The position numbers and the translations under genes were made by a program. A DNA stretch of 64,000 bases from Pseudomonas taiwanensis. Its GTDB lineage: Bacteria > Pseudomonadota > Gammaproteobacteria > Pseudomonadales > Pseudomonadaceae. Location: NCBI RefSeq assembly GCF_013393345.1, contig NZ_QJRF01000040.1:186001-250000 (forward strand), read 5' to 3'. The notes beneath the pieces are model-generated. The model did no database searches. It was not told where the DNA came from and saw nothing but the letters and a program-made list of their open reading frames with translations. Below are positions 1 to 64,000 of this stretch, piece after piece (the first letter of the stretch is position 1; each line of letters begins with the position of its first letter).

Positions 1-1043
1 GGCGAGAGGCGTGCAAAGCTCAGTGAGCGGCGGGCAACCGCACGGGCGATTTCCACGCGGCGGAGCATTTCGCCCAAGCGCAGGCGGGTCATCTGGTGAT
101 CGATCAGCATCCGACCACCCTGGCGGCGCTCGTGGCAGTACTGCAACGCCAGTTCGAAGGCCGCCCGAGCCACACCGGTGAAGACCTGGCTCATATGGGT
201 ACCGGCATAGGACCAGGAGGAGCTCACGGCGCCGTAGTAACCGTCCCGCTCGGCAATGGCGAAGCGGCGCGGGACACGTACGTCATCGAAGTATATTTCC
301 CCCTGAGGCAAGGAACGTTGACCGATCTTCTCCAGGGGCTTGCCCTTGGAAACCCCCTTGATATCCAGCGGAACGATCACAGCGATGCCATTGGGCAATC
401 CATCCTCACCGTAGAAACCGTCACCGTAGTCGGCGCACATCAGACCGAATGCCACCTGCGCGACAGCACCGTTGGAGACCCAGGCCGAGCTCTGGCCATT
501 GATGATGATCTCGTCGCCAACGACCTTGGCGGTCAGGTTCCCGATGTTGGCCGGCGTACCTACGGGCCAATCGCGCTTGATATCGAGCAACTGGTTGTCG
601 CTGCCGCGATCCGGCTGGGTGGCCATCCAGCAACCGATCCGCCCCTGGCACAACTCGATCAGTTCGGCGTTGCCGGCAGCGACGGCCATCTGCAGGGGGA
701 AGCCAGCACAACCAAGGGAGACCGCCAGGCCAGCATCGCCCCACCCCAGCTCTTCGCCGATCATGGATTCGATCCGCACTGCCATCTCCGGCGGCAGCTC
801 CGCTAGCAGTGCGGGGTCCAGCCCCAGCTTGGCGAATTCGCTGAACACCGAGTAGTAGGGAGAGCCCGGCGCAGCCACTTCTTCGGCGGTCATCCGGTCC
901 AGCTCGCGACCCAAAGGACGCAGCACGTCCTTGGCGAAACGGTGCACAGAGGCCTGTATGGCTGCTTCTTCCTCGGAGAGAGGAGTTTCGAAACCGGACA
1001 GTCCGGCCGCAGGAAGGGTGAGGTTGGGCTTGAGCGTAATCAT
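1..1043 (-). CDS. Acyl-CoA dehydrogenase family protein (3' end outside window)
   Basis: Reading the minus strand from an ATG at 1043 gives an open frame of about 347 codons that runs off the left edge. The start MITLKPNLTL follows a strong Shine-Dalgarno (GGAGGTGG). The N-terminal helical part, the middle beta part (MATQPDRGSDN, then VVGDEIIINGQSSAWVSNGA) and the segment IGQRSLPQGEIYFDDVRVP fit the acyl-CoA dehydrogenase fold, in which FAD desaturates an acyl-CoA thioester at C2-C3. The C-terminal catalytic region is not visible, so chain-length class is unknown. An AraC regulator lies upstream on the same strand, and a thiolase and a second dehydrogenase are nearby, which suggests a beta-oxidation role. 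Confidence 0.8.
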   Translation of the reverse strand, partial: MITLKPNLTLPAAGLSGFETPLSEEEAAIQASVHRFAKDVLRPLGRELDRMTAEEVAAPGSPYYSVFSEFAKLGLDPALLAELPPEMAVRIESMIGEELGWGDAGLAVSLGCAGFPLQMAVAAGNAELIELCQGRIGCWMATQPDRGSDNQLLDIKRDWPVGTPANIGNLTAKVVGDEIIINGQSSAWVSNGAVAQVAFGLMCADYGDGFYGEDGLPNGIAVIVPLDIKGVSKGKPLEKIGQRSLPQGEIYFDDVRVPRRFAIAERDGYYGAVSSSWSYAGTHMSQVFTGVARAAFELALQYCHERRQGGRMLIDHQMTRLRLGEMLRRVEIARAVARRSLSFARLS

Positions 1044-1264
1044 CAGACCACCTCCGCCGACACCGGCAAACAAATCATCAGGCACTGCACGCCCGGGCAG
1101 TTGGATTGAATGGCGAACGAAGCAATGCTCTTTTCGCCGGGAAAACCTCTGCAGACGGCGAAGCCGTCGTTGGGACGGGAACCTGTCTTGAAGCTTTTCA
1201 TGCGCGACCTCCAGGGGGGTCTCTTGTTGTTTTGCAGAACTGTAATCCTGTCTTTATTTTTACG

Positions 1265-1292
1265 CAACAGTTGTTATGCAAAACACTTGTTA
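1265..1292. promoter_or_regulatory. Two imperfect dyads in direct repeat upstream of the acyl-CoA dehydrogenase
   Basis: The 560-bp gap 1044-1604 holds no convincing gene. Within it, AACAGTTGTT (1266-1275) and AACACTTGTT (1282-1291) are two similar short dyads 16 bp apart, each with AACA and TGTT arms. The spacing is about one and a half helical turns. The neighbouring AraC regulator could bind here to control the dehydrogenase; that link is inference. Confidence 0.3.
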
Positions 1293-1604
1293 CGACCCAG
1301 ACAAGGCAACGCCCCGGGACGAACAATCGCGGCTCTTCAGCCGCTCCGGCGAAAATTGAACGGGCGGGCACAATCGCAACCGGCAGCAGGAAATGAATTG
1401 ATTTGCGCCGTTTCCGTTCAGTGGATTGGCGATATGGGGGATGGCGCAGCGCAAATGAAACCTGCCCGACAGCATGGCCCACTGCAGATTCAGATCTCGG
1501 CATGGGAGTGGGTCAGACAGCGGGGGGGGGCGGACGCGGTCGAGAGGGTGAGTTACGTCGAACGATTCACGGCGCGCGACAAGGCAGCACTAGCCAGGCT
1601 GCGC

Positions 1605-2648
1605 TCAGCGCCTACCAACGGCTTGCGTGGCCCGGTAGCTACCAGGACTCATGCCGGTCCACTGGCGGAAGGCTCGATGAAACGCGCTGGGCTCCTGGAA
1701 TCCGCAACGAATCGCGATCTCGGAGATGCTCAAGGTCTCATCGTTGAGGTAATCGAAGGCCAATGCCTTACGCACTTCGTGCTTGATCGCCTGATAGGAA
1801 AAACCCTCGCGCTCCAGCTGTCGGCGGAAGGCGGATTCGCTCATCGAAACCTGGCTTGCCATCTGCGTCTGGGACGGCCATTCCAGCTCAGGGGACGTCT
1901 TGAGGCGGCGATAAACGTCGGCCGAAAGCCCTGATCGATTGCGGAATCGCACCACCACACCCTCTGGCGCGTGACGGAGGAACTGCTTGAGACTGGCGAA
2001 GTTGCGGATCACCGGCAGCGACAGCTGGGCTGAACCGAACTCCACCTCGGTACGCCTGGCCTCGAACTCGATCCAGGGTCCCCAGAGCAAGGGTTCGGCG
2101 CCGTGCGGAGGCGGAGGATGGCCAAACTGGGTACGGTCGAAATTGAGCCGGCGTCCCACAAGCCAGCAGGCCACGCCAATTACCATGCTGAGGTAGATCT
2201 CCTCGGCGACTCCACGGATAGCGGGATCGTCGATACGGGTTTCCAGGACGATCGCGGTGCGATTGCCGCGCAGTTCCAGATGCGCGCGGATGTCACGCAG
2301 GAACAAGTTGAAGCCGGACAGGCACTGGCGCAGCGCGCGCCCCAGGTCCGGCTCGTGGAGCACACTGCGGCAGATGATCGCGAACGTACCACGAGGCATC
2401 CCACCCGAATCGAAAGCGAAGAATTCATCTCCCAGCTCCTCGGTGAGCAGCAGCCACAGCCGTGTCACCGATTCCGCCGGTACCCGGCGCAAGGGTTCAT
2501 CGAGCCAGGAAGGCTCGATACCCGCTTCGCGCAGAATCGCCTCCACGCGCGTAGGTGCCTGCGCCAGTCGGTGCACGGCGGCCTTCACGAAATAGGCGGC
2601 CACAGAGTCATTCGTCCGGACGATGTGCTCTTCAGCGTTGCCCGTCAT
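1605..2648 (-). CDS. AraC family transcriptional regulator, arabinose-binding-type N-terminus
   Basis: A 347-aa protein with the two-part layout of the Pseudomonas OruR/ArgR-like AraC group: an N-terminal effector domain of about 200 residues and a C-terminal double helix-turn-helix. The second HTH is visible in ISEIAIRCGFQEPSAFHRAF followed by RQWTGMSPGSYR, the classic AraC signature. It is divergent from the thiolase gene across a 117-bp gap and lies upstream of the acyl-CoA dehydrogenase on the same strand, so it probably regulates one or both. The ligand is unknown; fatty acid or acyl-CoA related compounds fit the context. Confidence 0.85.
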   Translation of the reverse strand: MTGNAEEHIVRTNDSVAAYFVKAAVHRLAQAPTRVEAILREAGIEPSWLDEPLRRVPAESVTRLWLLLTEELGDEFFAFDSGGMPRGTFAIICRSVLHEPDLGRALRQCLSGFNLFLRDIRAHLELRGNRTAIVLETRIDDPAIRGVAEEIYLSMVIGVACWLVGRRLNFDRTQFGHPPPPHGAEPLLWGPWIEFEARRTEVEFGSAQLSLPVIRNFASLKQFLRHAPEGVVVRFRNRSGLSADVYRRLKTSPELEWPSQTQMASQVSMSESAFRRQLEREGFSYQAIKHEVRKALAFDYLNDETLSISEIAIRCGFQEPSAFHRAFRQWTGMSPGSYRATQAVGRR

Positions 2649-2765
2649 AGTCCTTGCCCATCAGCTGATATGTCCAAATTCGACATCCGAGTGCGCGCAA
2701 TTCCGGCATAGGTGGGCAGGCCACTGCCCCCTAGACTTCCGGCCATCAATCCAGGAGCGTCTCAG

Positions 2766-3950
2766 ATGAACAGACCTGAAGTTTTCGTTGTCAGCGCGGT
2801 GCGTACCGCCATCGGTACCTATGGCGGCACCCTCAAGGATACCCCGCCCGCGCAACTTGCCACACTAGTCACCCGAACTGCCCTCGCGCGCGCCAACTGC
2901 GATCCGCAGCAGGTGGAACATGTCGTGTTCGGCAACGTGATCCCTAGCACGCCCAAGGACGCCTACATCAGCCGGGTCGCCGCACTGCAGGCCGGAATTC
3001 CCAAGGAAACCCCGGCCTTTGGCGTCAATCGCCTGTGCGGTTCGGGCCTGCAAGCCATCGTCAGCGCCGCCCAGGGCCTGCTGCTGGGTGACGCGCGCGT
3101 CGCCATTGCCGGTGGTGCCGAATCCATGAGCCTGGCCCCCTACCTCGTGCCGAGCGCACGCTGGGGCGCTCGCATGGGCGATAGCAAGATGCTCGACTTC
3201 ATGCTCGGCGCCCTGCAGGACCCGCTACACGGCATCCACATGGGTATCACCGCCGAGAACGTCGCCAAGCTGCACGGCATCACACGAGAAGACCAGGATG
3301 CCCTAGCCTTGCAGAGCCAGCAGCGGGCAGCCCGCGCCATCGCCGAAGGACGTTTCGATAGCCAGATCGTCCCCGTGGAAATCCAGACCCGCAAGGGTGT
3401 AACCCAGTTCGAGATCGACGAGCACGTGCGATCTGAGGTGACCCTGGAGCAACTGGCGAAGATGAAGCCGGCCTTCACCGAAGGTGGCACCGTTACCGCA
3501 GGCAATGCCTCCGGTCTCAACGACGGCGCCAGCGCTTTGCTGCTGGCCACTGGCGATGCGGTGAAGGACCAGGGCCTGCACCCCATGGCTCGGGTGGTGG
3601 CCTATGCCCACGCTGGCGTCGAGCCAACCGTCATGGGCCTGGGGCCGATTCCGGCGACCCGCCTGGCCCTGCAACGCGCGGGCCTGACCGTGGCCGACCT
3701 CGACGTGATCGAGTCCAACGAAGCCTTCGCCGCCCAGGCCTGCGCGGTGGCGCGCGAGCTTGGATTCGACCCGGAGAAGGTGAACCCCAATGGTTCCGGT
3801 ATCTCCCTGGGACATCCGATCGGTGCCTCCGGTGCGATCATCGCCACCAAGGCCATCCACGAGCTGCAGCGGATCAAGGGCCGCTACGCCTTGGCCACCA
3901 TGTGTATTGGCGGCGGCCAAGGCATCGCCGTCATCTTCGAACGCGTCTGA
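2766..3950 (+). CDS. Acetyl-CoA acetyltransferase (thiolase)
   Basis: A 394-aa thiolase that condenses two acetyl-CoA or cleaves a 3-ketoacyl-CoA. The nucleophilic cysteine is in VNRLCGSGLQA (about residue 89), the catalytic histidine in SLGHPIGASG and the second cysteine in ATMCIGGGQG near the C-terminus; all are intact and the length is standard for the family. The start MNRPEVFVVS at 2766 is preferred because AGGAG lies 7 bases upstream; an in-frame start 54 bases earlier lacks this. Followed by a TetR gene and an acyl-CoA dehydrogenase, it fits the last step of a beta-oxidation route. Biosynthetic versus degradative direction cannot be told from sequence. Confidence 0.92.
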   Translation: MNRPEVFVVSAVRTAIGTYGGTLKDTPPAQLATLVTRTALARANCDPQQVEHVVFGNVIPSTPKDAYISRVAALQAGIPKETPAFGVNRLCGSGLQAIVSAAQGLLLGDARVAIAGGAESMSLAPYLVPSARWGARMGDSKMLDFMLGALQDPLHGIHMGITAENVAKLHGITREDQDALALQSQQRAARAIAEGRFDSQIVPVEIQTRKGVTQFEIDEHVRSEVTLEQLAKMKPAFTEGGTVTAGNASGLNDGASALLLATGDAVKDQGLHPMARVVAYAHAGVEPTVMGLGPIPATRLALQRAGLTVADLDVIESNEAFAAQACAVARELGFDPEKVNPNGSGISLGHPIGASGAIIATKAIHELQRIKGRYALATMCIGGGQGIAVIFERV

Positions 3951-4090
3951 AGGGGGCCGGTCGGGGCACGTCAGCCGGACTTCGCCCGAGACACGACTCC
4001 AGCAGTATCCCGACCGGTTCCTTCGGCGCGTTCCGCCTTCGCGGCGGTGACATCCTGGCCTCGACCTGTCCAAACGAAAGGGTTTGAAAC

Positions 4091-4699
4091 ATGAATACAG
4101 CCAAGTGCATCGAGCCCCTCTCGCCGGCCGCCCGCGCTGGCTCGCGCTTCGAACGCAACCGCCCCAGGGCCCTGGAACTGTTCGCCCAGCGCGGTTTCGC
4201 CCAGGTCAGCCTGCGGGAGCTGGCCAGCCATCTCGAGCTCACCGCCGGTTCGCTCTACAACCACTGCACCAGCAAGGAAGAGCTGCTACTGGAATTCATC
4301 GAAGAGCACTACATGGCGCTGCTGTCGCTGTTCGACCGCCGCCACCGCCGGGAGTCCCCCAAGGCGACCCTGCAGGTCGTGATCCAGGGGCTGATCGCGC
4401 TGCATGAGTCCCATCCCTTGCACTTCAAGTTGGCGGCCCGCGACGCTGTCTGCCTCAAGCCGAGCCAGCGGCTGTTCATCGACCGCCTGCGCCAGCAGTT
4501 GCGCCGGCAGCTCGACTCGCTGCTGTGCGCCGCAGGTCTGGTCGGCCCCGGGCAAAGCAGCGTGCCGGCCCTGGAGCTGTTCGAGCACTTGCCGCTGTGG
4601 CTGTCGAGCTACCCGCTGGACGAACGGCAACGCAGCGAGATCCTCATGCGTCTGCTGATGGCTGCCCATCCCATTCCCACTTCGGAGATCCGACCATGA
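4091..4699 (+). CDS. TetR family transcriptional regulator
   Basis: A 202-aa TetR protein. The N-terminal helix-turn-helix is at about residues 25-70 (ALELFAQRGFAQVSLRELA, then LTAGSLYNHCTSKEEL). The C-terminal ligand domain is helical and not informative about the inducer. Its stop codon overlaps the start of the downstream acyl-CoA dehydrogenase in an ATGA, so the two are translationally coupled and the regulator probably controls its own operon. The inducer is likely an acyl-CoA or the free acid, by analogy with other TetR regulators next to fatty acid oxidation genes (inference). Confidence 0.88.
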   Translation: MNTAKCIEPLSPAARAGSRFERNRPRALELFAQRGFAQVSLRELASHLELTAGSLYNHCTSKEELLLEFIEEHYMALLSLFDRRHRRESPKATLQVVIQGLIALHESHPLHFKLAARDAVCLKPSQRLFIDRLRQQLRRQLDSLLCAAGLVGPGQSSVPALELFEHLPLWLSSYPLDERQRSEILMRLLMAAHPIPTSEIRP

Positions 4700-6468
4700 C
4701 CGGTTACAAGGCGCCCCTGCGCGATATCCACTTCCTCCTGGGCGATGTCTTCGATGCCGGGGCACAATGGTCGGCCCTGCCCAACTTCGCCGACAGCCTC
4801 GACATGGACACCGCCGGCGCCATCCTGGAAGAAGCCGGCAAGTTCGCCAGCGAATCCCTGGCGCCGCTGAACCGCAGTGGCGATGAGGAAGGCGCGCGCT
4901 GGAGCGACGGCGTGGTGACCACTCCAACCGGATTCAAGGAGGCCTACGCCACTTACGCCGAAGGTGGCTGGGTCGGCCTTTCCGGCAACCCGGTTCTTGG
5001 CGGCATGGGCATGCCCAAGATGCTTGCCGTGCACGTCGAAGAAATGCTCTACGCCGCGAACTCCAGCTTCACCCTGTATTCGGTCCTGAGTAGCGGCGCC
5101 TGCCTGGCCATCGACACTCACGCCAGCGCCGAGCTCAAGCAAACCTACCTGCCACCCATGTATGAGGGCCGCTGGGCGGGCTCCATGTGCCTGACCGAAG
5201 CGCACGCCGGCACCGACCTCGGCCTCATCCGCACCCGAGCCGAACCGCAGGCCGACGGCAGCTACGCTATCACCGGCAGCAAGATTTTCATCACCGGAGG
5301 CGAGCAGGACCTGACCGAAAACATCATCCACCTGGTGTTGGGCAAGCTGCCTGACGCCCCGGCCGGCCCCAAGGGTATTTCGCTGTTCCTCGTACCCAAG
5401 GTACGGGTGAATGCCGACGGCAGCCTGGGCGAGCGCAATGCACTGTCCTGTGGCTCCATCGAGCACAAGATGGGCATCAAGGCCTCAGCCACCTGCGTGA
5501 TGAACTTCGATGGCGCCACCGGCTGGCTCGTCGGCGAGCCCAACAAAGGCCTGGCGGCGATGTTCACCATGATGAACTATGAGCGCCTGTCCATCGGCAT
5601 CCAGGGCATCGGTTGCGCCGAAGCGTCCTACCAGGCCGCGGTAGCCTATGCCCGCGACCGGCTGCAGAGCCGCGCGCCCGGCGGTCCAGTGGCAAAGAAC
5701 AAGGCGGCCGATCCGATCATCCACCACCCCGACGTACGCCGCATGCTGCTGACCATGAAGGCGCTGAACGAGGGCGGCCGCGCCCTGGCCACCTACGTAG
5801 GCGCCCAGCTGGACATCGCCAAGCACGGCACAGATGCCGAGACGCGCGAAACGGCGCAGACCCGAGTCGCCCTGCTCACCCCGGTGGCCAAAGCCTTCTT
5901 CACCGACACGGGTCTGGAAAGCTGTGTGCACGGCCAGCAGGTGTTCGGTGGCCACGGCTACATCCGCGAATGGGGCCAGGAACAACTGGTGCGGGACGTA
6001 CGCATCGCGCAGATCTACGAGGGCACCAATGGCATTCAGGCCCTCGACCTGCTGGGCCGCAAGGTACTCGCTGATGGTGGCAAGGCACTCGACGAGTTCC
6101 TCGCGGAGATTCGCCGCTACGCCGAAGAGCCCAGCGTCGAGCATCGCGCTGTCCTGCTCGATGCCGTCCAGAAGCTGGAGGAAACCAGCTACTGGGTGCG
6201 TGACCAGGCTGGCCAGGACAGCCGCCAAGTGGGCGCCGCCTCGGTGGAATACCTGCACCTGTTCGGATACGTCACCTACGCCTACCTCTGGTCGAAAATG
6301 GCCAGCATGGCCAAGACCAGGATGGACGCAGACCCGGAGTTCTATTCGGCCAAGCTGGCCACTGCAGGCTTCTTTTTCAACCGCATCCTACCCCGCATCG
6401 AGGGCCTGGCGGCCTGCGTGCGCGGGGGAGCTGACAGCCTCTACGAACTGGCCGAAGCACAGTTCTAA
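4696..6468 (+). CDS. Acyl-CoA dehydrogenase (about 590-aa class)
   Basis: A 590-aa FAD enzyme of the long acyl-CoA dehydrogenase class that carries an extra C-terminal domain. Visible motifs are MCLTEAHAGTDLG (flavin and substrate contact), ITGSKIFITGGE, GIKASATCVMNFDGA and the C-terminal VFGGHGYIREWGQEQLVRD with QIYEGTNGIQALDLLGRK. The start at 4696 overlaps the TetR stop codon and has GGAG a few bases upstream inside the TetR gene. With the thiolase and TetR gene it forms a compact acyl-CoA oxidation unit. The substrate is not determined; this class is often annotated for medium- or long-chain or 3-methylthiopropanoyl-type acyl-CoAs. Confidence 0.92.
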   Translation: MTGYKAPLRDIHFLLGDVFDAGAQWSALPNFADSLDMDTAGAILEEAGKFASESLAPLNRSGDEEGARWSDGVVTTPTGFKEAYATYAEGGWVGLSGNPVLGGMGMPKMLAVHVEEMLYAANSSFTLYSVLSSGACLAIDTHASAELKQTYLPPMYEGRWAGSMCLTEAHAGTDLGLIRTRAEPQADGSYAITGSKIFITGGEQDLTENIIHLVLGKLPDAPAGPKGISLFLVPKVRVNADGSLGERNALSCGSIEHKMGIKASATCVMNFDGATGWLVGEPNKGLAAMFTMMNYERLSIGIQGIGCAEASYQAAVAYARDRLQSRAPGGPVAKNKAADPIIHHPDVRRMLLTMKALNEGGRALATYVGAQLDIAKHGTDAETRETAQTRVALLTPVAKAFFTDTGLESCVHGQQVFGGHGYIREWGQEQLVRDVRIAQIYEGTNGIQALDLLGRKVLADGGKALDEFLAEIRRYAEEPSVEHRAVLLDAVQKLEETSYWVRDQAGQDSRQVGAASVEYLHLFGYVTYAYLWSKMASMAKTRMDADPEFYSAKLATAGFFFNRILPRIEGLAACVRGGADSLYELAEAQF

Positions 6469-6490
6469 CGCCCTCAGCTCAAGTTCCAGG

Positions 6491-6529
6491 GTCGGCATCC
6501 CAGGTGGGTGCCGACTCCCTTCCCTCTTG
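6491..6529 (+). terminator. Probable rho-independent terminator after the acyl-CoA dehydrogenase
   Basis: GTCGGCATCC pairs with GGGTGCCGAC around a 5-base loop (6491-6515), followed by a pyrimidine-rich tail. It lies 23 bases after the stop codon. The tail is C/T rather than pure T, so efficiency is uncertain. Confidence 0.5.
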
Positions 6530-6684
6530 TCGGCACCGCACTTCCACGGGCGGCCACGCGTCGCAGCAAAGCTACAATTACAGCGAAGCGCCACCCGCTC
6601 TCCTCCCTCACGAATGGACGCCGGGCAGCCGTACGGCTGGCGCCCTAGCCATCGCGCCGAGTTTTCCGGTAGAGGACCCTGGAG

Positions 6685-8862
6685 ATGACAGCTCTTCAGC
6701 TTCGCGACATCCGCGACCCGTTACCCGATCCCGAACTCGACGCATACGTCAGGTTGGCCGCTATCGCGTGCCAGGTACCCATTGCCATGCTGACGTTCCT
6801 CGACAGGGAGCGAGAGTGGTTTGGCGCGAAGCTGGGGCTAGAACTCGGGGAGATGCCCCGTGCGGCCTCGTTGAACGCGGTGGTCGTGGCGTCCAACGAA
6901 CTGGTTCATGTGGAGGATGCCTCCACGAATGAGCTTCTCCAGCACTGCACTCTGGTGACAGGGCCAACCGGTATCAGGCTCTTCGCCGGCGTTCCGCTCG
7001 CCGTGGCGGAACGAGGCGTGATCGGCGTGCTTTCGGTAGCGGATACCGCAAAGCGCAGCCTCGATGAGTCGCAGGTCGAAGCCCTCTGCTTGCTGGCTGG
7101 ACAGATCTCGAACCTGCTTCAGCACAGGACCTCCCTACGAAGCCGGCTGGAGGCAGCCAGCAAGGAGGCTGATGAGCTCGATGGCCTGAAGGAGAGCCAG
7201 CGCACTTTACAGACCCTGGTCAGCAATCTCCCTGGTGTGGCGTATCGGAGTCTGAATGATATTTCCTGGCGTCTTGAAGTCGTCAGCGAGGGCTGCCATA
7301 AGCTCATCGGCTATTCCGCCGCCGAACTCATCAAGGGGACGGTCAGGATGGTGGACATCATTCACCCTGACGATATTCCCTCGCTCAGGCGCAAGGTTTC
7401 CAGATCCTTGAAGGCCAGGACACCCTACCAATCCACCTACAGAATCAGGACCGCGACGGGGCAGACCAAGTGGGTCTGGGACAAAGGGTGCGGCGTCTAC
7501 TCCGCGGACGGAACAGTGCTCGCGCTGGAAGGCTTCATCACCGACATCACCGAGCAGAAGCACGCCGAAGAATGTATCCGCAGAATGGCCTATTTCGATG
7601 AACTGACAGGCCTGCCCAATCGCCTATCCATGAGGGATACACTTAATGCAGCAATCTCCACCTCAGGCGACTCGCACGATCCTGTCGCCCTGCTTCATAT
7701 CGAAGTCGACAACTTCCGTGAGATCAACGAGACATTGGGCTACCGCGAAAGTGACCGGCTGCTGCAGGAGGTTGCGACAAGGCTGCGCGAGGCTGTAGTC
7801 GCCAACGAAATGGTCGCCCGTATTGCCGAATCCGCTTTCTCGGTATTGCTTCCAGGAATGGATGCCAGCCATGCGGTGCAAGCCGCGCGAAAGGTACTGG
7901 AATCGTTGAGCTCGCCGTTCGAGCTGGACACCCTGCTGGTGCCCGCTGACTGCAGCATCGGAATCACTATGTTTCCGGGGCATGGCAGTGACCCCGATTC
8001 GCTGTTGCGTCGCGCGAATGTTGCGCGTTATGGCGCCAGGCACAGTGCGGAAAAGGTTGCCGTATATGCTGGCGCACTCGACAGTGACAACGCTCAGCGG
8101 CTGATCCTGATGACCGACCTGCGTCGCGCCATCGACGGCGACGAGCTACGTCTGATGTTCCAACCCAAGCTGCGAATGCATTCAAGGCGGGTGAGCGGCG
8201 TGGAAGCACTGGTGCGCTGGCAGCACCCTGAGCATGGTCTGATGGGCCCAGGCCAATTCATCGGTTTTGCTGAGAGCGCTGGACTGATCACCCGGCTCAC
8301 ACATTGGGTACTGGCGGCTGCCGTTCGCGAAAGTCATGTCTGGCATGGCTCCGGCCATGCCGTGCCAATTGCGATCAATCTTTCGCCCTATGACATTCGA
8401 GACCGGCAGTTACTCGAGCAGATCTCGAGGGCCCTGGAGACCTGGGGCGGCACACCGGACTGGATCCAGTTCGAGCTGACCGAGAGCTGCATCATGGAAG
8501 ACTTGTCCATTGCGCGGCACGTCCTCACGCAGCTCCGCGAAGCAGGCTTCAAGCTGTTCATCGATGACTTCGGAACCGGATACTCGTCCCTCGCCTACCT
8601 CCGAAATCTTCCGGTCGACTACATAAAGATTGACCAGTCATTCGTGAAGGACCTCGACAGCGACAGCGACTCAGCGGCCATCGTGGAAACCATCATCAAA
8701 CTTGCCCATAGCCTGGGCATCGAAGTGGTCGCTGAAGGTGTCGAGTCGGTTTCGACGATGCAGATGCTATCGAGCTGGGGTTGCGAGGAAGCTCAAGGCT
8801 ACTGCATCAGCAAACCGATATCCGGGCATGACTTCCTGGCATGGAACAAGGTCTTTGTGTGA
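6685..8862 (+). CDS. GAF-PAS-GGDEF-EAL protein, probably a c-di-GMP phosphodiesterase
   Basis: A 725-aa cytoplasmic signalling protein without membrane segments. Residues about 10-150 form a GAF domain, 170-300 a PAS domain ending in a PAC-like stretch (GFITDITEQK), 300-460 a GGDEF domain and 470-720 an EAL domain. The GGDEF signature is replaced by AESAF (RIAESAFSVLLPG), so cyclase activity is unlikely. The EAL domain keeps EALVRW, NLSPYD, FELTES, the DDFGTGYSSL loop, KIDQSFV and VAEGVES, which are the metal, catalytic and substrate residues of active phosphodiesterases. It probably lowers c-di-GMP in response to a signal sensed by GAF or PAS. The neighbour is a convergent chemoreceptor-like gene. 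Confidence 0.92.
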   Translation: MTALQLRDIRDPLPDPELDAYVRLAAIACQVPIAMLTFLDREREWFGAKLGLELGEMPRAASLNAVVVASNELVHVEDASTNELLQHCTLVTGPTGIRLFAGVPLAVAERGVIGVLSVADTAKRSLDESQVEALCLLAGQISNLLQHRTSLRSRLEAASKEADELDGLKESQRTLQTLVSNLPGVAYRSLNDISWRLEVVSEGCHKLIGYSAAELIKGTVRMVDIIHPDDIPSLRRKVSRSLKARTPYQSTYRIRTATGQTKWVWDKGCGVYSADGTVLALEGFITDITEQKHAEECIRRMAYFDELTGLPNRLSMRDTLNAAISTSGDSHDPVALLHIEVDNFREINETLGYRESDRLLQEVATRLREAVVANEMVARIAESAFSVLLPGMDASHAVQAARKVLESLSSPFELDTLLVPADCSIGITMFPGHGSDPDSLLRRANVARYGARHSAEKVAVYAGALDSDNAQRLILMTDLRRAIDGDELRLMFQPKLRMHSRRVSGVEALVRWQHPEHGLMGPGQFIGFAESAGLITRLTHWVLAAAVRESHVWHGSGHAVPIAINLSPYDIRDRQLLEQISRALETWGGTPDWIQFELTESCIMEDLSIARHVLTQLREAGFKLFIDDFGTGYSSLAYLRNLPVDYIKIDQSFVKDLDSDSDSAAIVETIIKLAHSLGIEVVAEGVESVSTMQMLSSWGCEEAQGYCISKPISGHDFLAWNKVFV

Positions 8863-8892
8863 ATAGCGGCCCACAACGACCTTGTCGGGCTG

Positions 8893-9876
8893 CTAGATCG
8901 CTCTTGAGGACAGCATTTCCTGGATCTTCTGGGTGGCCTCACGGGTCCGTGCCGCGAGCTTCTTCACCTCGTCAGCCACCACTGAGAATCCACGTCCCAC
9001 ATCACCGGCTCGTGCTGCTTCGATAGCAGCATTGAGGGCAAGCATGTTGGTCTGGTCGGCAATACCCTTGATCACGCCCACGACCTGCGAGATTTGATCG
9101 TAGGTTGCCTGCATTCCAGACACTTCCCGTGCATGGATGGTCTCGGCCAGCTTCTCGTCCGAGATGTCCCGTACGGCTCCAATGATGCGAGAAAGCGTGC
9201 CATTGCAGTCCATGACACCCTGCCCCCTTTCCCGGTACCAGACCTCCCCCCTGGATTTGTGCCTCATTCGGTACTCGACCGTATAGGGAAGGGAAAGGTC
9301 TCCCACACGCAGGTATTCGGTGACCACCTTCACGACCTGCTTCAGGTCATCCTGATTCACGATTGAGAAGTAGCCCTCCCAGTCGTCGTTGAAATCCCGC
9401 TCCGAATAGCCCACAAGTTCGCGGAACTGCTTTGACCAACGCAGCTGATTTCCCGGATGTTCCGGATCGCCGTCGACGATCAGCAGCTCCCAGCACACCT
9501 CGGTCAGTGCATTCCGGGTGACTTCCCAGACCCGTTCCTTCTCTCTGTACAGCGCCAACTGTTCGTTCAGTTCGGATAGCGTCAGGTTGCGCGCCTCGAT
9601 CTCGCGCTGCAGCTCCTGAAATTCGTCCCGGGCCGTCTGCAGGCACGCCTTCAGGTCGCAAACCAGGGCGCTTTCAATCTCTCCCTGTAGCGGCTCACCT
9701 CCAGACGCCTCCTGGAGACTGAGCCGCCGTTCCAGCACATCGAAGCTGTCACTCAGCCAGGGATACTGCTCAATCAGCCCACCCTGGAAGTCGGGGATGG
9801 GCGAACCATTCAACAAAGACGAAATTCGCGAGCTGACTTCTTCAGCCAGACGCTTCAGCTTTCTTCCGGAAAACAT
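8893..9876 (-). CDS. Soluble PAS-domain chemoreceptor-like protein with short signalling domain
   Basis: A 327-aa protein without transmembrane segments. It has an N-terminal coiled-coil region (about residues 80-120), a PAS domain (about 125-250, ending in [10 protein letters not shown]) and a C-terminal methyl-accepting type signalling tip containing [20 protein letters not shown] and [14 protein letters not shown]. The protein ends soon after the tip, so the return helix of the hairpin is largely missing compared with full receptors. Similar short PAS-MCP proteins are common in Pseudomonas. It could couple to CheA/CheW arrays or act in aerotaxis or biofilm dispersal (inference). It is convergent with the c-di-GMP gene, 30 bases apart. 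Confidence 0.85.
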
Positions 9877-9920
9877 GGGCCCTCCGCAAATACAGTGGAT
9901 TCCATCATTGGCTCGCGCGC

Positions 9921-9960
9921 AAAAAAGAAGGGGCCGAACGCCGGGTCACGACGGGGCCCC
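9921..9960 (-). terminator. Terminator downstream of the YCF48-RND operon
   Basis: On the minus strand GGGGCC (9960-9955) pairs with GGCCCC (9935-9930) and is followed by TTCTTTTTT. It lies about 75 bases past the end of the YCF48 gene and also upstream of the chemoreceptor-like gene. Confidence 0.55.
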
Positions 9961-10033
9961 AAAGGGTCACGCTCACACCTTGCGGCGCCTCGCGCAGCGG
10001 CAGGTTCCACTGGCAAGGCGAGCAATTTCTACA

Positions 10034-10999
10034 TCACTGGGCCTGCACGGGGACCACGCCACGCCGCGAGAACAGGACGGGATTGTCATTGGCATCAAGC
10101 AGCGCAGCCGTCAGCGAAACCCCATCGGCCGTACGCTGCTCCATGAAGCTCAGCCCGCCGTCGCCGCTGCGCACCATCAACCCATCCAGGCCGACCACAA
10201 CCACTTGCCGGCCGGCTACCGCCATGTCAGTGATGGAGCTCTTGCTTTTAAGGGAAACCCGCTGCCATTGCTGCCCATCCGCTGATCCATGCAGCAGCGT
10301 GCCGCGCTGGCCACCAACCAAAAGGGTCCCATCGGCCAGCACGGCGCCGGACCACAGGGTGCCTTCGTAGCCAGTGTCCAGATAGCGCCAACTTTTCCCC
10401 TGGTCATCGGAGCGCAACACCTGGCCACGTTCGGCAGTGGCAAACAGGTTGCCGTGGTCGTCCGCGAAAAGCCCCATCAGATTAAGGTCGGCGCGGCTGT
10501 ATCCCTCCGGCGCTTGCAGCGACTGCTCAGTCCAGGTTGTACCGCCATCGTCGGTGGTCAGAACCAGCGACCAGAGGCCTACGGCCACGCCCTGCCGGGC
10601 ATTGAAGAAATGCACAGCGAACAGCGGGCGATCTTCCTCACTGGACAGGCGCTGGACTTGCCAGGTGTCGCCGCCATCGCTGCTATTCAAGATCGCTCCC
10701 CAATGGCCGACTGCCCAGCCTAGCTTTTCATCAACGAAACTCACCCCGGTAAGAGGTGAAGAAAGCGGAACTGAGCGGGCCTGACGGAAACTTCTCCCGC
10801 GATCGTCGGACAGCAGTACGATGCCGTGATCACCCACGGCGACCAAGCGTCCATTGGCCCACGTAGCACTCAGCACAGTGGCCTGGGTGGCATAGCTCGA
10901 CGGGGCCGCCGGCACGGCGTCCAAGGGCGCGGCCTGCAGAGAAGCCAACGGCAGCAGAGCGGTAAGCGCGGCCCCGGCGAGTGATTTAACGAATCTCAT
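10034..10999 (-). CDS. YCF48-like beta-propeller protein, exported
   Basis: A 321-aa protein with a signal peptide (MRFVKSLAGAALTALLPLAS, cleavage near LQA-AP) and repeated YCF48/BNR-type blades such as SDDRGRSFRQA, SSDGGDTWQVQ, TTDDGGTTWTEQ and RSDDQGKSWRY. The second of two adjacent ATG codons (10999) is chosen because AGGAG is 6 bases upstream. It is the last gene of a four-gene operon with DUF1329, DUF1302 and an MMPL/RND protein. This set recurs in Pseudomonas and Burkholderia relatives near lipid or hydrophobic-substrate catabolism. The propeller may assist the RND protein in the periplasm; no biochemical role is established that I can name. Confidence 0.85.
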   Translation of the reverse strand: MRFVKSLAGAALTALLPLASLQAAPLDAVPAAPSSYATQATVLSATWANGRLVAVGDHGIVLLSDDRGRSFRQARSVPLSSPLTGVSFVDEKLGWAVGHWGAILNSSDGGDTWQVQRLSSEEDRPLFAVHFFNARQGVAVGLWSLVLTTDDGGTTWTEQSLQAPEGYSRADLNLMGLFADDHGNLFATAERGQVLRSDDQGKSWRYLDTGYEGTLWSGAVLADGTLLVGGQRGTLLHGSADGQQWQRVSLKSKSSITDMAVAGRQVVVVGLDGLMVRSGDGGLSFMEQRTADGVSLTAALLDANDNPVLFSRRGVVPVQAQ

Positions 11000-11009
11000 C
11001 ATTCTCTCC

Positions 11010-13436
11010 TCAGTGCGCCAGCGCGCCAATCATGCGTACCGGGCGCTTGCGCGGGAACACTCGCTCCAGCCAAACGGCGAAGGCCGGTAGCACAGTCATG
11101 GCCATGACCATGTTGACCATGAACATGAAGGCCAGCAGCTTGCCCATGTCGGCCTGGAACTTGAGCTCGGAGAACGACCAGGTGGCGACACCAATGGCCA
11201 GGGTGATGGCGGTGAAGATGGTCGCCACACCGACCTCGAGCAGCGCATGCTCGACGGCCTTGGTGATCGGTTGGCCGTTGGCTTGGTGCAGTTGCAGGCG
11301 GTTGTAGATGTAGAAGGCGTAATCGACACCAATGCCCACCGCCAGCACCATCACAGGAAGCGTGGCGATTGTCAGGCCGATCTGCAGCTCCTTCATGAAC
11401 CAGTAGCCGATGAAGGTGCCGATGGTCAGCGGCAGGCAGCACACCAGCACGGCACGCAAGTCGCGGTAGACCACGAACACCAGCAAGGCGATGGCCGCGT
11501 AGACGTACAGCAGCATTGGCGTCTCGCTCTTCTCCACCTCCTCGTTGATGGCCGCGAGCACCCCAGCGTTGCCCGAGGCCAGGCGCACCGAAACGCCTTG
11601 CATAGGGAACTCGGCACGGAAGGTCTTGGCGGCTTCGATCACCCGCTTGATGGTGGTGGCCTTATGGTCTGCCAAGTACAGATGTACGGCGGTCATGCTG
11701 CAATCGGCGCGCATGATTCCCGAGATACGAGCGACCTCGGTGGCCAGCGAGGAGTAGTTCATCGAGTCAATGGGGACCGTGCTCATCTTCGGATTCCCCT
11801 CGTTGTAGCCCTCGTTGAACTGGCGCATGCCGGTCGAGAACGAGGCAACCGACAGGACCCCGGGAACGCCTTGCATGGCCCACACGAAGCGGTCCTGGTA
11901 TTGCCCCAAGGCCACATTCTCGCAGGCGCCGACGACCTCGCCGGACTCATCCGACTGGACCTCGAAGACCACGCTCAGCCAGTCCAGGCCGATGTCGTAG
12001 TTACTGGCGATGGACACCGCATCGAGATTGAAGCGGGAGTCCTCGCGCAGTTCCGGCGCACCGGCCTGTAGCGTACCAACCACCCGATCATGGCTTTGCC
12101 AGACCGCCACGGCGAACACCACCCCTGCCGCAACCAGCACCAACCGGGCATTGCGCCAATCGGCGAGGCGGGCCAGGCCGTGCAACCAGCGGCTGCGGCG
12201 CTCACGGGAAATTTCCTCGGCAGCGGCGTAGCGGCCGTCGACCTTCAGCATCGAGGCCACCAACGGCAGCATCACCAGGTTGGTGATGATCTTGTAGGCC
12301 ACGCCAAGGGAGGCGGTGATGGCCAGCTCGCGCACCATGGGAATCGGGATCAGCAACAGCGTCACGAAAGACACGAAGGCAGTCACCAACGCCAGGGTGC
12401 CAGGAATCAGCAGGCCGCTGAAGCTGGAGCGCGCGGCCTGCTCAGCACTCTTGCCACAGGCGATTTCGCGCACTATGTAATTGATCTGCTGCACGCCATG
12501 GGAAACACCGATGGCGAACACCAGAAAAGGCACCAGCACAGCTAGCGGATCGAGGCCGTAGCCGAGCAGACGCAGGCTGCCGAACTGCCAGACCAGCGAG
12601 GTCAACGAGCAGCCCAGCGCGAGCAGGGTGAAGCGCACGGAATGGCAGTACCAGTACACCGCGGCGGCGGTCAGCAACAGCGCCAGCAGGCAGAACTCCA
12701 GTACTGCGGAAGCACCATCGGCGATGTCGCCGATCTGCTTGGCGAAGCCGATTATCTGGATCTCGAACTTGGCGTCCTCGAACTTCGCGCGAATCTGCTG
12801 CTCCAGGACCCGGTTGTAGGCCACGTAATCCAAGTGGGCGCCAGAAGCATCGACCTCGTTGAGTTCGGCGGTGATCATCGCACTGCTCTGGTCACGCGAA
12901 ACCAGGGTGCCAATGAAGCCTCCCTGAGCCGTGGAGCTGGCAATCTTGCCGATGATCTCTTTGTCGAGGCGCTCCGGTGTCACCGTGCCGGGAATCAACG
13001 GGTCGGCGCGGAAGCCCTCCTCGGTGATCTCGTTGACGAAAGAGTTGGGCGTCCACAATGACTGCACGCTACTGCGCGAAACGCTGGGCAGGAAGGTCAC
13101 CGCCTGGGTTACGTCATACAGGCGCTTGAGCCCCTCCACGCTCCAGATATCCCCCTCGCGCGCCTTGACGACTATGGTCAGGCGATTCGCCCCGATCAGG
13201 TCATTACGGTAGGCCCGAAAGGTCTCGACGTACTCATGACCGATCGGCAACTGCTTCTCAAAGCCAGCGTCCATGCGCAGCTGCACGGCAAACCAGGCCA
13301 TGCCTAGAGTGAAGGCGGCCAGCAGCGCCAGTACTGCCCAGCGCTGCTTGAATAGCCAATCCTCCAGGCGTGGCAGCACGCCACGCCTCTTCACTTCGGT
13401 TATTTCTACAACAGGAGTGTTCACAGCATGCCTCAC
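11010..13436 (-). CDS. RND superfamily (MMPL-type) transporter
   Basis: An 808-aa inner-membrane protein with one N-terminal transmembrane helix (about residues 34-52), a large periplasmic loop, five helices in the middle (LEFCLLALLLTAAAVYWYC onward), a second loop and five C-terminal helices, which is the duplicated RND architecture. The SSD-like GVSHGVQQINY and GIGVDYAFYIYNRL segments are visible. It belongs to the MMPL/HpnN-like branch that moves lipids or hydrophobic molecules, not to the tripartite drug pumps. The GTG start overlaps the DUF1302 stop codon; a second in-frame GTG four codons later has a better ribosome binding site. It probably works with DUF1302, DUF1329 and YCF48 proteins in import or export of a hydrophobic compound. 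Confidence 0.9.
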   Translation of the reverse strand: MRHAVNTPVVEITEVKRRGVLPRLEDWLFKQRWAVLALLAAFTLGMAWFAVQLRMDAGFEKQLPIGHEYVETFRAYRNDLIGANRLTIVVKAREGDIWSVEGLKRLYDVTQAVTFLPSVSRSSVQSLWTPNSFVNEITEEGFRADPLIPGTVTPERLDKEIIGKIASSTAQGGFIGTLVSRDQSSAMITAELNEVDASGAHLDYVAYNRVLEQQIRAKFEDAKFEIQIIGFAKQIGDIADGASAVLEFCLLALLLTAAAVYWYCHSVRFTLLALGCSLTSLVWQFGSLRLLGYGLDPLAVLVPFLVFAIGVSHGVQQINYIVREIACGKSAEQAARSSFSGLLIPGTLALVTAFVSFVTLLLIPIPMVRELAITASLGVAYKIITNLVMLPLVASMLKVDGRYAAAEEISRERRSRWLHGLARLADWRNARLVLVAAGVVFAVAVWQSHDRVVGTLQAGAPELREDSRFNLDAVSIASNYDIGLDWLSVVFEVQSDESGEVVGACENVALGQYQDRFVWAMQGVPGVLSVASFSTGMRQFNEGYNEGNPKMSTVPIDSMNYSSLATEVARISGIMRADCSMTAVHLYLADHKATTIKRVIEAAKTFRAEFPMQGVSVRLASGNAGVLAAINEEVEKSETPMLLYVYAAIALLVFVVYRDLRAVLVCCLPLTIGTFIGYWFMKELQIGLTIATLPVMVLAVGIGVDYAFYIYNRLQLHQANGQPITKAVEHALLEVGVATIFTAITLAIGVATWSFSELKFQADMGKLLAFMFMVNMVMAMTVLPAFAVWLERVFPRKRPVRMIGALAH

Positions 13437-15109
13437 AGAGAGTGCGAAACCGACAGGCCAACGTAATCCCGATCACGCAGCAGTTGGTCGTATGGGGTAT
13501 CGCCATCGTTGAACTTCGCGTAGTTCAGGCTGACTTGCCAGTTACCCGGGTTGCGCACGAAGTTCACATAGAAATTCATCGCGCTGGCGTCTCGGGTATA
13601 GGTCGAATAGATCGATGGCGTGCGGCCATTGCCCAGGGAGCGCTGGTAATAGACTCCCGGCGTCACCGTCCAGCCTGAGATGACCGTGCCGTCATAGGTC
13701 AGGCTGAAGTCGACATGCATCCCAGAGGAACTCTTGTCGCCGTGGGCTCTAGGCGGAAACTGCGACAGATCTGCAACCCAGGTGTTGCCCCCCGCAGCAA
13801 CCAGCTCCCCGTCGTAGCTGTCATGCAGCCCCGGGTATTTCACCAGCACCAGTTCCGACAGGAAGGTACCCGTACTGGCCCCGGTGAACTCGAGGAAGTC
13901 CGGGGAGTTGGCATTGGTCAGGCTGTAGATGCCCGTCAGGTGCCACTGGAACTTCTTGGTGTCCTTCCAGCACTCCCCTCCCCGTCCCGAACAAGGAGCA
14001 GGGCCAAATGCGAGGCCGGGCAAGGGATTGAGCGGTACTGCCTCCTTGGGGCGATAGGACAGCTCGGTGCCCACGGCCCAGTCGCCGATCGGCCCGTTGG
14101 CGCTGATGCCGTAAAGCATGCGGTCTTCCGGGTAGACCCATGTGGGCGCGAAAGTCGCCTGGTTGTAGTTAACCTGCGGCAGCTTGTCGTGATATCGCAT
14201 CACGTAGAAGCCGTAGTTAACGTCGCTATCCTCAGGCTGCCAGCGCACGGAGAGCCCCCATTGACCACTGTCGCGGGCATCCTTGTCGTCGTATCCATAA
14301 GCTTCCATGCCCTCGCCGATCACGTTGTAAGTCGACCAATAGCTGCCCACTGGCGGCAATTCGCTCTTGTTCCAGCCGAACTGGTAATACGCCTCGACGT
14401 TCACGCCGTAGCCCAGCCCCGTGGCGACGCTGAGCATAGGTGCCGGCAGCACGGCTTCCTTGAGCTGAACCCCTGGACTTGAAAGCGCCTGGAAGTCATA
14501 GGAGTTGGTGGCATTGATGCCACCAATTGCGAACAGGCTCTCACCCCAGTTGATGACCTGATTGCCCAGGCGCGCGCGAACCCGCTGGTCGGCCACATCA
14601 AAGCTCTTGCTTACCCACAGATCGAGTAGGCGCGCCTTGAATTTCAGTTCGTCACGCGCATCATCGGTCAACCCATCGCTGCCAATATCTGACCCCAAGG
14701 CCTGCCGGAACTGAGTTTCGGCTCCCAACGCCCCCGTCGTATCGGTAGCAGCGAAGTCACGTTTCCAGCTACCGCGCGCCATGAAGGTGAAGTCCTCGGG
14801 GAACTTCAACACCAACTCGTGGACACCCTTAACGTAGTTGGTGAACAGATCGCCCTTGCCATAGTTCATGTTGCCCTGATCGCCGATACCGGAAACGGTC
14901 GGGTCCAGGCAGCCGGCGGGCGGATTGTGGCCACCGGCACCAGCATTGATCAGGTCACACCCTGGAGACTGGGTACGCACACCCATGCCCGCCGAGATAG
15001 TTGAGTCAAAAGAGCCACGGATATTGTCCGTCTCGAAGGTAAACCCCACGGCCAGCGGTGCGGCACACGCAATGGCCAGGCCCGATGCTTGGGAAATTAT
15101 TCTTTTCAT
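13433..15109 (-). CDS. DUF1302 family outer membrane beta-barrel protein
   Basis: A 558-aa protein with a signal peptide (MKRIISQASGLAIACAAPLA) and an amphipathic beta-rich body typical of DUF1302. It opens with FETDNIRGSFDSTISAG, which matches the other DUF1302 protein of the window (at 40249) and marks the family start. It is expected to form an outer membrane channel or lipid-interacting barrel. It sits between DUF1329 and the RND gene in the same operon. DUF1302/DUF1329 pairs are found repeatedly with steroid, terpenoid, alkane and aromatic catabolic genes; uptake of a hydrophobic substrate is the usual proposal but is not proven. Confidence 0.88.
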   Translation of the reverse strand: MKRIISQASGLAIACAAPLAVGFTFETDNIRGSFDSTISAGMGVRTQSPGCDLINAGAGGHNPPAGCLDPTVSGIGDQGNMNYGKGDLFTNYVKGVHELVLKFPEDFTFMARGSWKRDFAATDTTGALGAETQFRQALGSDIGSDGLTDDARDELKFKARLLDLWVSKSFDVADQRVRARLGNQVINWGESLFAIGGINATNSYDFQALSSPGVQLKEAVLPAPMLSVATGLGYGVNVEAYYQFGWNKSELPPVGSYWSTYNVIGEGMEAYGYDDKDARDSGQWGLSVRWQPEDSDVNYGFYVMRYHDKLPQVNYNQATFAPTWVYPEDRMLYGISANGPIGDWAVGTELSYRPKEAVPLNPLPGLAFGPAPCSGRGGECWKDTKKFQWHLTGIYSLTNANSPDFLEFTGASTGTFLSELVLVKYPGLHDSYDGELVAAGGNTWVADLSQFPPRAHGDKSSSGMHVDFSLTYDGTVISGWTVTPGVYYQRSLGNGRTPSIYSTYTRDASAMNFYVNFVRNPGNWQVSLNYAKFNDGDTPYDQLLRDRDYVGLSVSHSL

Positions 15110-15129
15110 GTCGGCACCCTAATTCGCGG

Positions 15130-16554
15130 TTATCGCTCGCTGATGGAGCGCAGGTTGTCGGAGGTATAGAAGTCGCGCTTCATGCGCGGGTTGTTGCCGC
15201 CCTCGGTGATCCAGCGGTGGTCATCCTTGCCCGCGCCAACCGAGGTCATGTCATACAGATAACGACCATCGACCAGGTTGTACTGAACCTGAGCCTCCAT
15301 ATCGCAGCTGCCGGTCTCGTACACCGGGATGGTGAAGCCCTCACGCACCTTCCAGATCTGCCCCTGCTTGTCGTAGTCGACCGCCATCAGGCCGTTCCAG
15401 CTGTCCTCGTCGATGTAGAACACGCGCTTCGGCGCCTGGTGACGCATACCCTGGCGCACGGTGGCCTCGACCACCCAAACGCGGTGTTGCTCGTAGCGAC
15501 GGAACTCGGGCGCGATGGCGTCGTCCTTGGCGAAGCTCTCGACCTTTGCAGAGGTGTCATAGGCGCCGAAGGAGTTGTAGGGCACGATCAGCTCCTGCTT
15601 GCCGACCAGCTTCCAGTCGAAGCGATCCATCGGGCCGTAGAAGATGTTGGACTCATCAATGGTGTACTGATTGTCCAGACCGATTTGCGGTGCGTCATAG
15701 GAATAAGCCGGCATGCGACGCACCCGACGCTGGCCTGGGAAGTAATAGAAGGTAGTGGTCTGCTCACCCGCCTTGGTGGTGAGCACGCCGGCCTGACCGG
15801 CCAGCGAAACCGGATCGAAATAGGAGAAGTAGGTCGCTGTCTCCAGACCATCGGTCGAGGAAAACAGCTTGCTGCCCTTCTCGCCCCAAGGCGTGAACAT
15901 TGTCCAGTCCAGTGAGGTGTTCAGCCAGTCGCCTCCGGCCTTGCGCGGGGAAATACCGGAGATGGTCTTGGTCATGTGAAAGCCGACGCCACGGTAGTGC
16001 ATCTTCATGTTCCACATCACTTCCGCACCAGTAGTGGGCTGCGGGAAGGGGATGCCGGGGACGTGGGCCTCTTCCAGGGCAAGACCGCTTGCGTCGAGCT
16101 TGGCGAAGCCTACGTTCTTCCTGGTGTTTTCGGCGACGAAATCAGGCACACCGCAGCTGCGACGGGTCGGGTACACGTCCATGCGATAGCCTGGGATCTT
16201 CTTGAACAACTCCAACTGCCCAGGCGAAAGCTTGCTCGCGTATTTCGCAACGTTGTTGGAGTCGATGCTGAAGAGCGGCTTGTCATCCTTGAACTTCCAG
16301 TGCTGGCCACGCACCTGGCCGTAGCTCCACCCCGAATCCTGCTGACCCGGCGGCGCCCAGGCTGGAATCACCCCATCAGCACTCGCGGCAACCTCCCCTC
16401 CCAACGGCGTTAGCGTGGTGCCCAGCAGGGATGCATCGCTCTCCGCAGCCTGAACCGAACAGAAGGCGGCCGATGCCGCCAGCGCTACCAGTAGTTGCCT
16501 GACTCCACCTGCGATGGAGTTGCCGACATCGGGGCGCTGAATCACGTCTTTCAT
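15130..16554 (-). CDS. DUF1329 family periplasmic protein (LolA/LolB-like)
   Basis: A 474-aa protein with a signal sequence ending near FCSVQAAES, then the DUF1329 opening LGTTLTPLGGEVAASADGVIPAW shared with the second copy at 42181. Later conserved stretches include YKQGQIW-like turns and FYIDEDSWNG. The fold is related to outer membrane lipoprotein carriers, so a role in shuttling hydrophobic ligands across the periplasm is plausible. The start at 16554 is chosen for a GAGGA sequence 8 bases upstream and a correctly placed signal peptide. It is first in its operon and faces the TetR gene at 17016 across 460 bp that include a strong palindrome. Confidence 0.87.
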   Translation of the reverse strand: MKDVIQRPDVGNSIAGGVRQLLVALAASAAFCSVQAAESDASLLGTTLTPLGGEVAASADGVIPAWAPPGQQDSGWSYGQVRGQHWKFKDDKPLFSIDSNNVAKYASKLSPGQLELFKKIPGYRMDVYPTRRSCGVPDFVAENTRKNVGFAKLDASGLALEEAHVPGIPFPQPTTGAEVMWNMKMHYRGVGFHMTKTISGISPRKAGGDWLNTSLDWTMFTPWGEKGSKLFSSTDGLETATYFSYFDPVSLAGQAGVLTTKAGEQTTTFYYFPGQRRVRRMPAYSYDAPQIGLDNQYTIDESNIFYGPMDRFDWKLVGKQELIVPYNSFGAYDTSAKVESFAKDDAIAPEFRRYEQHRVWVVEATVRQGMRHQAPKRVFYIDEDSWNGLMAVDYDKQGQIWKVREGFTIPVYETGSCDMEAQVQYNLVDGRYLYDMTSVGAGKDDHRWITEGGNNPRMKRDFYTSDNLRSISER

Positions 16555-16640
16555 TGGGAGGTCCTCATGGGGCTTTAACCGGCGACCGGAGCTTCCTGGA
16601 AGGAAGAATCGGGCTGTGCCAGACTTCTGGTCATTCGACT

Positions 16641-16667
16641 TGATCACTTGACCAAGTCAATCGATCA
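16641..16667. promoter_or_regulatory. 27-bp operator-like palindrome upstream of the DUF1329 operon
   Basis: The arms TGATC (16641-16645) and GATCA (16663-16667) enclose the inner arms TTGAC (16648-16652) and GTCAA (16656-16660) around a CAA centre. Only two base pairs of the dyad fail. It is 87 bases upstream of the DUF1329 start codon, in AT-rich intergenic DNA between the operon and the divergent TetR gene, which makes it the best candidate operator for that TetR protein. The rest of 16668-17015 shows no gene. Confidence 0.6.
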
Positions 16668-17015
16668 AAAGCAAACCATGTGCCAATCAGAAGAAATGAT
16701 TTTTCTCTTTATATATCAATAACTTAATTTTTTATAACAACTGTGATGTGGTACTTGAACACCCACCACGCACCAATTTGCGTCAAGCGCATGCACCAAC
16801 CTGGGAATTTACGAAACGAGTGTTACCTAATTCAACTATGCAGAAGAAGACAGACACCGGGTACGCATTCCACGCCGAATGGCTTTGCTAAAGCATAGGC
16901 GCCATTAACAGATACATATCGCTCCATGACGCCGCGAAGTGGCATGGGGTAGCATCCGCCGGCGCTGCCCCAACCCGGGCATTGGCGGCATAGCGACAGG
17001 AACGGAGAGACTTTC

Positions 17016-17597
17016 ATGGCCAGAGTGGGCGCTGAACTTCGCAGGCAGGATTTCGTGAAGGCGACGGTCAAGGTGATCGCCGAGCATGGCGTGGCCAATG
17101 CCACCACACGGCGAATCGCCGCTGAAGCCGGTTGCCCCCTTGCCTCGTTGCACTATGTATTCCGGACCAAGGACGAGCTTTTCTATGCCGTCTACGAATC
17201 GCTCTTCACCCTGCCCCAGCAGACCCTCGACCAAGTACCTGCCGGAACGACCCCGTCAGAGACGGCGGCGGAGATGCTGCGCCAATTGGTCAACTGGTTC
17301 TCAACCAATCCAGAACTGGCCCGGGCGCAGTCCGAACTGTTCTTCTGGACCATGCGCAACCAGCCTGAGATGGCCAGCAAGATCTACTCCGTGGGTGTCG
17401 AGGCAACTGAACTGGCCCTTGAGCGCACCATCGGCAACCGTCTCGACCAAGCGGCGCTCAAGGCCACCAGCCGCACACTCATCCTGCTGTTCGACGGCCT
17501 GCTCGTAGCCTGGACCGCCCACAGCGACCTCGAGCGCCTGAAGGCGGAAACCGAAACGGCCTGCCAAGCGCTGGCCTTGCTGGTGGGTAGTCACTGA
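17016..17597 (+). CDS. TetR family transcriptional regulator
   Basis: A 193-aa TetR protein. The DNA-binding domain is at residues about 8-55 (VKVIAEHGVANATTRRIAAEAG then ASLHYVFRTKDEL). The C-terminal half is helical with no recognisable ligand signature. It is divergent from the DUF1329-DUF1302-RND-YCF48 operon, with a 27-bp palindrome in the shared region, so it is probably the repressor of that operon. The ribosome binding site is a weak GGAG about 10 bases upstream. Confidence 0.87.
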   Translation: MARVGAELRRQDFVKATVKVIAEHGVANATTRRIAAEAGCPLASLHYVFRTKDELFYAVYESLFTLPQQTLDQVPAGTTPSETAAEMLRQLVNWFSTNPELARAQSELFFWTMRNQPEMASKIYSVGVEATELALERTIGNRLDQAALKATSRTLILLFDGLLVAWTAHSDLERLKAETETACQALALLVGSH

Positions 17598-17671
17598 GTC
17601 TGCAGCACTCGGGGGCTCCTACCAGCGTGAAAGCATGGGAACCCTCGCAGGATCCCCATAGGACGACAGCG

Positions 17672-17893
17672 TCAGTGCCCACCTGTTCGCAGGTGCCGGA
17701 TGGTTCCTCTATCCAAATACAGCCGCGACTCGCCAGTAACTGCTAGGGCCATATGCTCCAGCAGCTTGTTCATGTGGGTGAGCTGGGCCAAGCGCTTGTC
17801 CTGGCTCTGGCCATGGAAGTAGCGGTAGTAGATCTGCTGGACGATGCCGGCTAGGCGGAACAGGCCGTAGGTGTAGTAGAAGTCGTTGGGCCG
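17672..17893 (-). pseudogene. C-terminal remnant of a phosphotransferase-family gene
   Basis: The minus-strand frame encodes RPNDFYYTYGLFRLAGIVQQ and HMNKLLEHMALAV, which match the C-terminal part of the aminoglycoside-phosphotransferase-like proteins that accompany acyl-CoA dehydrogenases in Pseudomonas. Nothing of the kinase core (about 270 residues) precedes it. Upstream (17894-17999) the homology stops abruptly and the plus strand carries a short open tail ending LKQMFLHGAGV, of unknown origin. This is a deletion or rearrangement scar inside an acyl-CoA catabolism locus. Confidence 0.6.
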
Positions 17894-17999
17894 CTTCTTC
17901 GCGGCGCAAGGTATCGGAAGCGGCCAGTGCATCGGCCGCGACCCTCAAGCAGATGTTCCTGCACGGCGCCGGAGTCTGATCGGCGCCTTTCCGCCCCGA

Positions 18000-18782
18000 C
18001 TACAAACTGCTGACCAGATGGCCGCCATCTACCGCTAGGACGCTGCCAGTCATGAAGGAGCCCGCATCACTGGCCAGCAGCAGGAATGGCCCTTCCAGCT
18101 CCTGAAGCTCACCTAGGCGACGCATGGGCACCATGGCGCGGATGTAATCGCTGCCCTTGTCGCCCTCGAAGAAGGTCTCATTCATTTCGGTCTTGAAGTA
18201 GCCAGGGGCAATGGCGTTGACGCGGATACCGTAGCGCGCAAGTTCCAGGGCCAGTGACTTGGTCAGTTGCACCACCCCAGCCTTGGCGGCGCAGTAGTGA
18301 CTGTAGCCCGTCGCCACGCGCAGTCCGAGGATGGAGGCGACATTGACGATGCTGCCTCCGCGACCGCTGCGGGCCATGCGTTGGCCGGCGACCTGAGCCA
18401 CGCGCCAGACACCATCGAGATTGGTGGAGAGCATGGCCCGCCAATCCTCTTCACTGATCTCCAGCGGTCGCTGACCATTTCCAATACCAGCGTTGTTGAG
18501 CACCACATCGACCACACCGAAGTGGGCTTCGGCCGCATCGAAGGCAGCCTCGACGCTAGCCCGGTTGGTGACGTCCAGGGTAACCGGCAGCGCATGGCCA
18601 TCCTCCCACTCGATATCAGAGGCCAGTTGCTGCAACCGCTCGATACGCCGAGCCGCCAGTACCACGCGCGCGCCCGCACGTGCAGCCAGTCGAGCGAGAT
18701 GCGCGCCGATGCCACTGGACGCACCGGTGATCAGTACCACGCGATTGGCAAGGGAAAAGTTTTGAACGTAACTGGAAGTCAT
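18000..18782 (-). CDS. Short-chain dehydrogenase/reductase
   Basis: A 260-aa classical SDR. The NAD(P) motif is TGASSGIG near residue 20, followed by NNAG near 100, the catalytic serine in NVASILG and the YCAAK catalytic pair (Y-x3-K). The C-terminal DGGH is also typical. The start at 18782 has GAGG 7 bases upstream, whereas the in-frame extension lacks one. It probably oxidises a hydroxyacyl-CoA or alcohol, given the remnant phosphotransferase and FadB-like neighbours. Substrate unknown. Confidence 0.88.
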   Translation of the reverse strand: MTSSYVQNFSLANRVVLITGASSGIGAHLARLAARAGARVVLAARRIERLQQLASDIEWEDGHALPVTLDVTNRASVEAAFDAAEAHFGVVDVVLNNAGIGNGQRPLEISEEDWRAMLSTNLDGVWRVAQVAGQRMARSGRGGSIVNVASILGLRVATGYSHYCAAKAGVVQLTKSLALELARYGIRVNAIAPGYFKTEMNETFFEGDKGSDYIRAMVPMRRLGELQELEGPFLLLASDAGSFMTGSVLAVDGGHLVSSL

Positions 18783-19024
18783 GGGAGAACCTCGAAGAGA
18801 TAGGACTGGCAATCCTCCCAGCCGGCGAACAAGCCAGGCGAAATGCCGGAGCAAAGTTGATGCGAGTACGGGACACCTCGTATCCCGGCGTGCAGAAAGC
18901 GAGGAACCAGGAAGAGCCCATCAAGCATGCGCTGCCTGGCTCCCCGCCTTCTCCGGAAGCGCTGCTGTGCAAGGGCTGGCGTGGTCACCCTTGAACTAAC
19001 CCACTTCCGGAGCAGGGGGGACTC

Positions 19025-21136
19025 TTAGAACCGCTCTATGCGCTTCCGGCCAGCGGCCACCAGGCGCTTCAGCAGCGGTGCCGGTTTGAACCACATCTCG
19101 CCGTATTCACCCAGGCCCTGCCGGTAGCGCTGAAGACCAAGCAATACAGTATCGAGACCCAGCTGCTCGGCGTAGTGCATAGGGCCGCCCAGGTGGGCGG
19201 GGAAGCCGTATCCGTTGATCCACACCAGGTCGATATCACTTGTGCGCAGGGCAATGCCCTCATCCAACAGTTGAATGCCTTCGTTGATCAGCATGAACAG
19301 GCAGCGCTCCAGAATTTCCTGGTCGTCAATCGGGCGCCGGGATATTTGCAGCTCGTCCGCCAGGCGCTCGGCCAGGGCGATCACCTCCGCGTCGTCTTTT
19401 CGATTCCGCCCCTCATAGAGGTAGAAGCCTCGCCCGGTCTTCTGGCCATACCGCCCCATGGCGTACAGCTCGTCGCCCAGGCGGCAGTAGCTCTCGTCGT
19501 GGGCGATGGCGTCCCGGTTGGAATCGCGCACCAGGAAATTCACATCGATACCGGCCAGGTCGAGCATGCTGAATACGCCCATGTTCAGGTCCAAGTCAGT
19601 AAGCACGCGATCCACCTGGGCCGGCGTCGCGCCTTCCAGCACCAGGCGATGGGCTTCGCGGGCATATGGTTCGAGCATGCGGTTGCCAATGAAACCGAAA
19701 CAAACGCCGGAAATCACCGGCAACTTGCCGATGCGCCTGGCGATGTCCAGGGTAGTGGCCAGCACGTCGGGCGCGGTGGCCCTGCCGCGCACGACCTCGA
19801 GCAAGCGCATGGCATTGGCGGGGCTGAAAAAGTGCAGCCCTACTACATCTTGAGGGCGAGCCACGGTCGCCGCGATGGCGTCTACATCCAACGACGAGGT
19901 GTTGGTCGCCAGGATCGCGCCCGGCTTGCACACCTTTTCCAGGGTGCGGAACACCTGCTGCTTGACCTCCAGCTTCTCGAAGACAGCCTCGATCACCAGG
20001 TCGGCCTCGGACAAGTCGGCGTAGTCGAGCGTGCCGAAGATCAGGTCCATGCGCGACTCCACCTGCTCGGCTTGCAGCCTGCCACGTCGAACGCTGATCT
20101 CGTAGTTACCCCGAATCTGTGTCAGGCCACGGTCCAGGGCCTTGCCATCGGTCTCCAGCAGGGCGACCGGTATACCGGCATTGGCGAAGCTCATGGCAAT
20201 CCCGCCGCCCATGGTGCCGGCGCCTATCACCGCGATTCGCGCGATTTTGCGCAGAGGTAGATCGGCCGGCACGCCTGGAATCCGGGCCGCCTCGCGCTCG
20301 GCAAAGAACACATGGCGAAGCGCCTTCGACTGACGAGACGACTCTGCCTGTTTGAACAGCGCCAACTCCCTCAGAAGCCCCTCATCGAGCGGCAACAGAG
20401 AGGCCGCCTCCAGGGCCGACAGCACCAAGCGCGGCGCAAGGCGGCTTTTCCAGCTCGGCTCGTGCTCAGCGCGATAGCGGGCGAGGAAGTCATCCGGCAG
20501 GCCCTCCGCCGGCTCCGGCCAAGCTTCCGCTGGCCGCGCCGGCGCCCGGCAGGCGATCAGCTCATACGCATATTCGCGAGCTTCATCCAGCAACCGCTCC
20601 GTGCTGGGGGCGATGCGGTCGAGCAAGCCCAACAGACGAGCATTCTCGGCATCGATCTGCTTGCCCGAGAGAATCAGGTTCAGCGCGGACTCAACGCCGA
20701 TCAGGCGCGGCAGACGTTGCGTACCACCCGCCCCTGGCAGCAACCCCAGGTTGATCTCCGAAAGACCGACACGCAGGCTCGGTTCGCCGATGCGGTATCC
20801 GCAAGCCAGGGCCAGTTCCAATCCACCACCCAGTGCGACCTTACCCAGGGCTGCGATCATCGGTTTATGAATAGCGGCCAGGCGCATCAGCATGCTGGGC
20901 AGGTCCGGCTCGGCGAATGACGCTTCGGTGCCGAACTCCTTGATATCGGCCCCAGCGCTGAACAGCCCACGCTCGCCATGGAGAATGATGGCCTGCACCC
21001 TGGAGTCGGCCGCGGCACGCTCACAGGCATCGGACAGGGCAGCGCGGAGAGTTTGGTCAAGCGCGTTGACCGGCGCGCGGTCCAGACCAATCAAGGCCAG
21101 ACCCTGCTCAAGGCGGTAATGGATCAGCTCACTCAT
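19025..21136 (-). CDS. FadB-like fusion: enoyl-CoA hydratase/isomerase plus 3-hydroxyacyl-CoA dehydrogenase
   Basis: A 703-aa bifunctional beta-oxidation enzyme. Residues 1-200 are the crotonase domain (FSAGADIKEFG, GGGLELALAC, GLLPGAGGTQRLPR). Residues about 290-480 are the NAD-binding 3-hydroxyacyl-CoA dehydrogenase domain (IGAGTMGGGIAMSFANAG, VIEAVFEKLEVK, LHFFSPANAMRLLEVV), followed by two C-terminal dehydrogenase domains. It hydrates 2-enoyl-CoA and oxidises the 3-hydroxyacyl-CoA. The start at 21136 has AGGA 7 bases upstream; an N-terminal extension is possible in frame but does not resemble the family. Confidence 0.92.
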   Translation of the reverse strand: MSELIHYRLEQGLALIGLDRAPVNALDQTLRAALSDACERAAADSRVQAIILHGERGLFSAGADIKEFGTEASFAEPDLPSMLMRLAAIHKPMIAALGKVALGGGLELALACGYRIGEPSLRVGLSEINLGLLPGAGGTQRLPRLIGVESALNLILSGKQIDAENARLLGLLDRIAPSTERLLDEAREYAYELIACRAPARPAEAWPEPAEGLPDDFLARYRAEHEPSWKSRLAPRLVLSALEAASLLPLDEGLLRELALFKQAESSRQSKALRHVFFAEREAARIPGVPADLPLRKIARIAVIGAGTMGGGIAMSFANAGIPVALLETDGKALDRGLTQIRGNYEISVRRGRLQAEQVESRMDLIFGTLDYADLSEADLVIEAVFEKLEVKQQVFRTLEKVCKPGAILATNTSSLDVDAIAATVARPQDVVGLHFFSPANAMRLLEVVRGRATAPDVLATTLDIARRIGKLPVISGVCFGFIGNRMLEPYAREAHRLVLEGATPAQVDRVLTDLDLNMGVFSMLDLAGIDVNFLVRDSNRDAIAHDESYCRLGDELYAMGRYGQKTGRGFYLYEGRNRKDDAEVIALAERLADELQISRRPIDDQEILERCLFMLINEGIQLLDEGIALRTSDIDLVWINGYGFPAHLGGPMHYAEQLGLDTVLLGLQRYRQGLGEYGEMWFKPAPLLKRLVAAGRKRIERF

Positions 21137-21270
21137 TAGGCATCCTGTTAACAGCGTCAGGGTAAATCGGACTGGAACTTCGAATGTTGAACAAATCTTG
21201 GAGTCCGTTCCCTGCTGGCAGACCCAGCCAGGCTTGCATTGAGTCGTGGCCCAGGTGCCGTTCACTGCTC

Positions 21271-21420
21271 TCAGAGATGTCTGAACACGTCGTCGATGCT
21301 GGAGATCATGCGAGCAGGCTGGGGATATGAGGCGCTAGCCTCAACCGGCGCTTTTTTGGAGTAACAGATGACCGCCGTTATCAGGGTCACGACCAGGCAA
21401 GCAAGCAGCAGTTGGCGCAT
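21271..21420 (-). CDS. Small membrane protein, 49 aa
   Basis: An ATG at 21420 follows GGAGG-type spacing (GGAGGTCTCC then ATG) and opens a 49-codon frame: MRQLLLACLVVTLITAVICY then a polar tail KKAPVEASASYPQPARMISS. Residues 2-20 form one transmembrane helix or uncleaved signal anchor. LLAC resembles a lipobox but lies too close to the N-terminus for a normal lipoprotein signal. It is alone in the 520-bp gap between the FadB-like gene and the AraC pair, on the strand of the former. Function unknown; I rely on the ribosome binding site and the hydrophobic pattern. Confidence 0.5.
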   Translation of the reverse strand: MRQLLLACLVVTLITAVICYSKKAPVEASASYPQPARMISSIDDVFRHL

Positions 21421-21656
21421 GGAGACCTCCGTCATTCAGCTATTGGCCGAATGCAGAACCTTGTTGTTATTGGACTCACGGGCCTGAGTTTGCGTCTGGC
21501 CGAACGGCAAAGCTTCACAGATCACGCCACAAAATGTTCAAATCATGATTGACGTCCAAAGCAGCCATATCGCCGGATAGCAGTCGCGGGCATCCAACCT
21601 ACCACCCAGCGGGAGCGCCCCATGGCTTTAGCAGTCCCCTCGCCAGGCGATTCGAA

Positions 21657-22682
21657 ATGACCTCCTTCGTCCGGGGCATTGCCCTGTTGGGCTTCGACGA
21701 TTTCGCCCGCAGCCAGGCACTGGACCCACACTCGCTCCTCGCCGAAATCGGACTGCCCGTAGACGACTTGGATGGGCCCATTTCGGGGGAAAGGTTCGCT
21801 GCTCTACTGGAGCTCTGCGCAGCACGCACAGATAACCCGCTTTTTGGCTTGCAGTTTGGACTTCACCAGGGCACCCACGCTGTGGGTGACCTGTTCTACC
21901 TGATCAACAGCTCCTGCTGCCTGGGCGAAGCACTAGAAGCGCTGATCCGCTATTACCACGTCCACAGCAGCGGCGCGGAACTCCGCCTCGAACGACACGG
22001 TAACGAAGTGCGCCTGCGCTTTGATGTAACGGACGCTGATGCGGCCTCGGTCCGTCAAACCGTGGAGCTGGCCATGGCGGTAGCATTGCGCCTCATACAG
22101 ACGCTAATCGGCAGGGACTGGAAGCCCAATGAACTGCTCATGCGTCATTCCCCTGTTGAAAAAGCGGGGGTATACCGCTCACTGCTAGGCATCGCCCCTC
22201 GGTTTGACAACTCAGTGAACGCATTGGTCTTCGACGCCACGCTGCTGGCTACCAGACTCAGCGCTAGCGATGATCGCTTCCAGCGGCTCATCCGGAGACA
22301 CTTCGATGAGCTCGCGAAGCTCAACTTGCAGGAGCTACCGCACTACGTGCAGAAGCTTTTGCGCAACCGGCTCCCAGGCGGCAATGTCACCGTCGAACAG
22401 GTCGCCGAATTGATGATGCTCAGTCCCAGAACGCTGCAACGCTACCTCCAGGCCGAAGGTACCGGATTTCAACAACTGCTCGACAGCACCCGGCAGTCCA
22501 TGGCCATCCGTTACCTGCGAGACTCGTCCATCAGTCTGACCCAGCTCTCCGGGCTACTTGGATACAACAGCCTCGGCGCTTTCTCCCGCGCGTTCAGCCG
22601 CTGGACCGGGACCAGCCCACAGAAGTGGAAGCAACAGCAAAGGCGTCTGACACAAACAACGGACGGAGCCGCCGATGAATAA
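21657..22682 (+). CDS. AraC family regulator, first of an overlapping tandem pair
   Basis: A 341-aa AraC-type activator with the arabinose-binding-like N-terminal domain (about residues 5-190, including LELCAARTDNPLFGLQFG) and a C-terminal double HTH (VEQVAELMMLSPRTLQRYL and ISLTQLSGLLGYNSLGAFS, RAFSRWTGTSP). The start MTSFVRGIALLG is preferred because it aligns with the start of the second copy. The gene overlaps the next AraC gene by 8 bases. The two are clear paralogues and may form heterodimers or respond to related inducers. Targets are not evident; the FadB-like gene is the nearest divergent candidate. Confidence 0.87.
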   Translation: MTSFVRGIALLGFDDFARSQALDPHSLLAEIGLPVDDLDGPISGERFAALLELCAARTDNPLFGLQFGLHQGTHAVGDLFYLINSSCCLGEALEALIRYYHVHSSGAELRLERHGNEVRLRFDVTDADAASVRQTVELAMAVALRLIQTLIGRDWKPNELLMRHSPVEKAGVYRSLLGIAPRFDNSVNALVFDATLLATRLSASDDRFQRLIRRHFDELAKLNLQELPHYVQKLLRNRLPGGNVTVEQVAELMMLSPRTLQRYLQAEGTGFQQLLDSTRQSMAIRYLRDSSISLTQLSGLLGYNSLGAFSRAFSRWTGTSPQKWKQQQRRLTQTTDGAADE

Positions 22683-23736
22683 CGCCGGCATTTCGCTGTC
22701 CCCCTTCGTGCGAGCCCTTAGCCTGACTGGTTTCGATGAGTTTGCTACGAGCCTGGGGCTCAACTCAGCGGAAATGCTGCGCAGGGCGTCCCTCCCCGCA
22801 GATATCCTCAGGCGGCAAGATGGCATCATCTCCTACCGCCGCTACTGCGATCTGCTCGAACTATGCGCCCGACAGTCGGGCAAATCGCTGTTCGGGCTGC
22901 ACTATGGCCTTCATCAGGGCATCACGGTGTTCGGCGATCTGCTGTACCTGATCCGCAATACGGGAAGTGTCGGTGATGCCTTTACCGAACTGCGCGCGAA
23001 CTTCTCCCTGTACAACGGCGCGGCAAATATTGACCTGGATGTGCAAGGCAAACAGGCCGTCCTCAGCTTCAGAGTCAACGATGCCAATACCCCCGGCCGG
23101 TACCAGGCTGAGGAGCTTGCATGCGGCGTTGCCGTGCAACTGATGCGCACGTTGGTGGGCGGCGCCTGGCAACCTGACAAGATACTTCTGGGACATCCCC
23201 CACTCGACCAGGCGCCCGCTTACATGGAAGCCCTGAGGTGCCGGCCAACTTTCTCCTCCTACTGCACCGGCCTTGCCTTCGACGCGGCGACGCTCGCTTT
23301 GCCGCTCAGTACGGGAGATGAAGGATTGCGCCAAATGATTGCGGATCACCTGGGCAGAATCGAGCGCCTTGCGGCCGATGAGCTCCCCCAATACATCAGG
23401 CAATTGCTCCGCGATCTCCTTCCAAGCGGCCGCGCCACTGTGGAGAAAGTCGCCGACTGCCTGGCCCTCCATCCTCGCGTGCTGCAGAGACGCATGACGC
23501 AGGAAGGTACATCCTTCCAAAATCTGCTGGACGACACCCGCCAGGACATGGCAGGCCACTACCTGCAGGACCCCACTATCAGCATGGCGCAGCTGGCAGG
23601 CTTACTCGGCTACTCCAACCCCAGCGGCTTCAGCCGCGCTTTCCATCGCTGGTTCAACGCGACGCCACTGGAGTGGCAACGGCAACAGAGCACCAAACGG
23701 CAACCTCGTCTATTGCGTGGCCGACGAGCGACATGA
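22675..23736 (+). CDS. AraC family regulator, second of an overlapping tandem pair
   Basis: A 353-aa paralogue of the preceding protein, sharing the same layout: LELCARQSGKSLFGLHYG in the N-terminal domain and VEKVADCLALHPRVLQRRM with ISMAQLAGLLGYSNPSGFSRAF in the HTH domain. Its start codon lies inside the last codons of the upstream gene, so translation is coupled. After its stop codon the chromosomal gene order breaks into mobile DNA. Confidence 0.87.
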   Translation: MNNAGISLSPFVRALSLTGFDEFATSLGLNSAEMLRRASLPADILRRQDGIISYRRYCDLLELCARQSGKSLFGLHYGLHQGITVFGDLLYLIRNTGSVGDAFTELRANFSLYNGAANIDLDVQGKQAVLSFRVNDANTPGRYQAEELACGVAVQLMRTLVGGAWQPDKILLGHPPLDQAPAYMEALRCRPTFSSYCTGLAFDAATLALPLSTGDEGLRQMIADHLGRIERLAADELPQYIRQLLRDLLPSGRATVEKVADCLALHPRVLQRRMTQEGTSFQNLLDDTRQDMAGHYLQDPTISMAQLAGLLGYSNPSGFSRAFHRWFNATPLEWQRQQSTKRQPRLLRGRRAT

Positions 23737-23790
23737 TGCGGCCTGGTCGAATTTTTCCGATCGTAGCGCAGCAGGCAGTAATCGCAGAAT

Positions 23791-23826
23791 GAAAAAACCC
23801 GACTTCACTAGGAATATCAGGGGTTT
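23791..23826 (-). terminator. Terminator following the tRNA-like sequence
   Basis: On the minus strand AAACCC (23826-23821) pairs with GGGTTT (23800-23795) and continues into a run of six T. It lies 15 bases downstream of the tRNA-like 3' end on the same strand, as expected for a tRNA transcription unit. Confidence 0.5.
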
Positions 23827-23841
23827 GCTTGAAACGGAAAG

Positions 23842-23965
23842 TGGCAGTAAAGGAGGGATTCGAACCCTCGATTTGTCCAAAGCACACAATACTTGTTTGA
23901 GAGTCCATTCTACGGGCGCTGCCAACCTACTCAAGAAGCAATGCTGTACCACTCTGCCGTCCAGT
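23842..23965 (-). tRNA. Degenerate or chimeric tRNA-like sequence; only the 3' half is convincing
   Basis: On the minus strand a perfect T arm (GAGGG TTCGAAT CCCTC, 23869-23853) is followed by CTTTACT-G-CCA, that is an acceptor 3' strand, discriminator and encoded CCA. A terminator follows. Upstream, GGCAGAGTGGTACAGC (23958-23943) looks like a D arm, but I cannot fold a proper anticodon arm or find an acceptor 5' strand that pairs, and the distance is too long for one tRNA. The sequence may be a tRNA end left by integration of a mobile element, or a tRNA disrupted by an insertion. The amino acid cannot be assigned. Confidence 0.35.
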
Positions 23966-23974
23966 CGGAGTCAG

Positions 23975-24258
23975 GAGGCCAATGAGTGCCGCTGCCCAAC
24001 CGGCAAACCGCTCCGCAGCGAATAGCGCGCCTTCACCCAACAGAGGTCGCAGGTAACCAAGGCCAACGCCATGATCTACCGCTCTAGCCGAGTCGCCTGC
24101 GCCACCTGCCCGCTGAAATCAATGTGCTGCCCAACACGCCGAACCGAAAGATCGTTCGCAACATCCATGAGGCTACTCGCGACGTAGCTCGACGCATCGC
24201 CAAGGCACCGGAGCATCTCGTCTCTCGAGATATGGATAGAAGAGGCAACCATCGATAG
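23975..24258 (+). pseudogene. IS1182-type transposase remnant, stop codon and frameshift
   Basis: The plus strand encodes CRCPTGKPLR, then after an in-frame TAG (24023-24025) FTQQRSQVTKANAMIYRSSR and VACATCPLKSMCCP. A one-base loss near 24136 shifts the frame, after which NTPNRKIVRNIHEATRDVAR and RIAKAPEHLVSRDM follow. This cysteine-rich block followed by a helical stretch matches the C-terminal third of IS1182-family DDE transposases. Both ends of the IS are missing. The remaining 170 bases up to tnpS hold a 63-codon frame (24268-24459) that I do not recognise. Confidence 0.65.
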
Positions 24259-24430
24259 AGCACCACCGTGAACATTCAGGACGCCACCCTCGCCCTCTTC
24301 CTTGCGGGACGTACTCACGGCAACAACGCTGCCATCAAAGCTACGGCCAAGCGCTGCACCAAATTGCTACCGCGCAGCAAGCGCGACCTGATGTTTGCCA
24401 TTGTCGACAGTGCCGAGCCGCTCCGCCTGG

Positions 24431-25420
24431 TTAACTACTTGGCGGCGCACTTGGACTAGGCAGACCCCGAACCTCGTCGACCACCAGGCTCGGCGAGAGC
24501 GGCCGCAACTGGCCGGGAAAAAAGCCGGCGCTGTCCACGTAGCGCAGCGCCGATTTGGCATCGCGCCAGCCGACATAGCCCATCAGGGCCTTCTGATCCC
24601 AGCCGCTGCGCGTGGCCCAGGTAGCGAAACCACGGCGCAGCGAATGGCTGCTGTACAGCTCGGCCGGCAACCCGGCCCCTTGCAACACCGCCCTGAGCAG
24701 CGGGATCACGCTGTGTGGGTGCAGTGCCTGCTCGCTCAGGTGCCCCCAGCGATCGATGCTGCGGAACACCGGCCCGCGCGCGATGCCGGCGACGCTGATC
24801 CAGTCGCAATACGCCTGCACCGGACACAGCCGCGCCAGCGCCGGCGCCGGGTAGGTCTGCCCCTGGTTGTCGCGGTCGCCCTTGCTCCACGGCAGGAACA
24901 GCTGCATGCCCTCCCCGGCCCGTACCTGAATGTGCTCGACCTGCAGCCGGCACAGCTCGTCGCTGCGGAAGGCGCGCCAGAACCCGATCAGCAACAGCGC
25001 GCGGTCGCGCCAACAACGCAGCAGCCGCGGCAGGTCACCCTCTGTTCGCGCCCTTTCCCCGATCTGTTCCAGCCACATGACGCACTGCTCCAACTCGCGC
25101 AGTTGCAACGGCTCGGCCTGCTTTTCGGGTTTCGGGTGCAGGGTGCGGATGCCCTTCAGCACCTGACGCACCAGCGGCGTCTTGGTCGGGTCGGGAAAGC
25201 CCTGGCTGACATGCCACTGCGCCAGCGCGGCCAGGCGCAGTTTCAGGGTGCTGCTGGCGAGGGTGCCGGCATGGTCGACCAGGTAGCGCACGATGGCGTC
25301 GCTGGTGGCCGGCAGGCGACCACCCCAGCTCACCTCGAAGTGCTCAATCGCCTGCTGGTAGCTGCGCCGGGTATTGGCCCGGGTGCTGGCCTGCAGGTAG
25401 CGCTCGACGTCCTGCTGCAT
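24431..25420 (-). CDS. tnpS: TnpS-like tyrosine recombinase (cointegrate resolvase)
   Basis: A 329-aa tyrosine recombinase. An N-terminal SAM-like domain (about residues 1-95) precedes the catalytic domain with the first Arg in FWRAFRSDELCRL, Lys in WSKGDRD, the HSLRRGF box (H-x-x-R), a Trp in YVGWRD in place of the usual second His, and the nucleophile Tyr in SALRYVD. The start at 25420 is chosen for a GGAGGAG site just upstream. It is divergent from a coiled-coil KfrA-like gene, the arrangement of tnpS/tnpT in Tn4651-type Tn3-family transposons, where the pair resolves cointegrates at the intervening site. No Tn3-family tnpA is present in the window, so the module is separated from its usual transposase. 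Confidence 0.8.
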   Translation of the reverse strand: MQQDVERYLQASTRANTRRSYQQAIEHFEVSWGGRLPATSDAIVRYLVDHAGTLASSTLKLRLAALAQWHVSQGFPDPTKTPLVRQVLKGIRTLHPKPEKQAEPLQLRELEQCVMWLEQIGERARTEGDLPRLLRCWRDRALLLIGFWRAFRSDELCRLQVEHIQVRAGEGMQLFLPWSKGDRDNQGQTYPAPALARLCPVQAYCDWISVAGIARGPVFRSIDRWGHLSEQALHPHSVIPLLRAVLQGAGLPAELYSSHSLRRGFATWATRSGWDQKALMGYVGWRDAKSALRYVDSAGFFPGQLRPLSPSLVVDEVRGLPSPSAPPSS

Positions 25421-25482
25421 CGCTCCTCCCCGCCTTGGCGTACCGCCTTTCGACACCAATTCGTTCAAAACCCGGACTGACG

Positions 25483-25505
25483 TTGGATAATTCGTGATTA
25501 TCCAA
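25483..25505. other. Candidate recombination core site between tnpS and tnpT
   Basis: TTGGATAAT (25483-25491) and ATTATCCAA (25497-25505) form a perfect 9-bp inverted repeat around a 5-bp centre. This is the architecture of a tyrosine recombinase core site, and its place in the tnpS-tnpT intergenic region matches the resolution site of Tn4651-type elements. Confidence 0.55.
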
Positions 25506-25557
25506 TCTTAATCTAGATATCAGCTGGCGAGAAACTTGTACAAAATTTAGAATGTAA

Positions 25558-25572
25558 ATACATAGTATGTAT
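25558..25572. promoter_or_regulatory. Perfect 15-bp palindrome upstream of tnpT
   Basis: ATACATA and TATGTAT arms flank a single G. It lies 28 bases before the tnpT start codon and next to the candidate core site, so it may be a TnpT binding site or an operator for tnpT. Confidence 0.45.
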
Positions 25573-25599
25573 ATCGGTACGAAATCGTAGGAGGTCGAA

Positions 25600-26598
25600 A
25601 TGGCGCGTGGTGGGATCAACAAGGCGGTGGTGCAGAAAGCCCGTACCGCCCTCCTCGCCCGTAGCGAGCACCCAAGCATTGATGCGGTGCGGATTGAGCT
25701 GGGCAATACCGGCTCGAAGACCACCATTCACCGCTATTTGAAGGAGCTGGAGGCCACAGAACAGGCTCGCGCCAAGACACCGATTGGCTTCAGTGAGCAG
25801 TTGGCGAACCTCGTGAACCAGTTGGCTGAGCAGATGCAGGACGAAGCGCGCGCCGCCGTGGCCCAGGAGCGTGAGCAGTTGGCCCAGGAGCGCCGCGGTT
25901 ACCACGACCAGATTCACCAACTGGAAATTCGTAACCAGCAGCTTGAAACGTCCTACGCCACTCTCACCGAGCAGTTACAGGTCGTGCAGCAGGGATTGCA
26001 GCAGGAACAGCAGTTACGTCAGCTGGCGGACGTCGAGGTGGCGCGGCTGCAGCAAGCCGAGCACGACCAAGAAGCCCGCCTGCAGGACCGCGAGGGGCAG
26101 ATCCGTTCGCTGGAGGAGAAGCATCAACATGCCCGGGATGCTCTGGAGCACTTCCGGCAGGCCAGCAAGGATCAGCGCGAGCATGAACAGCGCCGTCACG
26201 AGACGCAGGTGCAGCAGCTGCAATTGGAAATGCGGCAGCTGCAACAAACGCTGATGATCAAACAGGACGAGTTGACCCAGCTCAACCGCGATAACTCTCG
26301 CCTGTTAGCGGAAGCCCGTCAGCAACAGAAAGACCTGCAATCTCTGCAGCGGCAACTGGAGCAACGCGAACAGACCCTGGCGAGAGGGATGCACACTTGG
26401 GCCCAGGTTGAGCAGGAGAACAGCGCCTTGCAGGAACGCTGCGATGGTCTACAGGGTGAAGTTATCCGCCTGAGCGAAGCCCGGGACACTCAGGGTCGAC
26501 AGATGCAGGACCTCCAGGAGCGCCTGATCGGAGCTCTGGGGCAGCCAAAACTCGATGGAAAGCCTCCAGCGGAGGCCGGTGAACAGAATCACACCTGA
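25600..26598 (+). CDS. tnpT: TnpT-like KfrA-domain coiled-coil protein
   Basis: A 332-aa protein. Residues 1-60 form a KfrA-type N-terminal DNA-binding domain (INKAVVQKARTALLARSEHP then NTGSKTTIHRYLKELE). From about residue 75 to 310 it is a continuous Gln/Glu/Arg-rich coiled coil with almost no interruption. Proteins of this size and layout are the TnpT accessory factors that assist TnpS in cointegrate resolution of Tn4651-like transposons. A strong AGGAGG site precedes the ATG. Plasmid KfrA proteins are the alternative relatives, but the divergent recombinase favours TnpT. Confidence 0.78.
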   Translation: MARGGINKAVVQKARTALLARSEHPSIDAVRIELGNTGSKTTIHRYLKELEATEQARAKTPIGFSEQLANLVNQLAEQMQDEARAAVAQEREQLAQERRGYHDQIHQLEIRNQQLETSYATLTEQLQVVQQGLQQEQQLRQLADVEVARLQQAEHDQEARLQDREGQIRSLEEKHQHARDALEHFRQASKDQREHEQRRHETQVQQLQLEMRQLQQTLMIKQDELTQLNRDNSRLLAEARQQQKDLQSLQRQLEQREQTLARGMHTWAQVEQENSALQERCDGLQGEVIRLSEARDTQGRQMQDLQERLIGALGQPKLDGKPPAEAGEQNHT

Positions 26599-27130
26599 AT
26601 CCGGAAGACGCTGCTGAGGTTACCGAGGAGGCGCAAATGACACGCCCTCCTCCACAAACATACCTGTGCCATAGTGCGAACCCGGGAGTTTCTTGTCGAG
26701 CCTCCCTGAAAGCTGGGCCGCAAGGAGATTATCCGGGCTGAGGTCACGCGGCTGCTTCGCAACTTTCCCACCGTGGTGATGTAATGCTCTCGGGGCCACC
26801 CCAACCTCTCGAAGAACCTACCCATACGGGCTCCGGCGATACAGGGCTAGCTAAGTTCGGCGGCGCGCGGTTGCTTCACCTACGTCACGCCCAGCGCAAC
26901 AGCCAGCAGATTGACCATTGATCGCAATTGTCGACACCAGCCGTAATCCAAGTGTCTTGGTCTGATTTGTCGCCTAAATGGCCATTGCATCGCTGAAAAA
27001 CGCGTGTTCTCTTTGTCCCGTGTCCTAGGACTCGGGACAGGTAGATACGATACACAAAAGTATGTCAAGACATTTATAGCGCTAAATCCATTGAAACGAT
27101 GCGCATTTCTTTTCAAAGCTACCTGATTCG
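26599..27130. other. Gap between tnpT and tniQ with a 24-bp palindrome
   Basis: No gene is convincing here. GC content drops from about 26900 onward toward the tni genes, so the junction of two DNA sources probably lies in this gap. At 27015-27038 the arms GTCCCG and CGGGAC enclose TGTCCTAGGACT, giving a 24-bp dyad with a single mismatch. There is no T run after it, so it is more likely a protein-binding or recombination site than a terminator. TGTCAAGACA begins at 27064 but I could not match it to an opposite transposon end. Confidence 0.4.
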
Positions 27131-28168
27131 TCAGGAACTTTGTTTTAGCCCTGCGACGAATAGGATTAAGTTACTACCAAAAGCATCCGGACCTCGATAT
27201 TTTCCTTCGAATACCTTGATAACCGAATCTCCACCCACAGCGTCGCCCGCCATACGCCCAAGATCTTTAAGGGAACGGGGCCACACAAATCTCGCTGCTT
27301 CCACTACTCTTGAGATAACTTTTACCTCACTTTCGTTGAATAGACCAACGATCCAGCCGAGCAATAACAAAGCAACCATTCTTTGATTCGGATTGCTTCT
27401 AGCAACCCCCATCCTGAGACATTCATCATACGTGAAGTCGCCATGAGCTATCGTTACACAATCATCAGAGAGAAGATATCTCGCAACACCGGCCGGGACA
27501 CGAGTAGTTCTAAGCCTAAGTAGTAAAGAGAAAACCAAAATATAAACGCAGCCCAGATCTAACTCATCATCGGGTCTTCCTTCGCAAGAAGCACTCCTCA
27601 AGCCTGATGACTGCACCTGCATAAACGCTCGCTGAACACGACTGATTAGCCTATTAAATTGATTGAGCAGATTTATATGCGTTGCGTTTGGAGTTTCGAA
27701 CTGCCCTCTCGGAATCCCGTAATTTACAGCATCAGAAAATGCGAGCCACGCCTTATTTTGCAGCGCCCAGGTAGAATTTAACGAGGACAAAAGGCACTTA
27801 TGCTCATGGCAATAAACATATCTTACATCGCACCAACTCATTCTCCAGCATGGAAGTCCGTACTCCTTTACATCACTTAGCAAACAGTGCGGACAGTAAC
27901 AAGAGCGAAAATCACTATCGAGAAGAAACAATTTTTGGCAATTGAAAACACCCCACACAATATATTCAGGAATGTTCCACCCTAAAAAGAACTCATGAAA
28001 ATCTTCTTCCCTGACCGGTGCCTCAAAACGAGAATCGCTGGAGTTATAAATCTGACTTACCCTTAGCCAGGCAGCATCCAAGCACTGATATTTTCTTTGT
28101 GCACAACGAAAAGACCAAGAGTAGAGTGTCTCTCCGCAAACTGACGCAGGTAAGCCTCTTATTTTCAT
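27131..28168 (-). CDS. tniQ: TniQ/TnsD-like transposition target-selection protein
   Basis: A 345-aa TniQ-family protein. The N-terminus (LPASVCGETLYSWSFRCAQR) matches the TniQ opening where the protein begins with a conserved Leu-Pro and Ser-Trp pair. A zinc finger is visible as CYCPHC, then CWRMSWCDVRYVYCHEHKC (about residues 110-150). TniQ directs the TniA/TniB complex to a target. The start at 28168 is preferred since GGAG lies 5 bases upstream. Base composition is much more AT-rich than the flanking catabolic genes, which signals transfer. Order tniA-tniB-tniQ is as in Tn5053/Tn402. Confidence 0.8.
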   Translation of the reverse strand: MKIRGLPASVCGETLYSWSFRCAQRKYQCLDAAWLRVSQIYNSSDSRFEAPVREEDFHEFFLGWNIPEYIVWGVFNCQKLFLLDSDFRSCYCPHCLLSDVKEYGLPCWRMSWCDVRYVYCHEHKCLLSSLNSTWALQNKAWLAFSDAVNYGIPRGQFETPNATHINLLNQFNRLISRVQRAFMQVQSSGLRSASCEGRPDDELDLGCVYILVFSLLLRLRTTRVPAGVARYLLSDDCVTIAHGDFTYDECLRMGVARSNPNQRMVALLLLGWIVGLFNESEVKVISRVVEAARFVWPRSLKDLGRMAGDAVGGDSVIKVFEGKYRGPDAFGSNLILFVAGLKQSS

Positions 28169-28201
28169 GTCATCTCCTGAACCCGAGCGAGGTCTCACCG
28201 A

Positions 28202-29056
28202 TTATTTGCCGTACCCCCATCGACTGAGCTTTGCCTTCTCTAACATTTCGATTGAAATCCTCTCCTCTCCACAAAAAATCGCGTATGCCGCGGCAGACTT
28301 TATTAAATCAACCACCAACCCCATCACGCCACCGGTCTCTTTTAGCAAGAACTTAACAATCTCAGGTGAGTACAGCGCCGAGGGGTGTTTCAATGGTAGG
28401 TTTTCTTCAATGCTAGCCAAAAATCTTCGGAACGTTTCATTTTCAGTCCACGGATGCAGAAGCATCATGTGATATCGCCTCGACAACTGGGAATCATGGT
28501 TCAGCGCATGTTTAGCGTAATCGGTGCCAAATCCAATCACAGAGATAAAGTATGGAGGGCCAGAGAGACTTTTGAGAACTGAAAGATTTCGCTGCTGCTC
28601 AACCTTGCCAAGTAACAGGGCGTCGTGAAATTCATCGATGACAATTCCCCTTATATTTCTTAGGCGAATGAAAGCCGCTAGTTCCGATGGCATTGTTCCC
28701 GCCTTTCTTGAGGCAACAAGCGGGATCCCCATCGCAACCAAAATTCGCTCTTTGAACTTAAGGCTACCGACGTCCTCTGCAAGATTCATAAACGCTAATC
28801 GCGAGTCCTGTGATTTCTCGTACTTCTTCAACAATTGCCCAACAAGGCTAGACTTTCCGGTTCCAGGCTCTCCGCAAACCAGCATACACGGGGCTTGAGT
28901 TGTTCTCGGAACTTCTAAAATATTAGATATTGCTCGCAGAACATCCGACGCCTGCGGGATGTCAACCCATATTTCTTGACTAAGAACCTGCACCCTTTCT
29001 TCCATGCCAAGATCAAACAATGCCCTTCGAGACTCCTTTACGTGATTGAAGTTCAC
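28202..29056 (-). CDS. tniB: TniB/TnsC-like AAA ATPase
   Basis: A 284-aa AAA ATPase. Walker A is CGEPGTGKSSLV (about residue 65-75), Walker B is IRGIVIDEFHD, and a sensor-like stretch ISVIGFGTDYAKHAL follows. TniB proteins activate the transposase and carry target information from TniQ. The GTG start is directly adjacent to the tniA stop codon (TAG then GTG), so the genes are coupled. Length fits the TniB family (about 300 aa) better than TnsC of Tn7 (over 500 aa). Confidence 0.85.
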   Translation of the reverse strand: MNFNHVKESRRALFDLGMEERVQVLSQEIWVDIPQASDVLRAISNILEVPRTTQAPCMLVCGEPGTGKSSLVGQLLKKYEKSQDSRLAFMNLAEDVGSLKFKERILVAMGIPLVASRKAGTMPSELAAFIRLRNIRGIVIDEFHDALLLGKVEQQRNLSVLKSLSGPPYFISVIGFGTDYAKHALNHDSQLSRRYHMMLLHPWTENETFRRFLASIEENLPLKHPSALYSPEIVKFLLKETGGVMGLVVDLIKSAAAYAIFCGEERISIEMLEKAKLSRWGYGK

Positions 29057-30883
29057 CTAGGCATCCTCACTGTCAAATGGCGAAGGCTTCTCGGAGTAGT
29101 TAATGCTCTCGACCGAAACTTGCAACTGCGGTTTAGAATAATTTTCATGAAGGTGACTTCCAAGATATTCGCGCTCGGCCGCCTCCCTTTTACGCGCTCT
29201 TCTGGTTAGCTTCTTGCTTTCCTTGACTATATCTTCATTTTTCCTCGTTTTATCAGCCCTATCTTCATGGTGCATCCATGCACTTATACTTTTGCCGCCC
29301 GGCTTAAGTTTTGAGATTCGATGCTCCTCAAAACTTATGTCAGCCTTTGTCACATCGGAGTAATTTATTGCAATATATTCACCGTCGATTTTTACCCAAA
29401 CTTTCTGCATGGAGAAAGGATCATATTTTACAATTACATTTCCTCTGCCTATATATGGAGTTAGTGCAGGAGACCAGTACCATAAATTACTAATTACTAC
29501 ACCCTTGGCATGAATGGATCTTCGTATCTCAGGCATAAAGTCAAGCCTAAACCTAAATGGATCGTTTACCAGGGGAGGATATGTATACCCTCCTGCCGAT
29601 GAGAAGTACTCAATCCATTTTTCAGCCGGAGCCATACCCAGTGCCCTGTGTTCTGCCCCATGGTATTTCTCGACCTCGCCCACGAACCACCTTGAAAACT
29701 CTCGAAATGTCATCGCAGCAGTTTTGTCACTGTCATAACCTTTCCGCTTCTGGGTGTTGGACAAGGTAGTGCCTGGCAAAAAGTGAACATGAGTCGTCAT
29801 CAATGTACCGATTAACCGCTCCACGTGGCCCCCGAAATGTTTTTTCCCTAGCGGCCTCCACTTAGTATTAATATTATGTATTGCGCAGGCCTTGGATAAC
29901 TTCGGAGTTTTAAACTCCTTCGCATTATCCATGTGCAGGGTTTTCATAACGCCAAAGAATGGATAATTCACATCCTCGCGATCGAGACTCTTTAGATATG
30001 GCTGTTTTGGAAATACAGAATTAGTGACTGCACATGCCACGCTCAATGTGGACGGCGCATGGTAGGCTAAGTAATATCCAATTATAACTCTAGAATAAAC
30101 ATCTATTAGTACTGTGAGCCATGGTCGCCCTAGCGGTTTTCGATCGATATCGCTGCACAATATTACATCCACAAGCGTGTGATCCATCTGAACCCACTCA
30201 AGTGGCGCACTTACATTGTGCCTACCGGGTTTTGCGCCATAATGGTCTTCCGCGGCCGCTGCACCATGCTTTAATTTATGAGTTTCTTTTACACCCAGCC
30301 TCTTAACTCTTAACGCGACTGACCATCGGCTAGGCACAAGAAATTTACTTTCAGCACACCTATTCTTCACATCTCTATAGACAGCGGCCACAGTGGCTGC
30401 CTTCCCCTTAAACTTCTCTTTAATTGAAATTCTAATTATTTCCTCAATTTCCTTTGGGAGACGGGTTTGCCCCAGTTTTCTCCCCCTTGAATATCTAGCT
30501 AAAGACAATATGCCAAATTCCTGATCATACCGTTTTAGAAGTTGATAAAACCTGGCCCTCTTCAAGCCCGTCATTCTCATAGAATCCTCTAGAGACTGTA
30601 TACCTGAAAGATAATCTCTAACGGCCTCTTCTCTTTTTTGACAAATCTCAACTTCTTCATTAGACAGATTCTCGCTGAATTTGAAGCTGTAATGTTTTTC
30701 ACCATCCCCGTCAACTTGCGATGAATTGGTGGGAATCAGAACTATTTCACTTATATCAACAGAGGTTTCTATTCTTGTAGAAAGCAAATATACGCGAACC
30801 CTTGCATTACTTTGACAGTCAATTACTTTTGCCGGTTCTCCGTCTACTACGACGTGTAAACCGGGGACAATAGAAGTCTCCAT
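29057..30883 (-). CDS. tniA: TniA/TnsB-like DDE transposase
   Basis: A 608-aa Mu/TnsB-type transposase. N-terminal helix-turn-helix regions (about residues 70-200) precede the catalytic core with Asp in WVQMDHT, Asp in LHMDNAKEF and Glu in GGHVERLIG, the complete DDE triad. The C-terminal Mu-type beta-barrel and a Lys/Arg-rich tail follow. It cuts and joins transposon ends. It is somewhat longer than the roughly 560 aa of TniA from Tn5053. It heads the AT-rich tniA-tniB-tniQ operon; no tnsA-like endonuclease gene is next to it, so cointegrate-type transposition is expected, which would require a resolvase such as the nearby TnpS. Confidence 0.88.
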   Translation of the reverse strand: METSIVPGLHVVVDGEPAKVIDCQSNARVRVYLLSTRIETSVDISEIVLIPTNSSQVDGDGEKHYSFKFSENLSNEEVEICQKREEAVRDYLSGIQSLEDSMRMTGLKRARFYQLLKRYDQEFGILSLARYSRGRKLGQTRLPKEIEEIIRISIKEKFKGKAATVAAVYRDVKNRCAESKFLVPSRWSVALRVKRLGVKETHKLKHGAAAAEDHYGAKPGRHNVSAPLEWVQMDHTLVDVILCSDIDRKPLGRPWLTVLIDVYSRVIIGYYLAYHAPSTLSVACAVTNSVFPKQPYLKSLDREDVNYPFFGVMKTLHMDNAKEFKTPKLSKACAIHNINTKWRPLGKKHFGGHVERLIGTLMTTHVHFLPGTTLSNTQKRKGYDSDKTAAMTFREFSRWFVGEVEKYHGAEHRALGMAPAEKWIEYFSSAGGYTYPPLVNDPFRFRLDFMPEIRRSIHAKGVVISNLWYWSPALTPYIGRGNVIVKYDPFSMQKVWVKIDGEYIAINYSDVTKADISFEEHRISKLKPGGKSISAWMHHEDRADKTRKNEDIVKESKKLTRRARKREAAEREYLGSHLHENYSKPQLQVSVESINYSEKPSPFDSEDA

Positions 30884-31590
30884 TGCTCAATCGCTCTGTC
30901 GGGATAGGATAATTTGTGTGGACGGTGTGCTTAGCTTGCGCAGAAGCTAGTTAAAAACTAGATTTTTTCAAGAATCGAGGAGGGAAAGTATGATTTTAAC
31001 CCGCAATCTTTCGTTAATTTGTTATAGAACAAAGGGTTATGTAAAATCTACTTTTTATCCGCTACTGACAAATCTTTGGCCCTGCGAATCCATCATCCCC
31101 GGACTCTGTCGCAGGCATTCCAGCGGCGCTAGCTCTCAGAAGTAAATCCTGGAAAATTCTGCCCTTCGTGCGCTCCTGGACCTTGGACGCCGCCAAAGCA
31201 GGACGCCTCACGCTAACGATGCTCACGTAATCATGGGATGGCGAACGCAGCTTCGCTTTTCGAAATCCCACTGACTTCTGAATAGCTGGCGAAGCTCGAG
31301 GACGAATTGCAGCTGGAGCTTGAAGCGTCAGCGCATTTGAGGAAATGCCTGGAGCTGTTAGACGCTGCAATGCGCGGATCTAAAGATTGTCTGTGCTGCA
31401 ATCTCGCAGCTCCATACGCGGCGCCTGCCAGGCAGCTGCTATCCCAAGCAGACGCGTCTGCATGGAGTTTCAAGGTCGGGTACATCAGGGCCTGCCAGAT
31501 CCACCACCCAGTTTGATTGCGCAGCTAAATTGCGACCCTGCCAGGCCAGGCCTGGCCAACTGAGGGCTTTCCGCATCAACTCACTGGAAG
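30884..31590. other. Junction region between the transposition operon and the catabolic island
   Basis: The first part (to about 31070) is AT-rich like the tni genes and should hold the transposon end; ACTGACA at 31064-31070 reads TGTCA on the opposite strand, the usual start of such ends, but no partner end was found by eye. The second part is GC-richer and has short open frames on both strands without recognisable products, for example a helical 70-codon frame near 31300. I see no supported gene. Confidence 0.35.
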
Positions 31591-31640
31591 TCTCTATTGA
31601 CCATTTATGAACATGCGTGTTCAATTATGTCCAATAGAGA
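31591..31640. promoter_or_regulatory. Nested 50-bp dyad with promoter, upstream of the first TetR operon
   Basis: An inner dyad TGAACA-TGCG-TGTTCA (31608-31623) shares its exact centre with an outer pair of arms TCTCTATTG (31591-31599) and CAATAGAGA (31632-31640). A promoter fits over it: TTGACC (31597-31602), 17 bases, TTCAAT (31620-31625). The operator therefore covers spacer and -10, as expected for repression by the TetR protein encoded 16 bases downstream. The inner motif recurs at 39030, 39210 and 43685. Confidence 0.7.
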
Positions 31641-31655
31641 TCTTGGAGACATCTG

Positions 31656-32270
31656 ATGGAGCCAATGACCACCGCGCAGCGCCGAATTCATCAGACCGCA
31701 CTGCGTCTGTTCGCGGAAAGAGGCGCAACCCAGCTAAGCATCAGGGATCTTGCGAAAGAAGCAGGTGTGGCGCGCGGCACCATCTACCAGTACGTGGATA
31801 CGATGGACCAGCTCTTCGAGCACGTGGCAAGTCAACTGAGTGCGGACATGCATCGACGCATCAGGAAGAACATCAGCCACCTGGAAGACCCCGGACAGCG
31901 CCTGGCGAACGGTATTCGCTTCTTCATCCGGCGCGCCCATGAAGAGCCGCAATGGGGTGCCTTTCTAAGCCGCTTCGCAATGACCACCCCCATGCTCCGC
32001 GAGACGCTCTACAGCCAGGCTACAGCCGACGTGCTCAGTGGCCTTTCCAAAGGGCGCTATCGGTTCCGCCAGGAGCAATTACTCAGCGTCATCTCGATGA
32101 TCGCCAGCAGCGTGTTGGGCGCGATGCTGCTGGTGATGGAAGGTCACAAAACATGGCGCGAGGCCGGTTCGGACACCGCCGAGATGATCTTGCGGACCCT
32201 CGGAATTGCCCCCGATGAAGCCGTGGCCCTGGCCACCGGAGAGCTGCCACCTCTGCCCTGCCCCGATTGA
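31656..32270 (+). CDS. TetR family regulator, paralogue 1 of the catabolic island
   Basis: A 204-aa TetR protein. The HTH is at residues about 10-55 (ALRLFAERGATQLSIRDLAK then GVARGTIYQYVDTMDQL). The ligand domain shares blocks with the second island regulator at 39266: RLANGIRFF, RRAHEEP, EGHKTWREAGSD and LRTLGI. It precedes the dioxygenase, FAH hydrolase and ligase genes on the same strand, probably as the first gene of that operon. The 50-bp dyad directly upstream suggests autorepression. Its inducer is likely a pathway substrate or CoA ester (inference). Confidence 0.88.
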   Translation: MEPMTTAQRRIHQTALRLFAERGATQLSIRDLAKEAGVARGTIYQYVDTMDQLFEHVASQLSADMHRRIRKNISHLEDPGQRLANGIRFFIRRAHEEPQWGAFLSRFAMTTPMLRETLYSQATADVLSGLSKGRYRFRQEQLLSVISMIASSVLGAMLLVMEGHKTWREAGSDTAEMILRTLGIAPDEAVALATGELPPLPCPD

Positions 32271-32358
32271 TTTAGTGCCGAATCGTTAACCGCGCGCTCC
32301 TGGACAACCAAGGAGCGTTGGCATCGTTCGGCCCCAAGAAAGCCGCCGGAGAAGAACA

Positions 32359-33429
32359 ATGTCCAATACTGCTCAACAGCCAGCTCGAAACGCAGCGCCA
32401 ACGGTCAAGGCGACAGGCCTCATCCACCTGATCTTCGAGCGTCCCGACCTGGACCGCGCCGAGCGTTTCCTGACTGATTTCGGTTTGGTCACCAGTCACC
32501 GCCAAGCGGACGTGATTTACCTGCGGGGTACCGCCGAAGCGCCCTACTGCTATCGCATCCACCATGCCGAACGTCCTCGTTTCATTGGCTTCGGCCTGAG
32601 CGTGGCCACCCGTGAGGATCTGGTGCGCCTCAGCCGGCTTCCGGGTGCCACACAGATTGAAAAAGTCGGCGCCCCTGGAGGTGGAGAGCTTGTACGGCTG
32701 ATCGATCCATGCGGATTCCTTGTCGAGGCGATACAGGGTCAGAGGCCCCTCCCGCCCCTGCCGCATCGCCCCCCGCTCCCACTCAATCTGGCCAATGACG
32801 CGCCGCGCATCAACTCCACCCAGCGCCCGCCAATCGCGCCACCGGAGGTCATCCGCCTCGGTCATGTCGTGCTGGAGGTGGCCGACTTTCAGGACACCTG
32901 CGCCTGGTACACGCAGCATTTCGGCTTCATTCCGAGTGACGTCCAGGTGCTGCCGGACGGCTCGCCAGCGGTCGCCTTCATGCGCCTGGACCTGGGAGAC
33001 GCGCCTGCGGACCATCACACCCTGGCTATCGCCCAGGGCTTCATGGCTGCCTACAGCCACAGTGCCTATGAGGTGGTCGATGCCGACGCAGTGGGTATGG
33101 GCCAGCGCGTCCTGCAGGAACGTGGCTGGAAGCATGCCTGGGGTATCGGCAGACACATCCTCGGCAGCCAGATTTTCGACTACTGGCAGGACCCCTGGGG
33201 CGACAAGCATGAGCACTACTGCGATGGCGACCTGTTCACCGCTACGAGGCCCACGGGTTGGCATGAGGTCAGCCCGGATGCAATGGCGCAATGGGGCCAG
33301 CGCATGCCGAGAGACTTCACCCGCCCACGGATGAGCCTGGCCAATTTGCGTGCACTGCTGCGCAACTTGCGGCGCAGTCCAGACCTGACACTGCGCAAGC
33401 TGATCACTTTGGCGCGCATGTTCGGTTAG
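32359..33429 (+). CDS. Extradiol ring-cleavage dioxygenase (type I, VOC fold)
   Basis: A 356-aa protein with two VOC modules. The C-terminal module has the non-haem iron ligands: His in RLGHVVLEV (about residue 173), His in YSHSAYEV (about 233) and Glu in GDKHEHYCDGD (about 290). The catalytic set is therefore complete. It should open a catecholic or hydroxyquinol-like ring next to a hydroxyl group. The next gene is an FAH-family hydrolase, a pairing seen where the ring-opened product is an acylpyruvate-like compound. It differs clearly from the second dioxygenase at 44652 and from MhpB, so the window holds three unrelated or distant extradiol enzymes. Confidence 0.82.
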   Translation: MSNTAQQPARNAAPTVKATGLIHLIFERPDLDRAERFLTDFGLVTSHRQADVIYLRGTAEAPYCYRIHHAERPRFIGFGLSVATREDLVRLSRLPGATQIEKVGAPGGGELVRLIDPCGFLVEAIQGQRPLPPLPHRPPLPLNLANDAPRINSTQRPPIAPPEVIRLGHVVLEVADFQDTCAWYTQHFGFIPSDVQVLPDGSPAVAFMRLDLGDAPADHHTLAIAQGFMAAYSHSAYEVVDADAVGMGQRVLQERGWKHAWGIGRHILGSQIFDYWQDPWGDKHEHYCDGDLFTATRPTGWHEVSPDAMAQWGQRMPRDFTRPRMSLANLRALLRNLRRSPDLTLRKLITLARMFG

Positions 33430-33552
33430 GCCCGGCCACGAAATTCTCCGTGTTGCTGGCCAGCGAAGCGCTGCTGCCAGCCCTGCCCCTACAACAAAGC
33501 TTCGCCAACCGTCGCTAACCAGCGGCCAATCGTTGTACCAGGAGCCAAATCG

Positions 33553-34509
33553 ATGCCCGTCCACCTTGTCCGCTTCGAATACCAGAATGACACGCACTGG
33601 GGTGTAATCCGCCGGGGGCGCATTTCGCGTATCCCTGGCCGCTTCGAGACCACGGGAGACTTGATCCGACAGACACGAGCGGAGGATCTCGCTCAGATGC
33701 AGGACGGCGAGCTCGCACTCGGCGAGGTGCGGTTGCTCTCGCCAGTCACCCGCAATCAGCGCTTCGTCTGCCAGGGCGCCAACTACCGACAGCACATGAT
33801 CGAGTCGGGCATGGACCCGGATGCCAAGCACTTCAACATGATTTTCACCAAGGACAGCAGCTGCATGGTCGCGGCGGACAGCGACCTGATCAAACCACAC
33901 CACGTGCGTTTCCTCGATTACGAGATTGAGCTGGGCCTGGTACTCAAGCGCGAGATCAGCGGCACGGTGAAGGTCACCGACGCCAACCTCCATGAGTTCG
34001 TGGCCGGTGTGGTGATCATTAACGACTATTCCGCCCGGGACATCCAAATTCCGCAGATGCAGTTCTACAAGGGCAAGAGCTTCCGCACCTTCGGCCCGGT
34101 GGGCCCCTTCCTGTGCCTGCTCGACGCCACAGAGATGAGTTACCTGAACAAGCTCCAACTGCGCCTCACGGTGAATGGCCAGGTTCGCCAGAACGACAGT
34201 ACCGCCAACCTGGTATTCGGCCCGGCGGAGACGCTATCGGAACTGTCCGGCGTGCAGGACTTCGCCGCTGGTGACCTGCTCGCCACCGGCACGCCGGCTG
34301 GCTGCGCCCTGTCGATACCATCGCCCGCCAAGCAGCGCATCGCCGCCTTGCTACCTGAGGCGGTCAAATGGAAGGCGTTCATGAAGGCCCAGGAAGCGCG
34401 CAGCGACTATTACCTCAATCGCGGCGACGTCGTCGAGGCGAGCATTCGCAGTGCCGACGGTGTGGTCGATCTGGGCGTGCAACGCAACCTCGTGGTGGAG
34501 CAAGCCTGA
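33553..34509 (+). CDS. Fumarylacetoacetate hydrolase (FAH) family protein
   Basis: A 318-aa FAH-family enzyme. The C-terminal catalytic domain (about residues 75-310) has the metal-binding glutamates in YEIELGLVLKREI and the following YSARDIQ, and the family signatures KSFRTFGPVGPF and GDLLATGTPAG. It should hydrolyse or decarboxylate the product of the upstream dioxygenase, for example an acylpyruvate. AGGAG precedes the start. The stop codon overlaps the ligase start (TGATG). Whether it acts as hydrolase, hydratase or decarboxylase cannot be decided from sequence. Confidence 0.85.
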   Translation: MPVHLVRFEYQNDTHWGVIRRGRISRIPGRFETTGDLIRQTRAEDLAQMQDGELALGEVRLLSPVTRNQRFVCQGANYRQHMIESGMDPDAKHFNMIFTKDSSCMVAADSDLIKPHHVRFLDYEIELGLVLKREISGTVKVTDANLHEFVAGVVIINDYSARDIQIPQMQFYKGKSFRTFGPVGPFLCLLDATEMSYLNKLQLRLTVNGQVRQNDSTANLVFGPAETLSELSGVQDFAAGDLLATGTPAGCALSIPSPAKQRIAALLPEAVKWKAFMKAQEARSDYYLNRGDVVEASIRSADGVVDLGVQRNLVVEQA

Positions 34510-36437
34510 TGGCCGTGAAAGTCCTCGCCGACATCCGGGCCCTGGAAAGCATCCCCCTCGCCCGCCGCGAACTGCCCTCCAATACTTACGCGGCCTTGCA
34601 GCAATGTGCTGCGGAACGTCCCCACGCAACAGCCTTGAGCTTCTTTCTCGACGCCAGAAAGTTCCAGCGTACTCGGGACTGGACGTACGCCAAACTGTTC
34701 GCCGACATCACCCGCGCAGCGAATGCTTTCCACGGTCTGGGGATCGGACCGACGGATGTGGTGGCTTTCCTGCTGCCGAACCTCCCGGAAACCCATTTCA
34801 CTATCTGGGGTGGCGAAGCGGCTGGCATTGTCCTGGCCATCAACCCCTTGCTGGAGGCGAGTCAGATCGCTGATCTGTTGCGCGCCGCCAATGCTCGCGT
34901 GGTGGTAACCCTGGCACCGACGCCGGGGGCGGATCTCTGGCCAAAACTGGCGAGTCAACTCGATCATTTGCCCGGTGTACGCGATGTCATCTGGGTGAGT
35001 ATGGCGGCGTATGTCAGCCCTCTCGCCAAGGTCGCCCTGCGCTGGATGGCGCGGCGCGAGAAAGCACGGCACAAAAATCTTCGTATTCACGATCTACGCG
35101 CGCTCATGCTCCGCCAGCCAAGAAATCGGCTGGTCAGTGGCCGTCAGATTCGATCCGACGAGGCTTCGTCCTACTTCTGTACAGGCGGCACCACTGGCTT
35201 GCCGAAGCTCGCCATCCGAACCCATGGGTCCGAGGTCTTCAATGCCTGGGCGATGGCCGCCAACATGCAGCCGCGCCCACCTGGCCAGGTCATCTTCTGC
35301 GGCCTGCCGCTGTTCCACGTCAATGGCCAACTGGTCACCGGCCTGATGCCCTGGACCCACGGCGACCGCGTGATCATCGGCACGCCACAAGGCTATCGCG
35401 GCCCTGCGGTGATCCAGAATTTCTGGGCGATGGCGGAGCACTTCGGCATCAACTTCTTCTCCGGTGTTCCCACCGTCTATTCCGCTCTGCTCCAGCAGCC
35501 GGTCGGTGACCGTGACCTGTCCAGCCTGCAGTACGCCCTGTGTGGCGCAGCACCCATGCCGGTAGAGCTGTTCCGCGAGTTCGAGCAACGGATTGGCGTG
35601 CGCATCCTCGAGGGATACGGGCTGACCGAAGGCGCCTGCGTGTCCTCGACCAACCCGCCAGAGGGTGAACGGCGGATCGGCTCCATCGGCCTGCGCCTCG
35701 CCTACCAGGAAATGCGCGCGGTGATGCTCAATGATCAGGGCGAGTACCTGCGTGATGCCGAGCCAGACGAGGTTGGCGTAATCGCCATCCATGGCCCCAA
35801 TGTGTTCTGCGGCTATCTCGACCCAAGCCACAATCGGGGCGTATGGATCGAGATTGGGGGCCGTCGCTGGCTGAATACGGGCGACCTTGGTCGCCAAGAC
35901 GCCGAGGGTTACTTCTGGCTCACGGGGCGCAAGAAGGAACTCATCATTCGGGGAGGTCACAACATCGACCCGAAGCAGATCGAGGAGGCACTCCAGGCCC
36001 ATCCCGCGGTGGCGCTGGTGGCGGCCGTTGGCAGCCCTGATGCGCATGCCGGCGAAGTGCCGGTTGCCTACGTGCAGTTGAGCACTGGCCAGCGCACGGA
36101 CAGTACCGAGCTGCTGGCATTCGCCACAGAGAGGATCAGCGAACGCGCAGCCGTTCCCAAACGCATAGAGATTCTCGATGCGCTGCCGGTGACCCCGGTT
36201 GGCAAGATCTTCAAGCCGGCGCTACAGCAGCGGGAGATCGCCCGCGTAATCCGTGAGGAAGCGTCAGCACTTGGCTTTGCAGAGGTCTCTGTGGAGGTTG
36301 TCCAGGATGCCCGGCGCGGGCTGGTCGCTCAGGTTGAAACTGGAGTATGGCGAGAGCCTTTGGCGTGCGCCTTGGGTCGCTACAGCTTCCAGATCGACTG
36401 GCTCACCCCCTCTCCCGCAGTGACCCCGTCAGCGTGA
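34509..36437 (+). CDS. Acyl-CoA synthetase (AMP-forming)
   Basis: A 642-aa member of the ANL superfamily. The AMP-binding P-loop is TGGTTGLPK (about residue 220), then GYGLTEG (A5 motif), NTGDLGRQDAEGYFWLTGR (A7/A8) and the catalytic lysine in PVTPVGKIFKP near residue 575. It activates a carboxylic acid to its CoA thioester. The length resembles a subgroup of about 630 aa whose substrates are aryl- or branched acids, rather than FadD. Translation is coupled to the FAH gene. It may activate the initial substrate or the acid released by ring cleavage. Confidence 0.88.
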   Translation: MAVKVLADIRALESIPLARRELPSNTYAALQQCAAERPHATALSFFLDARKFQRTRDWTYAKLFADITRAANAFHGLGIGPTDVVAFLLPNLPETHFTIWGGEAAGIVLAINPLLEASQIADLLRAANARVVVTLAPTPGADLWPKLASQLDHLPGVRDVIWVSMAAYVSPLAKVALRWMARREKARHKNLRIHDLRALMLRQPRNRLVSGRQIRSDEASSYFCTGGTTGLPKLAIRTHGSEVFNAWAMAANMQPRPPGQVIFCGLPLFHVNGQLVTGLMPWTHGDRVIIGTPQGYRGPAVIQNFWAMAEHFGINFFSGVPTVYSALLQQPVGDRDLSSLQYALCGAAPMPVELFREFEQRIGVRILEGYGLTEGACVSSTNPPEGERRIGSIGLRLAYQEMRAVMLNDQGEYLRDAEPDEVGVIAIHGPNVFCGYLDPSHNRGVWIEIGGRRWLNTGDLGRQDAEGYFWLTGRKKELIIRGGHNIDPKQIEEALQAHPAVALVAAVGSPDAHAGEVPVAYVQLSTGQRTDSTELLAFATERISERAAVPKRIEILDALPVTPVGKIFKPALQQREIARVIREEASALGFAEVSVEVVQDARRGLVAQVETGVWREPLACALGRYSFQIDWLTPSPAVTPSA

Positions 36438-36471
36438 CACGCGCACCAGGTGACCCGCACACAGTAACGAC

Positions 36472-36506
36472 AAGGGGCAGTGGATGAGATGCATCCCCTG
36501 CCCCTT
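36472..36506. terminator. Bidirectional terminator hairpin between convergent genes
   Basis: A 15-bp stem with one mismatch (arms starting AAGGGGCAG and ending CTGCCCCTT) and a 5-base loop separates the ligase gene from the convergent amidohydrolase gene. A and T bases at the stem foot suit termination in both directions. Confidence 0.6.
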
Positions 36507-36529
36507 CGATGACATGACTTGCTGCAGCC

Positions 36530-37732
36530 TTACTTCCGCATATTCTGCGCCAGTGAACGAAGCGGTTGGAGCATCTGGCGCTTCATCTGTCCCGACCAGG
36601 GTTCATGGTCATACAGCGGCGCTGCAGCAACCACTTCACCCTCCAGCCTGAACCGTGGGAAGAGGCTCAATGCATGCTCACGCTCGACACCGCCGACCAT
36701 TTGCGCTGACCAGAATCCGTCTTTCCCAAGCGCAGTGATCTGGGCGAGTGTCTGGCCTTCCGTTTCGTAGGGCGCATCGCTGCCGAACAGAATGCGGGAT
36801 GGCTCCACCAGCTCACGTAGTGTGGCCATGGAGTAGCGCGATGCCGACGAGGCTGTGTCGAAATAGAAGCGCCGCAGGTAGTTGAGGACTCCCAATGCCG
36901 CCTTGTCGCTAAATTCCGGCATTGCGTTGGCGAGGGACACGCGCCAGGCCACGTACGGCAGAAAACCGCCTGCATGGGCCAATATCCAGCGAATATGTGG
37001 GTAGCGCTCCATGGTGCCGGAGAGAATCAGGTTCAATCCGGCCCTGGTCAGGTCACAGGAAAACTCCAGCAAGCCCGGCGGCATATCCAGGCCTAACTCG
37101 ACCGTGGACGGGTGCAGATTGGGGTGGACGAACACGGTGGCCTGACGCCGATCCAGCTCGCCCATCAACTCATCGAAGGACTCATCCCCTAGGAATTTCT
37201 CGCCATTGCTTGCCAACAGCACCACGCCGTCGGCATTCAGCGTGTCCAACGCATGAATTGCTTCCGCACAGGCGTTATCGGTGAAAGGCAGTGGCACATG
37301 GGCAAAGAAACCAAAACGTCCTGGATATCGGCGCACCAGATCGGCGGAGTACTCATTACTGCTGCGGGATACATGGACGAGCTCGCTCTTTTCCAGGCTG
37401 AGCCCTGGCATCACGACTGAGGTGATTGCAGTTCGCACTCCGCTCCGCTCCATTGCCCCCAGCGATGATTCCGGAGTCCAGTCGGGGATGGCGTTACCTG
37501 CGAGCTGGTGGACGTGATGACGCTGCAAGCATTCGCGCAGCGCGGGACTGAATATGTGGTGGTGGACATCGATTCGGCCTGCCGAGATGTTTTCCGTTAC
37601 TCGGCTCGATTCCGCCTCGACAGCTGGTATCGCTACGCCGGCGCTTCCCGACGAGGCACCACTTGCACTGCCCGCAAGCAGGCCTGCTCCCACAAGAGCA
37701 CTCGCACCGGCAACGAATTCACGACGTTTCAT
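36530..37732 (-). CDS. Tat-exported amidohydrolase (ACMSD-like)
   Basis: A 400-aa amidohydrolase-2 family protein. The N-terminus MKRREFVAGASALVGAGLLA is a twin-arginine signal (RREF followed by a hydrophobic stretch). Mature-region metal ligands are His-x-His in RIDVHHHIFSP, a His in FVHPNLH, a His in ILAHAGGFLPY and an Asp in FGSDAPYE. The family includes aminocarboxymuconate-semialdehyde and hydroxybenzoate decarboxylases and lactone hydrolases, mostly cytoplasmic. Export before or after folding with its metal would place this reaction in the periplasm. It follows the cytosolic paralogue at 37798 with a 65-bp gap, probably in one operon. Confidence 0.82.
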   Translation of the reverse strand: MKRREFVAGASALVGAGLLAGSASGASSGSAGVAIPAVEAESSRVTENISAGRIDVHHHIFSPALRECLQRHHVHQLAGNAIPDWTPESSLGAMERSGVRTAITSVVMPGLSLEKSELVHVSRSSNEYSADLVRRYPGRFGFFAHVPLPFTDNACAEAIHALDTLNADGVVLLASNGEKFLGDESFDELMGELDRRQATVFVHPNLHPSTVELGLDMPPGLLEFSCDLTRAGLNLILSGTMERYPHIRWILAHAGGFLPYVAWRVSLANAMPEFSDKAALGVLNYLRRFYFDTASSASRYSMATLRELVEPSRILFGSDAPYETEGQTLAQITALGKDGFWSAQMVGGVEREHALSLFPRFRLEGEVVAAAPLYDHEPWSGQMKRQMLQPLRSLAQNMRK

Positions 37733-37797
37733 AACAACCTCTTGTTCTTGGAATTATTTCCGAGGGCATTGGCAGCCCTGGCACGCGCAAAGGGCAA

Positions 37798-38871
37798 TCA
37801 GCGGTCACGCATACTTTCAGTCAGGCTCCCCATGGGACCCGTCATGGCGCGCTTGAAGCGGCTGGAGAGGGATTCGTCTTCAAATACTGGCGCCGCCACG
37901 ATCGCTTCCGACGCAAGTCGATACTTGGGGAACAACTGCAAGGCGTGACCACGGTTGATTCCGTACTGTCCAGTTGATGACCACAAGTCAGAAGCGTCCA
38001 ACGTCTGGCACTGCAAGGCGGTTACCGGCGCGGGAGCGAACGGAAAATCACTGCCGAACAGGAGATGTGACGGATCGATCAGCTCCTTGAGCGCCGCCAT
38101 GGAATAGCGCGAGGGCGACAACGCCGTGTCGTAGTAGAAGCGCCGAATGTAGCCAAGCATTTCCTGAGGCGTTTTTTCCCCCAGCACGGGTACTGCACCT
38201 GAATCCGCCACCCGCCCCGCCACGAACGGCAGGAAGCCCCCGGAGTGGGCAAGGATCCAGCGAACATTCGGGTACTTGTCCAGCGTGCCGGTGCGGATCA
38301 GGTTCACCGCAGCACGTGTGGTATCGCAGAGGAATTCGATCAGGAATCCGGGCATCGGCAAGCCAATGTTCACACTGGTGGCATGCAGGTTGGGATGCAC
38401 GAAGACCGTGGCATCACGACGGTTCAATTCGGCCATCAACTCATCGAATCGGGCGTCGCCGAGAAACACCCCATCGGTGCTCCCCAAGAGCACAACTCCG
38501 TCGGCGTGCAAGGTTTCCAGCGCATGAATGGCTTCTGCACAAGCCTCTGCGATGAAGGGCGTAGGCAGAACGGCGAACGAGCCGAAGCGCCCGGGATAGC
38601 GCGCACTCATCTCGGCAGAAAATTCGTTGCAGCGACGTGCCAGATCACTGGCTTGCCGAGGGCCATCACCAAAATGTACGCCAGGAGCGGAAAGCGAGGT
38701 GATGGCGGTCTGGATCCCGTTGGCGTCCATCACATCGATGGATTTCGCCGCATCCCAACTTGGCAACGGTGCACCCGCCACCTTGGTAATACCCTTGGCC
38801 TGCATCACCTCCACGAAAGCAGGCGGGATGACGTGATGGTGAACATCTATGCGACCTTGTTTTACTGGCAT
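37798..38871 (-). CDS. Amidohydrolase family protein (ACMSD-like), cytosolic
   Basis: A 357-aa paralogue of the neighbouring exported protein but without a signal: it starts MPVKQGRIDVHHHVIPPAF. Metal ligands are the His-x-His at about residues 10-12, FVHPNLH, ILAHSGGFLPF and FGSDFPFA. It likely decarboxylates or hydrolyses an aromatic or ring-opened acid. GAGG lies 5-6 bases before the start. A copy of the island operator (39030-39045) lies about 160 bp upstream in the correct orientation for a promoter with TTGACA, so it is probably co-regulated with the TetR1 and meta-cleavage operons. Confidence 0.82.
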   Translation of the reverse strand: MPVKQGRIDVHHHVIPPAFVEVMQAKGITKVAGAPLPSWDAAKSIDVMDANGIQTAITSLSAPGVHFGDGPRQASDLARRCNEFSAEMSARYPGRFGSFAVLPTPFIAEACAEAIHALETLHADGVVLLGSTDGVFLGDARFDELMAELNRRDATVFVHPNLHATSVNIGLPMPGFLIEFLCDTTRAAVNLIRTGTLDKYPNVRWILAHSGGFLPFVAGRVADSGAVPVLGEKTPQEMLGYIRRFYYDTALSPSRYSMAALKELIDPSHLLFGSDFPFAPAPVTALQCQTLDASDLWSSTGQYGINRGHALQLFPKYRLASEAIVAAPVFEDESLSSRFKRAMTGPMGSLTESMRDR

Positions 38872-39029
38872 GGAAACCTCTGGTCAGTGCGGGGAATCAG
38901 CGCCGTTGTAGCTCCGTGAGAGCTCTAGGCGCAGACGACTTCGACTTCAGTCGTCGTGCTGCAAGGCTGCGATCCGACACAGACTGAAGCGGGATAGGAG
39001 CCAGAAGCAACAACACGACAGAGCAATGG

Positions 39030-39045
39030 TGAACATTAGCGTTCA
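39030..39045 (-). promoter_or_regulatory. Island operator copy upstream of the amidohydrolase operon
   Basis: TGAACA-TTAG-CGTTCA matches the island dyad TGAACA-N4-TGTTCA with one mismatch. On the minus strand TTGACA lies just upstream and TTCACC 16 bases after it, the same promoter-operator geometry as at 31591. It is the likely control site for the two amidohydrolase genes. Confidence 0.6.
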
Positions 39046-39198
39046 ATTCTGTCAATCAGAGCAACGCTCTCCCGCCAACCGGACGACTGGCGGAAACCGA
39101 GCTTCTGGAAGCGACTCTTGGCTTCCGCAGGCTGCGTCACACGGGTGTTACATACGCAGCAGGCATTGTCAGATGATGCGACGCGCAAAAAAACGCTA

Positions 39199-39227
39199 TT
39201 GACTCGACTTAAACACAAGTGTTCAAT
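39199..39227 (+). promoter_or_regulatory. Promoter with island operator upstream of the second TetR gene
   Basis: TTGACT (39199-39204), 17 bases, TTCAAT (39222-39227), with the dyad TAAACA-CAAG-TGTTCA (39210-39225) over the spacer and -10. The arrangement is the same as in front of the first TetR gene. It starts 39 bases from the TetR2 start codon. Confidence 0.6.
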
Positions 39228-39265
39228 GCAGCCATTGCATCTTGATGAGAGGCTGTGCCTGATCC

Positions 39266-39871
39266 ATGAGCCCGGTTCAGAAACGTATCCATGACGCGGC
39301 ACTGCGTCTGTTCGCCGAGAAGAGCATTGGCGAGGTGAATGTCAGCGAGCTGGCGCAGGTCGCCGGGGTCGCCCGCGGCACCATCTACAACAACCTCAGC
39401 TCGGTTGAATCACTGTTCGAGGATGTTGCGTCGCAATTGAGCGGCGAGATGAACCTTCGGGTCGCCAGGAGCGCGCATCCAGACATGGATCCCGCCCAGC
39501 GTCTGGCAAACGGGATTCGCTTTTACATGCGTCGCGCTCACGAAGAGCCCTATTGGGGCCGATTCATCGTGCGTTACGCCGCAACCAGCGCCACATTGCG
39601 CGAGCTCTGGAGTGGCCCACCCGTGCAGGACATCCTCAGTGGTCTGGCCCTGCATCGCTACGATTTCCGCCAGGAGCAACTGACGTCAGTGGTCGCCATG
39701 ATGGGCGGCGTAGTACTGACCGGGATGCTTCTTGTGCTGGAGGGGCACAAGACCTGGAGGGATGCCGGTTCGGATGCCGCCGAACTGGTACTGAGGGCCC
39801 TGGGCATCGGTATCAAGGAAGCCCAGGCACTTGCCGCGAAAGAGCTTCCGGCACTGCCCCCACCCGAGTAA
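39266..39871 (+). CDS. TetR family regulator, paralogue 2 of the catabolic island
   Basis: A 201-aa TetR protein with HTH at about residues 8-50 (ALRLFAEKSIGEVNVSELAQ then GVARGTIYNNLSSVESL). The ligand domain shares RLANGIRFYMRRAHEEPYWG and EGHKTWRDAGSD with the paralogue at 31656, and the recognition helices are similar, so both may read the same dyad. It is divergent from the amidohydrolases and upstream of DUF1302/DUF1329. A short GC hairpin (39900-39914) follows the gene. Confidence 0.88.
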   Translation: MSPVQKRIHDAALRLFAEKSIGEVNVSELAQVAGVARGTIYNNLSSVESLFEDVASQLSGEMNLRVARSAHPDMDPAQRLANGIRFYMRRAHEEPYWGRFIVRYAATSATLRELWSGPPVQDILSGLALHRYDFRQEQLTSVVAMMGGVVLTGMLLVLEGHKTWRDAGSDAAELVLRALGIGIKEAQALAAKELPALPPPE

Positions 39872-40161
39872 CCCCATCGGATAACCCGCACTTCAATCAC
39901 CCCTCTCAGAGGGGCCGGGTTCCCTTTGCCTGTAGAAAGTCGGAGACAACAACAATGAAAGCGACGACGCGCCTCCCCTACCCCCTCGTCCAAGCGTCCC
40001 TGCTCCAAGGTATGACCGCTTACTTCAGCCCGCTCCGACGCGCCCTATCGAGCTGAACACCCCGGCGCACCGTCAGGCACCGAGGCCTGGAGCTCATGGC
40101 ATGACGTTACGACCCTAGCTTTCTCGCCAACGCCCAATTTCCCGCGAATCAAGAGTACGGA

Positions 40162-40181
40162 TTCATCGATTGCTCGATGAA
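40162..40181 (+). promoter_or_regulatory. Perfect 8+4+8 inverted repeat upstream of the second DUF1302 gene
   Basis: TTCATCGA and TCGATGAA flank TTGC, 68 bases before the DUF1302 start. The 377-bp gap 39872-40248 has no supported gene; a 33-codon frame at 39955-40056 is too weak to call. The repeat could be an operator distinct from the island dyad or a leader hairpin. Confidence 0.4.
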
Positions 40182-40248
40182 CTGGACGGCTTCTCACGTC
40201 CCGAAAAAAGCAAGCGCACTTAATACAAAAACAAGAGGTAGCGAAGGC

Positions 40249-42165
40249 ATGACAACGAAACGACCCCCGTGGCAACCCGCCCGCCTTGCATGTGCAGTTA
40301 GCCTGGCGACTTGCATCTGCGCCCCGGCTCAGGCTGTCAGCTTCAAGATCGGTGAGATCGAAGGACAGTTCGATTCCAACCTGTCGGTCGGTGCCAGCTG
40401 GTCGACGCAGAGTCCAGACCCGGATCTGATTGGCGCAAACAACGGTGGAGACGGTCTGTCACAGGCGGGTGATGACGGTCGCCTGAACTTCAAGAAGGGC
40501 GAGACCTTCTCGAAGATCTTCAAGGGCATCCATGACCTCGAACTGAAGTACCGCGATACCGGTGTCTTCCTCCGTGGCAAGTACTGGTACGACTTCGAGC
40601 TGAAGGACGAGAGCCGTCCGTTCAAGGACATCGACGACAGCGGCCGCAAGGAAGGCGCCAAGTCCTCCGGCGCGCAATTGCTCGACGCCTTCGTCTACCA
40701 CAACTATCAACTAGCCGACCTGCCGGGCAGCGTGCGTCTGGGCAAGCAGGTGGTGAGCTGGGGTGAGAGCACCTTCATCGGCAACAGCATCAACTCCATC
40801 AACCCGATCGACGTCTCTGCGTTTCGTCGCCCCGGTTCCGAGATCAAGGAAGGCTTGATCCCGGTGAACATGTTCTACGTGTCCCAGAGCCTCACCGACA
40901 ATCTCTCGGCCGAAGTCTTCTATCAGCTGGAATGGGACCAGACCGTCATCGACAACTGCGGCACCTTCTTCTCCTCCACCGATGTGGTAGCCGATGGCTG
41001 CGACCAGAATCTCGCTGTGTTGCGTACCGAACAGCAGGTGCGTAATGCACTGCCGGCGCCTTTCCGCAATGCAGCGATGAATGTCCTGAATGCTCGAGGC
41101 GTGACCTGGGGAAATCCGGACGAAGGTGTCATCGTCCCGCGTGGCGGGGATGTGGACGCTCGTGACAGTGGCCAGTGGGGCACTGCACTGCGTTACTTCT
41201 CCGAGACGCTGGACACCGAGTTCGGCGCCTACTTCATGAACTACCACAGCCGGACCCCGGTATTCAGTGCATCTGCCGCTCCGGCCAGTGCATATAGTGG
41301 TGCGGGTCTCGTCGGATCGTTGGCGGGTGCGGGCATTCCTGTACCAGCTGCCGCGCTACTGGCCCAGAGTCTGCTACCCCTGGCCGTGATCGGCAGTAGC
41401 CAGTACTTCATGGAGTACCCCGAAGACATTCGTCTCTATGGCCTGAGCTTCTCGACCACACTCCCTACCGGTACCGCCTGGAGCGGGGAATTCAGCTACC
41501 GACCAAACGCCCCCGTTCAGCTTAACGTCACTGATGTCCTGCTATCCGGTCTGAGTCCACTGGCACCAAACGCCTCGCTGCTCACGGCTACCCCTGGCGC
41601 CACCCAGCACGGCTACCGGCGCAAGGAAATCAGCCAGTTCCAGACCACTTTCACCCACTTCTTTGACCAGGTCATGGGTGCTGATCGCCTGACCCTAGTA
41701 GGTGAGCTTGGCATCACCCATGTCGGTGGTCTGGAAAGCTCCAGCAAGGTTCGCTACGGGCGCGACCCCATCTTCGGTCCCGGCCCGCTGCCAGGCGGAG
41801 GCTGCCAGGCCTTCAACGCCCAGACCCTGGGTAGCGCGACCGCGGAGAACGTCAGCAAGTACTGCGAGGACGATGGCTTCGTCACCAGCACGTCCTGGGG
41901 TTATCGCGCTCGCGCCATCTGGGAATACAACAACGTGATCCCGGGCATCGAGTTGAAACCCAGCATCGCCTGGTCCCACGACGTTGATGGCTACGGTCCC
42001 AACGGGCTGTTCAACGAAGGCGCTAAAGCCATCAGCCTCGGCTTGGATGCCAGCTACCTAAGCACCTATTCCGCCGGCCTTTCCTACACCAACTTCTTCG
42101 GCGGTGATTACAACTCGAGCATCGATCGCGACTTCGTTGCCCTGAGTTTTGGCGTGTCGTTCTAA
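40249..42165 (+). CDS. DUF1302 family outer membrane beta-barrel protein, second copy
   Basis: A 638-aa protein with a signal peptide ending near APAQAVS, followed by the DUF1302 opening FKIGEIEGQFDSNLSVGASW. The body is rich in aromatic-ended beta strands and ends in LSFGVSF, a C-terminal Phe typical of outer membrane barrels. It is about 80 residues longer than the first copy at 13433. The start at 40249 gives a normal signal peptide; an upstream in-frame ATG at 40177 would put 24 polar residues in front of it. It pairs with DUF1329, 15 bases downstream, but here no RND or YCF48 gene follows. Confidence 0.87.
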   Translation: MTTKRPPWQPARLACAVSLATCICAPAQAVSFKIGEIEGQFDSNLSVGASWSTQSPDPDLIGANNGGDGLSQAGDDGRLNFKKGETFSKIFKGIHDLELKYRDTGVFLRGKYWYDFELKDESRPFKDIDDSGRKEGAKSSGAQLLDAFVYHNYQLADLPGSVRLGKQVVSWGESTFIGNSINSINPIDVSAFRRPGSEIKEGLIPVNMFYVSQSLTDNLSAEVFYQLEWDQTVIDNCGTFFSSTDVVADGCDQNLAVLRTEQQVRNALPAPFRNAAMNVLNARGVTWGNPDEGVIVPRGGDVDARDSGQWGTALRYFSETLDTEFGAYFMNYHSRTPVFSASAAPASAYSGAGLVGSLAGAGIPVPAAALLAQSLLPLAVIGSSQYFMEYPEDIRLYGLSFSTTLPTGTAWSGEFSYRPNAPVQLNVTDVLLSGLSPLAPNASLLTATPGATQHGYRRKEISQFQTTFTHFFDQVMGADRLTLVGELGITHVGGLESSSKVRYGRDPIFGPGPLPGGGCQAFNAQTLGSATAENVSKYCEDDGFVTSTSWGYRARAIWEYNNVIPGIELKPSIAWSHDVDGYGPNGLFNEGAKAISLGLDASYLSTYSAGLSYTNFFGGDYNSSIDRDFVALSFGVSF

Positions 42166-42180
42166 GCGGAGATCATAAGC

Positions 42181-43548
42181 ATGAATAAGACGATCATCCT
42201 GGCGCACTCGCTTGCGCTGAGCCTGAGCCTTACCTGCCAATCCACCCAAGCTGCCGTCAGTGCGGAACAGGCTGGGCAGTTGGGTACCTCTCTCACCCCG
42301 CTGGGAGCGGAAATGGCCGGCAATGCCGCCGGCACCATTCCGGCCTGGAGCGGCGGATTGCCCAAGGACTCCGGCAATCGGGATGCAGCCGGCTTCCTCA
42401 GTGATCCTTTCGTATCTGAGAAGCCGCTGTTCACCATCAGCGCCCAGAACATGGCGCAGTACCAGGACCAACTGACGCCTGGCCAAGTCGCGATGCTCAA
42501 GCGCTATCCGGACACCTACCATCTGCCCGTCTACCCCAGCCACCGCACCGCGAACGCTCCGGACTTCGTCTACAAGGCCGCAAAGGAAAACGCGACCAAA
42601 ACCACCATGGTGGATGGCGGCAATGGGCTGGAGAACTTCTCCACCGCCGTGCCCTTCCCTATCCCCCAGAACGGCCTGGAAGTGGTGTGGAACCATATCA
42701 CCCGCTATCGCGGCGGCAGCGCCAAGCGGGTCCACGTACAAGCGACGCCATTGGCCAATGGCACCTTCGTGCCGGTGTACTTCAAGCAGGAACTCACCTT
42801 CCGTGATCGCGTCGCCGACTTCGACCCGGCCAACCCGGGCAACGTGCTCTTTTACTACAAGCAGTTGGTCACAGCGCCTGCGCGTCTGGCGGGAGACGTC
42901 GTGCTGGTACACGAAACACTGAACCAGGTGAAAGAACCGCGCATGGCGTGGATCTATAACGCCGGTCAGCGCCGTGTGCGACGTGCACCGCAGATTTCCT
43001 ACGACGGCCCCTACCCTGCCTCCGAAGGCCAGCGTGTCGCCGATAACCTGGACATGTACAACGGAGCGCCGGACCGCTACGACTGGAAGTTGGTGGGAAA
43101 GCGCGAGGTCTACATCCCCTACAACAGCTTCAAGCTCGACGCGGCGAACCTCAAGTACACGGATATCGTCAAACCCGGCCACATCAACTCCGACCTGACC
43201 CGTTATGAGCTTCACCGTGTCTGGCAGGTCGAGGCAACGCTCAAGCCGGGCGAGCGCCACGTCTATGCCAAGCGCGTCTTCTACATCGATGAAGACACCT
43301 GGCAAATCGCCCTGGCGGATCACTACGACTCCCGCGGCACCCTGTGGCGCACTGCCGAAGGTCACATGGAGCCGATGTATGACCTGCAGATCGCCTGGCT
43401 GGGTACCGAAGCGCTGTATGACCTGATCAACGGCCGCTACATCGTTTCCGGGATGCGCAACGAGGAGAAGCAGCCGATCGAGTTCGGTCTGAACGCCAGT
43501 TCCGCCGAGTACACCGCAGCGGCATTGCGCAGTGCGGGAGTCCGCTGA
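42181..43548 (+). CDS. DUF1329 family periplasmic protein, second copy
   Basis: A 455-aa exported protein with signal MNKTIILAHSLALSLSLTC and the family opening LGTSLTPLGAEMAGNAAGTI. Matching blocks with the copy at 15130 include YDWKLVGKREVYIPYNSF and VFYIDEDTWQ. It should shuttle or sense a hydrophobic ligand in the periplasm in partnership with the DUF1302 barrel. A clear terminator follows, so the pair forms its own transcription unit ahead of the meta-cleavage operon. Confidence 0.87.
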   Translation: MNKTIILAHSLALSLSLTCQSTQAAVSAEQAGQLGTSLTPLGAEMAGNAAGTIPAWSGGLPKDSGNRDAAGFLSDPFVSEKPLFTISAQNMAQYQDQLTPGQVAMLKRYPDTYHLPVYPSHRTANAPDFVYKAAKENATKTTMVDGGNGLENFSTAVPFPIPQNGLEVVWNHITRYRGGSAKRVHVQATPLANGTFVPVYFKQELTFRDRVADFDPANPGNVLFYYKQLVTAPARLAGDVVLVHETLNQVKEPRMAWIYNAGQRRVRRAPQISYDGPYPASEGQRVADNLDMYNGAPDRYDWKLVGKREVYIPYNSFKLDAANLKYTDIVKPGHINSDLTRYELHRVWQVEATLKPGERHVYAKRVFYIDEDTWQIALADHYDSRGTLWRTAEGHMEPMYDLQIAWLGTEALYDLINGRYIVSGMRNEEKQPIEFGLNASSAEYTAAALRSAGVR

Positions 43549-43584
43549 CGACTACTCCGTCGAAGGCCAAAAGCCCAAGACCTT

Positions 43585-43608
43585 GCCGCCCTTCGGGGCG
43601 GCCTTTTC
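43585..43608 (+). terminator. Rho-independent terminator after DUF1329
   Basis: GCCGCCC pairs with GGGCGGC around a TTCG tetraloop, followed by CTTTTCT. It separates the DUF1302/DUF1329 unit from the meta-cleavage operon. Confidence 0.85.
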
Positions 43609-43684
43609 TACCAGGCCCGACACCACCTAGGGATGACGGGCTCCAAACAGGAGCTCTGTGTGTGGGCAAGCTTTATCCACCAAA

Positions 43685-43700
43685 TGAACAGTTGTGTTCA
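43685..43700 (+). promoter_or_regulatory. Island operator copy upstream of the meta-cleavage operon
   Basis: TGAACA-GTTG-TGTTCA is a perfect copy of the island dyad, 62 bases before the hydrolase start. It overlaps TTCAAA; no strong -35 is visible at 17 bases, and TATAGA at 43704 is an alternative -10. Confidence 0.65.
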
Positions 43701-43762
43701 AATATAGACATGAATATCATCGCTAACAGAGCGACTCATCTTCCATCAGAGAGCAGCGCGCC

Positions 43763-44632
43763 ATGAGCAGCAACGAAGCCATTCCCAAGATCACCTCCCG
43801 CTGTGTGACCGTCGGCAAACGCCAGATCTTCATCAACGAACTGGGACAGGGTTATCCGCTGCTCATGCTTCACGGCGGCGGTGCCGGCGCGTCTGGTCTG
43901 TCCAACTATTCGAAAAATATCGAAGCCCTTGCCAAGCACTTTCGCGTGTTGGTCGCGGACATGCCGGGTTACGGCAAGTCCACCAAGGGGGTGAATCGCG
44001 ACGACCCCTTCGGCGACCTGGCCAGCGCGATGCTCGGACTGCTCGACGCGCTGGAAATTAAGCGTGCCCACGTGGTCGGCAACTCCCTGGGCGGAGCCTG
44101 TGCGCTTCGCATGGCACTAGACGCCCCCAAACGTGTTTCCGCCCTCGTGCTGATGGGCCCCGGCGGTATCAACACCACTCGCAGCCTTCCCACTCCGGGT
44201 CTCAACCAGTTGCTGAACTATTACAGCGGCGAAGGCCCCACGCTGGAAAAGATCACCCGCTTCATCCGCGAGTACCTGGTGTACGACGGCAGCCAGGTGT
44301 CAGACGCGATGATTGAAGAACGCTTCCGCTCCAGCATTGACCCGGAAGTTGTCGCCGCCCCACCACTGCGCCGCCCCAAGGGTCTGAAAGCAGCACTGCG
44401 CATGGATTTCACCCGTGATGCCCGACTGGCGCAGTGCCAGGTCCCCACGTTGGTGCTCTGGGGCACCGCTGACAAGGTGAACCGTCCGAGCGGCGGCGAA
44501 ACGCTGCAAAAACGCATGCCGAACTGCGACCTCTACCTGTTCAACAAAACCGGGCACTGGGTGCAGTGGGAGCGTGCGGAAGAGTTCAACGCGGTTACCA
44601 CCGGGTTCCTGATGAACCGGGTTCCGGCCTGA
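43763..44632 (+). CDS. Meta-cleavage product hydrolase (alpha/beta hydrolase)
   Basis: A 289-aa alpha/beta hydrolase of the MhpC/BphD/TesD type. The oxyanion region is HGGGAGASG, the nucleophile Ser is in VGNSLGG (about residue 110), the acid Asp in LWGTADKVN and the His in NKTGHWVQWE. It cleaves the C-C bond of the ring-opened product, releasing 2-hydroxypenta-2,4-dienoate and a carboxylic acid whose identity depends on the ring substituent. First gene of an operon that continues with dioxygenase and monooxygenase genes. It differs in sequence from MhpC at 57732, so the substituent is probably different. Confidence 0.88.
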   Translation: MSSNEAIPKITSRCVTVGKRQIFINELGQGYPLLMLHGGGAGASGLSNYSKNIEALAKHFRVLVADMPGYGKSTKGVNRDDPFGDLASAMLGLLDALEIKRAHVVGNSLGGACALRMALDAPKRVSALVLMGPGGINTTRSLPTPGLNQLLNYYSGEGPTLEKITRFIREYLVYDGSQVSDAMIEERFRSSIDPEVVAAPPLRRPKGLKAALRMDFTRDARLAQCQVPTLVLWGTADKVNRPSGGETLQKRMPNCDLYLFNKTGHWVQWERAEEFNAVTTGFLMNRVPA

Positions 44633-44651
44633 TCCCCGAGGAGTCGTGCAG

Positions 44652-45653
44652 ATGAATCAGGATATTTTCGGCGCCAGCAGCATGGGCTATGCGCTGATCG
44701 AGTCGAATCGGATCGACCATTGGAAGACCTTCCTCAAGGATGGCATCGGGCTCCATCTGCAGCATGCGGACCGGGACTCCCTGGCCTTCCGCATGGACGC
44801 GCATCAACGCCGGGTCATCATCCAGCGCGGGCCGGCAGAAGACTTTGTCGCCGTGGGTTGGCAACTGCGCGACCAGGCGACGCTCGACATTGTGCTGCAG
44901 CGCCTGAAGGCACGCGGAATCGCGGTCCAGGCCAGCTCTGTGCGAGAAGCAGCGGTACGGGGCGTGGCGCATTTCTGGCGGATTATCGGCCCCAAGCGTT
45001 TGGCCATCGAACTGTTCATTGAGCCGCTGACCACCGACGAGCCACTCGACATGCTCTGCGCCGGTTTCATTACCGGCGAGGCTGGCATGGGCCACCTGGC
45101 GATCACCAGTCGCCGGGGCAAGGCCATGCGTCGTTTCTGGCAGGAAATTTTCGATGCACGCCAGAGCGACAGCATTGTCGAGCAACTGGCGGGCGTCACC
45201 GTGGACATCGACTTCTTCCGGGTCAATCCACGCCACCACTCCATCGCGATCGCCCAGGTCCGTGGTCTGCCAATGGACCCGATCCGCACCAAGGCGCAGC
45301 ACATGAATCTGCTGACGACCTCGGTAAGCGAACTCACCGATGCCTTCCTGCGCTGCCGCGCCTTGGGCTTCGAGATGGCCCATGAAATCGGCGAGCACCC
45401 GAACGATCGCGAACAGTCCTTCTATGTCCTCTGCCCTTCCGGCTTCGAAATCGAGCTTGGCTGGAACGCACTGGAAGTGGATGAGCGCTCCTGGCAGCCC
45501 ACCACACACCAGGGCATCAGCCTGTGGGGACATCGCCCCGAGAAGACGGGGACCTGGAACAAGCTTTCCACCAATCTGGGCAATTTCGGGCGCGGCCTGC
45601 GCTCGCTGCTCTCCCCTGAGTACTCCCCGCTGCAGGAGTCGCATTCGAAATGA
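44652..45653 (+). CDS. Extradiol dioxygenase (type I, BphC-like)
   Basis: A 333-aa two-module VOC protein. Iron ligands are His in GMGHLAIT (about residue 148), His in AQHMNLLT (about 218) and Glu in CPSGFEIELGW (about 270), as in 2,3-dihydroxybiphenyl dioxygenases. It cleaves the catechol made by the following monooxygenase. The ATG at 44652 has GAGGAG 10 bases upstream; a GTG two codons earlier is also possible. Its stop codon overlaps the start of the next gene (ATGA). This type I enzyme contrasts with the type III MhpB of the neighbouring mhp operon. Confidence 0.88.
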   Translation: MNQDIFGASSMGYALIESNRIDHWKTFLKDGIGLHLQHADRDSLAFRMDAHQRRVIIQRGPAEDFVAVGWQLRDQATLDIVLQRLKARGIAVQASSVREAAVRGVAHFWRIIGPKRLAIELFIEPLTTDEPLDMLCAGFITGEAGMGHLAITSRRGKAMRRFWQEIFDARQSDSIVEQLAGVTVDIDFFRVNPRHHSIAIAQVRGLPMDPIRTKAQHMNLLTTSVSELTDAFLRCRALGFEMAHEIGEHPNDREQSFYVLCPSGFEIELGWNALEVDERSWQPTTHQGISLWGHRPEKTGTWNKLSTNLGNFGRGLRSLLSPEYSPLQESHSK

Positions 45654-47401
45654 ACAGCTACAACAACGACAACAAGCTCATAGACGTGGTCATTGCCGGT
45701 CTCGGCCCGACGGGCGCCACCCTCGCGCACCTGCTGGGCAAACGCGGCCTTTCCGTACTGGTACTTGAGCGTGAACCGGCCTTCTACGGCAATGCACGGG
45801 CTGTCTACACCGACGACGAGTGCATGCGGGTGATGCAGTCGGCGGGGGTGGCCAACGAGCTCGCCCAGGATATGCAGGTGGATACTCCCGCCCAGTGGAC
45901 CCATGCCGACGGCCGCGTGATCGGACGCTACTGGCAACTCAAGCGTCCGTTCGGCTGGCCCGTGATCAATTTCCTTTACCAGCCCTGGATGGAGACCAAG
46001 CTCAGCGAACTGCTTTCGCGCTATCCGCAGGTGCAGGTGCTGCGTGGCCGGGAACTGGTGGACTTTCAGCAGGAAGGTGAGTTCGTCACCCTCACCCACC
46101 AGGCCACCCGTAGCTACCGCTTCTCGGACGGTAGCGATGCGCGTGTTGAAGCCGACAGCGATCCCGCGCCTGTCACCCTGAAGGCACGCTACCTGGTCGG
46201 TGCCGACGGCGGCCGCAGCACCGTGCGGGAAAAGCTCGGTATTGGCATGGATGGCAAGAACTTCCCTGAGCCCTGGTTGGTGGTCGACCTGGAAATGAAG
46301 CAAGGCGAAGACGCCTTGCGCCACATCCCTTACTTCAACTTCGTCTGCGATCCGCAAGGTCCCGTAGTCAGTTGCCCGCAGCCTGGCCGGTTCCACCGTT
46401 TCGAATTCATGCTGATGCCCGGTCAGACCAAGGAACACATGGAGGACCCGGCGACCGTACGGGCGCTGATCAGCCGCTTCGTCGACCCCGACAAGTTCGA
46501 GGTCAAACGCCGCCTGGTCTACACCTTCAATGCGCTGGTAGCCCGCGAGTGGCGCAAGGGTCGCGTGTTCCTGGCCGGCGATGCCGCCCACATGACGCCC
46601 CAGTTCATGGGCCAGGGAATGAGCTCGGGTGTACGCGACGCCTACAACCTGGCGTGGAAGCTGGATGCGGTACTGCGGGGCCAGGCTACCGACAAACTGC
46701 TCGACACCTACGGTAGCGAGCGATATCACCATGCCAAGTCGATGATCGACATCTCGGTGCTGATGAAAGATTTCGTCTCCATGTCCAACCCGGTGGCGAG
46801 CACGCTTCGCAACCTGGCGGTCAAGGTGCTCGAGGCCACCCCAATCGCCGGTCAATGGCTGCGCGAAGGCGGTTTCAAACCTACCCCAACCTACAAGCCT
46901 GGCACCTATCTCGGCCTCCGCCGCAAGGGACGCAAGGGTGTCGAGGGCACGCCGATTCCGCAGCCTCAGGTACGCACATTCAAAGGCAAGCGAGTCCTGC
47001 TCGATGAAATCCTGGGTGAGGGCTACGCCTTGATCGGATTGGAAAACAATCCGCTGGACGCCCTCTCGCCTGACTCTCGGAAGATGCTTGAAGCGCTGGA
47101 TACCCGCTTCGTGACGCTCTATCCCTTCGGCGGCCGCCCCCAGGGCCTGCATGAGAATCGCCGGACGCCTGATGGGTTGGTGGAAGTCGAAGAGCCCGAC
47201 GGCGACCTGGCCAAGTGGTTCCGCCGCAATGGCCGCAAACACCAACCGGTCGCCATCATCCGTCCGGACAAGTTCGTCTTCGGACTGGTTGAAGCCGAAG
47301 ACCTCGATGCAGCCCTTTCCGAGTTGAGGGACCAACTGGGCTGGCGGCCGGACCTGGCAACCCGTGACAGCGGCTTCGCATCCCTGAGGAAAAGCGCATG
47401 A
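45650..47401 (+). CDS. FAD-dependent aromatic hydroxylase (MhpA-like)
   Basis: A 583-aa flavoprotein monooxygenase. The FAD motifs are VVIAGLGPTGATLAHLLG (residues about 13-30), the GADGGRSTVR motif (about 183) and the second FAD motif RVFLAGDAAHMTPQFMGQGM (about 305). It uses NAD(P)H and O2 to place a hydroxyl ortho to a phenolic group. It resembles MhpA in layout but is far less similar to E. coli MhpA than the copy at 59562, so it probably hydroxylates a different phenol. It overlaps both flanking genes by ATGA, which indicates tight coupling in the operon. Confidence 0.87.
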   Translation: MNSYNNDNKLIDVVIAGLGPTGATLAHLLGKRGLSVLVLEREPAFYGNARAVYTDDECMRVMQSAGVANELAQDMQVDTPAQWTHADGRVIGRYWQLKRPFGWPVINFLYQPWMETKLSELLSRYPQVQVLRGRELVDFQQEGEFVTLTHQATRSYRFSDGSDARVEADSDPAPVTLKARYLVGADGGRSTVREKLGIGMDGKNFPEPWLVVDLEMKQGEDALRHIPYFNFVCDPQGPVVSCPQPGRFHRFEFMLMPGQTKEHMEDPATVRALISRFVDPDKFEVKRRLVYTFNALVAREWRKGRVFLAGDAAHMTPQFMGQGMSSGVRDAYNLAWKLDAVLRGQATDKLLDTYGSERYHHAKSMIDISVLMKDFVSMSNPVASTLRNLAVKVLEATPIAGQWLREGGFKPTPTYKPGTYLGLRRKGRKGVEGTPIPQPQVRTFKGKRVLLDEILGEGYALIGLENNPLDALSPDSRKMLEALDTRFVTLYPFGGRPQGLHENRRTPDGLVEVEEPDGDLAKWFRRNGRKHQPVAIIRPDKFVFGLVEAEDLDAALSELRDQLGWRPDLATRDSGFASLRKSA

Positions 47402-48195
47402 ACCACATCCAGGAATCTCTGAAGCACCTGGAGCAGGCTGCTGCCGCACTGAGACAGGCGCGCCAGGACCGAACGCCTTGTGACCAGATTTCCAGCACTT
47501 TCGGCATAGATAGCCTTTCCGGTGCCTACGCGGTTCAGGAGATCAATACCCGACAGGCACTGGAACAAGGTTGCCGTCTGGTCGGCCGAAAGATCGGTCT
47601 CACCTCGCAAGCGGTGCAACAGCAACTGGGCGTCGATCGTCCGGACTTCGGCATGCTCTTCGCCGATATGGAAATCGCCGACGGGGAGTCTGTCGATTGC
47701 AGCCGACTGATCCAGCCCAAAGCCGAGGGTGAAATTGCCTTCGTGCTCGGCCGCGACCTGCCCAATGCCGATACCACCTTGGCCGAATTGCTTCATGCCA
47801 CGGAGTACCTGCTCCCTGCGATCGAGATCGTCGATTCGGCCATTCGCGACTGGAAGATCACCCTGGTCGACACCGTGGCCGACAACGCCTCCTCCGCGCT
47901 CTACGTGCTGGGCAAGCAACCTACCAGGTTGTCGGCGATGGACCTGCGTCTTGAGGGCATGCTGCTGGAGAAGAACGGTACCCAGGCGTCCATCGGCGTT
48001 GGCGCCGCCTGCCTGGGTAATCCGTTGGATGCGTGCCTGTGGTTGGCACGCACGATGGCCGAAGTCGGCCGACCCTTGAAGGCTGGCGACGTACTGCTTT
48101 CCGGTGCCCTGGGCCCGATGACCCCGGTCAAAGCCGACGATCACCTCCATCTACGCCTGACGCGCCTGGGCGAAGTCAGCTGCCGGTTTTACTGA
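47398..48195 (+). CDS. 2-keto-4-pentenoate hydratase (MhpD-like)
   Basis: A 265-aa hydratase of the MhpD/FAH-related family. Conserved blocks are [42 protein letters not shown] and [20 protein letters not shown] with [11 protein letters not shown]. It adds water to 2-hydroxypenta-2,4-dienoate to give 4-hydroxy-2-oxovalerate. It overlaps the monooxygenase gene by four bases. Similarity to the mhpD at 56922 is clear but lower than between the aldolase or dehydrogenase copies, so it was not part of the same recent exchange. Confidence 0.9.
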
Positions 48196-48215
48196 GCCTG
48201 ATCCTGGAAACCCGA

Positions 48216-49166
48216 ATGAACAGTCAAAAGAAACTCAAGGTCGCCATTGTCGGCTCCGGCAACATCGGCACCGACCTGATGATCAAGGTTATGCGTCATG
48301 GCCAGCACCTGGAAATGGGGGCCATGGTGGGTATCGACCCAGCATCAGATGGTCTGGCCCGTGCCGCGCGACTGGGCGTGGCCACAACCCATGAGGGCGT
48401 GGAAGGCCTGACCCGTCTGCCGATATTCGACGAGATCGACTTCGTTTTCGATGCGACCTCGGCTTCAGCCCACGTGAAAAACGATGCCTTCCTGCGGGCC
48501 ATCAAACCCAGAATTCGTCTGGTCGATCTGACCCCCGCGGCGATTGGCCCCTACTGTGTTCCGGTAGTAAACGTGGAGGAGCATCGAAATGAGCTCAACG
48601 TGAATATGGTGACCTGCGGCGGCCAGGCCACCATCCCCATGGTGGCGGCGGTGTCGCGGGTGGCAAAGGTGCACTACGCCGAGATCATCGCTTCCATCGC
48701 CAGCAAGTCCGCCGGCCCGGGGACCCGTGCCAATATCGACGAGTTCACGGAAACCACCAGCAAGGCCATCCAAGTGATCGGCGGGGCGGCCAAGGGCAAG
48801 GCGATCATCATCATGAATCCGGCCGAACCGCCCTTGATGATGCGGGATACCGTGTTCGTACTCAGCGCAGCCGCCGATCAAGTTGAAGTCGAAGCGAGCA
48901 TCGAAGACATGGCGGCCGCCGTGCAGGCCTATGTACCGGGATACCGGCTGAAGCAGCGGGTGCAGTTCGACGAGGTCCGGGACCTGAACATCCCCGGCCA
49001 TGGCCGCTTCAGCGGGCTGAAGACCTCCATCTTCCTCGAAGTGGAAGGCGCTGCTCACTACCTGCCGAGCTATGCCGGCAATCTCGACATCATGACCTCT
49101 GCCGCGCTGGCCACTGCCGAGCGGATGGCGCAGTCACTAAAAAGCTCACGAGGGGATCAGGCATGA
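48216..49166 (+). CDS. Acetaldehyde dehydrogenase (acylating), MhpF type
   Basis: A 316-aa enzyme with the Rossmann motif [13 protein letters not shown] and the catalytic cysteine in [12 protein letters not shown] (about residue 134). It converts acetaldehyde, NAD and CoA to acetyl-CoA, receiving acetaldehyde through a channel from the aldolase partner encoded by the next gene. By eye it is about 93% identical to the mhp copy at 55974 over the shared region. The stop codon overlaps the aldolase start (ATGA). Confidence 0.92.
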
Positions 49167-50191
49167 ATGGGAAGAAGCTCTATATCTCCGATGTGACCCT
49201 GCGCGACGGCAACCACGCGATTCGCCACCGGTACTCGATCGAGCAGGTTCAGGCCATCGCCCGCGCGCTGGACCAGGCCAAGGTGGACGCCATCGAAGTC
49301 ACTCACGGTGACGGCCTGCAAGGCTCCAGCTTCAACTACGGCTTCGGTGCCCACACCGATCTGGAGTGGATCGAAGCGGCGGCAGACGTCATCGAACACG
49401 CCACCCTGACCGTGCTGTTACTGCCTGGGATCGGCACCGTACACGACCTGAAGGCTGCCTACGACGCCGGCGCCCGATCCGTGCGCGTGGCCACCCACTG
49501 CACCGAGGCAGATGTATCCAAGCAACACATCGAATACGCCCGCTCGCTCGGCATGGACACCGTGGGCTTCCTGATGATGAGCCACATGATTCCGGCCGAG
49601 CAGTTGGCCGCCCAGGGCAAGCTGATGGAAAGCTATGGTGCGCAGTGCATCTACATGGCCGACTCCGGTGGCGCGATGAACATGAACGACATCCGCGACC
49701 GCATGCGCGCCTTCAAGGCGGTGCTGAAGCCGGAAACCCAGGCCGGTATGCATGCCCACCACAACCTGAGCCTCGGCGTGGCCAACTCCATCGTCGCCGT
49801 GGAGGAGGGTTGCGACCGCATTGACGCCAGCCTCGCCGGCATGGGCGCGGGGGCCGGCAATGCGCCGCTGGAGGTGTTCATCGCCGCCGCCGAGCGCCTC
49901 GGCTGGAACCACGGCACCGACCTCTACCGGCTGATGGATGCCGCCGACGACCTGGTGCGGCCGCTGCAGGACCGCCCGGTTCGGGTCGACCGCGAGACCC
50001 TAGGTCTCGGCTACGCCGGGGTGTACTCGAGCTTCCTGCGCCACGCCGAAGTGGCGGCGGCGAAGTACGGGCTGAAAACCCTCGACATCCTCGTCGAGCT
50101 GGGCAAACGGCGCATGGTCGGCGGTCAAGAGGATATGATCGTCGACGTGGCCTTGGATCTCGTGAAGCAGCTGAACCATGCGACTCACTGA
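49163..50191 (+). CDS. 4-hydroxy-2-oxovalerate aldolase, MhpE type
   Basis: A 342-aa HMGL-like TIM-barrel aldolase that splits 4-hydroxy-2-oxovalerate into pyruvate and acetaldehyde. Motifs are [13 protein letters not shown] (metal and catalytic residues), [14 protein letters not shown] and the HAHHNLSLG metal-binding block. It differs from the mhpE at 54946 at only about nine positions before the C-terminal ends diverge. The acetaldehyde dehydrogenase partner is directly upstream. This completes a lower meta pathway inside this operon. Confidence 0.93.
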
Positions 50192-50205
50192 AAGGAGCTA
50201 AGTAC

Positions 50206-51054
50206 GTGGGTAAAGTCATTCCCAATGGGAAGGTGGCGTTGATCACTGGGGCCAACTCCGGCATTGGCCGTATCACTGCACGGGAGCTGGCACTGCAAGG
50301 CTATCGAGTGTTTCTCGCCTGTCGCTCGGCGGAACGCACTCGCCCCGTCCTGGATGAAATTGCCCAAGCCAGCGATGGGACCGCTAAAGCTGCCTACATC
50401 CCACTGGATCTTGCAGATCTGGACTCCGTACGGCGTTGCGCGGAGGCGTTTCTCAAACTTCGCCTTCCACTGCACCTGTTGGTGGGGAATGCCGGACTGG
50501 CCGGCCAACGCGGGCTGACAAGATCCGGATTCGAGCTGACATTCGGCACCTGTCACGTTGGCCACTTCCTGCTGGTACAGCTCCTGCTCGAAAGCCTCAA
50601 GGAATCTGCGCCTGCGCGGGTCGTCATGGTCTCCAGCAAAGCTCATCGCCATGCACGGACCATCGACATGAGCGCTGTACGTCAGTCTACGGCCAGTCGG
50701 ACCGGACTCAAGGAATATGCCGAAGCCAAGCTCGCCAATCTGTTGTTCACACGGGAATTGGCAAAGCGCCTGGACGGGAGCGGAGTGACTACCTACGCAG
50801 TGCACCCTGGTGTCGTTGCCACCAACGTCTGGCGCGCCCTCCCCGCGCCAGCTGCCTGGCTAGTCAAGCAATTCATGCGCAGTGAATCTGATGGAGCAGC
50901 CACCACTCTGTACTGCGCAACAGAACCTACCTTGACCAACCAGAGCGGTCAGTACTACGTGGACTGCAAGGAGGCCGAACCATCCGCCGTAGCGCAAGAT
51001 GTTGCTCTAGCTGCCAAGCTTTGGGAATTGAGCCAGGAGTGGGTCTCCAGGTGA
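50206..51054 (+). CDS. Short-chain dehydrogenase (retinol dehydrogenase-like)
   Basis: A 282-aa SDR starting at GTG with AAAGGAG 8 bases upstream. NADP motif GANSGIGRITA, then VGNAGLAG, the serine in MVSSKAHRHA and the YAEAKLANLLF catalytic pair. The YxxxKLAN sequence is typical of the retinol/WWOX-like SDR group acting on bulky hydrophobic alcohols or ketones. It is 14 bases after the aldolase gene, so it is probably the last gene of the meta-cleavage operon and may act on the side chain or a carbonyl of the substrate. Confidence 0.85.
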   Translation: MGKVIPNGKVALITGANSGIGRITARELALQGYRVFLACRSAERTRPVLDEIAQASDGTAKAAYIPLDLADLDSVRRCAEAFLKLRLPLHLLVGNAGLAGQRGLTRSGFELTFGTCHVGHFLLVQLLLESLKESAPARVVMVSSKAHRHARTIDMSAVRQSTASRTGLKEYAEAKLANLLFTRELAKRLDGSGVTTYAVHPGVVATNVWRALPAPAAWLVKQFMRSESDGAATTLYCATEPTLTNQSGQYYVDCKEAEPSAVAQDVALAAKLWELSQEWVSR

Positions 51055-51083
51055 TAGCGCCCTTCTCCATGGAAAGCTCCTGA

Positions 51084-51111
51084 TGGCCGACTGCGTTGGC
51101 GCAGTCGGCCA
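51084..51111. terminator. Bidirectional terminator hairpin
   Basis: A perfect 12-bp stem (arms TGGCCGACTGCG and CGCAGTCGGCCA) with a TTGG loop between the SDR and the convergent porin gene. No long T run, but position and stability support termination. Confidence 0.65.
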
Positions 51112-51122
51112 GTTCTATCGCC

Positions 51123-52367
51123 TCACCATAACTTGAACGTGTAATCGATGTTGATGCGAAGTTCATCCACGTCTCTGGCGAAATCGCTCTGATAGTTCGC
51201 CTGGCGCAGTCGTACGGCTACACCGCGTAGTGGACCACTCTGTACGGCATAGGCCAGTTCGATGTCGCGCTCAGACTCCTCAACAGAGGAGGCGAAGCCA
51301 GGAAGCTCTATGTCGGTTCCCTTCACGTAGCGCCACATGGCACGGAGACCGGGAGCACCAAACGCTGCGAAGTCGTAGTCGTAACGCAGCTGCCAGGTGC
51401 GCTCCTTCGGATTCACGAATTCACTGACCAACAGCCCCTCCGAGTTCACATTGACGCTGGTGCCGCCAACGTAAGGCAGCGCGGTGTCGCCCCAAAGCTG
51501 CATATAGCCCACGCCGAGGGCATGAGGCCCGGACTGCAACGTGAACATGCTGCTCAACGTCCGATTGTCTACCTTGCCCGCGGCTCCTTTTCCATCCTCG
51601 CGGCTACTGAAGACACGGATGTCACTCTTCAGCTTGTACTGCCCAAACGGTACGGTGTGTAGCGCATCAACATAGTCCTGGACGTAGAGGTTCTTCAGCT
51701 GGGCGTGGTAGTAGCGCGTGGATAGCTGATCGCTCCAGAGGTAGTCAGCACCAAGGACATTCAGCTCATCTGACGTGGCTGCCCCATTGAAGCGTCGATT
51801 TGGACTACTGATCGTGAAGTGTTCACTGTTGGTCGAGTCACGGAGGGTAATGCGATCAAACGCTGCAGCATGCAATGTTAAACGGTCAATTTCCTGCGAC
51901 TTCAAATAGGCCCCCTCCAGTAACGGGGGAAAGAGTCGCATGGTATTGGCCAGAGCTACCGGTAGCGTCGGCTGCATGGTGCCGACCTGCACCTCGCTCT
52001 TCGAGATCCTGACCTTCCCCGCAACACCAAACTTGGAGTATTCGTCGTTGACTTCGCGGCTTGCACTATCGAAGGACAACAGACCCGTACCCGTTCTTCC
52101 TGGCCCGGAATCGAGCTTGATGCCCAGCATGCCCACCGCATTGAGTCCGAAACCGACAGGCCCCTCCGTATAACCAGAAGCAAGATTCAGAATGAATCCC
52201 TGCGCCCACTCTTGAGCCTGGGACTGCCCTGCACCAGAACGGAAGTCCCGGTCGAAATAGAAGTTTCTAACCTGAAGCTGCGCGGAACTGTCCGCTATGA
52301 AACTGCTTGCGTGAGCGCCATGGCAAAGCACAGCCAGCATCACGCCGATGGAGGCATGACTGTTCAT
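51123..52367 (-). CDS. OprD family outer membrane porin
   Basis: A 414-aa porin with a signal peptide ending near GAHASS. The mature start FIADSSAQLQVRNFYFDRDF is the OprD/Opd signature and the last residues DYTFKLW end in an aromatic residue as in outer membrane barrels. Members transport small acids and aromatic carboxylates. It follows the exported amidohydrolase at 52442 on the same strand with a 74-bp gap, so the pair may take up the product of that enzyme. No clear Shine-Dalgarno is visible. Confidence 0.87.
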   Translation of the reverse strand: MNSHASIGVMLAVLCHGAHASSFIADSSAQLQVRNFYFDRDFRSGAGQSQAQEWAQGFILNLASGYTEGPVGFGLNAVGMLGIKLDSGPGRTGTGLLSFDSASREVNDEYSKFGVAGKVRISKSEVQVGTMQPTLPVALANTMRLFPPLLEGAYLKSQEIDRLTLHAAAFDRITLRDSTNSEHFTISSPNRRFNGAATSDELNVLGADYLWSDQLSTRYYHAQLKNLYVQDYVDALHTVPFGQYKLKSDIRVFSSREDGKGAAGKVDNRTLSSMFTLQSGPHALGVGYMQLWGDTALPYVGGTSVNVNSEGLLVSEFVNPKERTWQLRYDYDFAAFGAPGLRAMWRYVKGTDIELPGFASSVEESERDIELAYAVQSGPLRGVAVRLRQANYQSDFARDVDELRINIDYTFKLW

Positions 52368-52441
52368 GATTGTCTGTTCTTGTATTTGTAGACAGGGAAA
52401 CTCAAGGCCTACCCGCGAATGGGCGGATAGGCCTGAATCGA

Positions 52442-53512
52442 CTATTTGGATAGGCGTGGGAACAACGGCAGGGCAGATTGGCGGTTGATCGCTTCCAGAT
52501 TCCCTGCGGCAAAGCCTTCGTAGTTATCGAGTCGACGCGTAAACCATTCGACCTTCGGGTTGATGGCATACGGAATATCGCTGCCAAACAGCACATGGCC
52601 GGGCTTGGCGAACGCCATGAGACTTGGCAGAACTGTCGCGCTGGCGGACAGGGCCGTGTCGAAGTAGAAGCTACGCATCTGCTCGATCAATTCGTCTGGA
52701 GTGAAGCCAAGGCCCAAATTGCCCAGACTCTGGGCGAACCTGTCAGCGCCGTATGGGATAAAGCCACCGGCATGAGACAGGATGATGCGAACCTTAGAAA
52801 ATCGCGTCGTTATGCGATTGCTCAACAGACTCAACGCAGCACGTGTAGTGTCGAATGGGTAGTCGACTGTAGGTCCGGGAATCCCAGGAATCAGTTCCAG
52901 TTTCGGCTGGGTTGGATGTACCAGGACAACGGCCTCGCGACGGTTCAGCTCTTCCCAGATCGGTTCGAAGCGCTTGTCGCCTAAATAGATGCCCTCGTAA
53001 TTGGAAAGCAGGATCACACCGTCAGCTTTCAGACGCCCAAGGCAGTAGTCGAGTTCCTTGATAGCTCCGTCGATATCTTGCATCGGCAGCGTCACGAAGC
53101 TGCCGAAACGCCCCTGATAATCCTGGCCCAATCCTGCAGCGTACTCGTTGACACGCCTTGCCATGTCTCTCGCCGCCTGCCCTTTCCAGCCGGCCACTCC
53201 TGGGGCCGTGAGGGACAGCATGGCAACGTCGATACCCAACTCATCCATGAACTCGATATCCGATTCCGGGCTCCACTTCGGCATCTTCCAGCCCGATGGG
53301 TCCCCCCCGTTCTTGGCAAGGTCCTCGGCCCAGAACGAAGGGACGAAATGGTGATGAACATCCACTCGACGTGCCTTCGCATTGATACTTCCCGAGCGGA
53401 AAGGTGACGAGCCGGTGTCTGTAGCGCTGGCTGCCGAGACTGGAAGCGCACCCAATACGGCCGAGCCGCCGATAATTACACCTGCTGAAGAAATGAAGTT
53501 TCTGCGGTTCAT
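52442..53512 (-). CDS. Tat-exported amidohydrolase (ACMSD-like), third copy
   Basis: A 356-aa amidohydrolase with a twin-arginine signal MNRRNFISSAGVIIGGSAVL. Metal ligands are His-x-His in RRVDVHHHFVPSFW, His in VLVHPTQPK, His in ILSHAGGFIPYG and Asp in FGSDIPYA. It is related to the two copies at 36530 and 37798 but is a distinct branch. The start at 53512 gives the Tat signal; AGGA lies 9 bases upstream. It is adjacent to the porin gene and downstream of mhpT on the same strand. The island dyad is not found in front of it. Confidence 0.83.
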   Translation of the reverse strand: MNRRNFISSAGVIIGGSAVLGALPVSAASATDTGSSPFRSGSINAKARRVDVHHHFVPSFWAEDLAKNGGDPSGWKMPKWSPESDIEFMDELGIDVAMLSLTAPGVAGWKGQAARDMARRVNEYAAGLGQDYQGRFGSFVTLPMQDIDGAIKELDYCLGRLKADGVILLSNYEGIYLGDKRFEPIWEELNRREAVVLVHPTQPKLELIPGIPGPTVDYPFDTTRAALSLLSNRITTRFSKVRIILSHAGGFIPYGADRFAQSLGNLGLGFTPDELIEQMRSFYFDTALSASATVLPSLMAFAKPGHVLFGSDIPYAINPKVEWFTRRLDNYEGFAAGNLEAINRQSALPLFPRLSK

Positions 53513-53571
53513 TGTTGTTGTCCTGTTGTACCGAGGTAATACATGTTCGACGTGATTGCGAAGTCGGAATG

Positions 53572-54783
53572 TCAGGCTGGTGTCGCGGTGGCTTGACTGC
53601 GCTTCAGGAGGTAGAAAACCACCCCTCCTGCGATGACGATTCCGGGAGCGGCCGCCAGCATCACACCGGCTGTCCCTGTGCCCAGAGCCAGCATCTTTCC
53701 GGCCACCAGCGGACCGCTCATGGCGCCGAGGCGTCCGACGGCCACGGCACTGCCAACGCCAGTGGCTCGCACTTCGGTGCCGTAAAACTGTGGTGCCATC
53801 GCATAGAGCACACCCTGCCCTCCCGTGGCGAAAAGCCCTGCAACGAAACCGGCTACCAGCATGCTGTCGAAGCTCTGGGATAGGCCCAGGGCGGCCAGAG
53901 AAATGAGGATGCCAACGTAGATCAGCGCGGCCATGGCCCAAGGCGGCAGTCGGTCGAGCAAGGCGCCCAGTGCCAGGGTGCCGACCGCCGCGCCCAGTTG
54001 CAGCGCGAGCATCACCCAACTGGCCTGGCTGGGGCTGTAGCCCTGTCCCACCAGCAGGCTAGGCAGCCAGTTGATGAGGATGTAGACCACCATCAAGGTA
54101 AAGAAGTAACTGACCCAGAGCAGCAGCGTCGAACGGGCCGCGCCCGCGCGGAACAGTCCATGCCAGACGCCACTGCGCACCGGTTCGAGCTTGCGCTGGT
54201 GGAACTGGCTGGATTCGGGCAGGTACAGGCCCAGCAGCGGCACGATCAACAGAGGCACCACCCCACCAACGTAGAACACCAGTTGCCAGCCACCATTGAA
54301 GCCGGCGATGCCAATGCAGGCGGCCAGGGCCGCACCCAGGGGCACACCGCAGTACATCATGCTCACTGCTGAGCCACGCAGTCGTTCGCCCGCCACTTCA
54401 GACGTCAGGGCAATCAGGTTGGGCAAGGCTGCACCCAAGCCCACGCCAGTGAGTAGACGCGCCAATAACAGACTCTCAAGACTCCAAGCCTGGGCGGTGA
54501 CTAGAGAGAACAGCCCGAATAGGGCCACCGAGCCCATCAGTACCGCCTTGCGGCCGACACGGTCGGCCAGCCAGCCACCGACGAAGGCGCCGGGCAACAG
54601 TCCGAGGATGCCGGCGCTGAAGACCCAGCCCATCTGCATCTTCGACAGTTCGAATGCAGCCGCCATGCCTTGCGCGGCGATGCCGGCGGCCTGCAGGTCG
54701 AGGCCTTCCATCAGCGCTACCAGGAAGCACAGGCCGATGGTGGTGTAGACACGACGGGAGTCGTGGGCAGTGGTTTCGATCAT
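53572..54783 (-). CDS. mhpT: MFS transporter for 3-(3-hydroxyphenyl)propionate
   Basis: A 403-aa major facilitator with 12 predicted helices of the aromatic acid/H+ symport group. The opening GLCFLVALMEGLDLQAAGIA and the segments MQMGWVFSAGILGLLPGAFV and RLLTGVGLGAALPNLIALTS are nearly the same as in E. coli MhpT. It brings phenylpropionates into the cell for the mhp pathway. It follows mhpE across a REP pair, so it may be expressed separately. Confidence 0.9.
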   Translation of the reverse strand: MIETTAHDSRRVYTTIGLCFLVALMEGLDLQAAGIAAQGMAAAFELSKMQMGWVFSAGILGLLPGAFVGGWLADRVGRKAVLMGSVALFGLFSLVTAQAWSLESLLLARLLTGVGLGAALPNLIALTSEVAGERLRGSAVSMMYCGVPLGAALAACIGIAGFNGGWQLVFYVGGVVPLLIVPLLGLYLPESSQFHQRKLEPVRSGVWHGLFRAGAARSTLLLWVSYFFTLMVVYILINWLPSLLVGQGYSPSQASWVMLALQLGAAVGTLALGALLDRLPPWAMAALIYVGILISLAALGLSQSFDSMLVAGFVAGLFATGGQGVLYAMAPQFYGTEVRATGVGSAVAVGRLGAMSGPLVAGKMLALGTGTAGVMLAAAPGIVIAGGVVFYLLKRSQATATPA

Positions 54784-54832
54784 GATTCAAGGCACCCGTA
54801 ATTGTTTTTGTAGGGAGTCGCAGTGTTGTTTT

Positions 54833-54931
54833 TGTGGGGGCGATTTCAATCGCTGAGGGCAGCGCAGCTACCCCCTTCAAACCTCGACAGGCAGACCTGC
54901 GGCCTGCTTAGCGAATGAATTCGCCCCCACA
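54833..54931. repeat. Inverted pair of Pseudomonas-type REP sequences
   Basis: TGTGGGGGCGATTTCAATCGC-like 21 bases at 54833-54853 recur in reverse orientation at 54911-54931 (19 of 21 bases agree), about 57 bases apart. This is a REP doublet between mhpT and mhpE. It can form a large hairpin and may affect mRNA stability. Confidence 0.75.
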
Positions 54932-54945
54932 GGTTGCTGCCGCCC

Positions 54946-55962
54946 TCAGGCCCGGCGCGCCAGCAAGTCCAGGGCCACGTCGACGATCATGTCTTCCTGG
55001 CCGCCGACCATCCGGCGTTTGCCCAGCTCGACGAGGATGTCGAGGGTCTTCAACCCGTATTTCTCGGCGGCCACTTCGGCATGACGCAGGAAGCTGGAGT
55101 AGACGCCGGCATAGCCGAGGCCGAGGGTCTCGCGGTCGACCCGAACCGGGCGGTCCTGCAGCGGCCGCACCAGGTCGTCGGCGGCGTCCATCAGCCGGTA
55201 GAGGTCGGTGCCGTGGTTCCAGCCCAGGCGTTCGGCGGCGGCGATAAAGACTTCCAACGGCGCATTGCCGGCCCCGGCACCCATGCCGGCGAGGCTGGCG
55301 TCGATGCGGTCGCAGCCCTCCTCTACGGCGACTATGGAGTTGGCCACGCCGAGGCTGAGGTTGTGGTGGGCGTGCATGCCGGTCTGGGTTTCCGGCTTGA
55401 GCACCGCCTTGAAGGCGCGCATGCGGTCGCGGATGTCGTTCATGTTCATCGCGCCGCCGGAGTCGGCCATGTAGATGCACTGGGCGCCGTAGCTTTCCAT
55501 CAACTTGCCCTGCGCGGCCAGCTGCTCGGCCGGAATCATGTGGCTCATCATCAGGAAGCCGACGGTGTCCATGCCGAGGCTGCGGGCGTATTCGATGTGC
55601 TGCTTGGACACGTCCGCCTCGGTGCAGTGGGTGGCCACCCGTACGGAACGGGCGCCAGCGTCATAGGCGGCCTTCAGGTCGTGCACGGTGCCGATGCCGG
55701 GCAGCAGCAGCACGGTCAGGCGCGCGTGCTGAATGACATCGGCAGCCGCTTCGATCCACTCCAGGTCGGTGTGGGCGCCGAAGCCGTAGTTGAAGGACGA
55801 ACCCTGCAGGCCGTCGCCGTGGGTGACTTCGATGGCGTCGACCTTGGCCTCATCCAGGGCGCGGGCGATGGTCTGCACCTGCGGGATGGAGTACTGGTGG
55901 CGGATCGCGTGGCTGCCGTCGCGCAGGGTCACGTCGGAGATGTAGAGCTTCTTGCCGTTCAT
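54946..55962 (-). CDS. mhpE: 4-hydroxy-2-oxovalerate aldolase
   Basis: A 338-aa aldolase of the mhp operon with the same motifs as the copy at 49163 ([36 protein letters not shown]). It cleaves 4-hydroxy-2-oxovalerate to pyruvate and acetaldehyde. The start [10 protein letters not shown] has GAGGAG 7 bases upstream. It follows mhpF with an 11-base gap, the order of E. coli mhpF-mhpE. The C-terminus ends LLARRA, where the other copy has a different tail. Confidence 0.94.
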
Positions 55963-55973
55963 GGGCGGTCTCC

Positions 55974-56903
55974 TCAAGCCTTGAGCATGGATTGCGCCAT
56001 GCGCTCGGCGGTGGCCAGCGCGGCGGAGGTCATGATGTCGAGGTTGCCGGCGTAGCTCGGCAGGTAGTGGGCGGCGCCTTCGACTTCGAGGAAGATCGAG
56101 GTCTTCAGCCCGCTGAAGCGGCCGTGGCCGGGGATATTCAGGTCGTGGACCTCATCGAACTGCACCCGTTGCTTCAGGCGATAGCCCGGCACATAGGCCT
56201 GCACGGCGGCGGCCATTTCTTCGATGCTCGCCTCGACCCTGGCCTGATCGGCTGCTTCCGAGAGCACGAACACGGTGTCGCGCATCATCAGCGGCGGTTC
56301 GGCCGGGTTCATGACGATGATGGCCTTGCCCTTGGCCGCCCCGCCGATCACTTCGATGGCTTTCGAGGTGGTCTCGGTGAACTCGTCGATATTGGCGCGG
56401 GTGCCGGGGCCTGCGGATTTGCTGGCAATCGACGCGATGATCTCGGCGTAGTGGACCTTCGCCACGCGGGACACGGCGGCGACCATTGGGATGGTGGCCT
56501 GGCCGCCGCAGGTGACCATGTTGACGTTGAGTTGCTGGAGGTTCTGCTCCAGGTTCACCACCGGCACGCAGTACGGGCCAATGGCGGCCGGGGTCAGGTC
56601 GATCAGGCGAATCCCCGGCTTCACGCTGCGCAGAAAGGCGTCGTTCTTCACGTGGGCGGAGGCCGAGGTGGCGTCGAAGACGAAATCGATCTCGTTGAAG
56701 ATCGGCAGGCGGGTCAGGCCTTCCACGCCTTCATGGGTAGTGGCCACGCCCAGTCGTGCTGCGCGGGCCAGACCATCGGACGCCGGGTCGATACCGACCA
56801 TGGCGCCCATTTCCAGGTGTTGCGCGTTGCGCAGCACCTTGATCATCAGGTCGGTGCCGATGTTGCCGGAGCCGACGATGGCGACTTTGCGTTTCTTGCT
56901 CAT
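55974..56903 (-). CDS. mhpF: Acetaldehyde dehydrogenase (acylating)
   Basis: A 309-aa enzyme with [12 protein letters not shown] and the catalytic Cys in [12 protein letters not shown]. It forms a channelling complex with MhpE and produces acetyl-CoA. It is the mhp counterpart of the copy at 48216 and differs mainly around residues 95-130. The start [11 protein letters not shown] is preferred to upstream non-ATG possibilities. Confidence 0.94.
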
Positions 56904-56921
56904 GGGGAGTTCTCTCTGCAA

Positions 56922-57716
56922 TCAGTCGGCGCTGAACTGGACGGCCACTTGGCCGATACCGTCGATCACCGTTTCGAAGCGGTCGCCCGCAGCTACGGCG
57001 GACATCGGGCCCAGCGCGCCGGTCAGGATCAGGTCACCGGCCTTTAGTGGTTCGCCCAATCGGGCCATGGTGCGGGCCAGCCAGACGGCGGCGTTGAGCG
57101 GATGGCCGAGGCATTCGGCACCGCTGCCACTGGACACCAGATCGCCGTTGCGGGTCATGCGCATGGCGGCCTGGCGCAGGTCCAGGGCGTCAAGGCGACG
57201 GGCCGGACCGCCGAGCACGAAGCAGCCGCTGGAGGCGTTGTCAGCCACGGTGTCGACGAAGCGGATGTTCCAACCCGCCACGCGGCTGCCGACGATCTCC
57301 AGGGCCGGCAATACCCAGCCGGTCGCGGCCAGGACATCGGCAAACCCGGTGTCGGCGCGCGGCAGGTCACGGTCGAGGATCAGGGCGATCTCCGCCTCGA
57401 TTTTCGGCTGCAACACGCGACCGAAAGGCACCACTTCGTTGTCGCCGTAGCTCATGTCGGCGAACAGGGTGCCGAAGTCCGGCTGGTCCACGCCCAGTTG
57501 GGCCTGCACCTTGGGATTGGTCAGGCCGATCTTGCGGCCCACTACGCGACGCCCGGCCGCAATGCCGTGGGCCACGTTCAGGCGCTGGATGGCGTAGGCG
57601 GCTTCGCCGTTGTCTTCGCCGATGCGCTCACGCAACGGGCCGATGGCCTCGCCGTTGGCTTCAGCCGTGCGCAGGCCAGCGGCCAGTTGTTCCAGGGAAT
57701 CTCGGGAAAGGGTCAT
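56922..57716 (-). CDS. mhpD: 2-keto-4-pentenoate hydratase
   Basis: A 264-aa hydratase with [42 protein letters not shown] and [12 protein letters not shown] blocks. It hydrates 2-hydroxypentadienoate to 4-hydroxy-2-oxovalerate. It lies between mhpC and mhpF as in E. coli, in tight operon spacing. Confidence 0.93.
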
Positions 57717-57731
57717 CTCGCACCTCGGGAC

Positions 57732-58589
57732 TCAGTGGGTGAGGAAGTCCAGCACCATGCGGTTGAACTTGTCCGCGTGTTCCCACTGGGCCCAGTGGCC
57801 GCAGTTGTTGAACACGTGGAGTTCGGAGTTGGGGATGCCGGCTACCAGGCGCAGGCCGGTGTCCATGGGCACGAAGCGGTCGTTGCGGCCCCAGATCACC
57901 AGGGTTTCGGCCTTGATCTCCGCCAGGCGCGCGCCGAAATCGGGGAACTGCTTGGGGTTGGCCGCAAGGCTCCTGACGAAGTTTTCCAGGTGATCGCGGC
58001 GCGCCAGCATGTTGTCCAGACGGGACTGGAACAGCGCCTCGGTGAGGTCGCTGGGGTCATAGACGAAGACGTTCATCATCTTCTTCAGGTTGTCGATGGT
58101 CGGCTCGCGGTACAGGCCTTGGAGCAGCTTGATGCCCTCGGTGGGCATCGGCACGAAGGGGCTGGCGCCGCCGGTGCCACCGCCCATCAGCACCAACTTG
58201 CCGACCCGTTCCGGCCAGCTCAGGGCGAACGCCACGGCACTGTGACCGCCCATGGAGTTACCGACGATATGCACCCGGTCCAGGTCAAGCTGATCCACCA
58301 GGCCCTTGAGGATGCGGGCGTTGAGGTCCGAGCGAGAGCCGCTGCAGACGATGGAATCGCTTTTGCTCCAGCCCGGGCAGTCCAGCAGGATCACGCGGAA
58401 ACCGGCGTTCACCAGTGGTTCGATGTTGCGATTGAAGTTGGCCCAACCACTGGCACCGGGGCCGGAGCCGTGGAGCATGACCACGGTTTCGCCGCCCTGG
58501 CCGCAGTCGTTGAAGTGGATGTTCAGCTCCTGCTCGCCTTCCTGGATGCGGATGAACTGGCTGGTGGTTGCTTCGGTAATGGCAGACAT
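57732..58589 (-). CDS. mhpC: 2-hydroxy-6-ketonona-2,4-dienedioate hydrolase
   Basis: A 285-aa alpha/beta hydrolase. [16 protein letters not shown] is the oxyanion region, Ser is in [10 protein letters not shown], Asp in [10 protein letters not shown] and His in [11 protein letters not shown]. It cleaves the MhpB product to succinate and 2-hydroxypentadienoate. The start at 58589 is chosen because it matches the usual MhpC N-terminus; the in-frame extension overlaps mhpB and is arginine-rich. Confidence 0.93.
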
Positions 58590-58609
58590 GTCGGATTCTC
58601 CGGAAGGGT

Positions 58610-59560
58610 TCAGGAATGCGCCAACGGGCGGGCGCCAAGGGCGCCGAAGCCGGCGATCCATTCAGGGATCGGGCGGTAGTAGTGGCCTTCAGCCTGATAA
58701 GGGCCGAAGGCGGACAACGCGGCGAAGGCGGCCACCCAGGTTTTCACTTCATGGGTGGACTTGCCGGCGATGGCCGAAAGCTCGGCGTTGCCAAGGCCAT
58801 CCAGCTCAGTCAGCCGGGCATCGGCGAGGGTGTCGAGGAACTGCTGGTCCCAGACAGGGTTCAGCGGGTGAAGACTGTTCTGGTCTTCCACGAAGCGCTC
58901 GGCAGCGGTGATCACCCGCTGTTGCCGAGCCTCGCGTTCATCGGCCGGCAGGTTTCGGCCGCTGCCCATCAGCCGGTCGGCCATGCGGGCGTCGACTTTG
59001 GCCAGTTCCGGCACCGGCGGCTGGTGCGACAGCCCACCGGAACCGAGAAACAGGACCTTCTTGTCCAGCGTCCGGGCGAAGCGCCCGATGGCCTCGCCGA
59101 GCAGGCGGGCACGCTGGAAACTCGGCAGCGGGATGGCCACCGAGTTGACGAAGACCGGGATCACCGGGCAACGATCGAGGCCGCCAAGCAGCAGCTCCAG
59201 CGGTTGTGCAAAGCCGTGGTCCACCTGCATGCGGTAGGACACGGCGACGTCCACGCCAGCCTCCAGCACCGCGTCGGCGCAGGCCTCGGCGATGTCTTTC
59301 GGCACGCTCAGGGTGCCTGCGGCAGTGCCGAAGTCGCCGATGGCGTCGGCGGCCATGCCGATGCAGAAGGACGGCATCACGTCGTAGAAAAAGCCGTTGT
59401 AGTGGTCCGGGGCGAACAGCACCACCAGCTCCGGGCCGAACTCAGCAATTCGAGCGCGGGCTTCGGCCAAGACCGCATCGACTTCGGCGAGTACCTCCGG
59501 CGTCGGGTCGACGTGGCCCACCAGTGGTGTGTGGGACAGGCATTGCACCAGGGCACTCAT
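58610..59560 (-). CDS. mhpB: 3-carboxyethylcatechol 2,3-dioxygenase (type III extradiol)
   Basis: A 316-aa LigB-type dioxygenase. Conserved histidines are visible in [25 protein letters not shown] and [13 protein letters not shown], with [12 protein letters not shown] further on. It opens 2,3-dihydroxyphenylpropionate meta to the side chain. It is one base from mhpA and 20 bases from mhpC. It is unrelated to the two VOC-type dioxygenases of the window. Confidence 0.93.
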
Positions 59561-59561
59561 C

Positions 59562-61238
59562 TCAGGCCACCTTGCTCGCCAGCGGCTGCTGGCTGATCTG
59601 GGGCAGCGCCGAGAGCGCGCGGGACAGGGCGTCGCAGGTGCGGCCGACGGTCTGCGGAATGGCCAGGCCGGCGACGAAACGGTCCGGACGCAAGATCACG
59701 ATAGAAGCCGGGTAGCAGCCGAACCAGGTCTTCAGGCGGCCCGTGTGATCGCCAACGCGGATTACCCCTTCCGCCACCTCACGCTCGGCCCTGAGCTGGG
59801 TTTCCGGGAGCACCTGGATGAAGCGAGTGCCGAGATTCCGCCAGAAGGCCACCTGTTCGGCAGACAGACCCCAGGTCGGGTCCACGCCCCAGGCGATGAT
59901 CGCGAAGTGGCTGCCGATCACGTCGTCCAGCAGCTTCTCTTCGCCGCCGTCAGCCACAACGCGCGGTTGGATGAACATCCGCCCCACAGGGGAGTCCTTC
60001 ACCTCGGAACCTGCCGCCACCAGCGCGCCCTGGTGGTACTGCGGCATCGGCTTGAAGCGCATTTCCAGGAAGTAGCGTTTGATCGGCGGCAGGTAGTTCA
60101 ACAGCCAGGAAATGCCGTCACGCAGTGTGCCCTGCCAGCGCTTTGGCGGCGCCAGGACATGCCCGGCCAGTACCGACAGATCGATCATCGCCTTGGCGTG
60201 GTCGCGGCGCTCCTGCTGGTAGCTGTCCAGCAGCTCCTCACCCGCCAGGCCCTTGACCACCAGGGCCAGTTTCCACGCGAGGTTGCAGGCATCGCGCATG
60301 CCGCTGTTGTAACCCTGGCCCTGCCACACCGGCATGATGTGCGCGGCGTCCCCGGCGAGGACGATGCGTTTGACGCGGAACTCCCCGGCCAGACGGGCGT
60401 TGTGGGTGTAGACGCGCTTGCGGATCAGCTCGACGCGGTCCGGGTCCGGCAGCACCTTGGCCAGCAGCTTGCGCATGTTCTCCGGCTTGCCCAGTTCCTC
60501 TTCGGTCTCACCGGGCATCACCATGAATTCGAAACGGCGCACGCCATGAGGCAACGCCGCCGAGACGTAGGGACGTACCGGGTCGCAGCAGAGGTAGACG
60601 TTGGGCGTGGCCAGCGGGTCGTTGGCGATGTCGATGACGATCCACTGGTTGGGCGCGGTCTTGCCTTCGAAGGAAATACCCAAGGTGCGGCGCACGTAGC
60701 TGTTGCCGCCATCGCACGCCACCAGGTAGCTGGCACGCACGCTCTCGCGACCTTTGGGTCCGTCCATCTCGAGGCTGACGCCATCGGCGTCCTGGCTGAA
60801 GCCGACCAGATCGCGAGAGAACAGCACCTTCACGTTGGAGAAACGCGACAGGCCCTGATGCAACACCGCATCGACCTGAGGCTGGATGAAGGCGTTGCGG
60901 CGGGACCAGCCGAACTCGTCGGTCATCGGCTGAATATCGGCGAAACAGCGGCCCTTGGGGGTCAGGAAGCGCATCGCGTGCCATGGCGTGGTGTGCGGCA
61001 GGACCTTGTCCACCAGGCCAATGGCCTGGACGGTGCGCAGGGATTCGTCATCGATGCCGATAGCACGCGGGTAGTCGATCAGCTTGTCGAGTTTCTCGAT
61101 CACCAGAACCTCGACGCCGGATTGGCCCAGGTAGTTGGCAATGGTCAATCCCACGGGGCCCGCGCCCACCACCACCACGTCGGCGTGGTACTCGGCAGGT
61201 TGAGCGTTGTCGGGTCGATTGGCGTTCATTGTTTTCAT
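59562..61238 (-). CDS. mhpA: 3-(3-hydroxyphenyl)propionate hydroxylase
   Basis: A 558-aa FAD monooxygenase that closely matches E. coli MhpA, for example in [40 protein letters not shown] and [16 protein letters not shown] motifs are [17 protein letters not shown] and [20 protein letters not shown]. It makes 2,3-dihydroxyphenylpropionate. The start [10 protein letters not shown] at 61238 is taken; an ATG three codons later is equally possible. It is the first gene of the operon and is divergent from mhpR. Confidence 0.95.
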
Positions 61239-61625
61239 GGTTCTCACCGCGTGGATCAGAGTTGCGAAGCCCGGCATCCCGGAAAGCGGGCAAGCCGGTC
61301 CCAGCCCACGGCCTGGCGGGAGGCCGCGGGAAAGAAAATTCAGGAGTGCTAGAGGTGTTGGGCGTCAGGCCGGGATGGCTGACCGGTGCCTTCGTCGGGC
61401 ACCGACGTGCAGATCAGGGGAAGTCGGGACGCGATGAACGTCGCAGGCGGACTCGACAGCGGGAGCCGTCTCGCGGGGAACGGCGAAACGTCCGCGGAAG
61501 GGCTCGGCAGGCAAGGCAGTCAGGTGCGCTGGTTTCATGATTCGTCCCCGCTTGGGTCAGGGTTTTTAGTTGTTGCGGCGAGTATAGGAATCGCCTTACT
61601 TGTCCTACAATGAAAAACAACCTTG

Positions 61626-61644
61626 ATGTGCACCTAGTGCACAT
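61626..61644. promoter_or_regulatory. MhpR operator in the mhpA-mhpR intergenic region
   Basis: ATGTGCAC-CTA-GTGCACAT is a perfect 8+3+8 palindrome. Its GTGCAC-N3-GTGCAC core matches the operator I recall for E. coli MhpR (GGTGCACCTGGTGCACA). It lies 31 bases before the mhpR start chosen here. The remainder of the 437-bp gap 61239-61675 has no supported gene. Confidence 0.75.
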
Positions 61645-61675
61645 CGTTGATTTAAAACGCTTTTATGGTGAATTC

Positions 61676-62491
61676 ATGGCAAGTGATCAGGGCTCTGACT
61701 ACAAGACGGTGCGCGGTCTGACACGTGGACTGGCCCTGCTCAACACCCTCAACCGTCTGGACGGTGGCGCCAGTACGGCGCGCTTGGCGGAGCTCACCGG
61801 CCTGCACCGCACCACGGTGCGCCGGCTGCTGGAAACCCTGCAGGACGAAGGCTATGTACGCCGTAGCGAGTCCGACGACAGTTATCGCCTGTGCCTGAAA
61901 GTGCGCGAGCTGAGCGAGGGTTTCCGCGACGAGCAGTGGATCTCGGCCATTGCCGCACCACTGCTCGCCGAGCTGCTGCAGGAAGTCGTCTGGCCCACCG
62001 ACCTCTGTTCCCTTGATGTGGATGCCATGGTCGTGAGGGAGACCACGCATCGCTTCAGTCGGCTGTCATTCCATCGGAACATGGTGGGACGCCGCTTGCC
62101 ATTGCTGCTGACCGCCACGGGATTGGCTTACTTGGCATTCTGTCCGGAAGTGGAGCGAGAACAAATCATCGCGCTGCTGGCCAGCCGCAATGACGAAGAG
62201 ACCCGCCTGGCACGCGAGCCCGTCGCACTGGACAATTTGCTGAGGAAGATTCGTCACAATGGCTATGCGGAGAACTTCATGAACTGGAATCGAGAGGAGA
62301 AAATCGCCGCCATCGCCATTCCTGTGCGCCATAAGGAGCAGGTCCTGGGCTGCTTGAACGTGGTTTATGTGGCGAAGGCAATGACCATTGCGCAAGCGGT
62401 CCAACGCTTTCTGCCGGCGCTTCAACGTACTGCCGTAAGCATCGAAGCGGCTATTGGCAGTAACGATCAGTTCTCGACTCGTTCCCAGTAG
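61676..62491 (+). CDS. mhpR: IclR family activator of the mhp operon
   Basis: A 271-aa IclR-type regulator nearly collinear with E. coli MhpR: YKTVRGLTRGLALLN at the N-terminus, the winged HTH with TGLHRTTVRRLLETLQ, then RDEQWISAIAAPLL and the effector domain with ETTHRFSRLSFHR. MhpR activates mhpA transcription with hydroxyphenylpropionate as inducer. The start MASDQGSDYKTVRG is chosen by comparison with the E. coli protein; upstream in-frame codons overlap the operator. Confidence 0.92.
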   Translation: MASDQGSDYKTVRGLTRGLALLNTLNRLDGGASTARLAELTGLHRTTVRRLLETLQDEGYVRRSESDDSYRLCLKVRELSEGFRDEQWISAIAAPLLAELLQEVVWPTDLCSLDVDAMVVRETTHRFSRLSFHRNMVGRRLPLLLTATGLAYLAFCPEVEREQIIALLASRNDEETRLAREPVALDNLLRKIRHNGYAENFMNWNREEKIAAIAIPVRHKEQVLGCLNVVYVAKAMTIAQAVQRFLPALQRTAVSIEAAIGSNDQFSTRSQ

Positions 62492-62994
62492 CGCCCAATC
62501 AGTTGCTTTGAATTCGCCATAAACCGCGCGGGATGATCTCTATTCAGTTGCCACCGCGCCCCCTCCTCGCTCGGTTGTCCCGCTCTCGCGTAGTCTGACT
62601 CTGGTTGTCTCGGTCACTCTTGTTCAATGGCAGGAGTAGTGCCGGCCTCGACGTGAATGCTCTGTGTGGACTGTCCCGAGCTGGATAGACGTAAACCGAT
62701 GCCTGCCATAGCCAGACGCGGCCCAGGGTGAACGGTAGCTACCGGGCCACATGCGGACATTCAGAAACGAGAAGAAATTGGTCGCCCCGCTTCGCCTCCA
62801 GTACACACCTTGAATCCGCCCACCAACATTGCCGCGCTCAACCCATGCACGTCCGGTCGACAAACAGCTCCCGAGCACTATCCCGGCTCTGCCGACTTTC
62901 TCGGGCGTTTCGTTGACAACGCGCGATGCTCTCGGGCGTTACAATGGCGCCCGCGCCGATTCCTCGAATCGGGCACGCCAGGAGCCAGCTTCAG
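62492..62994. other. Intergenic region without a recognised gene
   Basis: About 500 bases separate mhpR from the acetyltransferase-like gene. Short open frames are present on both strands but none has a convincing ribosome binding site or product. It probably holds the promoter of the downstream gene and the right border of the catabolic region. Confidence 0.4.
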
Positions 62995-63684
62995 ATGTTC
63001 ACCCTTGTATACCTGGACACATCGCCGCCCGAATCCCTGAAGAGTCAGGTTCTACAGATGGTGGTGGATTACTTCAGCGACATCAGCCCAGTGCCGCTGA
63101 CGCCCAGCAATCCGCTCTATCAGCTGTATCAGTACGTGATTGGCTACGAGGTGCACCTGTATCTGCAGGCCATGAACAACGCCTCGGAAAGCACCGCGCG
63201 GTTGATCCTGGCCCTGGATGATGAAGATCCCTCCCAGGTGCTGGGTTTTGCCCTGTACCTGCCGAGCCCGGATGATGCCGAGGCCTGCACCCTGGCCTAT
63301 ATGGCCGTCAAGGCCAGCCACCGCCGACGCGGTATTGCCCGGGCGATGTTGCAGCAGATGATTGAATATCGGCCCCACGCCGAACTGGCCTGCGCGGCGA
63401 ACAAGGTGCCGACCTTCGAGTCGATGGGATTTCAGATACTGGCAGCGCAAGGACCGCACGTGCTGCTGAACACCCGCGATCACCGCTCGGACGGCATGGT
63501 GGCGGTGCAGGATCTGGCTCCGATATTCCAATCCAAGGAAGTACGACAGATCCACGCCTACCTGGTGCAACAACACGGCAAGAAGGCCATGAGCGAGGCC
63601 GAGAACAAACGCGACCGCCTGCTCGACCAGATGGCCCATCAGGCTCAGGCATTGGTGAAAGAGCGTTTCCCTACGATCCACTGA
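62995..63684 (+). CDS. GNAT-like N-acetyltransferase
   Basis: A 229-aa protein. Residues about 60-150 have the GNAT pattern: VLGFALYLPSPDD (strand 4), LAYMAVKASHRRRGIARAML (acetyl-CoA pyrophosphate loop R-x-x-G-I-A) and ACAANKVPTFESMGFQIL (strand 5 and the FESMGF block). The C-terminal 60 residues are an extra helical part. The start at 62995 follows AGGAG at 10 bases. Substrate unknown; it appears to belong to the ordinary chromosome rather than to the catabolic cluster. Confidence 0.8.
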   Translation: MFTLVYLDTSPPESLKSQVLQMVVDYFSDISPVPLTPSNPLYQLYQYVIGYEVHLYLQAMNNASESTARLILALDDEDPSQVLGFALYLPSPDDAEACTLAYMAVKASHRRRGIARAMLQQMIEYRPHAELACAANKVPTFESMGFQILAAQGPHVLLNTRDHRSDGMVAVQDLAPIFQSKEVRQIHAYLVQQHGKKAMSEAENKRDRLLDQMAHQAQALVKERFPTIH

Positions 63685-63826
63685 CGACCAAAGGGACAGC
63701 TGCTTCTTTGCGTAGAGCGACCATTCTCGACAAGAAGCGGCCCGTCGAATCGCCTTCAGAGCACCACATGCCCCTGCGGGCACTGGTTAACTTGGGCGAC
63801 TCGACTCCGGGCTCAGATGCTTCCAA

Positions 63827-64000
63827 TCATTCCGCTACGGTATCGACGGCAGGGTCCTGGATGGCTTTTTTGGGTTTCGAACGGTTACGTCGTTCTTGCC
63901 CGCGGTGCCGCGAGGCTTGCTGCTTCGCATGCAGCGCCTGACTTGCCGTTACCGTGCCAGCGGCTTGGCCGTTCAGGTCCAGGCGCGGCGCGTTCTCGAC
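63827..64000 (-). CDS. C-terminal end of an unidentified protein (starts outside window)
   Basis: On the minus strand a frame is open from the right edge for 57 codons and stops at 63827. The residues include LDLNGQAAGTVTASQALHAK and then a basic, probably disordered tail (RHRGQERRNRSKPKKA). I do not recognise the family. Composition suggests a nucleic-acid-associated tail. It is convergent with the GNAT gene. Confidence 0.4.
   Translation of the reverse strand, partial: VENAPRLDLNGQAAGTVTASQALHAKQQASRHRGQERRNRSKPKKAIQDPAVDTVAE

Follow-up and report, generated by a model that had tools for sequence, protein, structure and literature searches.

Resorcinol catabolism in Corynebacterium glutamicum is controlled by RolR, a repressor of the TetR type (PDB 3aqs/3aqt), which over the full length is the solved protein closest to the regulators described here, in both sequence and fold. 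In the RolR study the protein is called a repressor and its Asp149 is tied to inducer specificity (PMC3086911). EdcR of Caenibius tardaugens is a TetR repressor of oestrogen catabolism that is reported to act on several aromatic catabolic promoters and to have a putative palindromic operator, TnnCnnTACnAnTnGTAnnGnnA, that overlaps the -10 box (PMC8700777). With regard to gene content, the mhp operon with its IclR-family regulator MhpR has the same kinds of gene as the meta-cleavage operon considered below (hydroxylase, dioxygenase, hydrolase, hydratase, aldolase and dehydrogenase). Related chemistry is described for hcdABC of Pseudomonas mandelii 7HK4, which is set apart by having hydroxylase, dioxygenase and hydrolase in a row (PMC6222606).

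The locus and its two putative regulators

We analysed a 64,000-nucleotide stretch of Pseudomonas taiwanensis DNA (the window) in which a 16-bp dyad, TGAACA-N4-TGTTCA, stands in front of four transcription units (Table 1). Our main reading, to which we assign a probability of roughly 0.8, is that this dyad is the candidate operator of two paralogous RolR-like regulators, TetR1 and TetR2, which would be released by a phenolic inducer and would together control the four units.

Both proteins have the TetR_N helix-turn-helix domain (PF00440, above cut-off) and the TetR_C_40 ligand domain (PF21306, 57.4 and 53.7 bits against a cut-off of 27), whereas EdcR has the C-terminal domain TetR_C_11. Sequence (E 8e-20) and predicted fold (E 2.5e-9) both gave RolR as the best match. 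The likeness, drawn at the level of the proteins, extends to the type of repressor and to the aromatic catabolic setting; however, identity in the fold alignments is only 24-26%, the recognition helix is not alike, and the present system has two paralogues in dual genomes as well as meta-cleavage genes. RolR Asp149 aligns with D125 of TetR1 and TetR2, which is invariant in 31 of 31 sequences. It is the one residue kept from the four-residue resorcinol motif (Asp94-Arg145-Arg148-Asp149), and since the other three are not kept the inducer may differ. We therefore regard TetR1 and TetR2 as relatives of RolR, with regulation by resorcinol being putative. Helix residues A39-R40-G41-T42-Y44 are common to both proteins and are invariant or at least 90% conserved in the 31 sequences. 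At the same positions a neighbouring TetR paralogue (about 30% identical) has S-N-G-T in four of the six sequences read and A-S-G-T or S-T-G-T in the others; in the related loci no dyad is left over in front of its operon.

The cluster looks built for degrading phenol-like compounds. A separate mhp operon, which includes an MhpR-like gene of the IclR family, adjoins it at 53.5-62.5 kb, and the meta-cleavage operon differs from the mhp type in that (i) the hydroxylase at 45.6 kb falls below the MhpA equivalog cut-offs, although it passes one subfamily model; (ii) EDO2 matches BphC and HsaC models but not 3-carboxyethylcatechol dioxygenase models and (iii) the operon is preceded by the TetR dyad. 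Given the overlap with FAH1, the true start of the acyl-CoA synthetase gene is probably near 34500, and because the domain match of the MhpF-like protein begins at residue 65 of its open reading frame (ORF), its true start lies later than 48033. The TniABQ element upstream was searched for terminal repeats, with no convincing result (best 18/25).

Table 1. Positions of dyads, promoters and genes in the window
Feature	Position	Strand	Description
Dyad 1	31608..31623	.	perfect; putative operator of TetR1-EDO1-FAH1-ACS unit
Dyad 2	39030..39045	.	one arm mismatch; putative operator of AmH2-AmH1 unit
Dyad 3	39210..39225	.	one arm mismatch; putative operator of tetR2
Dyad 4	43685..43700	.	perfect; putative operator of meta-cleavage operon
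tetR1 promoter	31597..31625	+	TTGACC-17-TTCAAT; dyad covers spacer and -10
tetR2 promoter	39199..39227	+	TTGACT-17-TTCAAT
TetR1	31656..32270	+	RolR-like repressor, TetR_N + TetR_C_40
EDO1	32359..33429	+	extradiol-dioxygenase-like protein, Pfam Glyoxalase domain
FAH1	33553..34509	+	fumarylacetoacetate-hydrolase family
Acyl-CoA synthetase (ACS)	34368..36437	+	PRK07529 type; ORF overlaps FAH1
AmH1	36530..37732	-	Amidohydro_2 protein; second gene of minus-strand unit
AmH2	37798..38871	-	Amidohydro_2 protein; by sequence it matches solved ACMSD and gamma-resorcylate decarboxylase
TetR2	39266..39871	+	56% identical to TetR1
DUF1302 protein	40177..42165	+	downstream of tetR2; without own dyad (best 3 mismatches)
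DUF1329 protein	42181..43548	+	
MhpC/HsaD-like alpha/beta hydrolase	43763..44632	+	
EDO2	44646..45653	+	BphC-like extradiol dioxygenase
Flavin hydroxylase	45650..47401	+	MhpA kind
2-Keto-4-pentenoate hydratase	47398..48195	+	MhpD-like
Acetaldehyde dehydrogenase	48033..49166	+	MhpF-like; longest ORF
4-Hydroxy-2-oxovalerate aldolase	49163..50191	+	MhpE-like
Short-chain dehydrogenase	50206..51054	+	last gene of meta-cleavage operon

Conservation of the dyad before four units

In 50 related Pseudomonas loci we looked for dyads with no more than one mismatch, scored over the 12 arm bases. Nearly all of those found (109 of 113) lay no further than 350 bp upstream of tetR1, tetR2, the amidohydrolase gene or the meta-cleavage operon, with the qualification that the tetR1 window also takes in a second dyad facing a divergent gene, so that not every dyad counted there belongs to tetR1. 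Within this distance the dyad stood at 40/40 tetR1, 12/13 tetR2, 10/15 amH2 and 9/10 mhpC junctions; at the five amH2 junctions without it (L028, L038, L047, L051 and L053) amH2 comes after a pair of flavin-hydroxylase-like genes, and it is these that face a dyad. Before eleven other genes it was present at none of 197 junctions, a soft control in that many of the windows are coding. Thus the four units to which the initial annotation had assigned one dyad each bear it in other species too.

Literature searches, including the exact operator strings, revealed no published account of this regulon. Its value lies in providing a testable operator, the proteins predicted to bind it and a list of the genes that belong to the catabolic regulon, and the operator could serve as a handle (reporter or biosensor) for finding the substrate.

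One circuit or two

In the mechanism that we favor, a repressor dimer would sit on the dyad until a phenolic or resorcinol-like compound entered its pocket, whereupon the repressor would let go and the four units (dioxygenase-FAH-CoA ligase; two amidohydrolases; TetR2 with DUF1302/DUF1329; hydroxylase/meta-cleavage operon) would switch on jointly. The last of these would convert a 3-substituted phenol to a carboxylic acid, pyruvate and acetyl-CoA. It is also possible, if tentative, that the two repressors form an AND gate, in which diverged proteins, each with its own kind of ligand pocket, use a common operator at the four promoters and full induction is reached only when both have let go. 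The two aromatic signals could be, for instance, the parent compound together with an intermediate of ring cleavage. In genomes with one repressor the circuit would then respond to one signal.

An alternative that we consider unlikely, but which deserves attention, is that there are two separate circuits, TetR1 acting on its own unit only and TetR2 on the other three, with the common arms being leftovers of duplication and the middle bases or flanks discriminating. In support of our main reading, information content is highest in the arms (1.4-1.9 bits per base, compared with 0.5-1.1 in N4 and 0.1-0.7 in the downstream flank). In support of two circuits, the middle bases vary among the promoters, with C/G at positions 7/10 in 36 of 41 tetR1 sites and T/A or C/A in 6 of 10 amH2 sites, where, in addition, the -35 box is offset by -10 instead of -11 in 6 of 10. 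These classes overlap, however, as C/G is also found at 4 of 10 mhpC and 4 of 13 tetR2 sites. Furthermore, the arms are unchanged between genomes whose single TetR occupies the tetR1 place (33 genomes, 66 sites, 60 perfect) and those with TetR2 only (6 genomes, 17 sites, 11 perfect and the others with one mismatch). Among the latter, L150 has a dyad that separates the EDO1 gene from a divergent flavin hydroxylase gene and is common to both, and L061 has one before a FadL-type porin gene heading the EDO1 unit; judging from these sequences, TetR2 appears able to take over the EDO1 unit. These two loci and the one-TetR genomes support, though only indirectly, the reading that both TetRs govern all four units as a single regulon. 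Since some genomes have a repressor in the TetR1 place only, some TetR2 only and some both, nature already supplies the material for studying how two paralogous repressors can share a site.

Promoter geometry and the direction of control

A common promoter geometry had been claimed at 31597 and 39199, and TTGACC-17-TTCAAT and TTGACT-17-TTCAAT were indeed read there. We can add that the amidohydrolase site (39030) has TTGACA on the minus strand, 10 bases ahead of the dyad; at the 43685 site no -35 box was recognisable. In the related loci a TTGACA-like -35 box starts 11 bases ahead of the dyad in 41 of 41 tetR1 promoters, so that the dyad takes up the spacer and runs into the -10 box. The -35 cut-off used there was passed by only 6 of 13 tetR2 promoters. 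Because the dyad occupies this position in the tetR1 and tetR2 promoters, a bound dimer would be expected to block RNA polymerase, each repressor thereby limiting its own gene. As it recurs beside the two related repressor genes in dozens of other Pseudomonas genomes, the dyad is very probably their switch.

The mhpC promoters, of which 9 of 10 lack a TTGACA-like box at the tetR1 offset, may need an activator or another start. This could indicate that the TetRs are activators and not repressors, at the meta-cleavage promoter at least. We find this improbable, given that the dyad lies between -35 and -10 in every tetR1 promoter, where a bound dimer should exclude polymerase, and given that the relative RolR is termed a repressor in its description (PMC3086911).

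Co-occurrence of TetR and the dyad

TetR was found in 43 of 398 sampled Pseudomonadaceae genomes, and a perfect dyad occurs somewhere in 40 of these 43 as against 106 of the 355 in which TetR was not found, a comparison that ignores shared ancestry. The 106 genomes might suggest that another regulator binds the dyad and that the TetR genes are merely members of its regulon, but we give this very little credence. Within the genus a perfect copy is present in 4 of 6 genomes with TetR and in 0 of 12 without; TGAACACSSGTGTTCA is frequent among the matches listed for TetR-negative genomes, and one such copy that was read (L106) is inside an ORF near an AroQ-like gene; and the nearest dyad is 31-36 bp from the tetR1 start at 40 of 40 junctions, as expected under autoregulation. 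The three TetR-bearing family genomes without a perfect dyad (G001, G010 and G700) have copies with one or two mismatches at the usual place. In TetR-bearing G536 the perfect dyad is not at TetR, so presence in a genome need not mean presence at TetR. In G294, another gammaproteobacterial genome with a distant TetR homologue, no dyad within 3 mismatches was found in the 3.6 kb read (L117).

Frequency of the dyad

All four dyads were recovered at the positions and with the mismatches originally reported, and they are the only ones in the window with at most one mismatch (mean of 0.05 and largest count of 1 in 100 dinucleotide shuffles, none of which reached 4). At up to 3 mismatches there is no excess (19 versus a chance mean of 16.0), and hence only near-perfect copies carry signal. 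The absence of the dyad before the mhp genes, the porin and the third amidohydrolase also held up, the best matches before OprD, the third amidohydrolase, MhpT and MhpA/MhpR having 4 or 5 mismatches of 12. For most copies the consensus is better written TGAACAY-N2-RTGTTCA; the dyad may bear a likeness to the DesT operator.

In the 6.69-Mb genome itself both perfect copies, and four of the nine with at most one mismatch, are inside the 12-kb stretch. From the density outside this stretch, 0.009 such dyads would be expected in 12.1 kb, for which the probability of at least four is 2.8e-10, a post hoc figure since the motif was taken from these very sites. In 48 further genomes 85 of 96 perfect dyads were in the TetR loci (a reversed-pattern control gave 7 in total), so the motif is not equally frequent elsewhere. 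That the dyads are chance palindromes overlapping -10 boxes, as the lack of excess at 3 mismatches might hint, is a practically negligible prospect, refuted by the shuffles and by conservation in 50 loci.

Sites outside the cluster

Five own-genome copies with one mismatch lie outside the cluster, and on inspection none was beside a relative of the cluster genes at E 1e-15. Three (L003, L004 and L008) are within mechanically called ORFs and L007 is about 290 bp before an ORF; on the downstream side of the stretch read, no ORF of 100 aa comes within 1 kb of L009. Eleven of the 96 perfect dyads fell outside the 50 loci, and nine of these were read (the other two are in G036 and G058). One (L114, in G044) is actually before mhpC in a TetR2 cluster. 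Four (L105, L106, L108 and L113) fall within ORFs, as does L110, which came from the genus search. In strain HK44, L111 overlaps the start of an ORF that has mhp-like genes alongside; L107 is about 90 bp before an ORF, and L109 and L112 are between ORFs. Across these nine and L110 we saw no additional regulon member that recurred. On the 4.2 kb read around an own-genome homologue (61%) of an old-yellow-enzyme gene (C33:292793) there was no dyad within 2 mismatches; the old-yellow-enzyme gene itself faces tetR1 in L026 and L040.

The dyad and its four transcription units

The initial annotation had located four copies of a TGAACA-N4-TGTTCA dyad (N4 being the four bases between the arms), and all four were confirmed in the window, which comes from the 370-kb contig C33 of a Pseudomonadaceae genome of 6.69 Mb. 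Four matches with at most one mismatch compare with 0.05 in shuffled sequence; at up to three mismatches the window has no excess (19 vs 16.0). Both perfect copies in the genome fall in the cluster, and so do 4 of 9 once single-mismatch copies are counted too, but because the motif was derived from these very sites this enrichment alone is no independent test.

Coordinates and content of the features discussed
Feature	Position	Content
Dyad, tetR1	31608-31623	perfect
Dyad, amH2	39030-39045	one mismatch
Dyad, tetR2	39210-39225	one mismatch
Dyad, mhpC	43685-43700	perfect
tetR1 gene	31656..32270	
tetR2 gene	39266..39871	
amH1 gene	36530-37732	
Unit 1		TetR1, extradiol-dioxygenase-like EDO1, fumarylacetoacetate-hydrolase family FAH1, acyl-CoA synthetase
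Unit 2 (minus strand)		two Amidohydro_2 proteins (AmH2, AmH1)
tetR2 unit		TetR2, then DUF1302 and DUF1329 genes
Unit 4	43763..51054	MhpC/HsaD-like hydrolase, BphC-like dioxygenase, MhpA-like hydroxylase, hydratase, acetaldehyde dehydrogenase, aldolase, short-chain dehydrogenase
Meta-cleavage promoter	43685-43760	dyad kept
mhp operon	53572-62491	MhpT, MhpE, MhpF, MhpD, BphD/MhpC-like hydrolase, MhpB, MhpA; IclR-type MhpR-like regulator
Transposition genes	27131-30883	TniA/TniB/TniQ-like
KfrA_N gene	25600	plasmid-type

From general pathway knowledge, the enzymes of unit 4 would break a 3-substituted phenol down into a carboxylic acid, pyruvate and acetyl-CoA, and that acid could be the substrate activated by the unit 1 ligase. 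AmH2 has sequence matches to solved ACMSD and gamma-resorcylate decarboxylase. The N-terminus of AmH1 (MKRREFVAGASALVGAG) resembles a twin-arginine export signal; inspection of AmH2 by eye revealed no such signal.

Conservation of the dyad in other genomes

Other genomes lend good support to the proposal that these units form one candidate regulon. With TetR1 and TetR2 as queries, 50 loci were recovered, all from Pseudomonas records, and in their 0.99 Mb 109 of the 113 dyads (no more than one mismatch) lay within 350 bp upstream of tetR1, tetR2, amH2 or mhpC. With a 45% identity minimum for homologues, the dyad was present upstream of tetR1 in 40/40 cases, tetR2 in 12/13, amH2 in 10/15 and mhpC in 9/10, and in none of 197 such junctions of eleven other genes, although many of these 197 windows consist of coding sequence. 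The five amH2 misses are explained by L028, L038, L047, L051 and L053, loci in which amH2 sits behind flavin-hydroxylase-like genes. In most tetR1 loci the 350-bp window includes a second, more distant dyad (38 sites); in the same five loci it faces a flavin-hydroxylase-like gene (34-35% identity), followed by another such gene and then amH2. As for the four dyads outside the 350-bp windows, one precedes a FadL-type porin gene heading the EDO1 unit (L061), one lies ~450-510 bp upstream of DUF1302 (L040:14923) and two (L050, L052) are distant from cluster genes.

Dyad and repressor also tend to occur together. The 48 TetR-bearing genomes contain 96 perfect dyads (7 for a reversed-pattern control), 85 of them within the fetched loci and a further one just past a locus edge, in the TetR2 cluster of L114. 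Within the genus, 4/6 TetR-bearing genomes have a perfect dyad vs 0/12 others. Among 398 family genomes the figures are 40/43 with TetR and 106/355 without (Fisher p 3e-16), in a test that treats genomes as independent despite shared ancestry, takes TetR presence from a first look at up to seven candidates per genome and scores a dyad anywhere in the genome (the copy in G536 is not at its TetR). The three TetR-bearing genomes with no perfect dyad (G001, G010, G700) have copies with one or two mismatches at the usual place. In TetR-negative genomes the 16-mer TGAACACSSGTGTTCA is frequent among the copies listed; at the one place examined (L106) it lies inside an open reading frame near what we take, from the start of its sequence, to be an AroQ-like gene. 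This perfect dyad, whose middle reads CCCG or CGGG, occurs in many of the listed Pseudomonadaceae genomes in which TetR was not found. Besides our own genome, the only relative of TetR1/2 at E <= 1e-25 among 369 genomes of the class is in gammaproteobacterium G294 (L117); it is 40-42% identical to TetR1/2, and the dyad is absent from that locus.

Promoter geometry and the predicted repressors

The most probable mechanism is autoregulated repression, in which the repressor would bind an operator inside the promoter, that of its own gene included, and a phenolic ligand would release it. A TTGACA-like box (at least five of six bases matching) has its first base exactly 11 bases ahead of the dyad in 41/41 tetR1 promoters, ours included, and in 6/13 tetR2 promoters; it starts 10 bases before in 23/38 second, divergent sites, 10 (six) or 11 (three) before in the ten amH2 sites, and 11 before in 1/10 mhpC sites. 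The -10 box, TTCAAT, is the right arm plus AT, and therefore part of the conservation at tetR1 sites is the promoter's own. At mhpC sites, which show no -35 box, conservation persists in the arms (1.78 and 1.59 bits) and is lower in N4 (0.69) and the flanks (0.16-0.70). In our window, as in most relatives, a -35 box cannot be recognised at the meta-cleavage promoter.

TetR_N and TetR_C_40 domains are found in TetR1 as well as in TetR2 (56% identity). Among solved proteins, the top full-length match is RolR of Corynebacterium glutamicum, by sequence (E 8e-20) and also by fold (Foldseek E 2.5e-9, TM 0.80; predicted model pLDDT 84.6). With a chain-to-native offset of 16, inferred from the fit to residues named in PMC3086911, D125 is the counterpart of RolR Asp149 and does not vary across 31 sequences, whereas Asp94, Arg145 and Arg148 are replaced in TetR1 and TetR2. 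According to PMC3086911, Asp149 determines specificity, and the remaining three residues affinity. Since the Asp149 equivalent is kept and the others are replaced, the putative inducer is likely a phenolic of a different shape from RolR's.

Searches of the open-access PMC literature, where subscription papers are mostly absent, turned up no account of the operator or the regulon. The closest named strain is Pseudomonas sp. ZH-FAD (TetR1 87%, TetR2 96% identity), which PMC10573430 and PMC12507022 mention as degrading bisphenol F, a trait reported for the strain as a whole.

A probable shared operator for two repressors

We favor the possibility that TetR1 and TetR2 share one candidate operator, and consider this the part that merits further work; in this strain both may act at all four sites. 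Our reasoning is that the dyad is kept whichever paralogue is present: sorted by hand, the 48 genomes comprise (i) 33 with just one TetR, in the tetR1 place (66 sites: 60 perfect, 6 single-mismatch); (ii) 6 with TetR2 only (17 sites: 11 perfect, 6 single-mismatch) and (iii) 9 with at least two. In two TetR2-only genomes it stands at the EDO1 unit, between EDO1 and a divergent flavin hydroxylase gene in L150 and ahead of the FadL-EDO1 unit in L061. Furthermore, in a tree whose bootstrap is not fully settled, the EDO1-adjacent TetRs of the five flavin-hydroxylase loci, which belong to the 33 single-TetR genomes, fall on the TetR2 side (99/98), as does that of L115 (G017). The pairing of repressor type with unit has thus shifted during evolution, and the operator has not.

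Neighbourhood of the candidate regulon

The mhp operon directly adjoins the dyad regulon and two meta-cleavage pathways therefore lie side by side. Upstream of tetR1, the Tni-like genes occupy the position where L026 and L040 have a divergent old-yellow-enzyme gene facing the second dyad. A plasmid-type KfrA_N gene is also present.
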